Shown here: in pieces, positions 1 to 39,165 of the stretch
Layout: each line of letters opens with the position of its first letter
Position numbering within the stretch: the stretch's first letter is position 1
Assembly: GCA_017514235.1 (NCBI GenBank)
Contig: JAFWKK010000004.1
Location: 1 to 39,165 of the forward strand
Direction of reading: 5' to 3'
DNA length: 39,165 bases
Origin: Kiritimatiellia bacterium
Lineage (GTDB): Bacteria > Verrucomicrobiota > Kiritimatiellia > RFP12 > UBA1067
Notes under the pieces: model-generated
Database searches by the model: none
What the model was told of the DNA's origin: nothing
What the model saw: the letters and a program-made list of their open reading frames with translations, nothing else
Program-made: the position numbers and the translations under genes

Positions 1-110
1 ACAGGGGAAAGTTGTTTCATCGGATGATTCAGCAAGCCGTGACAATGCGCCCTAAGTCAATAAAGGAGTTCTATGTCTCATCACCCAGAAAGGACGGCCC
101 GGAATGTTAG
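1..110 (+). CDS. IS1595-family transposase, C-terminal fragment (cut by window edge)
   Basis: The frame beginning at base 3 reads RGKLFHRMIQQAV followed by about 22 residues and a TAG stop at 108-110. The pattern 'gkLFhRmiqQAv' near the C terminus is typical of IS1595-type DDE transposases. The stop is directly followed by a sequence that recurs, inverted, just upstream of the transposase start at the right edge of the window, which is where the right terminal inverted repeat of such an element belongs. The rest of the gene lies outside the window, so catalytic residues cannot be checked. Family assignment rests on a short C-terminal match plus the matching N-terminal fragment at 39077. Confidence 0.7.
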   Translation, partial: RGKLFHRMIQQAVTMRPKSIKEFYVSSPRKDGPEC

Positions 111-134
111 GCCCGTCAATCAGCCACCCAGTTT
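109..134 (+). repeat. IS right terminal inverted repeat (26 bases shared with 39026-39051)
   Basis: The 26 bases here are the exact reverse complement of 39026-39051; the core reads ggcccgtcaatcagccac on this strand. The repeat overlaps the transposase stop codon and marks the outer end of the left IS copy at about 131-134. The first codons of the neighbouring glycosidase gene begin immediately outside it. Confidence 0.75.
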
Positions 135-144
135 GAAGAATCTT

Positions 145-1887
145 ATGTTGCTGACGGCGGCGGCTTGCGCCTTCGCCTGCCCTGGAGCACAGGAAGACGT
201 GCGCGACGTGCGCGTCCGCACGTTCGTCTATCCCAAGCGCATCGTATGGCAGACTTCGGAGCTGGCATCCACCGACGGACAGCCGGCAAGGTGCGCCGCC
301 GAAAAAACGGAACTTCTGCTCGGCCACAAGTTCGGCCAGGTCTGTGAAGGGCCGTTCGGGTCTGCGTGCGGCACGAAACTGATCAACAGGGGCGAACCGG
401 CAGGCATTCTGCTGGACTTCGGACGCGAGCTGCATGGCGGCGTTTCGCTGGGCATGAGCCCCGGCGGCACGCCCGGCGCGCGTCTGCGGCTGCGCTTCGG
501 CGAGTCGGTCTCGGAGACGGCGAGCACCGTCGGCGACGCCAGGCACGCCTCGAACGACCACGCCCTGCGCGACTTCGAGCTGCCAGTGCCGCGCTTCGGC
601 TCAATCGAAACAGGCAACACCGGCTTCCGTTTCCTGAGGATCGATCTCGTGACCGGCGGCGAAGTGGGCTTCGAGTTCATACGCGCCGTCTCGCTGATGC
701 GCCCGATGAAGGCGATCGGATCGTTCCGCTCGTCAGACGAACGCCTCAACCGCGTGTTCGAGACGGCCGTGCGCACCGTGCACCTCTGTTGCCAAGATTA
801 CCTGTGGGACGGCATCAAGCGCGACCGGCTCGTTTGGATGGGCGACACGCACCCGGAGACGATGGCGATTCTGAACGTGTTCGGCGCGGCATCGATCCTT
901 CCGGAGTCACTCGACTACATGGCGGCCACTACGCCGACCGACCGCTGGATGCACGGCATACCCACCTACACGCTGTGGTGGATCCGCAACTTGGCGGAAT
1001 GGTACCGCTATACGGGCGACGCGGATTATGTACGCCGCCACGCAGGATACCTGGAGAAGACGTTCGAACATGTGCTTTCCGGCATGAAGGACGGCGAATG
1101 GCGCGCAGGCAAATTCCTTGACTGGCCGACGAAGCACAACGACAAGGCGGCATTGTCCGGCACGCAAGGGCTTGCGCTCGTCACCGCACGCGAAACAGCG
1201 CTCCTGGCGAACGTGGCCGGGCTGACGGCGCTTGCGGACAAGGCGCGCGCACTGGAGGCGGAGCTGGCCAAGCTCCGTCCCGACCCGCATGGCGAGAAAT
1301 CCGCCGCCGCCATGCTTGCGCTTTCCGGCCTGCGAGATCCAAAAGAGATGTTCTCGCAGGTCCTCGGGCAGAACGGGCACGACGGCGTCTCAACGTTCTA
1401 CGGCTACTACATGATCGAGGCAATGAGCGCGGCTGGCGAGAACCAACGGGCGCTTGATACGGTGCGCGAATACTGGGGTGCGATGCTTGACGTCGGCGCG
1501 ACAAGCTTCTGGGAGGACTTCAAGCTAGCCTGGACGAACGACTGCTTCCGCATCGACGAGATGCCTGTCGCCGGGAAGAAGGACATCCACGGCGACTACG
1601 GAGAGTTCTGCTACTCGGGCTTCCGTCATTCGCTCTGCCACGGCTGGGCGGGCGGACCGGCCTCATGGTGCATCAATCACGTGCTTGGCATCCGTCCCCT
1701 AGACGTCGGCTGCCGCCGCATCGAGGTAAAGCCGTTCCTCGGCGATCTCGAATGGGCGGAGGGCGCAATGGCCCTGCCGGACGGCTCATCGGTAAACGTC
1801 AGGCTCCGCAAGCTCCAAGACGGCAAGATCGATGTCAAAATCTCTTCGCCAGATTGGATCGAAATCGTCAAGAAGGAACCAATCTGA
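145..1887 (+). CDS. Alpha-L-rhamnosidase-like glycoside hydrolase (GH78), exported
   Basis: The protein has about 580 residues and resembles GH78 alpha-L-rhamnosidases, which release terminal rhamnose from plant polysaccharides and glycosides. The central motif LWDGIKRDRLVWMGDTHPE is characteristic of the (alpha/alpha)6 barrel of this family. Later GATSFWEDF and HGWAGGPASWCINHVLGI match the barrel end and the C-terminal beta-sandwich. The first residues (MLLTAAACAFACPGA) form a short signal peptide, so export is likely. The frame stays open upstream to 73, but those codons are IS DNA and should be discarded. A TTG at 133 (giving a lysine-containing MKNLM start) is an alternative. The IS has landed at or within a few bases of the start, so native promoter and ribosome binding site are probably lost. 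The enzyme is slightly short for the family; the first accessory domain is reduced. Confidence 0.8.
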   Translation: MLLTAAACAFACPGAQEDVRDVRVRTFVYPKRIVWQTSELASTDGQPARCAAEKTELLLGHKFGQVCEGPFGSACGTKLINRGEPAGILLDFGRELHGGVSLGMSPGGTPGARLRLRFGESVSETASTVGDARHASNDHALRDFELPVPRFGSIETGNTGFRFLRIDLVTGGEVGFEFIRAVSLMRPMKAIGSFRSSDERLNRVFETAVRTVHLCCQDYLWDGIKRDRLVWMGDTHPETMAILNVFGAASILPESLDYMAATTPTDRWMHGIPTYTLWWIRNLAEWYRYTGDADYVRRHAGYLEKTFEHVLSGMKDGEWRAGKFLDWPTKHNDKAALSGTQGLALVTARETALLANVAGLTALADKARALEAELAKLRPDPHGEKSAAAMLALSGLRDPKEMFSQVLGQNGHDGVSTFYGYYMIEAMSAAGENQRALDTVREYWGAMLDVGATSFWEDFKLAWTNDCFRIDEMPVAGKKDIHGDYGEFCYSGFRHSLCHGWAGGPASWCINHVLGIRPLDVGCRRIEVKPFLGDLEWAEGAMALPDGSSVNVRLRKLQDGKIDVKISSPDWIEIVKKEPI

Positions 1888-2031
1888 CAGGATCAACCAC
1901 GCACAAGCTGAATCTCAACGGTACGCCGCCGGCGGGCTATTCGCCCCGTTTCCGAGAGAATCGCATCCAAACGAAACAGCAGCTGACAATCATCTGTCAA
2001 TCCTGCATCAAGTCATAGCCGTCTCTTCATC

Positions 2032-3327
2032 TCATCCCTGCTGCATCGCGAGCGAGGCGAACTTCTTGGGTGTCGTGGCAAGCTTCGCGAGCTCACGTGC
2101 CGGAACGAGAATGTTCTGCGCTCCGTCTTCCGCGCCTAGCTTGCGCATGGCCTCGTGATACTGATCTTGCGCGGCACCGAGCGACCTGCCCATTTTCTCG
2201 AGAGCTCCAAACGCGGCGTCCATGCGTTCAAGTATCTGCTTTGCCCGGTTGGATATGTTCTGGTTGTTGCGGTCAACCTTCAGCCTGTCCATGCCAATCT
2301 TGAAAAGTACAAGGTATCCGAACAGCATCTGCGGAGAGGCAAGCACGACAGCACGTTCGTTTGCGAATGACACGAGCTGCGGGTCAGTGGCAATGGCGGC
2401 CGAGTACGTCGCCTCGCTCGGCATTGCCATTATTACGACAGGCGAGTACTCCGCCTCGGCATCGGCGTCGCGCTCCTTGAGCTTAACGGGATAGTTCTTG
2501 GAGGACAAATTCGCAACTTGCGCTCGCACTCGCTTCGCATGCTCCCCGAGGCACTTTTCGGCGTCTTCGGCACGTCCCTCCTTCGCCGCTTGATCGGCGG
2601 CAAGGAAGGCGTCGATGTTCACCTTCGCGTCAATGAGTATCTTGCGGTGCGTCCCGTCGAGAATGGTGAAGTCGGGCATTCCCGCATCACTCGCACCATG
2701 CTGCTCAACGAAGTCCGTTCCCGGCCTAAGCCCCGCGCCCTCCAAGACGTTGCGCACTATCCCTTCGCCCCAGTTGCCCTGGCTCTTGTTCCCGCCTCGG
2801 AGCGCCGTCACAAAGTCATCAGCCTGACGTCCGAGGTTCTGCGCCTTGCGCCCTACTTCGTCGATCATTACCGAAAGCTCGCCGCCGAGCTTGACATTGG
2901 ATTCCCTCGACGCCTCGGCCGCCTTGCGAAATTCGTCGATGTTCTGGCGAAGAGCGTCGAAAAGAGGCTTCACGTCCTTTGCATTGCGCTCGGAGAGCAT
3001 GCCGGACTTCTCCTCCAACTTATCCGCCGCGAGCGACGAGAACTCGCTGCGCAAGCGCGCGATGGTCTCCTCCAAGGTATGCCTAAGTTCCGCAAGCCGC
3101 GCCTCGCAAGCATGATCCTTGTCCGCAAGCCGCGCCTCGACAGCCTCGTCTTTGGCAGCCAGAGTTGCCGAAAGCGCGGCGTTTTCGCCGCCAAGCCTCT
3201 GCACCTCGGAGGCATGCTCCGCAACCTGGCGACGCGACCTGCGTAAAGCCAAAAGTGCCATCGCCAGGGCCGCGCACAATGCACCGGCTACACACGCAAG
3301 CGCTGCAATCACAATGTACAGACTCAT
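2032..3327 (-). CDS. rmuC: DNA recombination protein RmuC
   Basis: The 431-residue protein has one N-terminal membrane segment (about residues 2-28), a long charged coiled coil (about 30-170), then the RmuC nuclease-like domain. Diagnostic stretches are QGNWGEGIVRNVLEGAGL, ILIDAKVNIDAF, and near the end SPQMLFGYLVLFKIG. RmuC proteins limit inverted-repeat rearrangements in E. coli and have a PD-(D/E)XK-like fold; the exact substrate is not established. The second ATG (3327) is preferred because AGGAG lies 8 bases upstream of it, but only 2 bases from the ATG at 3333. The gene is monocistronic and convergent with the rhamnosidase gene. Confidence 0.92.
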   Translation of the reverse strand: MSLYIVIAALACVAGALCAALAMALLALRRSRRQVAEHASEVQRLGGENAALSATLAAKDEAVEARLADKDHACEARLAELRHTLEETIARLRSEFSSLAADKLEEKSGMLSERNAKDVKPLFDALRQNIDEFRKAAEASRESNVKLGGELSVMIDEVGRKAQNLGRQADDFVTALRGGNKSQGNWGEGIVRNVLEGAGLRPGTDFVEQHGASDAGMPDFTILDGTHRKILIDAKVNIDAFLAADQAAKEGRAEDAEKCLGEHAKRVRAQVANLSSKNYPVKLKERDADAEAEYSPVVIMAMPSEATYSAAIATDPQLVSFANERAVVLASPQMLFGYLVLFKIGMDRLKVDRNNQNISNRAKQILERMDAAFGALEKMGRSLGAAQDQYHEAMRKLGAEDGAQNILVPARELAKLATTPKKFASLAMQQG

Positions 3328-3364
3328 CTCCATTTCTCCTGCACCGTCATCTTTAGACAGGCAT

Positions 3365-3370
3365 ATTATA
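3365..3370 (-). promoter_or_regulatory. TATAAT -10 box for rmuC
   Basis: On the minus strand a perfect TATAAT sits about 37 bases before the rmuC start, in an AT-rich gap. A TTGTTA lies 15 bases upstream as a poorly spaced -35 candidate. The box is clear; the -35 is not. Confidence 0.5.
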
Positions 3371-3418
3371 CCACACTTCTAAATTTAACAATACGCCGTC
3401 ACCGCAACAGCATTGCGA

Positions 3419-4273
3419 TCATTCGGCAGGGCAGTTGCCGACGAGGACGCGGCGGAGACGGCGACGGGCAACGTCTGCGAGACGCCAGACCGTCGCGACT
3501 GGCGTCGGGGATGCGCCTGCCATGCGCCAGCACGGAAAAAAACGTGTAACATGCAACGGCATGTCCGGCGAAACAGACGCGACAAAGGCTGCTATCGCCT
3601 CCATGTCGGCGTCCGTGTCGTTTCGCCCTGGCACAACTAGCGTCGTAACCTCGACATGGCATCCGGCGGCGTGAAGAGTCCTGACGGTCCGGCAGACGGC
3701 ATTGAAGTCGCCCCCAATCCAGTCGTAATATTCCTGCGACGGCCCCTTGAGGTCGATGTTCGCCGCGTCGACAAGCGGCGCAAGGCCCGCGACGATCTCC
3801 TCATTCGCGCAACCGTTCGAGACAAGGACGTTGCACATTCCCCTTGCGCGGACTTCCAGTGCGCAATCGCGCACGAACTCCCATCCGACAAGCGGCTCGT
3901 TGTACGTGTATGCAAGCCCTATGTTGCCCTGCTCGTCCCTAAGTCTCGCCGCAAGGTCTGCCAAATCTGCAGGCGTCGCCGTCCGGCACGGCACCTCGTC
4001 CCCGCCATGCTGCGATATCCCGTCGTTCTGGCAAAACGGACAGCGAAGGTTGCATCCGAAGGAACCCACGGAAAGGACATTGCTCCCCGGCCTGAAGAAC
4101 GCGATCGGCTTCTTCTCAATGGGGTCGAGCGCAAGCGATGAAATCCTTCCGTAATTAGCCGCAACAACGCGTCCGCGTTCCATCCGACGCGCGCGGCAGA
4201 AGCCAAAAGCGCCGTTCGCAAGCCGACATCGGCGCGGACATGTTCCGCAAACCGCTTCTGTCGCGTCACTCAT
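3419..4273 (-). CDS. amrS: AmmeMemoRadiSam system radical SAM enzyme (AmrS-like)
   Basis: The 284-residue protein carries the radical SAM cluster motif C74-x3-C78-x2-C81 (CNLRCPFC) preceded by an N-terminal cysteine pair region (CGTCPRRC and GFC), as in the AmmeMemoRadiSam family. Further family marks are IGLAYTYNEPLVGWEF, ANIDLKG and VEVTTLVVPG. The ATG at 4273 is chosen because it overlaps the stop of the upstream MEMO/AMMECR1 gene in ATGAGTGA, giving tight translational coupling, and because the longer frame would run deep into that gene. The family uses a [4Fe-4S] cluster and S-adenosylmethionine; its physiological substrate was long unknown, so no reaction is asserted here. Confidence 0.9.
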   Translation of the reverse strand: MSDATEAVCGTCPRRCRLANGAFGFCRARRMERGRVVAANYGRISSLALDPIEKKPIAFFRPGSNVLSVGSFGCNLRCPFCQNDGISQHGGDEVPCRTATPADLADLAARLRDEQGNIGLAYTYNEPLVGWEFVRDCALEVRARGMCNVLVSNGCANEEIVAGLAPLVDAANIDLKGPSQEYYDWIGGDFNAVCRTVRTLHAAGCHVEVTTLVVPGRNDTDADMEAIAAFVASVSPDMPLHVTRFFPCWRMAGASPTPVATVWRLADVARRRLRRVLVGNCPAE

Positions 4274-5702
4274 GGAACACTTCGGCCTGGAACGTCTCGA
4301 ACTTCGCCCCTTCTCGCCATGCGTCTGCGGGAAGCCCCGCCTTCTGCGAAAGATAGGCAAGAGTCGTCGGCAGGTCCCAGCCCTGTTCCGGCGCAACCTG
4401 AGGAAGAAACACGGCGAAGCGGCCGTCCTTCTCCAACGTCATGCCGTCACGTCCCAGCACGATGTCTCGCCAAGACGCGACGCGTTTCGGCGGCGTCAGG
4501 GCTGAGACTTCCACACGGAGCTCGCCAAGCTCGCGTTCCGTGACCGGCGAAAAGCGAGGGTCGCGAAGCGCCGCGTCAACAGCACGCGCGGCAACGGCCT
4601 CGACGAGCGGACGCATAGGCAAAATCTCGCCGATGCAACCGCGCAGCGCACCCGTCGCCTTGTCGTTAAGCGTCACAAAAGCGCCCATCTTAGAAAGCGT
4701 CGCCTTGGGCGCGGATCCAGCATCCGGTTCCTCGCCACGGCGAGACCCTTCCCTTACCGCACGCTCCAGCGACGTTCGCGCGACGCGCAGGAGATACGCC
4801 CTGTCATTTGCGGAGAGGACCGCGGCCCCATTGCCTTGCCATTTCGCATATCCGGTAGCGGCGAGATAGCACACGAAACGCGTATAGTCGCCGCTCGCGT
4901 CGCCAGACGTCGCATATCGCTGCCGGACGAGAGCCGTGCCATACGGAAAGGCACGGAGCGCGAGCTCTATCGGGACATGTCCGCAGATAGTCGCACCCGT
5001 GCGCTTGACGAACGCGGCGAAACTGTCCGCATCGCCCTTCGCGGCAAACGAGAACGCTTCGGCGTCCGTTGCCGCGACCTGTCGCCGGACGTCCTCGCCT
5101 CCGCCGCTGCCGTACGGCGTATAGGAGAAATCCTCGCCGTAGTGAGTAAAGTCGGACGACAGGACGAGCAATGTCTCTGCGTCTATCAGTCGCGAAAGCG
5201 CACGGACGCACATTCCCATCTGGTCTTGTCCGAAGGATCCAACCACAAGCGGCACGATCGTAAAGCCGTTACCAAGCGCGACCTGTAGAAGCGGATACTC
5301 GATCTGCGCGGAATGCTCGGCGGCGTGCACGCGGTCGTTCCTGGCAACGGGCGCGACGAGCGCAAGGCGATCAAGCCAGTCGCGGTCAATCCTGATTTCT
5401 CCAAGCGGAGTCGACACAGCTTCGGACTCCGGAGCGACGAGACGGTTCTCAATCCAGGCGCGATGGCTGGGAGCGAGCACGACGACGCGGCGAAACTTCC
5501 CGCCGCGCACGGCGCGGACAGCGGTCCAAGCCGCTTCGCCGGAATAGGCCCATCCCGCATGCGGCAAGACGAGAACGTTCGGAACCCCGTCAGCTGTCGC
5601 CGAATCATGCGATGCGGCGGCTTCCCACTTCTCGGCGAGGGCGCGAATCCCCTTCTCCGTCCCCGGATACCATGTCCCGGCTATTGTGCTGTCGAGTGCC
5701 AT
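4266..5702 (-). CDS. amrB-amrA: AmmeMemoRadiSam protein B/A fusion (MEMO1 + AMMECR1)
   Basis: The 478-residue protein joins two domains. Residues about 1-270 are a MEMO1-like domain: PHAGWAYSG near 47, APSH near 78, EHSAQIEYPLLQ near 135, SSDFTHYG near 187; MEMO proteins resemble extradiol dioxygenases and the histidines are the likely metal ligands. Residues about 300-478 are an AMMECR1 domain with GAFVTL and the signature LRGCIG. Start 5702 is preferred over the longer frame at 5732 because GGAGG precedes it by 8 bases. It overlaps the downstream radical SAM gene by 8 bases, so all three components of the system come from two coupled genes. The role is redox or cofactor related by family, not shown here. 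Confidence 0.9.
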   Translation of the reverse strand: MALDSTIAGTWYPGTEKGIRALAEKWEAAASHDSATADGVPNVLVLPHAGWAYSGEAAWTAVRAVRGGKFRRVVVLAPSHRAWIENRLVAPESEAVSTPLGEIRIDRDWLDRLALVAPVARNDRVHAAEHSAQIEYPLLQVALGNGFTIVPLVVGSFGQDQMGMCVRALSRLIDAETLLVLSSDFTHYGEDFSYTPYGSGGGEDVRRQVAATDAEAFSFAAKGDADSFAAFVKRTGATICGHVPIELALRAFPYGTALVRQRYATSGDASGDYTRFVCYLAATGYAKWQGNGAAVLSANDRAYLLRVARTSLERAVREGSRRGEEPDAGSAPKATLSKMGAFVTLNDKATGALRGCIGEILPMRPLVEAVAARAVDAALRDPRFSPVTERELGELRVEVSALTPPKRVASWRDIVLGRDGMTLEKDGRFAVFLPQVAPEQGWDLPTTLAYLSQKAGLPADAWREGAKFETFQAEVFHE

Positions 5703-5808
5703 CTGCCAACCCTCCTGCAGATATTTTATCATATTCTGCCGCTACGATCAGATCGCAATCGCAGGATTTGCCGCAATCACGGACGTTACTTGGTTGCCAA
5801 GCCAGAAT

Positions 5809-8800
5809 TTACCGGTTCTGCGACTTTAGACAGGCGCAGAGCGCGGGTATGAAGTAGAGCGAGACAAGTGTCGACACGAAGATGCCGCCGACGGAACCAA
5901 TGCCCATTGACTGCCTGAGCTCGCAGCCAAGTCCGCCGCCGAGCGCCATCGGCAGCATGCCGACAAGCGCCGCAGCGCAGCTCATCAGGACGGGACGGAA
6001 CTTCGCCATCGCCGCAGCCATGACGTTCCCGGTCCGGCGCCAGTCGTCGATGATCAGGATTGCCGCGTTCACGACAACGCCAACGAGCATGATGCCTGCC
6101 AGAAGGCCGAAGATCGAAAGCGTCTGATGCGCGGCGACGACAGCCGCGAAGATGCCGAGGTAGCTGAATGGGATCGTGAAGAGTATGACGAACGGCATAG
6201 TCCACGACTCAAGGATCGCCGCCAGCAGCAGGTAGGTCAGCGCTATGGCAATGACGGTGACAAGCCCGAACTCTGCAAACGCCTCGTCCATGTACTCGGA
6301 CTGTCCGCCGAGCGATGCCGTGTAGCCGTGTGGAAGCTCGGCCTTCGCCAGCGCAAGGGCACGTTCCGTCACTTCGCCCATGCCATGCCCCGGCGCGTTG
6401 TTCGCGTATACGATCGTCGAGCGCCGCTTCTCGCTGCGAACAATCTGCACCTGCTGGACGGACCGCGTCACCTCGGCGACAGCTCCCAGCGTGAACGGGC
6501 GACCCTCTGGCCCGGGGAAGTTCTGTTCGGCAAGCTGGCGCACCCCGTCGGCCTCGTTATAACGCACGCGGATGTCGTAGCTCCGCTCGCCCGCCGAAAA
6601 CGTGGCCGGCGTGAGGCCCGCAAGCGAAGCTCGCAGGTTGAGGCCCAGCAAATATGGCGTCATGCCGAGATCGTTGATCACAGCGCGATTAGGTCGGATG
6701 CGCAACTCGGGCCGTCCCGCCCGCACGTTGTTCTCCACGTCCGTCGCGATGTCGGACGCTTTTATGTCCTGCGAAACGGCAAGGCACGCCTTGTCCAGCA
6801 CGGACAAGTCCTCGCCCATGAGCTTAACCTGGATCGACTGGGCAGAACCGCCGACTAGCAACGGCACAAGCACGGAAGCAAGCACGTCAGGCACCTCGTT
6901 CAACCGAGTGCGCATCAAGGCAGCGACGTCGGAGATCGTCTCACGTCGCTCGGTCATCGGCCGGAGCACGAAGTCGATCTGCGCGAGATGGGCTCCGCGG
7001 CCGACCTGCCCGAGTATGCCCTGAGTCTTGCCGACGGAAACAGTATGGCGCAGGACAAGCCGCCCGCCCGCAGCATCCCGCACGTCCGCTAACTTCGCGG
7101 CAATCGCTTGCGTACGCTCCGCAGCGCGTTCGAGCGTGATGTCAGCCGGATACTCGAGCTTGACGGACAGCTCGCCCTTGTCGAAGAGGGGCACGAAGTC
7201 TGACTTGACCCTCGGCCCGAGCAGCATGAAGCCTGCGACCGTCAACGCGGAAAACACGGAGATCGAAGTCTTCGGGAAATGCAGAACCGATTCCAACGAT
7301 GCGGCGTATCCGCGCTCCAGCAGTCCATACAGCCAGGTCCACGGCGTCAAGACCTTCGACATCAGCCTGTTGGCGCCCTCGCCGCGTGCGCCGAGCTTTG
7401 CCGCCATCATCGGAGTCAGCGTGAACGAAACGAGCAGCGAGGCGAACGTCGAGGCCGTGACCACGATGGCGAACGGCACGAAGAACCGCCCAGCCATAGT
7501 CCGCATCGTCGCAATCGGAAGGAAGACGACTATGTTGGTGAGCGCCGAGGCGGCAACCGCAAGCGCGACCTCGCCGGCCCCGCGTGCGGCATCTCCATTT
7601 CGGCGCGCAATGTTCTCAAGGACGACAATCGAGTTCGCGACGAGAATGCCGACCGAGATGCCTACAGCGTTCATCGTGATGATGTTCGCCGTATAGCCGA
7701 ACAGCGAAAAGGCGACGAGCGAAATGACGATCGTTACGGGAATGGAGACGAACGCCGTCATCGCCATCCGCCAGTCCGCCAAGAACAGGAGCAGCACGAA
7801 ACCCGTGAGAAGCACGCCCTGCCAAATGGCGTCCACACCGCCCTTAACAGTCGCGGCGACATATGCTCCGTCATCGCGCACCCAGTCGAGCCGCATTCCG
7901 CCAGGCAACTCCCCGACGAGCGTCTTGCAGATCGCGCGCAGACCGTCCACCGTCTTCGCCGCGTTCGCCTCGCCGCGTTTCGTCACCCTCATTATGACTG
8001 CGGGGCGTCCGTCGAACGAGGCGATGGATTCCTTGCGCTTCGTGCCGAACGCAAACGTTGCGACATCGCGCAGATAGAGCCGCGTTCCGCGCACGGTTCC
8101 GATCTCGATCCGCCCGAGATCCTCAATGCCGCGCGCCTCCGCGTCGAACATGACGGAGAACTCTCGCGCACGGTCAGAGACCTGTCCAGACGGGATCTTG
8201 AGGTTGCCCTTGCCGACCGCCTCGACAACCTGTGCAAGCGTGAGCCCGGCGGCCGTGAGCTTCGCGCGGTCAACGGTCACCACGACTTCGCGCTCCTCGC
8301 CGCCGATCAGTTCCACCGAGGCGACGCCCGCTACGGTCGAAAGCCGCCCCGAAAGCCGGTCGTCCGCGTAGTCGTAGAGTTCATCGACGGGCTGCTCACC
8401 CGTCAGTGCGAGCGTGACGACGGGAATCGCGTTCACGTCGTACTTCTGCACCTGCGGCTTCTCGGCACCGCTCGGCAGGTCGCCCTCGATCACCGCGATC
8501 TTCGCGCGGATGTCGTCCGCCGCAACGTTCTGGTCCACGTTGAGGTTGAACTCGAGCAAGACCTGGCAGAAGTTGTTCGCACACGTCGTCGTCATGTGCT
8601 TGAGGCCGTCCACCTGCACTGCGGCGTCTTCGATGGGACGTGCGACGGACGTCTCGATCTCCTCTGGCGATGCGCCCGGATAGACGACTACGACCGACAC
8701 ATAGGGCACGACGACGTTCGGCACGATGTCGATGCCCATGTTGCGCGTCGCGAGCGTTCCGAATAGCATCAACACGCTCAGGACGACGAGCGTCAGGACC

Positions 8801-8832
8801 GGCCGTCGGATGGCGGTGTCAGAGAGAAACAT
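5809..8832 (-). CDS. RND-family efflux permease (AcrB/MexB-like)
   Basis: The 1007-residue inner-membrane pump has the typical layout: MFLSDTAIRRPVLTLVVLSVL as first transmembrane helix, a porter loop with YPGASPEEIETSVARPIEDA, a first block of membrane helices from about residue 335, a second porter loop and a second membrane block from about 850 (GLVTVIAIALTYLLLAAILES). Length equals that of HAE-1 pumps. It uses the proton gradient to drive substrates through a tripartite complex. It is the last gene of the efflux operon, overlapping the adaptor gene by 14 bases, with GAGGA about 7 bases before the ATG. Substrate cannot be read from sequence; drugs, bile salts or other amphiphiles are usual. 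Confidence 0.93.
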   Translation of the reverse strand: MFLSDTAIRRPVLTLVVLSVLMLFGTLATRNMGIDIVPNVVVPYVSVVVVYPGASPEEIETSVARPIEDAAVQVDGLKHMTTTCANNFCQVLLEFNLNVDQNVAADDIRAKIAVIEGDLPSGAEKPQVQKYDVNAIPVVTLALTGEQPVDELYDYADDRLSGRLSTVAGVASVELIGGEEREVVVTVDRAKLTAAGLTLAQVVEAVGKGNLKIPSGQVSDRAREFSVMFDAEARGIEDLGRIEIGTVRGTRLYLRDVATFAFGTKRKESIASFDGRPAVIMRVTKRGEANAAKTVDGLRAICKTLVGELPGGMRLDWVRDDGAYVAATVKGGVDAIWQGVLLTGFVLLLFLADWRMAMTAFVSIPVTIVISLVAFSLFGYTANIITMNAVGISVGILVANSIVVLENIARRNGDAARGAGEVALAVAASALTNIVVFLPIATMRTMAGRFFVPFAIVVTASTFASLLVSFTLTPMMAAKLGARGEGANRLMSKVLTPWTWLYGLLERGYAASLESVLHFPKTSISVFSALTVAGFMLLGPRVKSDFVPLFDKGELSVKLEYPADITLERAAERTQAIAAKLADVRDAAGGRLVLRHTVSVGKTQGILGQVGRGAHLAQIDFVLRPMTERRETISDVAALMRTRLNEVPDVLASVLVPLLVGGSAQSIQVKLMGEDLSVLDKACLAVSQDIKASDIATDVENNVRAGRPELRIRPNRAVINDLGMTPYLLGLNLRASLAGLTPATFSAGERSYDIRVRYNEADGVRQLAEQNFPGPEGRPFTLGAVAEVTRSVQQVQIVRSEKRRSTIVYANNAPGHGMGEVTERALALAKAELPHGYTASLGGQSEYMDEAFAEFGLVTVIAIALTYLLLAAILESWTMPFVILFTIPFSYLGIFAAVVAAHQTLSIFGLLAGIMLVGVVVNAAILIIDDWRRTGNVMAAAMAKFRPVLMSCAAALVGMLPMALGGGLGCELRQSMGIGSVGGIFVSTLVSLYFIPALCACLKSQNR

Positions 8833-9961
8833 CTTGCGTCCTCACCTCGTCACCCTCGTTCACAAGCAGCATGCCTTCGAGAATGATCTTCTTATCTGGC
8901 CCCAGTGCCGGACGCACGATTTCGCGCCAACCGTCGGTCTCGAGCCCTGCCTCGACCGCAATGCGTACGGCTTTGCCGTCCACTACGGCAAAGACGGCGT
9001 CCGAGCCGCCGCGGTCCGCTACGGCCGACGACGGCACGCCCTGTCCCGCACGAGACGCGAAGACAATCTCGCCGTCCAGCAGCATGCCTGCGGCGACATC
9101 CTCCGTCCGCGGCAGCTGCGCACGCACCTCGAACGTTCGCGTGACGGCACTCACCGTCGGCGCCCGGTAGGTAAGGACAATGTCGCGCACCCCTGCCAAC
9201 GGCCGGGTTAAGCGTACAGTGGTCTCGCCGAGCTTCACGCGTGCGAAATGCGCGGCGTTGAGCGAGAAAGTGATCTCGTAGACAGACGGATTCTCCACCT
9301 CGAAGACACACATGCCCGGGCCGACGTAATCGCCGACATTCCGGTGCTTGCGCGTCACAATGGCGTCATACGGTGCGCGCACGCACGAGTCGGAAAGGTT
9401 CTTCTCGGACACGGCGAGGCCTGTCTCTGCTTTCGTGACCATCGCCTGCGCGGCCTCGAACGCGGCCATGGCCGACTTCGCTGCGACCTGCGCCTTCTCC
9501 AGAGCGTCCTTCGTCACGGCCCCTCCCTCGAAGAGCCGTGCCATGCGATCGGCGTCCAGCTTCGCCTTGCCGACCGTTACATCCGCCTGCGCGAGCTTCG
9601 CCTTCGCCATCGCGAGGTCGTCCTTGGCCGCGCGCACGGCGTTTTCGAGATTCTGGCGGTCCACTTGAAAGAGCACGTCGCCTTTCCTCACTTGTGCGCC
9701 CTCGTCCACGAAAACGGCGTCAAGCGTGCCTGGGATGCGTGCGGAGACGACCGCCGCATCTTTCGCCCGAACGGAACCCTGCACACGCAGCGAATCGACG
9801 AACGTCACGTCCTGCCGTGCCACGCCGACGCGTACCAAGGGACGCGTCTCCGCACGTTCCACGACCTGCTCTGAGCATCCCGCAGCCGCGAGCAGCACGA
9901 GCGCCCATGCCCACTTCACCCGCCGCCTTGCGCCGATGAGGGTATCCCTTGCCATGTTCAT
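8819..9961 (-). CDS. RND efflux periplasmic adaptor (membrane fusion lipoprotein)
   Basis: The protein has about 380 residues. The n-region ARRRVK, hydrophobic stretch WALVLLAAAG and cysteine in LAAAGCSE form a lipoprotein signal, so it is anchored in the inner membrane facing the periplasm. After it come the barrel-sandwich/biotinyl-lipoyl halves (SARIPGTLDAVFVDEGAQVRKG and later VRAPYDAIVTRKHRNVGDYV) separated by an alpha hairpin (about residues 100-190), the standard adaptor design. Start 9961 (MNMARD) gives a normal signal peptide; 9988 (MLSIW) is possible and nothing in the ribosome-binding region decides. It links the RND pump downstream with the TolC-like protein of the same operon. 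Confidence 0.9.
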   Translation of the reverse strand: MNMARDTLIGARRRVKWAWALVLLAAAGCSEQVVERAETRPLVRVGVARQDVTFVDSLRVQGSVRAKDAAVVSARIPGTLDAVFVDEGAQVRKGDVLFQVDRQNLENAVRAAKDDLAMAKAKLAQADVTVGKAKLDADRMARLFEGGAVTKDALEKAQVAAKSAMAAFEAAQAMVTKAETGLAVSEKNLSDSCVRAPYDAIVTRKHRNVGDYVGPGMCVFEVENPSVYEITFSLNAAHFARVKLGETTVRLTRPLAGVRDIVLTYRAPTVSAVTRTFEVRAQLPRTEDVAAGMLLDGEIVFASRAGQGVPSSAVADRGGSDAVFAVVDGKAVRIAVEAGLETDGWREIVRPALGPDKKIILEGMLLVNEGDEVRTQDVSL

Positions 9962-10000
9962 TTTATGCTTCAACCATATGCTTAACATATCAAATCCGTG

Positions 10001-10654
10001 TCACCTTTCTTCTTCGCTTTTAAGATACTTGAGAAGCTCAGGGAAGGAGTTTATCATCACTGTGCACTGCGAATCGCGAATGGTGCCGAAGCCGTATGAG
10101 CAGAACGCGCTTTTTATCCCACCGTTCTTGGCGCAGTCGAGGTCGGTCCAGTTGTCGCCGACCATCCAGTCGCAGGGCGAGAGGCGGTGTCCGCCCATGC
10201 GAGAGGCGCACTCCCTTAGCGGGAGTGCGCTCGGCTTCATCTCGGCACAATCTCCGCCCGCGATGACGGCATCACCGAAAAGGCGCTCAAGGCCGAACTT
10301 CTCGAGGATTGCATGCACGGCGAACGACGGCTTCGCGGTGTTTATGCCGAGCAGCCATTCGCGGTCCGCAAGCGCTTCCAGCGTGCAACGAACGCCGGGA
10401 TAGAGCGCGACGGACTCAAGCATGTGCTCTCCGTACCGCGCCATGAAGACCTCCATCAGGGAATCCACGTCATCGGCCTTCTCGGGTATCGCGGTCGCAA
10501 GAAGGTGCCGCGCACCGCGCCCGACGTGTTTGATCACCTCGTCCTGCGGCAGCTCCGCAAGTCCAAGGTCGCGCCGCGCGTGGTTGACCGTTGCGCACAG
10601 ATCCGCCTTTGAATCTATGAGTGTTCCGTCCAGGTCAAAGAATGCTGCATTCAT
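10001..10654 (-). CDS. HAD-superfamily phosphatase (phosphoglycolate phosphatase-like)
   Basis: The 217-residue protein shows all HAD motifs: DLDGTL near residue 8 (nucleophile aspartate and acid/base aspartate), a threonine in INTAKPS as motif II, a lysine after EMK as motif III, and GDNWTDLD as motif IV. The helical cap after motif I is of the Gph/PGP type. It would hydrolyse a small phosphate ester such as 2-phosphoglycolate or a nucleotide; which one is not evident. It lies inside the efflux operon, 20 bases after the TolC-like gene and 12-39 bases before the adaptor gene, an unusual place for a metabolic phosphatase. Confidence 0.85.
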   Translation of the reverse strand: MNAAFFDLDGTLIDSKADLCATVNHARRDLGLAELPQDEVIKHVGRGARHLLATAIPEKADDVDSLMEVFMARYGEHMLESVALYPGVRCTLEALADREWLLGINTAKPSFAVHAILEKFGLERLFGDAVIAGGDCAEMKPSALPLRECASRMGGHRLSPCDWMVGDNWTDLDCAKNGGIKSAFCSYGFGTIRDSQCTVMINSFPELLKYLKSEEER

Positions 10655-10674
10655 GATAAGGCAAATTGCATCCG

Positions 10675-12081
10675 CTACATGTTTTCACCGGACGACTCGT
10701 CGCGGGGAAGCGTCTCGTAAACCTTTACTCCGACAGCTTGACGCAGAAGAATGTCAGACATCGCCTCTCCATATGCAGATTCCGCAAGCTTCGTCTCCGC
10801 CTCCTCGCTGACCGCTAACTTGTCCAGTACGGACGAAAGCGTCTCATTCCCGTCCTCATGACGTCGCACCGCCGCCTCGTAGTCGAGACCCGCGGCCTCG
10901 GCCCAGGCACGGGCAGCCGCCACCTTCTGGCGCACGAGACGCCGCTGCCGCCAGCTGTCCGCCACCGCGATCACGACGGCCGTCATGCGCTCTTCCTGCA
11001 GCTTGAACTCGGTCTCTCGCGCTACCCGCGCAGCACGGTATTGCTGCACCGTCCGGAAACCCTCGAAGATGGCCCACGTGCCGATAAGAGACCCGGCCCA
11101 TCCGCGGAGCGCTACGTCTTCAATCGAACCGGCCGCCCCGCCGCCACCCAACACGACATTCGGCAGAAAGCCAGCCAGCGCCTCAACAACCTGGGCTTTG
11201 CGCAATTCCAGCGTCTGGTCACCGGCCGCGAGATCCTTTCGCGAGACAAGTCCGTCCCATACCCATTCCTCGACGCGCTTCTCCGGCAGCGGCGGAAGCG
11301 CAAGCAACGACTCGCCGGACACCTTGAACTCCGCTAGCGGCCAGAGATGCAACAGCCCGGCCAGCTCCTCCCGTGCCGCCGCGGCATCGTCACGCGCCGC
11401 ATCCAGCGATGCCTCGGCCAGCACGCAACGCGCTTTCGCCCGCGCCGCATCGGCCGGTGTCGCGTACCCTTCGGATACAAGCCGCATCACACGGTTCGTC
11501 AGGGCACGGGCGCTCTCAAGCTGACGCTCGGCCGTTTCGACGCGACGCGCGGCAACGGCAGTCTGATAGAACAGCGCGGCGACCTGTACATCCAGGAGCT
11601 GCCCCGCGCGTTTGCGCACAATGTCCTTGATGCGCACGCCGTACTGCGACTCGGCGAACATCACCCAAGCCACCGGCGTGAAGACCGGCTGGGCAACGAC
11701 AAGCGATCCGGCCCTTGCGCGCAAGCGACTGTTTTCAAGATCCCCGAGATTCGGCAGATCGTAGACGCCGCCATCGGCGAGCAGCCCCATCCCCGAAAGA
11801 CCGACCGTCGGCAAGAACGCCGAGAACGCCGTTGCACGGTTGATTCGCGCGAGCTTGGCTTCAAAGTCCTGCTGAGCCAGCTTGAGCGAACGCACACGCG
11901 CGAGCTCCAGCGCGTTCGACAGCGTCAGCACGCCGCCCGCCTCGGCAAGCACACGCTCCGTCTCTGCAACCAGATTCGTCTTGAAAGCCTGCGCCGCCTC
12001 CTCACGGTAGGCGGCATCGGGATTCGTACATCCCGCTAGGATCCACGCAACCAGCGCGAACTGAGGCAATCGTCCGTACAT
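10675..12081 (-). CDS. TolC-family outer membrane efflux lipoprotein
   Basis: The 468-residue protein begins with a lipoprotein signal (ALVAWILAGCTN, lipobox cysteine near residue 18). It then has two TolC-type repeats rich in alanine and glutamate helices: LTLSNALELARVRSLKLAQQ near 52, and a second half with LAAGDQTLELRKAQVVEALAG and GTWAIFEGFRTVQQYRAARV, as in the OprM/TolC fold. It forms the outer-membrane channel for the RND complex. GGAGG lies 8 bases before the ATG, overlapping the space after the TetR stop, consistent with one transcript from the TetR promoter. Confidence 0.88.
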   Translation of the reverse strand: MYGRLPQFALVAWILAGCTNPDAAYREEAAQAFKTNLVAETERVLAEAGGVLTLSNALELARVRSLKLAQQDFEAKLARINRATAFSAFLPTVGLSGMGLLADGGVYDLPNLGDLENSRLRARAGSLVVAQPVFTPVAWVMFAESQYGVRIKDIVRKRAGQLLDVQVAALFYQTAVAARRVETAERQLESARALTNRVMRLVSEGYATPADAARAKARCVLAEASLDAARDDAAAAREELAGLLHLWPLAEFKVSGESLLALPPLPEKRVEEWVWDGLVSRKDLAAGDQTLELRKAQVVEALAGFLPNVVLGGGGAAGSIEDVALRGWAGSLIGTWAIFEGFRTVQQYRAARVARETEFKLQEERMTAVVIAVADSWRQRRLVRQKVAAARAWAEAAGLDYEAAVRRHEDGNETLSSVLDKLAVSEEAETKLAESAYGEAMSDILLRQAVGVKVYETLPRDESSGENM

Positions 12082-12096
12082 GCCGCCCGCCTCCGA

Positions 12097-12735
12097 TCAG
12101 CGCACGCCCCGCCTAGCACAGTACTTCATGCCGGACATAACCTGGCGGCAGACGAAATCGGCAATCGAATCGGCCCAGGCCTCTGCCTCAACGTCTGCAG
12201 GACGAAAGAGCGGATTCCACGAAGAATCTCTCAGCACATAGGCGCAAAGCTGCGACCAGATCAAATCAACCCAACGACATTGCTCGTGAACGTCATCGAC
12301 TGCCATCGCGATGAGCCGCAACAGACTGTCCTGCACCGGGATGACATACCGTTCGCGCACTAGATTGCATATCGGGGATGGATTGACCATCTCCTGGCGA
12401 AAGAAACCTGCCGCCAGCGCCGCCCCGCCCTTAGTGGTCCGCAGCGCACGCGAAACGCCGAAAATCCAGCCGTGTACGGCCTCGCGCCAGGACTGCGCGT
12501 CAGAGACCGTCGCGTCAATCGTGCACAGCTCATCGCCCGTGTTCTCGTGAAACAGCCGCTCCACGCACGCCTGATACAACCCGTTCTTGTTATGGAAATG
12601 ATAGTTGACAAGCGCGACATTGACATGCGCCGCTTTGCAGATCTCCCGCACTGTCACGAGCTTGAGACCCTTCTCGGCAAACAGCCGCATCGCCGCTGCC
12701 ATGATTCTCTTTTTGGTCGCGTCCATCCTAAACAT
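12097..12735 (-). CDS. TetR-family regulator with CerR-like C-terminal domain
   Basis: The protein has about 212 residues. Residues 4-60 are a TetR helix-turn-helix region (KRIMAAAMRLFAEKG, VREICKAAHVNVALVNYHFHNKNGLY); the following helical domain resembles CerR/DUF1956-type ligand domains. It is the first gene of the efflux operon, so it likely represses its own transcript and thereby the pump. The start is either ATG 12735 or 12726; a longer open frame upstream is rejected because the promoter lies inside it. Palindromic GTATAATATAC and two AAACAT copies in the promoter are operator candidates. Confidence 0.85.
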   Translation of the reverse strand: MFRMDATKKRIMAAAMRLFAEKGLKLVTVREICKAAHVNVALVNYHFHNKNGLYQACVERLFHENTGDELCTIDATVSDAQSWREAVHGWIFGVSRALRTTKGGAALAAGFFRQEMVNPSPICNLVRERYVIPVQDSLLRLIAMAVDDVHEQCRWVDLIWSQLCAYVLRDSSWNPLFRPADVEAEAWADSIADFVCRQVMSGMKYCARRGVR

Positions 12736-12754
12736 TTGTTTTAAACATGTGTAT

Positions 12755-12783
12755 AATATACCAAACCCACGCCCCTTGCACAA
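12755..12783 (-). promoter_or_regulatory. Promoter of the TetR/RND efflux operon
   Basis: On the minus strand TTGTGC (12778-12783) and TATATT (12755-12760) are separated by 17 bases, placing transcription start about 12 bases before the first ATG of the regulator gene. The -10 is embedded in the palindrome GTATAATATAC, a plausible site for autorepression. The -35 matches the consensus poorly but resembles the TTGT boxes of other promoters in this window. Confidence 0.5.
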
Positions 12784-12883
12784 GGGGGCACTGGAAAACT
12801 TTTTTGCAATGGAAGTTGTACAATCAGGTGAGTCAAATCGGAAGGGCAAGGTTTCGCGATGGAGAGCAGCATCGCATCAGCAT

Positions 12884-12964
12884 CTAATCACCCCACCATC
12901 TGCCCAAGATTCGTTCGGCCCCGTCATGTCCCTTCTGCGATGCAAGATACAGAGGCGGAGTTTC
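12884..12964 (-). pseudogene. Ankyrin-repeat-like relic in frame after the kinase stop
   Basis: Directly after the TGA of the kinase-like gene, in the same frame, the sequence reads F-A then ETPPLYLASQKGHDGAERIL and ends at a TAG (12884-12886). 'TPLylAsqkGHd.a..iL' is the core of an ankyrin repeat. There is no start codon of its own. It is most simply the remnant of a longer C terminus of the kinase protein or of a neighbouring ankyrin gene, now cut off by the stop codon. Confidence 0.5.
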
Positions 12965-12970
12965 AGCGAA

Positions 12971-15766
12971 TCACTTGAACCAGTTCGTGTGGAAGCCGCG
13001 GGATGTAACCATCGCGTAGAAGTCGCGCATGAAGAAGTTAGTGCTGCCGACGTAGTCGCTCCTGATCCTCACCGCTTCGCTGTTCTGCAGGCTTGCCGAC
13101 GGCAGATCGGGGTGATTCTTCGCCTTCTTGAGCGCAGCATTGGCGACGGTCTTCTGGATGTCGTGCGACTCCCACTGCCCGGCCGTGTACACCTTGCCTT
13201 CGCTCTTGAGCTTGCGGGCGTGGGCTATCGCCTCGTCGAGACGATTCACCGCGCACTTGTACTGTTCGCTCTCCGCGTCAAGGCGCGTGGCGAGGGAGTC
13301 GAGATATTCAGCCCTGGCCGCTCCGCCGTCCGGAGCGTCCGCCGCGAGGGCCACAAGCTTGTCGTGGAGTTCGCTATCCATCTCCTCCGGCACGGCGGTA
13401 CACCGCAAGCCGCAGAAATGGAACAGTCCCTGAACAAGCTGCCTGTTGACGACCTTCTCCATGTCGATCTCGACCGTACCGTTGTCGTCGATCTTGATTC
13501 CGGGGTCGTCCTTGACTTGGTCCAGGAAATCGTTATTTACCCTGCTCGACACGGCAAGCGTATTCAAAGTCCGAGCGAACGCCTTCTGCGCCTGGGAGCC
13601 CGCGGTGAATTTGAAGGTGTTGAGGCCTGTGCGCATGAGACCGTAGCTCGCGTCGTTGTCGATGGCCTTCAGGTTGACGTCGAGCGTCTCCTTGTCGATC
13701 TCGACAAGGTAGTTGTCGTTGTGACGGTCGCCCTGGCCGGTTAGGATGTCGAACCACATGAGACGGTTTGCCTGACGCATCAGGCGCCCGACGACCTTGC
13801 CGAACTTTGCCTCGTCAAGGGTGCGCAACGCCGTCATGCTCAGCTTGCCGGCGCCGACCTTTGCGTCATTCGCCTTCAGGTATTTCTGGGCCGTCAGACC
13901 GGGTGCCTTCTCCATGAACATGCCGAAGCGTCCCTTGTGGGTTCCGGCCTTGGTCGTGACCATGACGTCGTTCAGGCCGAGCCGGTTGGCGGTTTCCTGC
14001 ACGGCGAGGTTGACGCGCGTGAACTCCATGTTCTTGGCCATACCGTGGTAATGCGAACTGAAGGACGTCGTGAGGCATCCCGGCATCTCCGGCTTGAAGA
14101 CCCATTCCGAGCCATCCTTGAGCTTCAGGAGCGTGACGGTGTTGAAGGCGCCGCTGCCGAGTTCGCAGGAGTCGACGACGTTGGCGTCGTCGATCCGCGC
14201 GTCGATGTCGCTGTCGCTGTAGCCGTGTGCGCGCGCCTCGACGATGGACGAGACCGTCTGCTCGCCACGGAACGCGCCAAGCACCCAGCTCGACACGTAC
14301 ACCTTGTTTTCCGGCCCTGCGTCAAGCTTCTTGGCGAGTTCCGCGAGATGCGTCACCGCGACATCGATTCCGGCATAGGCGCGCTTGACCGTGACCGCCA
14401 GATCCGCGAGAATCTTCTTGCCCTGTGCGCCAGCGACATCCACCTTGAACTTCTTCAAGGCCTCCTTGAACTCGGCAGACGCCCTGCTGCCGGGCACGGC
14501 CTGGCTGAAGAACGACTGGTCGAGACAGTCGATCGCGCCCTTCCTGTCCATGCTCCGGAGAACTTCTGCAGCGTTGTCGAGCGTCGCCTTGTTCTCAGGC
14601 GTCGGAGACTCCACATAGGCGCGCGCGGCGTTTCTCAAGACGTTCATCAGATTGACGAAGTGCGCCAGTTCATCCGCCTTGTCGCCGTCCAGCGTCCTTA
14701 CGTTGGAGAGCTCATTCACGAAACGGTCCTCGAAGATCTCGTTTTTGAGGAACGGGAAGGACTTCTCGACAAGGTTGCGCATGGCGCCCTTGATGATATC
14801 GCGGTGCATGGAGGCGATCTTGTCCTCCACGCCAGACAGAAGCTTCGCGGCCTCCGTCAGCATGGAGCGGTCGCAGAAGATGGTCTTGCCGCCGACCTCG
14901 ATCTTGCCGGACGCCGCCGCTTCGGAAAACTTCGTCTTGACCGCATTGAGTTCCTGCGTACAGCTTGCGACGTCCGCCTCGGTGATGGACCGCGCGAGGC
15001 CCTGTGCATATCCCGCGAGCCTATCGGCGAGCGGTTTGATCTCGGCCTTCATCGCCTCGAGCGCGCGGCCACGGTCAAACTTGTCCAAGGCCTCCTTGCT
15101 CGTGAACGCGCTGATCTTGCCGCCCGCGAGCTTGTCCGCTTCCTCCTGTACCTTGTCGCCGCCCTTGTCCACGATCTCCGCCATCTGCAGGGTGAGCGTC
15201 TCGATTTCGGCAACGCGCCTGTCACACTGCAGCATGATTTCCTCAAGCGCGGCCTGGGTTGTGGCGTCGGACGCCTTTCCGAGTGCGGCGGCGAGGGCGG
15301 AGGAAAGCTTCATTTGCGCCGTCTGCGCTGCGTCAAGGGATGTCGCGGCGGCGTCTTTGGGCTTCCACGCGATCGTGCCGTCCTCGTTTTTCACCAATGC
15401 GGAAGCAAGCTGACGCCCCGTGAACTCGTCCAGCTTGGCAAGGCTCTTCTGCGCCGCATTCGCGAGCGCCAAGAGCTGCTTTACCGTCGCTTTCGGGAGT
15501 CCTGCGGCCTTAGCAGCGGTCTCGACGCCCTTCGCATCGGTGCCGACCGCAACGATCTTCGCGGCCTTGAGAAGAAGGATGTCGAGCTGTCCGGCGACAT
15601 CCGCCGCGCGAACCGATACTTCGGCCGGAGGCTGCGGCTCGCCGCCGACCTGCACGTTGTTGACGCTGTTGCCCGCGTTCTCGTTGCCGTCCACGACCGG
15701 AACGCTATTGACGCTCGGATGGGGAATGTTGTTCCCTATCGGTAGAAAACCTGCATGTCCGCTCAT
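12971..15766 (-). CDS. Large protein with PI3/PI4-kinase-like catalytic domain, candidate effector
   Basis: The 931-residue protein starts at 15766, where a near-perfect AAGGAGGA lies 6 bases upstream. Residues 1-60 are low-complexity and Asn/Pro/Val-rich; about 60-530 are alanine-rich helices without a recognised family. From about 537 a kinase-like core follows: a glycine-rich loop (LGSGAFNTV), FKPEMPG with a candidate ATP lysine, the catalytic loop GDRHNDNYLV near 679 and the metal motif AIDNDASYG near 702. The DRxxDN and IDN pattern recalls type II PI4-kinases and other PI3K-fold kinases, including some effector kinases, more than ordinary protein kinases; HipA-like kinases are a second possibility. 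No classical signal peptide or membrane helix is visible, so secretion through a dedicated system is only an inference. An ankyrin-like relic follows the stop. Confidence 0.7.
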   Translation of the reverse strand: MSGHAGFLPIGNNIPHPSVNSVPVVDGNENAGNSVNNVQVGGEPQPPAEVSVRAADVAGQLDILLLKAAKIVAVGTDAKGVETAAKAAGLPKATVKQLLALANAAQKSLAKLDEFTGRQLASALVKNEDGTIAWKPKDAAATSLDAAQTAQMKLSSALAAALGKASDATTQAALEEIMLQCDRRVAEIETLTLQMAEIVDKGGDKVQEEADKLAGGKISAFTSKEALDKFDRGRALEAMKAEIKPLADRLAGYAQGLARSITEADVASCTQELNAVKTKFSEAAASGKIEVGGKTIFCDRSMLTEAAKLLSGVEDKIASMHRDIIKGAMRNLVEKSFPFLKNEIFEDRFVNELSNVRTLDGDKADELAHFVNLMNVLRNAARAYVESPTPENKATLDNAAEVLRSMDRKGAIDCLDQSFFSQAVPGSRASAEFKEALKKFKVDVAGAQGKKILADLAVTVKRAYAGIDVAVTHLAELAKKLDAGPENKVYVSSWVLGAFRGEQTVSSIVEARAHGYSDSDIDARIDDANVVDSCELGSGAFNTVTLLKLKDGSEWVFKPEMPGCLTTSFSSHYHGMAKNMEFTRVNLAVQETANRLGLNDVMVTTKAGTHKGRFGMFMEKAPGLTAQKYLKANDAKVGAGKLSMTALRTLDEAKFGKVVGRLMRQANRLMWFDILTGQGDRHNDNYLVEIDKETLDVNLKAIDNDASYGLMRTGLNTFKFTAGSQAQKAFARTLNTLAVSSRVNNDFLDQVKDDPGIKIDDNGTVEIDMEKVVNRQLVQGLFHFCGLRCTAVPEEMDSELHDKLVALAADAPDGGAARAEYLDSLATRLDAESEQYKCAVNRLDEAIAHARKLKSEGKVYTAGQWESHDIQKTVANAALKKAKNHPDLPSASLQNSEAVRIRSDYVGSTNFFMRDFYAMVTSRGFHTNWFK

Positions 15767-15845
15767 TGCTTTCCTCCTTGTCGTTAAGCCGTTTCTGCCC
15801 ACCCTTTCTACACGCAAGCGTCCAAAAGGTTACAGATGCACAGGG

Positions 15846-15854
15846 ATTATATCA
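15846..15854 (-). promoter_or_regulatory. Extended -10 promoter of the kinase-like gene
   Basis: On the minus strand TGATATAAT (TG-N-TATAAT) lies about 80 bases before the start. No convincing -35 box is visible, which fits an extended -10 promoter. The leader between it and the strong ribosome binding site at 15772-15779 shows no obvious structure. Confidence 0.45.
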
Positions 15855-15925
15855 CACCTCATCCTCGCGTGGGTGCCACACCTCTCCTTTGGCCCTTCTC
15901 TCCCACTGCATGTCGCTCACCTATA

Positions 15926-16044
15926 GATTCGGCAACTAAAGGCATTGACGGCATCCGGGAGGGACGGGCTCCGTCCCGTCCGTTCTATATGGCCGCGACG
16001 GAGCGCGGCCCTCCCAACGTGTCAACCCCATTTGTTGCCGAATC
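15926..16044. repeat. 119-base palindromic MITE/REP-like element
   Basis: The outer arms GATTCGGCAA and TTGCCGAATC are perfect 10-base inverted repeats that continue imperfectly for about 24 bases. Inside lies GGGAGGG (15957-15963) paired with CCCTCCC (16009-16015), enclosing two hairpins: ACGGG/CCCGT and GGCCGC/GCGGCC. The loops carry GCTCCGTC and GACGGAGC, which are reverse complements of each other, so the two hairpins can also pair with one another. There is no coding capacity. No flanking target duplication is evident. It is the main content of the 394-base gap 15818-16211, the rest of which is unremarkable apart from an AT run near 16180. Confidence 0.65.
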
Positions 16045-16211
16045 AATGATCGCGGTGTCTTTCTGTTGCATGGCCATAGTTACTCTACCACTCCTACAGA
16101 AGGAAGAGCACGTAATTGGCTCCTTTTAGCGTGGTAGCGGTCTCTCTTCTGCCAGTTCACTGTGACTCATTCGTTCCTCTAGCATATATATATACCAAAA
16201 CGGAAAAAATT

Positions 16212-16862
16212 TCACGCCAACTCCCAGGTGAACGTGACAGAATCCGACGCCTCAAGATCCTCCGGGGTGATATCCGGTGCCGCGCCACCGGCAACACACT
16301 CCGCTTCGCAGCAATTGTCGAACTCGTGATAGATGTCGATCTCCTGCCAGGAATAATTGATGTTTATGATGTCGCCGAGCTTCTTGCCGACGCCACGGCA
16401 AAGCCCCTCGGCGATCTTGCGGGCGTTTTCGGATGCCTTTGCGAACAGCTCCTCCTTTACGGCCGACTTGTCCTTCACCGTGAATTGGACGCGAAACTCC
16501 GGATCGACACCGGACCTTGCGACGGCGGAAAGGATCGACACCATGCGTTTCCGCTCAAAGTCAAAGCCGAATTTGAGGCTCTGCCGGATCTTATACCCCT
16601 TGAAGACGTGATCCTTGCGGTTCCCGTACTTGTCTTTGGTCCATTCCCATTCCGTATCGACGCCGAAGTCCGTCGTGCGAAGGTCCTCGGGATCGACGTT
16701 GACGGACTTGAGAGCGGCCTTCAGCGCCTCGATCCGCTGCGCCGCCGCATCCATCCCGGCACCGTATTCGACATTTAGGGTTTCCAGGTTGATCAGGATG
16801 TTGACATAGTCCGGTTTCACCTTTACGTTAGCCGAGCCGCGAACTGTTATCACTTTCTGCAT
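16212..16862 (-). CDS. SIMPL-domain (DUF541) protein
   Basis: The 216-residue protein begins ITVRGSANVKVKPDYVNI, the hallmark of the SIMPL/DUF541 family, and keeps the family's internal DYKIRQSLKFGF-like strand and a C-terminal helix (LFAKASENARKIAEGLCRGVG). There is no signal peptide, unlike periplasmic members, so it is probably cytoplasmic. Function in the family is poorly known. AAGGAG lies about 7 bases before the ATG. It is the last gene of the long minus-strand series, 52 bases after the macro-domain relic. Confidence 0.8.
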   Translation of the reverse strand: MQKVITVRGSANVKVKPDYVNILINLETLNVEYGAGMDAAAQRIEALKAALKSVNVDPEDLRTTDFGVDTEWEWTKDKYGNRKDHVFKGYKIRQSLKFGFDFERKRMVSILSAVARSGVDPEFRVQFTVKDKSAVKEELFAKASENARKIAEGLCRGVGKKLGDIININYSWQEIDIYHEFDNCCEAECVAGGAAPDITPEDLEASDSVTFTWELA

Positions 16863-16914
16863 GGTATTCTCCTTCCGTTAGAATTCGTCTTTCTTGTAAT
16901 GCCTCATGACGCCC

Positions 16915-17079
16915 CTATGGGCATTGACAATCGTCCTTCCCCATCTTCGGGACGTCCTTGATCGCCACGCGATGGATTGCGTCATCGACTCCGCCGCCGC
17001 CCAGCATCACCTGATTGGCAGCGTTGACAATTGCATCAACATCAAGCTTCGTAATGTCGCCCTGTACAATCTGCATCAT
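16915..17079 (-). pseudogene. Macro-domain protein, N-terminal fragment (54 residues)
   Basis: The ORF reads [20 protein letters not shown] then [16 protein letters not shown], the ADP-ribose-binding start of a macro domain (O-acetyl-ADP-ribose deacetylase type). It then runs into [17 protein letters not shown] and a TAG; the remaining two thirds of the fold are absent. GGAGG lies 8 bases before the first of two ATGs. The phosphate-binding loop GGGGVD is intact, but such a fragment should not fold as a macro domain. A nine-codon ORF (MRHYKKDEF) follows before the SIMPL gene. Confidence 0.7.
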
Positions 17080-17105
17080 GGTTTGTCCTCCAGTAGTTTC
17101 CTTGT

Positions 17106-17795
17106 TCAGATCTCCGCCCACGTCGGTTCGTAGGCGATTTCGTAGCGTTCGTCAAGGCGGGAGACATTGTAGATGCGGCTTCTCTCGAAATCGACTCCGC
17201 CGTGCTGCCCCGTGTGGATATGTCCGCAGAACACAAGACGCGGACGCTTCTCGATAATTGCCTCGGTCAGCTCCGGCGATCCGAAATGCTCCGAGTCTGT
17301 CTGGAGCGAACGGTCGATGTCGCTTCCCGGAATGCGCGGCGGCGAGTGCGTCACAAGCACATCAAGACCAGCGGGAATCTTCGAGAACCAGCTCTTCAGC
17401 GTGTCCGGCTCGCCCTCGAAAGCCCATGAGTAGGAGATGATCGGAACCCAAGGCGTCCCATAGAACTTTACGCCGTCAATTTCCGTCCCTCTGTCGCCAA
17501 GGAAATGGACGTTCGGCGAGAACTCGTACTTCCAGTCGATTCCCTGCTCCTTGAAGAGTATGTGTGCAATCGGGTAGAAGTCATGGTTGCCGGGGATGAC
17601 GACAAACTGGATGTCGGGATACGATGCCGTCCATTCCTTGAACTTCCTGTTGATCCACTTCTTCTGGTCGTTGATGTACCACGGCCCGCGTCCACGCAGC
17701 GGCGCGACGTCGCCCGCCAGCACAACGACATCCGCGCCCCTGGGGTCAAGTCCCTCAAGGTTACCATGCAAATCTGATGTCGCCATTATCCGCAT
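17106..17795 (-). CDS. Calcineurin-like metallophosphoesterase
   Basis: The 229-residue enzyme has the complete metallophosphoesterase set: SDLHGN (DxH) near residue 6, LAGDV near 27, PGNHD near 66, VTHSPP near 145 and CGHIHTGQ near 190, all metal ligands. It matches the cytosolic class of short phosphodiesterases or phosphatases; the closest informal description is the vertebrate UPF0046/MPPED-like group. It is the only full-length enzyme in a chain of truncated genes. The ATG at 17795 is used, with AAAGG 9 bases upstream; a TTG at 17804 is an alternative. It overlaps the preceding 32-codon ORF by 10 bases. Confidence 0.87.
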
Positions 17796-17884
17796 TGCTT
17801 CCAACCTTTCACAATGTCTCTAAAGAGCTGTTCTAACTTGGCATAGGCTCCAGCTTCCGCTATCATCGCCTTGCTGTCTTTCAT
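17786..17884 (-). CDS. Very short coupled ORF (32 residues), unknown
   Basis: The ORF reads MKDSKAMIAEAGAYAKLEQL and ends in [12 protein letters not shown]. Its ATG overlaps the nucleotidyltransferase stop in ATGA and its end overlaps the metallophosphoesterase start, so it is placed exactly like a translated cistron. No family is recognised. It may be a relic of a longer gene, a leader needed for coupling, or the shortened second subunit of the nucleotidyltransferase. Confidence 0.4.
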   Translation of the reverse strand: MKDSKAMIAEAGAYAKLEQLFRDIVKGWKQCG

Positions 17885-18246
17885 GCCACACCCGCCTCCT
17901 TCATGACCGCAGCGATCAAAGCATCCACAGCCGACCTATCGCAATCCGGCGGCAGACGACTCTTGCCAGCCTCGATGGTTGACTTCTTCTCATCCGCAAA
18001 GGCCATGATCTCGTCGAACTTCCACTCGCCGCGCCGGATCGAGAGCAGCGTCTCAAGCCGCTCGTCTGAGACCTGCTTCGGCGGCTGGGCAAGCCGCGCA
18101 TACTCGGCGGATGGCACGACGAAGACCCCGCGAACGTCCGTATCGCTGTTCGCGTTCTGCGTTCCGTATGCCCGGCTCCCGACGATGCCCCTGAACAGCA
18201 CAATCGGATTGTCCGCAACTTCAAGACTGTCTATAGAGTATGCCAT
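17881..18246 (-). pseudogene. Nucleotidyltransferase (Pol beta superfamily) with the middle missing
   Basis: The 121-residue ORF keeps the active-site start GIVGSRAYGTQNANSDTDVR (GS motif and first D-x-D pair) and PPKQVSDE. It then passes directly to RLETLLSIRRGEWKFDEIM and the family's C-terminal helices. Full-length relatives have well over 100 residues between these blocks, where the third catalytic carboxylate and the substrate site lie. The frame is intact across the junction, so either a small protein is still made or the deletion happened in frame by chance. It follows the 48-residue ORF by 7 bases and is coupled to the next ORF by ATGA. Confidence 0.65.
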
Positions 18247-18253
18247 CGTTGTC

Positions 18254-18400
18254 TCATGTCGTTGCAAGGCACGAAAGGATCAAGCGGCGGTAGACGTTTT
18301 CCCGCGAGGCTACGGCCGAGTCAACCTTTAGTGCTGCCAGCGCCGCAGCCGTCATGTAGACCGTTTTTGACCAGCCTGTCAGAATCAACGTCTTGTTCAT
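18254..18400 (-). CDS. Short coupled ORF (48 residues), unknown
   Basis: The ORF starts MNKTLILTGWSKTVYMTAAA and ends ENVYRRLILSCLATT. GAAGGAG stands 7 bases before its ATG, inside the end of the preceding Nudix fragment, and the ATG overlaps that stop (ATGA). No family is recognised. Its position and the behaviour of its neighbours suggest the remaining ends of a longer gene. Confidence 0.4.
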   Translation of the reverse strand: MNKTLILTGWSKTVYMTAAALAALKVDSAVASRENVYRRLILSCLATT

Positions 18401-18534
18401 GATTTTTCTCCTTCGCACTTCGCCTTGCGTCCGTCGAGCAGTTCGATATCCAGCAGATCACCGCTGATGATCTTGCCCGTGCACTTGCGCTCAGTCGCAA
18501 GCGTCTTTTCTGTCTGATCTTGCATTTGCTTCAT
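18397..18534 (-). pseudogene. Nudix hydrolase (ADP-ribose pyrophosphatase-like), N-terminal fragment
   Basis: The 45-residue ORF reads EKTLATERKCTGKIISGDLL then DIELLDGRKAKCEGEKS. This matches the N-terminal beta-hairpin region of ADP-ribose pyrophosphatases ('ekTl.se..y.Gki......velpdGr.a.re'). The Nudix box itself is absent. AGGAG precedes the ATG by about 11 bases and the stop overlaps the next ATG. Confidence 0.55.
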
Positions 18535-18547
18535 GTGATATAAACTC

Positions 18548-18685
18548 CTAAATTCCTACTGCCTCCTTGGTATTTGGGTTCATTGTCAAATCACGATTGC
18601 ATCCCGCGAATTGACATCTTCCAGCCGCCCTGCCCCAAAGCAAGCACCTCACATGAGGCGGAGTCCCTTTTCTGCTGTTGCTCAT
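18548..18685 (-). pseudogene. HNH protein of SAVED type, N-terminal fragment
   Basis: The 45-residue ORF contains LLWGRAAGRCQFAGCNRDL and NPNTKEAVGI. The pattern 'LWgrAagrCqf.gCN..L' with its CxxxxC zinc knuckle is the usual start of HNH endonucleases fused to SAVED domains in cyclic-nucleotide defence systems. The histidine-bearing part of the HNH site and any SAVED domain are missing. Its ATG overlaps the metallopeptidase stop (ATGA), and its stop lies within the ribosome binding site of the Nudix fragment. Confidence 0.6.
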
Positions 18686-19413
18686 GTTGCCTCTCCATCT
18701 TTTGCTTTCTCGCCGCTCACGTAATCAAGTGGTGAATCATTGAGGCGCTTGCGAACTTCGCGCCAGTCGGGCATGAAGCGATCCATAAGCGCGATAAACT
18801 CTTTGCCGTGTGTGCGGGTCTTGAGGTGGCAAAGCTCGTGCAGGATTATGTAGTTGAGCGCTTCCTTCGGCTTTCGGACAAGCTGGAGATTGAAGATAAT
18901 GCTCTCCTTTTTGGGGTTGCATTTGCCCCAGCTTCGCCTCATATTCATGATGGAGAATCGTTGGACATTCAGTCCAGTCCTCTTCTCCCAGAGCGGCAAG
19001 GCGCGGTTTACCGCATCTGAAAGGAGCGAGCGCTCCCACTCCGTCATGTAATCGCGACGTGACTTCTCGGTCGATTCCAGCGGCGCAAGCATGGTCAGCG
19101 TATTGCCGGAAATCTTAATTCCACCCCAGCCGTCCTGTTTGACGAGTTCAAGAAAATACTGTTCGCCCCAGAGGTAGTGGGTTTCGCCGGAGATGTACTT
19201 GCGCGGCGGCTGGCGTCGCTGCGCAAGCATTCCGTTGCGTTGCCGCAGAACCCAGCCGAAGTTCTCCCGCACGAAAAACAGCACCTCCTCGTCAGACGCC
19301 TCTTTGGGTGCGCTGACGAGAACACTGCCGTCAGGCGGTTCTACATACAGATGCATGTGCTTGATTGCCTTTCGGCGAACCGCAACAGGCACGTCTCCGA
19401 CTTTCAGTTCCAC
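18682..19413 (-). CDS. YgjP-like zinc metallopeptidase (M48/DUF45)
   Basis: The 243-residue protein has the zinc-binding helix HELCHLKTRTHGKEF near residue 190 and the family run AIKHMHLYVEPPDGSVLVSAP near the start. It is the standard companion protein encoded beside type I restriction genes. The GTG at 19413 is chosen: it lies 4 bases after the hsdR stop with GGAGG 8-10 bases upstream, whereas the longer frame would run inside hsdR. A regulatory or processing role on the restriction complex is suspected for the family but not proven. Confidence 0.85.
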   Translation of the reverse strand: MELKVGDVPVAVRRKAIKHMHLYVEPPDGSVLVSAPKEASDEEVLFFVRENFGWVLRQRNGMLAQRRQPPRKYISGETHYLWGEQYFLELVKQDGWGGIKISGNTLTMLAPLESTEKSRRDYMTEWERSLLSDAVNRALPLWEKRTGLNVQRFSIMNMRRSWGKCNPKKESIIFNLQLVRKPKEALNYIILHELCHLKTRTHGKEFIALMDRFMPDWREVRKRLNDSPLDYVSGEKAKDGEAT

Positions 19414-19417
19414 TTCC

Positions 19418-22400
19418 CTACGCCTCCTGTGCTTCAAGTATCTTATACACGGCTTCAACCTTGTCGTCATCCTTGAGAACGGCAAAAAGAGCGCTCTTGA
19501 TCTGGTTCTGCTTGGCGATGTTGTACTTGAAGCCTTGCAGCTTGGAGCCAAGAAACGCCTTGTGCAGGGCAAGTGTCAGCTTCTCGTCCTCGCCGAAGTT
19601 GTCGTAGAGCGCCTCCTTGACGGGCGATCCGGCAATGGATGCAGGATAGCGCCCCGATACGGATGGATTCTTGATCTCCTCGGCAAGTTTCTTGTATTCT
19701 TCAAGGAGCTTCTTGTATTCGATTACGCCAGCCTTGCGGTCTTCAATGAGTTTCTTGAGGACTACAGACATGCGCTCAAAGAACGCAGGGTTCATGAGCC
19801 TCTTGTGGACGAGTTCTTTCGCCGCGTTGTTCTCTATCGTCTCGGCGACATTGTCCTGCTCCTCCTTCGACATGGGCTCGGACTCGTTGCCTTTTGATTT
19901 ATCGTCAATGAAGTCCAAGAGGGAGAAGTTCTCGAGTGTGGTCAAGCGTTCGCTCTCGCCGGCGGCAATGTATGTGTCGATGAGATAGCGCATATCTGGC
20001 TCGTAGGGTTTGAGGTCGAGGAAGTCGCCGCTCGCCTGGCCGATGTCGTTGCGAAGCTCGAGATAGAACTTCACGCGGGCAGCGTAGAAATCCCTGTCGG
20101 CTTGCGGCACCTTGGCGCTCTCCATGCGAGGAGAGAACACGGCATACGCACGTACAAGTGCGCCGACGAGCCGGTAGAGCTTCTCGCGCCGCTGTCCGTA
20201 TTGCGTCTCCTCCTCGGGCGTGTCCGCGCCCTGGCAGCCGAAATACGCGCGGTACTGCGGCCCCTGTGCGGGAGACTCGACACCCTCGCAGAGTGCGTCA
20301 AGTGCGGCGAGGATTGTTTTGAAGCGCTCGCTTGATTCCTTGACGACATTCTTGACGAAGCCATCCACATCCTCCGCATCGTACCCGGCGAACGCCTTGT
20401 CGCTTGAGTACATCGCAAGGGAATCCTGTAAATCTCCAAAGAGCTTGCGGTAATCCACTATATAGCCGAAGTCCTTGGTCTCGTCGTCAAGTCTATTTAC
20501 GCGGCAGATCGCCTGGAAGAGCCCATGATCCTGCATGTGCTTATCAAGGTAAAGATATGTGCAAGGCGGCGCGTCGAATCCAGTCAGAAGCTTGTCCACG
20601 ACGATGAGAAGCTTCATGTTGGCCGGCTCATCCACGAACTGACGCTTCGCCTCCTTCTCGAAGTCCTCGACCTTCTTGGCTATTGACTTTACATCTTCGC
20701 CCGGCTTGACGCCAATCATCTTGCAGTAGGTGTCGTACTTGACCTCCTCATCCGTCCGATGTTCTGGATCGACCACCGAGGTAGAGATGTCGCTTGGCGC
20801 AGGAACATACGAAGAAATGACTGCACACCCCTTGAACTCGTGCTCGTGGAATAGGTTGTAGAACTTGCAGGCGGTGAGGATATCATCCGCGACAAGCATA
20901 GCGTTGCCAGCGCCGTTCATGAGACGCGGCTTCGTGGCGAAGTCGAGTATGATATCCTCGACAATCTTGCCGAGACGCGACTTGGAGGATACGACATTCT
21001 GCATCGTAGCCCATTTCTCCTTCAGACGCGCCTTTGCCCTGTCGGTGAGACCTGCGGTCTTTGCCTCGAACCAAGCATCGATTTCCTTCTTAGCAGTAAC
21101 ATCCTGCGGGATGTCGCGCGCTTCATAGCGAAGATCGAGGACCACTCCGTCACGCACGGCCTCCGGGAACTTGTAGGTGTGAATATAAGGGCCGAACACC
21201 TCCATCGACGTCTTCTTGTCCTTCTTCAAAAGCGGCGTGCCCGTATAGCCGACAAGAATGGCATCCGGCATGATTGCCTTCATCGCCTGATGCAAAAGAC
21301 CGGACTGCGTGCGGTGGCATTCATCGACGAAGACGGTGAAATTGCCCTTGACCTTGAATCCGGCAGGAAGCGCTGCCTTTAGTTCCTCGATATACTTGGC
21401 TACAGCCTCTTCATCGAGCTTGTCTTCGGATTCGTCCGTTTTGCCAGAATGCTTGCCGAATTTGTGGATGAGCGAGCAGATGAGATTGCCGCCCGCCGTG
21501 TCGTTGATGGCGTCAATCAGATCTTTACCGCTCTTTGTGCGACGAATCTTCTCGTCAACACCGATGAATAGCTTTTCGATCTGTTCGTCGAGTTCTTCGC
21601 GGTCTGTGACGATAAGAACGCGTCCGTCGTGATCGCGCTCGATAACGTGCTTGGCGAGAAGCACCATCTCGATAGACTTGCCGGAACCCTGCGAATGCCA
21701 TACAATTCCGCCCTCATGCTTTGCGGTGCGAGCAAGGGTGCGTTTGATACCGTAATACTGACTATAGCGGGCGACCTTCTTCTTGCCACGGTCGAATATC
21801 GTGAAGTTGCGTATGAGCCCCAGCATGCGGCTCGGCGAGAACATCTCATACACCTGCGAGTCGAGCTTCTCCTCGAATTCCGCCGCTTCTGACTCAATTA
21901 GCACGTCAACAGGATCGCGTTCATCAGGATGCTGGCCGAATCCATCATGCCGCCATTCGAGATATTTTTTCGCCGGAGTGCCAATTGTGCCGTATCTCAA
22001 CCCCTCGCTGTTGTTGCCAGCCGTGAGAAGCTGCATCGTCGTAAAGAACGGCATGATGAACATCTCCTTCGTGTGGTTGGCGATATTCTGGGCGATTCCC
22101 TTGACGACCGACACGCTCGCGCGCTTGAGTTCGATAAGGCCGAGCGCGATGCCGTTCACGTAGATGACGAGATCGGGTCTCTTGTCATATAGCCCAGCGA
22201 CCGTCACTTCCTCTGCTATCTGGAAGTCATTGTTGGTGACTATATCCCAGTCGATAAGCATGACTGTCTTTATCGCGCCTTTCTCGTCCTGGACTTTGGC
22301 GCCGTATTTCAAGATAGAATAGACGGCCTTGTTCGCGGCATAAAGTCCGGATGAGAGATCCTTCGCCTCTGACTGGAGTTTCACAATCGCCGCGTCCGCA

Positions 22401-22603
22401 AGGCGTTTCGAATATAGCGGTTTGCCTTCTTTGTCTTTTCGATTGAGAAGATTCGCCCTGAGAAGTTCCGGGATGATGTTGGAGTTGTCTTCATCGGTCT
22501 TGTTGCCGAGGAACTCGTAACCGAGATCTTGCTCGAACATCTCAATGAGCCGGGCCTGCGTGGCAAGTTCCGGTGCGCCAATTGGGGTTGTAGTGTCTTT
22601 CAT
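19418..22603 (-). CDS. hsdR: Type I restriction enzyme, endonuclease/translocase subunit HsdR
   Basis: The 1061-residue protein has the PD-(D/E)XK nuclease near residues 135-160 (RPDLVIYVNG then LGLIELK), Walker A (HSQGSGKS near 305), a DECH box (VFVDECHR near 427), motif III GYTGTP, and motif VI region VDKLLTGFDAPP. It translocates and cleaves unmodified DNA in complex with HsdM and HsdS. ATG 22603 follows AAGGAG by 8 bases. All hallmark motifs are intact, so restriction activity is expected if the modification side works. Confidence 0.93.
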   Translation of the reverse strand: MKDTTTPIGAPELATQARLIEMFEQDLGYEFLGNKTDEDNSNIIPELLRANLLNRKDKEGKPLYSKRLADAAIVKLQSEAKDLSSGLYAANKAVYSILKYGAKVQDEKGAIKTVMLIDWDIVTNNDFQIAEEVTVAGLYDKRPDLVIYVNGIALGLIELKRASVSVVKGIAQNIANHTKEMFIMPFFTTMQLLTAGNNSEGLRYGTIGTPAKKYLEWRHDGFGQHPDERDPVDVLIESEAAEFEEKLDSQVYEMFSPSRMLGLIRNFTIFDRGKKKVARYSQYYGIKRTLARTAKHEGGIVWHSQGSGKSIEMVLLAKHVIERDHDGRVLIVTDREELDEQIEKLFIGVDEKIRRTKSGKDLIDAINDTAGGNLICSLIHKFGKHSGKTDESEDKLDEEAVAKYIEELKAALPAGFKVKGNFTVFVDECHRTQSGLLHQAMKAIMPDAILVGYTGTPLLKKDKKTSMEVFGPYIHTYKFPEAVRDGVVLDLRYEARDIPQDVTAKKEIDAWFEAKTAGLTDRAKARLKEKWATMQNVVSSKSRLGKIVEDIILDFATKPRLMNGAGNAMLVADDILTACKFYNLFHEHEFKGCAVISSYVPAPSDISTSVVDPEHRTDEEVKYDTYCKMIGVKPGEDVKSIAKKVEDFEKEAKRQFVDEPANMKLLIVVDKLLTGFDAPPCTYLYLDKHMQDHGLFQAICRVNRLDDETKDFGYIVDYRKLFGDLQDSLAMYSSDKAFAGYDAEDVDGFVKNVVKESSERFKTILAALDALCEGVESPAQGPQYRAYFGCQGADTPEEETQYGQRREKLYRLVGALVRAYAVFSPRMESAKVPQADRDFYAARVKFYLELRNDIGQASGDFLDLKPYEPDMRYLIDTYIAAGESERLTTLENFSLLDFIDDKSKGNESEPMSKEEQDNVAETIENNAAKELVHKRLMNPAFFERMSVVLKKLIEDRKAGVIEYKKLLEEYKKLAEEIKNPSVSGRYPASIAGSPVKEALYDNFGEDEKLTLALHKAFLGSKLQGFKYNIAKQNQIKSALFAVLKDDDKVEAVYKILEAQEA

Positions 22604-22670
22604 AGTTCTTCTCCTTGATTCTTCGCCGCACGCGGCGAAGCTATCATGTGACGTTTCTTTATTCTCAATA

Positions 22671-23864
22671 TCATGACCACGGCCTTTCCATCGGTTGGTA
22701 CTGGCCATATTCATAATAGCATGCAACGGTTAACAACATTTCAATCTCCCTTGCTGTCATTGTTTTTTGGTCTATGGACACCCACTTCCCGGCAAACTCT
22801 TTCATTAACATATCAATATCCAGCGTCGCCCAAGCCCGTTTATTGGTATCTCCCAGATATTCAAAAACCTTTCTAAGCGTATAATTCAACTTTCGTGATT
22901 CATCTATGCTCGTCCGGGTGAGATGCTCTACTATGCAAAAGAAGTCAGAGTAATTCAACGCTGTGAAAGCCTCGGCAAGTTGCGGAACGTATCTGGCAAT
23001 CTCTTGCCTATACATGCCCACTCGTTCTTGATTTTCTTCAATTGAACAAGGACTCTCCAGTAAATCTATGAGTTGTTGGACCTCGAAGCTGAGCCACTCG
23101 TCGCATCTTTTTTCAAATTCGTTTCGCATGAATTTCAATTGTTCTAAGGGCGACAACCGATCATCGACCTTGACACGTTTCCATGTCCGAGTGTTTTTCG
23201 TGATCTTTTTGTTGATTAGATCCACGACCAAACTCAAGGAATCGTATCGCGATTTCAGATATGCCTTCAATGCCGAAAATCGTACCCGCAACGCTTTCCA
23301 GTTTCTATCCTCATGCGAAGAATAAATCACCACCCCAACATAATCATCCGGCTCATATGAGTATTCCTCAAGTTCATGTTCGATGACATAAGGGCAGTAT
23401 TGAATCTCCCCTGGGAAAAGGATTCCTTGCGACTTGGTCACAGCGGAGGAATGCGCAAAAACCAATGAGCGAAAATACATGAAGAAAGCATCATCTGTTG
23501 GACATTCGTTTTCCGCAATATTCAACGGCGCATTCATGCAAACGTCTTTGAAGAACTGGCGGCTATCAGGATGTCCCTTGTCAAAGATCGTGGCACTCAA
23601 TCCGAATCCCTCACGCAAACACTCGACAGCATCCTTAATTAAACTCGCAAACATCATAAATGTCATCAACCCTGTCGGAGCATTATATCCTTTAGGCGTC
23701 TTCTGGTTGGAATTTATCCACGAGGTGGCGTGACGCAGCCGATCTAGTACAGCACACACTTGCGTGTGTTTAGCTTTCAACTCCTCGTCATATTTAAACA
23801 CATTCGTATTATTCAATGTTTCGTACATCAAGTCACAAACGACGTCATCTAATAATAGCTTCAT
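22671..23864 (-). CDS. Unknown AT-rich protein in the R-M operon, HEPN-like motif
   Basis: The 397-residue protein is helical and clearly more AT-rich than its neighbours. No family is recognised with certainty. At residues 130-138 MYFRSLVFAH contains R-x5-H in a helix, the form of the HEPN RNase active site, and similar 'fRsl.fAH' strings occur in HEPN proteins of defence islands. ATG 23864 follows AAGGAGG by 7 bases and overlaps the hsdS stop (ATGA). It lies between hsdS and hsdR, where anticodon nucleases or other back-up toxins are encoded in some type I systems (for example prrC). A back-up RNase role is thus an inference. Confidence 0.6.
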   Translation of the reverse strand: MKLLLDDVVCDLMYETLNNTNVFKYDEELKAKHTQVCAVLDRLRHATSWINSNQKTPKGYNAPTGLMTFMMFASLIKDAVECLREGFGLSATIFDKGHPDSRQFFKDVCMNAPLNIAENECPTDDAFFMYFRSLVFAHSSAVTKSQGILFPGEIQYCPYVIEHELEEYSYEPDDYVGVVIYSSHEDRNWKALRVRFSALKAYLKSRYDSLSLVVDLINKKITKNTRTWKRVKVDDRLSPLEQLKFMRNEFEKRCDEWLSFEVQQLIDLLESPCSIEENQERVGMYRQEIARYVPQLAEAFTALNYSDFFCIVEHLTRTSIDESRKLNYTLRKVFEYLGDTNKRAWATLDIDMLMKEFAGKWVSIDQKTMTAREIEMLLTVACYYEYGQYQPMERPWS

Positions 23865-25078
23865 GCGCAAGCCTCCTTCTTGGTCAATTCACCCTTCATC
23901 CTCACTTTGCCAGTGAGCAAGTCGCGCATCATGCCTTCCTTGATGCGCACATATTTCTCGCGCTTCTCCACAAGCGCGGCGATGGCGGCATCCTGCTCGC
24001 CGAGCAGGTCGGCAATTGCCTGCTGCTCGGCAAGCTGTGGTATTGGCACTTGAAATACGGCTATGACCCTCTTATCTCCACGCGGCATCTTGGTCCCGAC
24101 TGCCTTTGCCGACACAAACTCAAAAAATGTATCACGAGCAAGTACTCGATACAAAAATCGACTATCTATTAAATCTGCAACCACACGAAGCACAAGGACA
24201 TCTGTCGAACATCCAGCATCATAATCGGCAAACCACATTTTCTTAAGATATGGTCTAATGTTGGAAAGCAATATGTCGCCACTCTTAAACTCACGCACAC
24301 TTGCATATGGCACTATGCTTTTATTAGGAGTTACGCCAGCGAGGTTGGAAAGCATGTTGTCGGTACTCACATACTTTCTCGTGTCGATGTCTTTTGTAGC
24401 GATTGTATCAGTGATAAAGTCTACCAGTGTACCGAGATTCGCACATCGCCACTCCCCCTTGAATCCCGGCAGGCGTTTTTTGGCGGAGAGGAGGTCGTGC
24501 GCTACGCCTTTGGCAATGAGGCGCTTCTTCTCGATCTGCTCGTCAAGGCTTTCGATTAGTTTGTCGACCTCGCCCAGCGACTCCGCTATCCGCTGCTGTT
24601 CGGGGAGAGGAGGACAAACAATGATTTGTGCTTTAAGATTGGCGTTGTACAGTCGGCTAATGATTCCGCCATCTTCCGATTGCCATTTCATAAGCGCATA
24701 GCACAATGCAAGGTACTCGTTTGTGACGACAGCTTCGTCATTGTCAATCCAAACAATGTTTGAGTCTTGAAAATATGCATCTTCTCCATTGTACACTACA
24801 ACTCGGCCAATTGTTCCTGCGGCCGAAATCAAACAATCTCCCTTGCGTGGAAATGGATACTTCGACCTTAGCGACTCGAATAGTGATCTTGTAATATATG
24901 CATCTGGAGTCTTGCCGAAAGTTCCTATCTTGTAGAACGGAATATCCCCTTGGTCTGATGTCTGGTGCTTCAAGACTCGTTTGCACATGAGTGGTTCGCC
25001 AATCTCCCCCAGCCGCTTCACCTCCCAATCCTGCGGGATGGGGCCAAGGGACGAATCTTTGAACTTCGCCGATTTCAC
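23861..25078 (-). CDS. hsdS: Type I restriction enzyme, specificity subunit HsdS
   Basis: The 405-residue protein has two target recognition domains (PIPQDWEVKRLGEIG near 14 and WRCANLGTLVDFITD near 215), each followed by a conserved spacer helix (PPLPEQQRIAESLGEVDKL and PIPQLAEQQAIADLLGE). The TRDs are AT-rich, as expected for exchanged segments; the spacers are not. The two half-sites and thus the bipartite target cannot be predicted. Its GTG start at 25078 overlaps the preceding stop as GTGA, with GGAGG 8 bases upstream. Confidence 0.9.
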   Translation of the reverse strand: MKSAKFKDSSLGPIPQDWEVKRLGEIGEPLMCKRVLKHQTSDQGDIPFYKIGTFGKTPDAYITRSLFESLRSKYPFPRKGDCLISAAGTIGRVVVYNGEDAYFQDSNIVWIDNDEAVVTNEYLALCYALMKWQSEDGGIISRLYNANLKAQIIVCPPLPEQQRIAESLGEVDKLIESLDEQIEKKRLIAKGVAHDLLSAKKRLPGFKGEWRCANLGTLVDFITDTIATKDIDTRKYVSTDNMLSNLAGVTPNKSIVPYASVREFKSGDILLSNIRPYLKKMWFADYDAGCSTDVLVLRVVADLIDSRFLYRVLARDTFFEFVSAKAVGTKMPRGDKRVIAVFQVPIPQLAEQQAIADLLGEQDAAIAALVEKREKYVRIKEGMMRDLLTGKVRMKGELTKKEACA

Positions 25079-26535
25079 TTGACCACCTCCCAATGTCCGC
25101 CCTTGTCGGGACCGATGCGACGAAGAGAACCATCGGTCTGTAATTGCCTTATGTGCTTCTTAATGCCCGCAAGTGACATATCCAACTTGGTCGCCAACTC
25201 AGGCAACGTTATGGATGGGGTTACTTCGATAATCTTAAGTATTTTGTCTCTGGTTTTCAGGCTACTTTTCAGGTTGCTTTTCAGGTTACTTTTCAGGTTA
25301 CTTTTCATGCTACTATCCCGTGTGGACTGGTCGAGTTCCTGTTGGCGCCCTGCCTTGGCAACCTTGGCTTCAAATGCCGTAATCAGCCTGAATGAGAATT
25401 CTGCACTTCCGTTGCCATTTGCGGCGAGTTCCCTTTGTACATCAGCTATTCCGCGATTGTAGCAGTTCACATAGCCGAGCACCTTCATTGCCTCGGCGAC
25501 AATGGGATTGCGGTAATCGCTGATGTTGGGGAAGTTCTCCGGCCGTGCGCGCCCGTACAGACCACCGTGATTGACGACTTCAATGCGATCGGAATATTGG
25601 TAGAAATGAATCGGAGCATTGCCCTGATAGTCGCGGTGCATGATGGCGTTCATGACGAGCTCGCGTATGGCCGCCTTGGGGTAATCGACACGCATCTCTT
25701 CGCGCAGAGCCGTCACCAAGACAGGTCGTTTCCGTGCGATTGTCGTTTCGATGAACAGGTCGATCTGCGGAAGCATTTTCATGATCGGCCCTTTGAAAAG
25801 ATGCTCGTTGAGGATTTCCGTTCCTTTGTCCAATCCGCCGAAACTGACATATTGCACAGCCGCGCCAGGGAAGAAATGTCGAGGATCCCTGCCAAACAGC
25901 AGAACGGCGGCATTTGTCGGCAGGTTATAGACGCTGTTGAAGAGCCTCAGCGACTCCAGCTTGCGCTCAATAGGCCGGTCGTCGGACGCAAGAATCGCCG
26001 CATCTACGGCCTTGGGCAAGTAATCATGCTGAAACAGATCAAGGTCAATGTCGTCAAGAGTCGCGCCAAAGCACGGGCGGGCGTCAAATGTCGTGAAGTT
26101 CCGCGCCTTGCGCTCGGCAAGGATCGTCTCCTCGGCTGGCGAGGCGATGTCGCGCCTGGGGCCGATACGAATCCACGTGCGCCCTCTGTAGCGAACTGGC
26201 GGCTGGTCGGACGGCTGCACCTCGACCGCGATGACATCGCCTTCTGGAAACGAAAACGCCTCGACCGCCATTGCGGGAATAGGCAGGATGTTGCCGTCGG
26301 AACGGATGGCGGCGAACTTCTGTAAAAGTTCGTCTGTCGCCTTAAGGCCGCTCAATCTGCCATCGTTGTACACGCCAATCAGCAGGTAGCCTGGTTTGCC
26401 GGAGTCGGGCATGTCGTTTGCGAAAGCGCATACCGCCTCGCCGAACTTGTCCTTGTCGGTTGTGGAGACCGTCCGTTCGATACGGTACGTCTCGGTGGAA
26501 GAAAGGAGTTCCGTCAACTCTTGTTTGGTTATCAT
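25075..26535 (-). CDS. AlbA_2/ATPase regulator with winged helix, inside the R-M operon
   Basis: The 486-residue protein starts with an AlbA_2 (Schlafen-type, DNA-binding) domain, residues about 1-140 (YRIERTVSTTDKDKFGEAVC, YLLIGVYNDG). A GHKL-like ATPase region follows (AAIRELVMNAIMHRDYQG near 285, DRIEVVNHGGLYG near 315). The C terminus is a winged helix (about 430-480). Between them lies a linker made of KSNL repeats. Such proteins often accompany restriction systems as regulators. GGAGG precedes the ATG by 7 bases. It is placed between hsdM and hsdS and is translationally coupled to hsdS. Confidence 0.8.
   Translation of the reverse strand: MITKQELTELLSSTETYRIERTVSTTDKDKFGEAVCAFANDMPDSGKPGYLLIGVYNDGRLSGLKATDELLQKFAAIRSDGNILPIPAMAVEAFSFPEGDVIAVEVQPSDQPPVRYRGRTWIRIGPRRDIASPAEETILAERKARNFTTFDARPCFGATLDDIDLDLFQHDYLPKAVDAAILASDDRPIERKLESLRLFNSVYNLPTNAAVLLFGRDPRHFFPGAAVQYVSFGGLDKGTEILNEHLFKGPIMKMLPQIDLFIETTIARKRPVLVTALREEMRVDYPKAAIRELVMNAIMHRDYQGNAPIHFYQYSDRIEVVNHGGLYGRARPENFPNISDYRNPIVAEAMKVLGYVNCYNRGIADVQRELAANGNGSAEFSFRLITAFEAKVAKAGRQQELDQSTRDSSMKSNLKSNLKSNLKSSLKTRDKILKIIEVTPSITLPELATKLDMSLAGIKKHIRQLQTDGSLRRIGPDKGGHWEVVK
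25250..25308. repeat. 12-base tandem repeat coding for a KSNL linker
   Basis: About five units of a 12-base repeat (plus-strand unit gttacttttcag, with small changes) lie in the AlbA_2 regulator gene. Each unit codes for four residues (KSNL, KSSL), so unit gain or loss keeps frame and changes linker length between the ATPase and winged-helix parts. The first and last units are diverged. Confidence 0.8.
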
Positions 26536-26552
26536 AGTTTACCTCCCATACT

Positions 26553-28913
26553 TCAGTATCCCATCGCGGCAAGTCGTTTGGCAACGCTCTTTTCAAGTGC
26601 TGCGGTCTCCGGTGCGATTTCGCCCAACGGCTTGGCATAGCGTCTTGCAAGCTCATCAACGCGCTCCGTGAGCGCAACCGAAATCGAACGAAACAGTTCG
26701 TCTATTCCGTTATGAACTGTAGCAATCCATTTGTCGGCAACGACGAGTTCCTTGATTTCGTCGATTGAGAGCGTTGGATATTTCGCCTTTTCCAGGGTCT
26801 CAAGCTTCTTCTGTGCGGCCTTGAGAGCCTTGGATGCTGCTTTACGCTTTTCCTCCGCGCAAGCGCGGAGACGCACCAATTCTTCTTCACTTCCCTGTGA
26901 ATCTTCGTCCTGCGCCTCTCCGCTTGCGGCAAGGTCTTCCAGTTCTGCCTTTGCCGCTTCGAGCGCGGCCTCGGCCTTTGCAACAGCCTCTGACTCTGCC
27001 TTGAAAAACCTCGCGTCAATAAGTTTTCTGGGGATGAGAAGACCATCCCAGCCAGTCTCGACCTTCTTGATTTGCTTCGTCTTCTTGTTCTCGGTCTCTT
27101 TGTAGAATGTCTCGATTTCGCGCCCGGCTTCCCATCCGTTTGCAACGACGAGGTGCAAATCGTCGTTCATCGTGTCAGTCCAGTACTTTAGCAGCACTTC
27201 ATAGACATCATACGGATCAAAGAGCTTGAGGCTGGAGAAGCGCTCCATCAGCACACGCGCTGGATCGGCGATGAAGTGCTTGGCGTCCGTATAGGCATCA
27301 ATATCCGAGAACACGGGTGCCTCCTCGCGCGCCCAAGCCTTAAACGCCTTGGCGACCCTGTCAGAGTACATCGCGAAAGCGGCTTCCGCATGAATAGTCC
27401 CACGAACCTGCGGCGGCTCCACAACGAGCGCTTCGTAGCCCTTGCGAAGTGGCTTGAAAAGGGCCTGCCGCATTCCGGGCAACGCCGTCCAGTAAGCATC
27501 CAGCGCTTCGACATCTGCGGACGGTATGCCCCCCTTGAGATGCGCCTCGACATCCTGCACATCCTCGCGCACACCCGAATCGATGTAACGGGACATACTG
27601 AGATTGTAGCCGTTCTTATCCTTTATTTCGCTCCACTTCACGAATCGCGAGTAATGCGCCTCCTTACGGCGGTTACGGTAGGTGGAAACGATTTTCTCGA
27701 CATCGCGCTCGCGCAGACGATTCTTGTTGCCGTCCTTTATGAAGCCGCGGGAAGCATCGATCATAAAAACGCCCTCGCGCTCGTCGGCTCCTGATTTTGC
27801 CAACACCATAACGCAGGCGGCGATGCCGGTTCCGAAGAAGATATTGGGCGGGAATGCGATGACGCCTTCCACTATACCCTTGTCGATGAGCGTCTTGCGA
27901 ATCGTCTCCTCGGCGTTGCCGCGCGAAAGGACACCAAGCGGAAGAATGATTGCCGCACGGCCTTCTCGTTTCAGGGACTTCAGGACGTGCATCACCCATG
28001 CATAGTCGCCGTTCTTCTCTGGCGGCATCGCCCCATACCCTTCAGTCCGCCCGAAGTCCTTGTACCCGGACTTCCAGTTTTTGAGCGAGAACGGAGGATT
28101 GAGAACGGCGAAGTCGAACTTGTCGAGGACCTCCTCGCCATCCTCGATGTGCGTGAACTGCGGACTGGAGAACGTGTTGCCTACCTTTATCTCCGCAGTG
28201 GGGAGGTTGTGGAGCACCATGTTCATCTTGGCAAGGCCGGCAGTTGTCTGGTTCTCTTCCTGTCCATATATGGCGACCTGGCATGGCGCCTCGTTTGCCG
28301 AGCGGATGAGGAGCGATCCTGAACCGCAGGCTGCATCGTAGATCGACCATCCTTCCTCGCGCTCCGTTATCTCGCTTATCCCCAGAATGCCGGCTATGAC
28401 TCGCGATGCCTCTGCAGGCGTGTAGAACTGCCCCTTGGATTTGCCGCTATCGACGGCGAAATGGCGCATAAGATTTTCATAGACGTCGCCAAGGATGTCG
28501 TCTCCAGAGGCCTTGTTCCGGCTGAAGTCGAACTCGCTGCGGCAGAAGATGTTGATGAGCCTTGTAAGCTTGTCGACCATCTCGTCGCCCTTGCCGATCT
28601 TTGTCTCGTCGTTGAAGTGGACGTCCTTGAACATGCCCGCGAGCATCTGGTTGTTCTCCGCGAGGTTGGCGAGAGCAATGTCGATTTTCTCGCCGATGTC
28701 AGGCTTGTTCCTGAGTTGTTTGAAGTCCTCAAAGGAGCACCCCTCGGGAATCGTGACTGGCGCGTATTTCACCCCCGCGTAGCGGTCGGAGATGTATTTC
28801 ACAAACACAAGCGTCAGCACGTAGTCTTTGTACTGGCTGGGGTCCATACCACCGCGAAGCTCGTCGCAAAGGCTGTACAGCGAGTTGTCCAAATCGTTCT
28901 TTCTGATTGCCAC
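26553..28913 (-). CDS. hsdM: Type I restriction enzyme, methyltransferase subunit HsdM
   Basis: The 786-residue N6-adenine methyltransferase has the HsdM N-terminal helical domain (LYSLCDELRGGMDPSQYKDY), SAM motif I (DAACGSGSLL near 193) and catalytic motif IV (NPPF near 272). The C-terminal 250 residues, including a long Ala/Glu/Lys coiled coil (about 680-740), exceed the usual 500-residue HsdM and match the long variant class. The start is GTG 28913, since the frame upstream overlaps the preceding gene. With HsdS it should methylate the host's sites. Confidence 0.92.
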   Translation of the reverse strand: MAIRKNDLDNSLYSLCDELRGGMDPSQYKDYVLTLVFVKYISDRYAGVKYAPVTIPEGCSFEDFKQLRNKPDIGEKIDIALANLAENNQMLAGMFKDVHFNDETKIGKGDEMVDKLTRLINIFCRSEFDFSRNKASGDDILGDVYENLMRHFAVDSGKSKGQFYTPAEASRVIAGILGISEITEREEGWSIYDAACGSGSLLIRSANEAPCQVAIYGQEENQTTAGLAKMNMVLHNLPTAEIKVGNTFSSPQFTHIEDGEEVLDKFDFAVLNPPFSLKNWKSGYKDFGRTEGYGAMPPEKNGDYAWVMHVLKSLKREGRAAIILPLGVLSRGNAEETIRKTLIDKGIVEGVIAFPPNIFFGTGIAACVMVLAKSGADEREGVFMIDASRGFIKDGNKNRLRERDVEKIVSTYRNRRKEAHYSRFVKWSEIKDKNGYNLSMSRYIDSGVREDVQDVEAHLKGGIPSADVEALDAYWTALPGMRQALFKPLRKGYEALVVEPPQVRGTIHAEAAFAMYSDRVAKAFKAWAREEAPVFSDIDAYTDAKHFIADPARVLMERFSSLKLFDPYDVYEVLLKYWTDTMNDDLHLVVANGWEAGREIETFYKETENKKTKQIKKVETGWDGLLIPRKLIDARFFKAESEAVAKAEAALEAAKAELEDLAASGEAQDEDSQGSEEELVRLRACAEEKRKAASKALKAAQKKLETLEKAKYPTLSIDEIKELVVADKWIATVHNGIDELFRSISVALTERVDELARRYAKPLGEIAPETAALEKSVAKRLAAMGY

Positions 28914-28926
28914 GGTTTTATTCCCT

Positions 28927-29466
28927 TCATTTGTTGGGCTTGATTGCGCCCATAGATTCCAACTGGCCAATGGCCGATCTGAATGTTGTCTTTGTTATTC
29001 GCAATTCTCCTGTTCCGCCTGATTCCCGCAGCTCTGCGAGCGGCGGATAGCCACGCTCGGGGTGGCGCAACTCTTCGAGGATGCTTGACGTGTCACCCAT
29101 GTCGCCAGCCTTGTGCGGCACCGGCCCACACATTATGGCAGAGTAGCGCATACTGTAGCACAGCAACGCGCAATCGAATTGTTGCATTTCGTCGTAGTCC
29201 ACGAATTTGACGCGGTTCTTATCGTAGCCGCATTCGTAGGCTACAGCCTGTAGGTGATGCTTTTTGGCGTCGCAACGACCCAGGACAAGTATGTCGCCGT
29301 AGGCATTGTCGGCTTCACCGAGATCGATTTCCCCATCCTCGTCAATTAAACCTTGAAGTCCAAGCGAACATAGCAATTCGTGAAGCGTCCCGTTCTCGTT
29401 GGCGTCTTCGAGGCGGTCTTTCACGCGGTCGAATATCTCGACCATTCTATCAGGGCTGACAGCCAC
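28927..29466 (-). CDS. Unknown 179-residue protein between the M-S fusion and HsdM
   Basis: No family is recognised. The protein is acidic, with ELLCSLGLQGLIDEDGEIDL near 30, a DILVLGRCDAKKHHLQAV strand-helix near 58, and a C-terminal region (LRESGGTGELRITKTTFRSA) that could be a small winged-helix-like segment. 'DxLVLGR...l....' followed by alternating strands suggests an alpha/beta nucleotide- or DNA-binding fold, but this is weak. GTG 29466 has GGAGG 8 bases upstream, inside the end of the preceding gene. Its fixed place in the operon suggests a partner of the M-S fusion. Confidence 0.6.
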   Translation of the reverse strand: MAVSPDRMVEIFDRVKDRLEDANENGTLHELLCSLGLQGLIDEDGEIDLGEADNAYGDILVLGRCDAKKHHLQAVAYECGYDKNRVKFVDYDEMQQFDCALLCYSMRYSAIMCGPVPHKAGDMGDTSSILEELRHPERGYPPLAELRESGGTGELRITKTTFRSAIGQLESMGAIKPNK

Positions 29467-29468
29467 GT

Positions 29469-31256
29469 TCAGCCCTCCTGCCCTTTTTTGACGAGAACAT
29501 CCGCCGCCGCGTTCTCAAACACGGAAGCGAGAGATGCCTTCGCCGCTGCAAGTTGGTCTCGCAGCGAGACGATCTTGAGCGCGTTTTCGCGGCAGACACG
29601 GCCGATTTCCCGCTGACGCTCGATTGGAAGATTAGGCACGGGGAGTGATTCAAGATCACGATAACTGAGAATGCGAATCGCCGATCCAGACGAGTGCTTG
29701 TCGAGGTAACGCTGTGCATATTCGTTGTCAAGGCAGGCCTTAAGGTAATAGGGGTCGGCCTCATCCTCGTTGACGCTGACAATCAGCACATTTTCGCAAG
29801 GGACGAGTCGCTTGCCTTCGGGGATTTCCGCGACAGCAACCTTGAATCCTGCTCCACTAGCGTTCACACGGGATATGATAAGGTCGTTTTGTTTGACACA
29901 GGACGAAATCATTTGCTCTGGGATGTTGCCCAAATACATGAGGTCTCCCCCGATAACGCCCTCGGAAATGTCTTTGACGGAAAGGTAGAGCCAATCCGTT
30001 TCAGATTTTGTAGAGATGCGGTCTAGCTCGTCTCTGGTGAGCAGAACGCCTCGTCTCGCATCGGTCACAAAATTGCCGAATGGGATGCCATCCTTGATGG
30101 CGACCGGGTCGGCGAAGTACTGCTTGACAGCCAAAGAGCATTCGTTTTTGAGTAGGACATCCCTCGATACTGTTGCGCAATAGCGATCTAAGCCCTTGGT
30201 ATCCGCAGTGGCTTCCACTCCAAGACACGCGGCTATGATATCAATGTGCTGCTTCCCTAGAACCTTTTTGCGGCGACTGACGTAGCAGAGTTCATCTGCG
30301 CGAATCATCTTGACAACATCGTTGCCGTGGCTGAACACAACAAGGTATGTCGAAATGTTGGTGGACATCATGAGATTTGAAGGCAGCTCGATAACCGCTT
30401 CAATCAGACCGTGTTGGATGAAATACCGTCTGTATGCCTCGTTACGGTTGTCGAACATGGCAGACGGTGACAGAACAACCGCTGCGCGACCGTCCCTTTT
30501 TATCGCGGCAACAGCGCGAGCGGCAAAGAGCCAATCACCCTGCATTCCCGTGCGAAGTTCTGGAAAATCGGGAAATGTAGCATGGAAGAAACGACGGACA
30601 TTGGGCTCCTGTGGCATTCCGCGAACGGCGAGTGGTGCATCGCAAAGAACCTTATCGTATCCAATACCGTCAAAGGTTTCGGCAAAAGCATCCTCACCAT
30701 GAATCTTTATTTTTGCATCAAGACACCATGCGCAAATTTCGGCTATTGCAGCCATATCTTTTGCACGCTCGATGCCACAAAAATCATTCTCCTCGTTATC
30801 GGAGAACGCCTTGTAATAAGCGCGCCGAAGGAAATCTCCTGCAGCACAGCCAATGTCACATACTGAATCGCCTTTCTTAATCGCCAAAGTCTTAAGCAGA
30901 AGGTCGATAATCGGAATAGAGGACGAGAAACCATTTTTCCGTCCGCCCTCTATAAAGCCTCGATCAAGGTTCAGGAAGATAGAATCGGAGAGATCTGCCT
31001 GTGTATATGTGGTGAGGAGTGGCTGATAGCGATCCCAATGATCGGCAATACGATCCGTCACAAGAGCGAATACTGATTCGGAGACTTCGTTCTTCTTTAG
31101 GATGTCGATAAGGTCGGTAGTTTCGCGCGCATCTTGCGCCAGATACATTGCAAAGGCACCACAAATTGCAGAGAAGCATGGAGACGATGTGTAGTTCCTC
31201 TCCATGTCTGCCAACTTCCATGCAAGACGTTCAACTTCTGTATTACGGTTTTCCAC
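29469..31256 (-). CDS. HsdM-HsdS fusion with degenerate methyltransferase motifs
   Basis: The 595-residue protein has an N6-methyltransferase fold at about 90-330 and an HsdS-like target recognition domain with spacer helix at about 390-580 (VNASGAGFKVAVAEIPEGKR, LPIERQREIGRVCRENALK). Motif I is DIGCAAGDFL (134-143) in place of the usual D-P-x-x-G-S-G, and motif IV is DAPL (206-209) in place of N/D-P-P-Y/F. The double change suggests weak or absent methylation. The first gene of the operon, it starts at GTG 31256 with AGGAG 7 bases upstream. It may bind DNA or SAM as a sensor or alternative specificity unit; that is inference. Confidence 0.8.
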   Translation of the reverse strand: MENRNTEVERLAWKLADMERNYTSSPCFSAICGAFAMYLAQDARETTDLIDILKKNEVSESVFALVTDRIADHWDRYQPLLTTYTQADLSDSIFLNLDRGFIEGGRKNGFSSSIPIIDLLLKTLAIKKGDSVCDIGCAAGDFLRRAYYKAFSDNEENDFCGIERAKDMAAIAEICAWCLDAKIKIHGEDAFAETFDGIGYDKVLCDAPLAVRGMPQEPNVRRFFHATFPDFPELRTGMQGDWLFAARAVAAIKRDGRAAVVLSPSAMFDNRNEAYRRYFIQHGLIEAVIELPSNLMMSTNISTYLVVFSHGNDVVKMIRADELCYVSRRKKVLGKQHIDIIAACLGVEATADTKGLDRYCATVSRDVLLKNECSLAVKQYFADPVAIKDGIPFGNFVTDARRGVLLTRDELDRISTKSETDWLYLSVKDISEGVIGGDLMYLGNIPEQMISSCVKQNDLIISRVNASGAGFKVAVAEIPEGKRLVPCENVLIVSVNEDEADPYYLKACLDNEYAQRYLDKHSSGSAIRILSYRDLESLPVPNLPIERQREIGRVCRENALKIVSLRDQLAAAKASLASVFENAAADVLVKKGQEG

Positions 31257-31287
31257 TGATTTCTCCTATTGAGGTCTGATGGCGCGT

Positions 31288-31341
31288 ATTATACCATAAC
31301 ACATCTTACCACACAAGTAGGTAAATGCTTACCATGCGAAA
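31288..31341 (-). promoter_or_regulatory. Promoter and operator-like half-sites of the R-M operon
   Basis: On the minus strand TTGTGT (31311-31316), a 17-base spacer and a perfect TATAAT (31288-31293) lead into the first gene. Over and upstream of the -35 the plus strand shows TTACC, GGTAA, TTACC half-sites (31306-31334): GGTAA-N4-TTACC forms a palindrome and TTACC recurs as a direct copy. This resembles a controller-protein operator; the candidate regulators are the AlbA_2/winged-helix protein of the operon or the divergent UmuD-like protein. Confidence 0.55.
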
Positions 31342-31398
31342 TAATTTTTTAAACCATTTTGATGTCCCTCGCTCACATATACTCGCTCCACTGCCAAT

Positions 31399-32058
31399 TT
31401 GAGCGAAGAGTTAAACAAAACGCCAATTCCCAATACTGGTTTGTTGTATAATTTACGCCGCGAGTTCAAAGGCAAAAGTATCGGGATCGGTGGAAATGCA
31501 CCGAAGAAGCTCCGCTTCGGAGGGGGATGCACCCGCGCCGCAGGCGTCGGGTCGCCCGACGAGCGTAGCGAGGAGCCTTGCAAAGCAAGGTCGCAAGAGG
31601 ATGCGCCGCGAGTGAAACGAGCGCCCGTAGGGATCGCAAGGTGCTGCGCGGGGTTTCCGTCGCCGGCCGAGCAATATCTTGAGCCGCCACTTGACCTGAA
31701 TGAACTTCTGGTGAAGCGTCCGGCCGCCACGTACTTTGTGCGCGTCGAGGGCGATTCGATGGTCGGCGCGTGGATCAGCGAAATATCCCCCGAACGAAAT
31801 GAGCATTACGGAGCAATGTCGCTAGAGGGGTGCGACCTGCTGGTGGTCGACCGCTCCCTCCGCCCCGCCGATGGTGACGTGATCATCGCCAGCGTGGACG
31901 GCGATTTCACCGTGAAGACCTACCGCCGCGACAAGAGCGGCGTCCGCCTGGAACCGGCGAATTCCAACTACCCCGTCATCCGCCTCCGTGCCGGACAGGA
32001 GCTGGACTACTTCGGCAAGGTGACGGCCTGCATACACAGATTCGCGGGGAAGATTTGA
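31399..32058 (+). CDS. umuD: UmuD-like S24 peptidase (orphan), expanded N terminus
   Basis: The C-terminal 140 residues match UmuD: cleavage site CAGFPSPAEQYLE, catalytic serine in VEGDSMVG and catalytic lysine in DGDFTVKTY. UmuD self-cleaves with RecA and then partners a Y-family polymerase; no umuC follows, so it is an orphan here. About 17 extra residues (SEISPERNEHYGAMSLE) interrupt the region just after the catalytic serine, and the first 80 residues are unlike UmuD and include palindromic DNA. A TATAAT at 31447-31452 lies inside the open frame. The start is therefore uncertain: TTG 31399 gives 219 residues, GTG 31612 gives 148, close to normal UmuD size. It is divergent from the R-M operon. 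Confidence 0.7.
   Translation: MSEELNKTPIPNTGLLYNLRREFKGKSIGIGGNAPKKLRFGGGCTRAAGVGSPDERSEEPCKARSQEDAPRVKRAPVGIARCCAGFPSPAEQYLEPPLDLNELLVKRPAATYFVRVEGDSMVGAWISEISPERNEHYGAMSLEGCDLLVVDRSLRPADGDVIIASVDGDFTVKTYRRDKSGVRLEPANSNYPVIRLRAGQELDYFGKVTACIHRFAGKI
31501..31590. repeat. Palindromic block inside the umuD-like frame
   Basis: Three short perfect hairpins occur in 90 bases: CCGAAG/CTTCGG (31501-31520), GTCGGG/CCCGAC (31546-31560) and CCTTGC/GCAAGG (31576-31590). A further copy of TCGCAAG follows at about 31591 and 31634. The frame stays open through all of them. The block looks like an inserted palindromic element or a structured leader. Confidence 0.5.
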
Positions 32059-32072
32059 AAGGATTGAATATC

Positions 32073-32660
32073 ATGAAGAAGTCACTCAAGCTACGGGCGG
32101 TGGTTTCGCCTATGCCTGCGATCATCGCGGCGGCGTATGACGAGAACGGCAAGGTGGATGCCTGCACGCTCGCATTCTACACGCCGACGAGCCACAAGCC
32201 GCCCTGCCTCACAATCGCGATCAACGCGACCGCGAAGCGCAAGACGCTGAAAAGCATTCTGAACTCCGGTGCGTTCACCGTCGGCTATCCAAGCATCGAG
32301 CAGGTGGCGGAGGCGGATTGGATCGGAATGGCGTCCGGCTACGAGCACGACAAGATCGCCGAGGTCGGATGGACGACCGTAAAGGCCGAAAAGGTCAACG
32401 CCCCGGTCATCAATGAGCTAAAGCTCACGATAGAGTGCAAGGTCGTGAACACGGTCTCCGTCGGAAGCCACACGCAGATCACGGGCGAGGTCGTGAACAT
32501 ACAGGCCGACGAAAGCATCATCGACGAGCGTGGGAAGTACGACCTCGCCAAGCTGAATCCGATAATCTACGACGAGGAGCAGTTTGCCTACCGCACGGTA
32601 GGCGGCAAGACCGCCGATGCATTCAAGGCGGGGCTGCGCTTCAGGGACGATAGGCCGTAG
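32073..32660 (+). CDS. Flavin reductase-like (FMN-binding split barrel) protein
   Basis: The 195-residue protein begins AVVSPMPAIIAAAYDENGKV, continues with ACTLAFYTPTSHKPPCLTIA and GAFTVGYPS, and has a later HTQITGEVVNIQADESI. This is the flavin reductase/DIM6 family, in which FMN binds between the barrel strands. It reduces or binds flavin; the electron acceptor is unknown. ATG 32073 has AAAGGA 9 bases upstream, 15 bases after the umuD-like stop, so the two may be cotranscribed. Confidence 0.85.
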   Translation: MKKSLKLRAVVSPMPAIIAAAYDENGKVDACTLAFYTPTSHKPPCLTIAINATAKRKTLKSILNSGAFTVGYPSIEQVAEADWIGMASGYEHDKIAEVGWTTVKAEKVNAPVINELKLTIECKVVNTVSVGSHTQITGEVVNIQADESIIDERGKYDLAKLNPIIYDEEQFAYRTVGGKTADAFKAGLRFRDDRP

Positions 32661-32703
32661 GCGGACAGACGGGCACGGCGGCCTGTGACGCGTTCCTGCG
32701 CGA

Positions 32704-32765
32704 GGGCGGGTGTGGTTGCCCGCCCGAATGTGAAAAGCCTGACACGGGACAACGTGGCGGGCTTT
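32704..32765. terminator. Double hairpin between convergent genes
   Basis: GGGCGGG/CCCGCCC with an 8-base loop (32704-32725) is followed by AAAGCC/GGCTTT arms with inner CACG/CGTG (32733-32765). On the minus strand the second hairpin ends in GGCTTTTC, a short T tract. It probably ends transcription from one or both of the converging genes. Confidence 0.4.
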
Positions 32766-32801
32766 GCGTTTGAGGTGCACTTTGTCCGGAACGGGGTTCT
32801 G

Positions 32802-32921
32802 CTACTTTTGCATGAGTGGCTTCCCCGCATTCCACGCCTGGCCGACCTTTTCGCCCGAAATATAGTATCCGCTCTGGAACTGGTCGAAGATGATCGCGTT
32901 GAGTTGCGCAGTATCGACTCC
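32802..32921 (-). pseudogene. C-terminal coding relic after the NTF2-like gene
   Basis: Immediately after the TAA of the NTF2-like gene, in the same frame, 39 codons read GVDTAQLNAIIFDQFQSGYY, then ISGEKVGQAWNAGKPLMQK and TAG. Composition is coding-like but no start codon is near its beginning. The parent family is not recognised. It looks like the preserved end of a deleted gene. Confidence 0.35.
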
Positions 32922-33371
32922 TTACTTCACGTGATAGACCTTTGCGACGATCTTCCAGTCGTCGCCGTCGCGGACGAGGGCAAACATATCGGTGTACTTC
33001 GCATCGCCGAACTGCGTGTCAACAGACACGATGGCGGTCGTGGTTGTCTGTGCGCCAACCTTGATTTCGCCGCGCGTGACGGTCTGCGCGCCAGACTTGT
33101 CCACATAGTCGTAGAGCGCCTGGATCGGCACGGTGACGGACTTGCCTTTCTCTGACCACGACATGGTCGCGTTCAGCGCGAACGCCTTGCGGGTGATCTT
33201 GCTGTCGCCCTTGCGGCCGCCCTCGATGTAAAGATCGACGGCTGTGACAATCCCCTTGTCCACTGACGAGCTGCAAGGACATGCGCACTTGCATGTGGTG
33301 GACTTCGGCTCGTCGGCAATTCCGACCGTCGCCATTAGCACGGCGAAACACAATGCTGCGAAGAACTTCAT
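32922..33371 (-). CDS. Exported NTF2-like (lumazine-binding-like) protein
   Basis: The 149-residue protein has a signal peptide (MKFFAALCFAVLMATVGIA), then a cysteine-rich patch (CKCACPCSS) and a domain of NTF2/SnoaL type (VDLYIEGGRKGDSKITRKAF; later DMFALVRDGDDWKIVAKVYH). 'W-K-I-V-x-K-x-Y/F-H' at the end is typical of the putative lumazine-binding group. Whether it binds a small molecule is unknown. It is 13 bases behind a second NTF2-like gene and probably cotranscribed. Confidence 0.7.
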   Translation of the reverse strand: MKFFAALCFAVLMATVGIADEPKSTTCKCACPCSSSVDKGIVTAVDLYIEGGRKGDSKITRKAFALNATMSWSEKGKSVTVPIQALYDYVDKSGAQTVTRGEIKVGAQTTTTAIVSVDTQFGDAKYTDMFALVRDGDDWKIVAKVYHVK

Positions 33372-33384
33372 TTTCGATTCCACC

Positions 33385-33768
33385 TTACTTCTCAATCGTG
33401 TTCGAGTTCTGGTTGTACGCCTTGGCGACGCACTTCCATTCGCCGCCGATCTTCAGCAGCAGAAGGACGTCCGTAAAGTCGATCTTGCCGCCCCATCCCT
33501 CTTCGAGGACGCGCACGACGGCAAGCGTTTCTTCGAGTTCCAGCACGTCGATGCGCGTCTTGAAGTTCTCGCCCGCGCCGACGGTATCGACGTTGCGGTA
33601 GAACTGTTCGATGCTGCCGCGCTCGAACTTCCCGTTGAGGAAGCCGAACAGGCAGGCGTCCTCCGTGAACAGCTCCTTGGCGTACTTGCTGTTGCCCTCC
33701 GCGACGCTGCGCGTGAAGTTCGAAGCGGCCTCGACAACCGCGTTGTAGTCTGCGATGTTTGATCTCAT
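33385..33768 (-). CDS. NTF2-like (SnoaL-type) cytoplasmic protein
   Basis: The 127-residue protein shows the same fold pattern as its neighbour: VEAASNFTRSVAEGNSKYAK, DACLFGFLNGKFERGSIEQF, RVLEEGWGGKIDFTDVLLLL and EWKCVAKAYNQ. It has no signal peptide. The first gene of a two-gene unit, it has AAGGAAA before ATG 33768; a longer upstream frame is rejected because the promoter lies within it. Ligand or reaction is unknown. Confidence 0.7.
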   Translation of the reverse strand: MRSNIADYNAVVEAASNFTRSVAEGNSKYAKELFTEDACLFGFLNGKFERGSIEQFYRNVDTVGAGENFKTRIDVLELEETLAVVRVLEEGWGGKIDFTDVLLLLKIGGEWKCVAKAYNQNSNTIEK

Positions 33769-33809
33769 TTTCTTTTCCTTTTGCTTTTTTTTCAGGATAA
33801 TCCTGCTTC

Positions 33810-33855
33810 TTGTAAAACGGGGCGTATTATAATATAATATCTGCCCGAAGCACAA
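33810..33855. promoter_or_regulatory. Overlapping divergent promoters (HxlR gene / NTF2-like genes)
   Basis: Plus strand: TTGTAA (33810-33815), 17 bases, TATAAT (33833-33838), driving the HxlR gene. Minus strand: TTGTGC (33850-33855), 18 bases, TATAAT (33826-33831), driving the NTF2-like genes. The two -10 boxes are nearly adjacent, so the promoters should compete, and one HxlR site here could control both directions. Confidence 0.6.
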
Positions 33856-33906
33856 GAATGCACTTTTTTGTATCATACTAACCAAAAGGAAACCAAGGAT
33901 GGCGAA

Positions 33907-34266
33907 ATGACCAAGAGCGAGGCGAAGAAACTGCACTGCACGGTGGAGGCGGCGATTGCCGTCATCGGCGGGAAGTACAAGGCCATCATCATCTGGTGGC
34001 TGAACGAGAAAGGCGTGATGCGCTACAGCGAGATCCAGCGCAAGGTGCCGCAGGCGACCGCCAAGATGCTGAGCCAGCAGCTCCGCGAGATGGAGGCGGA
34101 CGGCATCATCTCACGCAAGGTCTATCCCGTCGTTCCGCCCAAGACCGAATACGCCTTGACCGACCTTGGCAAGGCGACCGTCCCAATCGTACACGCGATG
34201 GACAAGTGGGGCGCCGATTTCTTCACCCAGCTCGGCGTGCCCATCCCCTGCGACGAGGAAGAATGA
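33907..34266 (+). CDS. HxlR-family transcriptional regulator
   Basis: The 119-residue winged-helix protein has the HxlR pattern: CTVEAAIAVIGGKYKAIIIW, MRYSEIQRKVPQATAKMLSQ, QLREMEADGIISRKVYP and PPKTEYALTDLG. Such regulators respond to small electrophiles or redox signals in several bacteria. AAGGAT precedes ATG 33907 by about 8 bases. It lies upstream of the two TIGR04076-like genes in one unit and divergent from the NTF2-like pair. Confidence 0.88.
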   Translation: MTKSEAKKLHCTVEAAIAVIGGKYKAIIIWWLNEKGVMRYSEIQRKVPQATAKMLSQQLREMEADGIISRKVYPVVPPKTEYALTDLGKATVPIVHAMDKWGADFFTQLGVPIPCDEEE

Positions 34267-34289
34267 AAAAAAACGACTTCGAGGAACCT

Positions 34290-34625
34290 ATGACAGTCGT
34301 GAAAATAACCGTGCTTGAGACATCGCTCAAGAAGGATCTGGCGGACGAGTACGCCGTGCCGAACCTTGAGCCATGCCCCGTTCTGAAGGCCGGGCAGGTG
34401 TTCTACGCGACGAACACATGCCCCAAGGGAATGTGCGACGCCGCATGGCGCACGATCAACCAGTACGTGTTCGCCCTCGCCTGCGGGGTGCGCGAGTTCT
34501 ACGGAGGCGGATGGATGAAGGAGCCTGGCAAGGTCATCACCTGCTGCAACGACGGCTTGCGTCCGGTGTATTTCAAACTGGAGGCCACCGACGATGAGGC
34601 GGGACCATTTCTCGGCAGGGACTGA
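34290..34625 (+). CDS. TIGR04076-like small protein, copy 1
   Basis: The 111-residue protein begins MTVVKITVLETSLKKDLADE and has CPVLKAGQVFYATN, AWRTINQYVFALACG and the strongly conserved CCNDGLRPVYFKLEA. It is a paralogue of the next gene. The family is found in anaerobes and has no established function; conserved cysteines suggest metal or redox chemistry. ATG 34290 aligns with the paralogue and has GAGGA nearby; ATG 34263, overlapping the HxlR stop, would add nine residues. Confidence 0.75.
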   Translation: MTVVKITVLETSLKKDLADEYAVPNLEPCPVLKAGQVFYATNTCPKGMCDAAWRTINQYVFALACGVREFYGGGWMKEPGKVITCCNDGLRPVYFKLEATDDEAGPFLGRD

Positions 34626-34636
34626 AAGAGATAAAC

Positions 34637-34984
34637 ATGAAGAAGGTAAAAATAACGGTACTCAAGACGACGCTCGACAAGGAGCTTGCGGCGGAATACG
34701 GCGTCGACGGGCTGTCCGCCTGTCCGATGATGAAGGCCGGCGACGTGTTCTACGCCGACTACGCGAAGCCGCAGGGATTCTGCGACGAGGCCTGGAAGGC
34801 AATCTACCAGTATGTGTTTGCGCTGGCGCACGGCGCGGACAAGTCGCTCTTCTACTACGGCGACTGGATCAAAAAGCCCAGTGTCGCCATCGTGAGCTGC
34901 AACGACGGACTCCGCCCCGTCATCATGAAGCTTGAAGCAACCGACGAGGAATCGAAGATCGACTACGAGCCGGTTGAAAGATAG
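34637..34984 (+). CDS. TIGR04076-like small protein, copy 2
   Basis: The 115-residue protein reads VKITVLKTTLDKELAAEYGV, CPMMKAGDVFYADY, AWKAIYQYVFALAHG and SCNDGLRPVIMKLEAT, matching copy 1 along its full length. The gap to copy 1 is 11 bases. The copies differ most in the middle (KPQGFCDEA versus CPKGMCDAA) and at the C terminus. Tandem duplication with divergence suggests a pair that works together, possibly as a heteromer. Confidence 0.77.
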   Translation: MKKVKITVLKTTLDKELAAEYGVDGLSACPMMKAGDVFYADYAKPQGFCDEAWKAIYQYVFALAHGADKSLFYYGDWIKKPSVAIVSCNDGLRPVIMKLEATDEESKIDYEPVER

Positions 34985-35060
34985 CACCTTTCCGTTCCAT
35001 CCGTCGAGCCGCGCAAAACTGGCGTATCGCAGACGCCTTGAAACCGCACGTGTCAAACAT

Positions 35061-35083
35061 GGGGTGTTCGAATCCGACACCCC
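35061..35083 (+). other. Perfect 7-bp hairpin with T-loop-like sequence
   Basis: GGGGTGT and ACACCCC enclose TCGAATCCG. 'TTCGAATCC' is the T-loop sequence of tRNAs and the arms resemble an acceptor stem, but the T-stem does not pair and no D-arm or full cloverleaf is found. It may be a tRNA relic or part of a structured 3' region before the terminator. Confidence 0.3.
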
Positions 35084-35103
35084 CAAGCCTACAAATTCTA
35101 AAA

Positions 35104-35125
35104 GCCCTGTTTATTGGGCGTTTTT
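35104..35125 (+). terminator. Rho-independent-like terminator after the HxlR/TIGR04076 unit
   Basis: GCCC, loop TGTTTATT, GGGC, then GTTTTT. On the opposite strand the same hairpin is followed by TTTT, so it can work in both directions. Confidence 0.55.
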
Positions 35126-35257
35126 CGCGTGTCAGTCGAACAGACGAGAAAAAGAAGAAGCGGACTTCTCCCTTTCGACATTTTGGACTGGTGGAGGTTG
35201 AAAGATTCCGAAGCCCGACCCACTTGCGCCGAGCGGAGAAACCAACCTCCGAAAACG
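35104..35257 (-). ncRNA. Candidate small RNA of about 150 bases
   Basis: On the minus strand a TATAAT (35264-35269) places a start near 35257. The transcript would begin with an 8-bp stem (GGAGGTTG at 35250-35243 with CAACCTCC at 35200-35193) and end at the GCCC/GGGC hairpin with TTTT near 35104. There is no ORF with a ribosome binding site in it. No known RNA family is recognised. No good -35 box is seen. Together with the hairpin at 35061 and the terminator this accounts for most of the 388-base gap 34985-35372. Confidence 0.3.
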
Positions 35258-35372
35258 CCTTATATTATACCATATTTCGGGTGTGACGAGGTTCTGAATA
35301 TGTGATAAATGCTGAACCATGAAACTTCTCCCCGAAAAAGTTGGTGGAGAAAATATTTCTATTTTTTCTGAT

Positions 35373-36245
35373 TCAACTTTCGCATGCCCCGCAGTTGCTG
35401 CACCCGTTGCAGGTGAGGCGCGAGCCGCATGAGGCGCAGGTTTCGCGGAACTCGCCCGTCCGCAATGCAATCGGATCGTCAAAGAGCGATCCTTCCGCAG
35501 GGCGAAGTTTGTACTGTGGTAGCTTGCCCTGGAAGCTCAAGCCCGAAAGGTACGCCTGTCGGCTCTGCACCCGCTTGTCGGGTATGCGGTACTCCTTTCC
35601 GTCCTTGACGAACACCGTGCCGGTCTCGATGAAGTCGAACGTGACGTTGTGTCGGCGGCACTGGTCGCTCAGTCCCTTCGCCCATTCGTAATGGCAAGGC
35701 CGCGCCCCGTCGTAGTTCTCCCCGCCGCAGAGGACTTGCTCAAACTGTCCGGTGGCAAGGTAGCGCTCGGCATCGACCGGGCCGATGAGCGGAGCCGCCA
35801 TGAAACCCTTGTGCTTGGCGGGGACATCGAGGAGGATCGACAGCCGCTCGTCAGCCCGCGTCTGGTTCTCGGTCGTGACCTGAAGCATGACGTTCTCGTA
35901 TCCGTCGCCCCAATCGGCCGGAAGATGGTCGTGGATGCGCCCAGCCCTCTTGGTGAGGATGCGGAACAAGACATCCGGGCGCTTTCGGATCACCGCCCAC
36001 GCCTCGTCGCGCCAGGCGTCCGCCTCCTCAACGAAGAAGTCCGTGGAAAGCCCGACCAGCAGCTCCATGCCGGGCGCGACCTTGAAGCGCCCGTCACGCC
36101 CACGCTTCAACGGCATGTCGAAGTTGGCGTTGCGGGACACCTTCGAGGTGTCGATGCCGCGCATACGGTCGAGGAAGTACATATAGCAATGCTGGCACCC
36201 CTCGCTCACCTTATGGCAGCCATGCCACGGATTCCAGATGATCAT
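35373..36245 (-). CDS. DUF5131 (phage Gp37/Gp68-like) cysteine-rich protein
   Basis: The 290-residue protein begins IIWNPWHGCHKVSEGCQHCY, the signature of the DUF5131 family, with a C-x6-C-x2-C cluster resembling a radical SAM or iron-sulphur site. LLVGLSTDFFVEEADAWRDE, VLFRILTKRAGRI and LCGGENYDGARPCHYEWAK are further family marks. A C-terminal cysteine-rich tail (CASCGSRLTCNGCSNCGAC) looks like a zinc ribbon or cluster site. The family is common in phages and mobile islands; the reaction is unknown. It is the last gene of the minus-strand group, 9 bases after the coiled-coil gene. Confidence 0.8.
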   Translation of the reverse strand: MIIWNPWHGCHKVSEGCQHCYMYFLDRMRGIDTSKVSRNANFDMPLKRGRDGRFKVAPGMELLVGLSTDFFVEEADAWRDEAWAVIRKRPDVLFRILTKRAGRIHDHLPADWGDGYENVMLQVTTENQTRADERLSILLDVPAKHKGFMAAPLIGPVDAERYLATGQFEQVLCGGENYDGARPCHYEWAKGLSDQCRRHNVTFDFIETGTVFVKDGKEYRIPDKRVQSRQAYLSGLSFQGKLPQYKLRPAEGSLFDDPIALRTGEFRETCASCGSRLTCNGCSNCGACES

Positions 36246-36254
36246 CCGGCCACC

Positions 36255-37094
36255 TTAAAAGCATCTGTTGGCAATGTCCGTCGCCGTGTTCAAGGCGGCG
36301 CGATGGTTGGATGGTGTTTTTGACATCGGAATGCGGACATTGGCGTAGTCGATCTTCCAATGCTTGTTGCCCGACACACACTTGAAGCCCAACTTCTCCA
36401 GCGCGGCTATCGTGCGGGCATCGACAAACGAGCCGGTGTCCTTGATGATCTGCCGCAACGCCTTCCGGCGGCTTTCGAGTTCACCGCTCGGCTTGTTGGC
36501 CGCAAGCACATCGCCCAATACCGCAGCCCGCCTATCGCGTTCGGAACTCTCCGCCGCTTCATGTGCTTCCAAAAGCGCGGCAAGGACGTGTTCCCGAACC
36601 TCTCCCGGAAACGTCTCTGCCGTCGTCGGCATCCTCAACAGGCCATCGACGCGCACCTCTTTTACAGGCTCGACCGTAACAGACGGGGCTGGCGGCGCAG
36701 TCAAGGCGTCTTCCAGCTCGTTCCGCAACCGCATCACCTCGCCGCGCAGCCTTTCGCGCTCAGCCTCCGCCGCCACCCGCATCTGCCGTTCAGCGGCCAA
36801 CTGGCGCTCAAAATCGCCCGCTTTCCGTTCCGCTTCCGCCTTCGCCGCCTCGAGGGCGGCGGATTCGGCGCGTACAGCCCGCACGTCGGCTTCGAGCGCA
36901 AGGATGCGCTCGTTCCCCGATCCGCCGCCGGACGCGCCTGTGGGCGTTTCTGGCGCGTTCAGTCCGAAGAACGACAACACGTCGTCCCCGCCCACCGCCT
37001 TTGTCTTTGGCAACGGCTTTATCTCCTCAACCGGGGCGCGCTTCTTGAACATCCCCTTGGAGAGCTGCGAGAAATCTGTGTATGTCTTTCCCAT
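36255..37094 (-). CDS. Coiled-coil protein with HicA-like C-terminal domain
   Basis: The 279-residue protein has a Pro/Lys-rich N terminus, an Ala/Glu/Arg coiled coil at about 65-140, a middle helical part (FPGEVREHVLAALLEAHEAA), and a C-terminal 75 residues (LEKLGFKCVSGNKHWKIDYA, IPMSKTPSNHRAALNTATDI). The end resembles the dsRBD-like fold of HicA toxins: 'LgF....gs.H.k' followed by 'i...kTPSdhRag'. The HicA catalytic histidine position is present (KHWK). A toxin role is not implied by this alone. ATG 37094 follows the upstream stop by 4 bases. Confidence 0.6.
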   Translation of the reverse strand: MGKTYTDFSQLSKGMFKKRAPVEEIKPLPKTKAVGGDDVLSFFGLNAPETPTGASGGGSGNERILALEADVRAVRAESAALEAAKAEAERKAGDFERQLAAERQMRVAAEAERERLRGEVMRLRNELEDALTAPPAPSVTVEPVKEVRVDGLLRMPTTAETFPGEVREHVLAALLEAHEAAESSERDRRAAVLGDVLAANKPSGELESRRKALRQIIKDTGSFVDARTIAALEKLGFKCVSGNKHWKIDYANVRIPMSKTPSNHRAALNTATDIANRCF

Positions 37095-37098
37095 GATT

Positions 37099-37665
37099 TC
37101 AGTCTTCAAAAACAGGCTGCCCCATCGCGGTCTTCTTCGCCGTGAAGAAGAAAGTCGTACATGGCAGCATTAGCCGATGGAGAACCAGCCCCAGCGCAAA
37201 TGCGGCAACTGCGAACGAGGCGTTGGCTACAAAGATTGCCGTGGGGAGGTCAAAGGCAAAGTTCATCTTACCAGCCGCTTCAAGTATCTTCGCAAAGCTT
37301 TGCAGAATGAGGATGCTGGTTATCATGTATGCGATACCACTGTATCGAATGACGCCCACGAGGACTGCGACATTTATTGTCAAGCCGAACAAGACGATGC
37401 CCATCCTTGCGCCCGCGCTGTTCAAGTTGCCTGTCATGAAAATAATGTCCACGACCTTAAACAGCGTGATCACTGAAAGACATCCCACCAATGCCCAATT
37501 CAGGAAACGCCATCTTTTGCGTTTAGCAAGCGTGACCTGAAGCGGAAGAATCCGTGACGCGGCATCCTCCCACTCTGTCATTGAATAGCGGGAGAAGATC
37601 GCACGCTTCGATTCCCCAGCGGCAACGCGCTTCTTGATGTCGGCTGTCAGTTCCTTACGAGTCAT
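37099..37665 (-). CDS. Membrane protein with four predicted helices, unknown
   Basis: The 188-residue protein has a soluble, basic N terminus (MTRKELTADIKKRVAAGESK) and then four hydrophobic stretches: FLNWALVGCLSVITLFKVV, MGIVLFGLTINVAVLVGVI, YMITSILILQSFAKIL and AIFVANASFAVAAFALGLVL. No family is recognised. It is 4 bases upstream of the coiled-coil gene and about 30 bases downstream of the PD-(D/E)XK gene. Confidence 0.65.
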   Translation of the reverse strand: MTRKELTADIKKRVAAGESKRAIFSRYSMTEWEDAASRILPLQVTLAKRKRWRFLNWALVGCLSVITLFKVVDIIFMTGNLNSAGARMGIVLFGLTINVAVLVGVIRYSGIAYMITSILILQSFAKILEAAGKMNFAFDLPTAIFVANASFAVAAFALGLVLHRLMLPCTTFFFTAKKTAMGQPVFED

Positions 37666-37695
37666 GTCAGTGATTCTTCAATATATTAAAAGCTT

Positions 37696-39024
37696 TTACG
37701 AGTTGATAATGTTGAGGAGCGCATCCTCCTGATACCAGTCTCTTGTCGAACTTGTGGCCGTCAGAGTCATCGCAATCTCCCTGCAAAATTGTTCTGTTGA
37801 TGACGTCCGCTTCAAAACACGAAGAAAATGCAACAACGAGAAAGACGCAAATGTCAGGAGAAAACCCCGCTTGTACACACCCCTCATCAATTCCGTGTTC
37901 GCTACATCTCTAAATTTTTTTTGCTGCTTAATAAACGCCTGAAGATCATCCGAATTGCCTGTGCTGAATTCACAGTGAAGCACACTTCGAAGGAAATGCT
38001 GCAGAAATACGCCGTCATGTAATCCATAATGATCAAAGAGTGAGACATGGATCTTTATAACTTTTCGATTGCCTAATGTAACAGTTTGTTGCGTACCATC
38101 CTTAAGAACAAGATCAAGTTTGCCCCATCTGCGAATGCAGTACTCATGCGTAAACGCCTGCGTTAATCCATGAAGTGCAGAACGTGACATATCAATCAAT
38201 GCATCGACCGCAGCACCTGACATAGCCTTTGCTGTGATCTCCTTCTTTTTAAGTTCGATAAAATAAACACTGTCATCACTTTGAATTATAAAGTCGCACT
38301 CCTCTTTTTCGCTTGTACACGACAATTCTCTACGAACATTCACCGGAATTTCATACTCGGCAGAATGAATAAATTCAACTTGATGATCATTAAACAAATC
38401 CACAAGCACGTCTTCAAAGGCACCTCCGACCTTGGCTTTGTCAGCACAACGGTTTTCAAGCCAAGAAAGATAAAATCCTTTGGCAAAATAATATTTCGAC
38501 AGTAATATGTAGTCGCCACCATTTCGGACAAAAGGTTTCTTGAAGTAATTTCGCTTCGTTACATCCATAGGGTCCAAATATCCACAATTGAGGTCGCAAG
38601 CATCAGTCGACAACTCTGACAAAGCTTCATCAACTTCTTGACTGCTGAACCGATTTCTGAGAGCTTTACAAATTTCTTGTCGATCAAAATTCAATGAGTT
38701 TAATTTGATCTTCGACTTACACACCCACTCCATGATCGATAGATAAATAGCACTCCTCATGGAATCCGAAGAATGATTAACTATCCCATTCAGCAATTCC
38801 AGCATCTCCTCACATGGAATCTGCTCAATGGCAAAATGCTGATCATATGTTACATTCTCTACCAACTCATCGATCCACTCCTCTATAGGGCGATAAACTG
38901 CTGCGAAAGTCGTCAGAACTTGCAACTCCAAAACTCCGAAATACAGTTTTGACAATTCCTTCACCTCAAAGTACAATTGAAAGATTCCCTTTGGATTCAA
39001 GGTACAAGGTTTGCTAAAATTAGC
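37696..39024 (-). CDS. PD-(D/E)XK-nuclease-like AT-rich protein; 5' end at IS junction
   Basis: The gene is markedly AT-rich against the surrounding DNA, a sign of recent transfer. The centre shows ECDFIIQSDDSVYFIELKKK, the D...ExK spacing of PD-(D/E)XK nucleases, preceded by LENRCADKAKVGGAFEDVLV with a conserved glutamate. The first 100 residues and the last 130 are helical with no recognised family. The frame is open into the right IS; codons upstream of 39025 are IS sequence. The true start may be GTG 38964 or a lost upstream codon, so the protein may be N-terminally truncated. It heads the minus-strand group but a 30-base gap and composition change separate it from the rest. Confidence 0.6.
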   Translation of the reverse strand, partial: ANFSKPCTLNPKGIFQLYFEVKELSKLYFGVLELQVLTTFAAVYRPIEEWIDELVENVTYDQHFAIEQIPCEEMLELLNGIVNHSSDSMRSAIYLSIMEWVCKSKIKLNSLNFDRQEICKALRNRFSSQEVDEALSELSTDACDLNCGYLDPMDVTKRNYFKKPFVRNGGDYILLSKYYFAKGFYLSWLENRCADKAKVGGAFEDVLVDLFNDHQVEFIHSAEYEIPVNVRRELSCTSEKEECDFIIQSDDSVYFIELKKKEITAKAMSGAAVDALIDMSRSALHGLTQAFTHEYCIRRWGKLDLVLKDGTQQTVTLGNRKVIKIHVSLFDHYGLHDGVFLQHFLRSVLHCEFSTGNSDDLQAFIKQQKKFRDVANTELMRGVYKRGFLLTFASFSLLHFLRVLKRTSSTEQFCREIAMTLTATSSTRDWYQEDALLNIINS

Positions 39025-39025
39025 A

Positions 39026-39051
39026 AAACTGGGTGGCTGATTGACGGGCCT
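39026..39051 (+). repeat. IS left terminal inverted repeat
   Basis: The core actgggtggctgattgac is identical (26 bases in all) to the reverse complement of 109-134. It stands 25 bases before the transposase start and 3 bases or fewer from the junction with the AT-rich gene. Confidence 0.75.
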
Positions 39052-39076
39052 TGCAGATTGTGATACCATTTCAGGC

Positions 39077-39165
39077 ATGAAAGCGACTACCGAACATCCA
39101 TATCCGAAGAACTTTGAGGAGTTCCTTGATTGGTTCTCAACCGATCAAGACTGTGCAGATTACCT
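39077..39165 (+). CDS. IS1595-family transposase, N-terminal fragment (cut by window edge)
   Basis: The 29 codons read MKATTEHPYPKNFEEFLDWF then STDQDCADYL. 'yPknf.eF..wFsteedC..YL' is the start of IS1595-type transposases, directly before their zinc-ribbon domain. The inverted repeat lies just upstream, as expected. The gene continues beyond the window. Orientation equals that of the C-terminal fragment at 1-110. Confidence 0.75.
   Translation, partial: MKATTEHPYPKNFEEFLDWFSTDQDCADY

Follow-up and report, generated by a model that had tools for sequence, protein, structure and literature searches.

The window, a DNA stretch of 39,165 bases, carries a type I restriction-modification (R-M) locus with several non-standard members, and the question it raises is whether these genes make up a new defence system or an R-M operon under a new kind of control. 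The conserved novelty of the locus is its first gene, a methyltransferase-specificity fusion designated MS. This worn-out DNA-marking enzyme at the head of a restriction operon has probably become a switch at its own promoter.

Gene organization of the R-M locus

Eight R-M genes, all on the minus strand, extend from 31256 to 18682 (about 12.6 kb) in the order MS, a 179-aa protein (u179), HsdM, an AlbA_2/HTH protein, HsdS, a HEPN-motif protein (u397), HsdR and YgjP. The composition is that of a type I R-M system. HsdM (26553..28913; PF02384, E 6e-93, and HsdM_N) keeps the NPPF motif and, judged from its sequence, is probably the active modification subunit; HsdS (23861..25093) has two target-recognition domains, seen as two stretches of PF01420; and HsdR (19418..22603) has HSDR_N and helicase domains (HSDR_N, SWI2_SNF2 and T1R_D3-like matches). 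With the start codons chosen in our analysis, those of HsdM and HsdR included, the spacings are 2 bp between MS and u179, 13 bp between u179 and HsdM, 17 bp between HsdM and AlbA_2, 67 bp between u397 and HsdR, the widest among the eight genes, and 4 bp between HsdR and YgjP, while AlbA_2 and HsdS overlap by 19 bp and HsdS and u397 by 4 bp (ATGA). The last gene of the operon encodes a YgjP-like metallopeptidase (18682..19413; PF01863, E 2e-54). YgjP also follows HsdR in a sibling genome and in two Bacillota genomes (L047 and L051), and in the latter two it is the final recognisable gene of the run, near the contig end.

A preliminary description had treated the whole run from 31256 to 16212 as a single 15-kb transcription unit that included a decayed nucleotide-processing module. 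The genes that it named are indeed all on the minus strand, the eight R-M genes are tightly packed, and its domain calls agree with ours (N6_Mtase with one specificity domain, HsdM, SLFN_AlbA_2 with HATPase_c_4 and HTH, Methylase_S, HsdR and YgjP). The 15-kb unit itself was not supported. A 438-bp gap lies beyond YgjP, and only then come an RlaP fragment and a metallophosphatase (both by Pfam), a macro-like remnant recognized by eye and a gene that had been named SIMPL, with further gaps of 85 and 243 bp among these genes; membership of the nucleotide-processing genes in the operon is thus unsupported.

Several members of the operon vary. The AlbA_2 protein (25075..26535; AlbA_2, HATPase_c_4 and winged HTH by Pfam), variable cargo or an accessory regulator, is just 50% identical in the sibling genome, whose locus is otherwise near-identical, and the part of HsdS that holds its second target domain fails to align to the sibling. 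The HEPN-motif gene lies at 22671..23864. The motif of HEPN RNases is Rx4-6H, and the protein, numbered from the ORF start at 23870 (399 aa), has R134-x5-H140; R134, A139 and H140 are kept in all three aligned sequences, in line with the HEPN-like member proposed earlier. A plasmid relative of 22% identity backs the Rx5H motif only, no relatives were found in viral contigs, and a PDB sequence search gave no relevant match. In the sibling, this slot holds a DUF2806/Abi_alpha protein and other ORFs instead, and 2 of the phylum's 288 genomes have the gene, one of them being that of the window. The exchange of AlbA_2, of one target domain of HsdS and of the HEPN slot in a close relative makes these parts look like cargo. 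The core of the neighbourhood recurs elsewhere, as the earlier proposal of a conserved set would have it, but its AlbA_2 and HEPN members do not keep their places, and one conserved eight-gene defence system was rejected.

The u179 gene (28927..29466; motif GPxPHK) is a conserved partner of MS, directly following it in 11 of 21 loci and also in L062. Neither the 179-aa nor the 397/399-aa protein had a match at E 0.1 in Pfam, PADLOC, NCBIfam or PHROGs. The structure model of u179 (pLDDT 83) had no significant PDB match (best E 0.05), and searches of plasmids and viral contigs yielded neither a match nor a confirmed relative. Two u179-like proteins encoded in other settings (L030 and L032) have no neighbour in common. 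The description of the region as an expanded type I locus headed by non-standard genes stands, as the MS fusion recurs, often with this partner.

The MS fusion family

MS (29469..31256, minus strand, 595 aa) is an HsdM-like pseudo-methyltransferase (N6_Mtase by Pfam) fused to one HsdS target-recognition domain (PADLOC models). The fusion forms a family across several phyla, mostly ahead of type I R-M genes, in which L051–L053 are doubtful members. Motif IV of N6-adenine methyltransferases is [ND]PP[FYW]. It was intact in none of 26 MS members, the window MS having DAPL, versus 14 of 14 neighbouring HsdM proteins. Several members come close, with N or D and also the aromatic residue still in place (L014 DYPF, L027 NYPW, L028 NFPF and L088 NYPF), and the loss of activity is therefore uncertain for these. 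The glycine-rich SAM loop is mostly kept, and residues 1-382 superpose on HsdM in a structure comparison, indicating an HsdM-like fold. The frames are open at all 26 loci; the match at L050 crossed one stop, outside the frame used.

No HTH was found in MS by Pfam at E 0.1. The top PADLOC match was the mad2 model (E 1.5e-18, spanning the methyltransferase domain), and the NCBIfam scores for MAD2 and MAD5 were 24.5 of 720 and 33.2 of 400 bits, which sets MS apart from MADS. No MS was found on phage records at E 1e-15 and in Bacteroidota the count was 0 of 198 at E 1e-70, an empty answer of little weight; two narrower searches gave 1 of 13 and 1 of 5, each time the MS already known.

The palindromic site at MS promoters

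MS promoters carry a symmetric site of type I-like form, GGTTN6AACC or, in the clade of the window, GGTAN6TACC. The proposed operator of the window, GGTAAGCATTTACC (GGTA-N6-TACC; 31320..31333, minus strand), is the sole site of either form in the 39,165 bases. It lies next to a proposed operon promoter, TTGTGT-17-TATAAT (31288..31316, minus strand), a consensus match only, with a weak -35, which a general promoter scan did not list. The centre of the operator is about -45 from the estimated transcription start, and the sibling genome has the site at the same position. A position of -44 would suit an activator as well. The site abuts the -35 on its upstream side or, in relatives, covers the -10 or the start, and other centres scatter (L024, -66; L021, -53; L046, -18; L060, -10 and +13).

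The site was present at 19 of 26 MS loci, versus 0.15 in shuffles, and at 4 of 5 loci found later; these are partly dependent, as L061 is 76% identical to L046 and L060 66% to L022, with L059 45% identical to the window MS and L088 42% to L014. It was absent from 19 ordinary hsdM 5' regions and from 168 other 5' regions. Orphan MS genes keep the site, and the fusion itself is therefore likely the reader. The site class tracks the MS phylogeny (17 rows), with one change on the tree separating the two classes, and no residue of the target domain cleanly marks the switch from GGTT to GGTA. Seven loci are without the site (L020, L028, L031, L050, L052, L053 and L062), L062 despite an MS 41% identical to that of the window, while L020, inside the GGTA branch, has the palindrome AGTAN6TACT instead, seen only post hoc. 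A general excess of palindromes was unspecific to six-base gaps. A search for the site with a -35 in 398 genomes gave five matches, one of them an MS promoter, and the reversed control also gave five.

MS as a predicted autoregulator

From these sequence patterns, MS is likely a type I methyltransferase that has evolved into a transcription regulator, most probably a repressor, of its own R-M operon. The HsdM-like domain without the catalytic motif and the single HsdS-type target domain would form a symmetric dimer, by analogy with half-HsdS enzymes, reading a bipartite palindrome whose half-sites lie six bases apart (GGTAN6TACC in the window, GGTTN6AACC in most relatives). This palindrome lies at the promoter of MS itself, and MS would therefore regulate, and most likely repress, the operon of HsdM-HsdS-HsdR and its exchangeable accessory genes for effectors (AlbA_2, HEPN and others). 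The sequences show that the catalytic motif is lost and that the site is conserved with a constant spacing, is nearly confined to MS promoters within the set of regions compared, persists at orphan MS genes and switches in one MS clade; dimerization, DNA binding, repression rather than activation and the trigger of its relief are inferred. A bolder version, to which we give a low probability, makes MS a guard of restriction, a decoy-repressor that turns anti-restriction into an alarm signal. Because MS keeps the build of a type I methyltransferase and the SAM loop, counter-measures against type I systems would hit it too; DNA mimics of the Ocr/ArdA type or SAM-degrading enzymes would strip MS from the operator and thereby switch on the R-M operon and its back-up effectors.

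MS may instead be an active methyltransferase with a second, fixed specificity, whose methylation of the promoter site then controls expression, in the manner of some type II systems. The fold, the SAM loop, the members one residue off NPPF and the likeness of GGTTN6AACC to a symmetric type I target whose adenines lie about 8 bases apart would all agree with this, but no member has the motif intact, the residues in its place being very different, against 14 of 14 HsdM with an intact motif at the same loci, and we consider it unlikely. Slightly better placed, though still doubtful, is the idea that another regulator, for instance the AlbA_2/HTH protein or a repressor of the host, reads the sites and that MS serves the R-M complex in a different way, for example as a decoy or accessory specificity subunit: the only Pfam HTH of the two proteins is in AlbA_2. 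Against it, sites are present where the window's AlbA_2 has no BLAST relative (e.g. L047, L048 and L049) and at orphan MS genes, are missing from hsdM 5' regions, and follow the MS tree. The view of the preliminary description, a dedicated new system with AlbA_2 as the DNA sensor and a HEPN RNase backing up restriction, has in its favour the Rx5H motif, the AlbA_2 domain and the tight operon; it is improbable given the exchange or absence of both genes in relatives, and MS, as predicted reader of its own promoter, fits the DNA-sensing arm better. Least probable is an ordinary type I locus with passenger genes, in which MS is a decaying duplicate. The restriction genes are standard, but the MS frames stay open and the family is conserved across phyla with its promoter sites.

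Regulators of R-M genes with features of this model are known. RptR, a small homodimeric repressor of type I R-M islands (PMC12255303), is, as predicted for MS, a first-gene regulator associated with type I R-M and cargo, conserved with palindromic sites at its own promoter; its site is the 6-bp TAGCTA, unlike the bipartite site proposed for the 595-aa MS. A review (PMC12707154) describes autogenous control by C proteins via sites at their own promoters, reported also for one type I locus in Mycoplasma gallisepticum, with binding through HTH motifs; MS is large for such a protein, and Pfam finds no HTH in it. EcoRII, SsoII and Ecl18kI resemble the model in that a methyltransferase polypeptide represses R-M genes, but these are catalytically active type II enzymes that carry a fused repressor domain (PMC12707154, PMC3978073), whereas MS is type I-like and has lost the catalytic motif, with no separate repressor or HTH domain added.

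Among known structures, the intact Vibrio vulnificus YJ016 methyltransferase bound to Ocr (PDB 7eew), which we take to be a fused M-S enzyme, aligns to MS over 516 residues with an rmsd of 24.8, and the domain arrangement therefore differs. Esub1 (PDB 8vsq/8vsr, complex with Prx) is, unlike MS, a free-standing domain of about 200 residues, for which a literature search gave no function. Half-HsdS enzymes such as EcoR124INT can read symmetric bipartite sites (GAAN7TTC; PMC2877798); this enzyme and 7eew are described as methyltransferases, in contrast to the regulator proposed here. In the literature searched, a scope that most subscription papers and preprints fall outside, no description of a dead type I-derived methyltransferase regulator was found, and none of the papers text-searched contained the sites in any of four spellings.

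If the model is true, it would be a new bacterial way of controlling an anti-virus system, in which part of a restriction enzyme evolved into a transcription factor and retained its bipartite recognition logic. MS would then be a family of predicted regulators of type I R-M loci whose operator sequence is already at hand. Two questions become open to test, namely how type I systems, cargo effectors included, are kept silent until they are required, and whether defence can sense anti-restriction proteins. An MS gene whose promoter carries GGTWN6WACC may also serve as a marker for finding new defence cargo.

Extent of the operon and its exchangeable genes

The window comprises one entire contig of 39,165 bases from a genome of 3.96 Mb. 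Eight minus-strand genes form a tight run from 31256 to 18682, with intergenic gaps of -19 to 67 bp, in the order of MS (a 595-aa HsdM-like pseudo-methyltransferase fused to one HsdS target-recognition domain), its 179-aa partner u179, HsdM, AlbA_2/HATPase_c_4/HTH, a two-domain HsdS, a 397/399-aa HEPN-motif protein, HsdR and YgjP. YgjP is followed on its 3' side by 438 bp without a called gene, and beyond this gap, an RlaP fragment, a metallophosphatase and a gene named SIMPL in the preliminary description are more widely spaced than the eight genes. In L047, a locus from a Bacillota genome, MS-u179-HsdM-HsdS-HsdR-YgjP are found in the same order as in the window, and YgjP is followed only by one 88-aa ORF before the contig end. 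Given the gap, the wider downstream spacing and the end of the L047 run at YgjP, we take the operon to span about 12.6 kb and regard the nucleotide genes as its neighbours. The 15-kb unit proposed earlier is supported for the tightly packed R-M genes, but not for the nucleotide genes. A divergent ORF (31399-32058) lies just upstream of MS, and its C-terminal half resembles a LexA/UmuD-type peptidase by eye.

The sibling locus L044 (contig JAGBFY010000305.1; Kiritimatiellae MAG, water deer rectum) was compared with the window. MS and u179 were 99% and 97% identical, HsdM was 94% identical in protein, and the HsdR-YgjP stretch was 96% identical in DNA; within this stretch (~96%), the sibling HsdR (15312-18701) contains an in-frame stop. 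AlbA_2 showed just 50% protein identity, the second HsdS target domain did not align, and a DUF2806/Abi_alpha protein and other ORFs occupied the place of the HEPN-motif gene. The latter was detected in 2 of the 288 genomes searched in the phylum. These sequences therefore mark AlbA_2, one target domain and the HEPN slot as exchangeable. The gene set expected to recur as a whole did so in L047 for its R-M core, while AlbA_2 and the HEPN-motif gene were divergent or replaced in the sibling. L018, from the same genus as the window, has the HEPN-motif gene (68%) alongside RhuM, DUF2806 and YobI-ATPase genes, and other relatives carry YhcG nuclease or SbcCD genes. The G+C content at 22001-25000 (HsdS and the HEPN-motif gene) is 0.45-0.49, versus 0.56-0.66 in the first 16 kb, fitting a possible recent import of this block. 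On an E. coli IncI conjugative plasmid, a hypothetical protein encoded next to a PIN-domain gene (L035:5533-6621; WP_001459672.1) is distantly related to the HEPN-motif protein.

Distribution and neighbours of MS

Genomes with an MS-type fusion numbered 9 of 288 in the phylum (E 1e-20), 8 of 241 in the class, and at least 8 of 398 in the phylum of a Clostridia genome (E 1e-70; three candidates scored per genome), with the starting genome counted in each case. Such fusions also occur on one Subdoligranulum plasmid and one viral contig, and adjoin u179 in Collinsella, Clostridia and Ignavibacteriales. None was found in 198 Bacteroidota genomes or on phage records. Identity to the MS of the window was 22-33% in two of the searches and reached 45% in L059. 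In the sibling genome, a further, distant MS gene (L046; G288:C194) lies directly 5' of an HsdM gene and has its own GGTTN6AACC site. On the viral contig L088, the MS gene (287-2038) stands alone with three putative operator sites, near genes for a small terminase, two ParB/N6_N4 methylases and a SAM-synthetase-like ORF.

An HsdM-like gene lies downstream of MS at 15 of the 22 loci whose neighbours were read (weakly matched in L031, cut in L022), a count without L059-L062, which are known with 1.5-kb flanks only. It is absent from L021, L029, L050, L053 and L088, and is represented by an HsdM_N fragment in L014 and an Eco57I-type methyltransferase in L052. u179 directly follows MS at 11 of 21 tree loci, scattered with six changes, which was not significant against shuffled labels (129/500); this scatter fits an old MS-u179 pair with losses. 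Two longer proteins (L030:646-1758, 370 aa; L032:8739-9632, 297 aa) carry the u179 domain at their C-terminus, and no MS was found beside either. A comparison of the predicted u179 structure with the PDB gave no significant match.

A palindromic site upstream of MS

A palindrome recurs in the 200 bases upstream of MS genes. GGTTN6AACC occurred 13 times at 11 of 22 loci, and its half-sites at other spacings (2 to 12) gave 0-1 matches each. It was also top of a free ranking of 256 words at 13 spacings (12 of 25 loci), in which the runner-up, with shifted copies set aside, reached 6 loci. GGTAN6TACC takes its place at five loci, including the window, where this proposed operator (31320-31333), beside a predicted promoter with a weak -35, is the sole site of either class in 39,165 bases. 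After correction of the L027 start and inclusion of the viral contig, one or the other site is present at 19 of 26 loci, with 27 sites in total (shuffles: mean 0.148, maximum 3 in 500). Among loci fetched once the hypothesis was fixed, 4 of 5 have a site (shuffles 0.0265), with independence limited by the similarity of L061 and L060 to members already in the set (76% and 66% identity).

The 5' regions of hsdM genes from the phylum (19 genes; 20 loci fetched, the window's own excluded) contained no site, and neither did those of 168 other ORFs, each 200 aa or longer, in the MS loci. Neither class was present at 7 of the 26 loci, including L062, despite 41% identity to the window's MS, and L020, which instead has AGTAN6TACT, a palindrome that directly adjoins TTGACA some 75 bases 5' of MS and may represent a third class of operator. 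A combined search for site and promoter in 398 genomes performed no better than the reversed control.

MS as a candidate regulator

Sites occur at L014, L046, L021, L029 and L088, and MS is the one gene that these loci were seen to share: no u179 was detected at L014, L046, L021 and L088, and no HsdM at L021, L029 and L088. The five GGTA rows form one branch of the MS tree (support 91/95; 0/500 shuffles; 17 rows with a site), although the class split is a single change and L020 falls inside this branch in the 21-locus tree. Target domains at the same 10 loci were 32% identical in MS versus 20% in HsdS. A half-HsdS dimer would be expected to read a site of this kind, symmetric and bipartite with a short, fixed gap: in the available text of PMC2877798, the target of the engineered EcoR124INT is GAAN7TTC and that of EcoR124I is GAAN6RTCG.

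We consider that MS is probably a type I methyltransferase turned regulator of the R-M operon, which would read the putative operator at its own promoter as a half-HsdS-like dimer. We infer repression as the sign of regulation. Relative to the estimated transcription start, site centres fall at -42 to -45 in nine loci; other sites lie over the -10 or the start, or are centred at -18 to -66. In L088, three sites surround TTGACA-TATAAT. Sites over the -10 and the start suggest repression, and those at -44 could serve activation as well. That MS is a still-active methyltransferase seems unlikely given its lost catalytic motif; because the motif is partly kept in some MS proteins, we slightly raised this estimate and slightly lowered that for the regulator. 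A speculative extension of the regulator reading, of low probability, is drawn from the retained type I build of MS: MS would be a decoy-repressor that anti-restriction proteins or a loss of SAM could lift.

No description of a dead type I M-S protein acting as a regulator was found in the literature searched, as far as its text was available. The accessible part of PMC12707154 reviews C proteins and methyltransferase repressors with fused domains. RptR (2025) is, in the accessible part of PMC12255303, a small protein that represses type I R-M islands and reads TAGCTA, whereas MS is an M-S fusion with a proposed bipartite GGTTN6AACC/GGTAN6TACC site. We rate MS among the R-M controllers, as a new variant.
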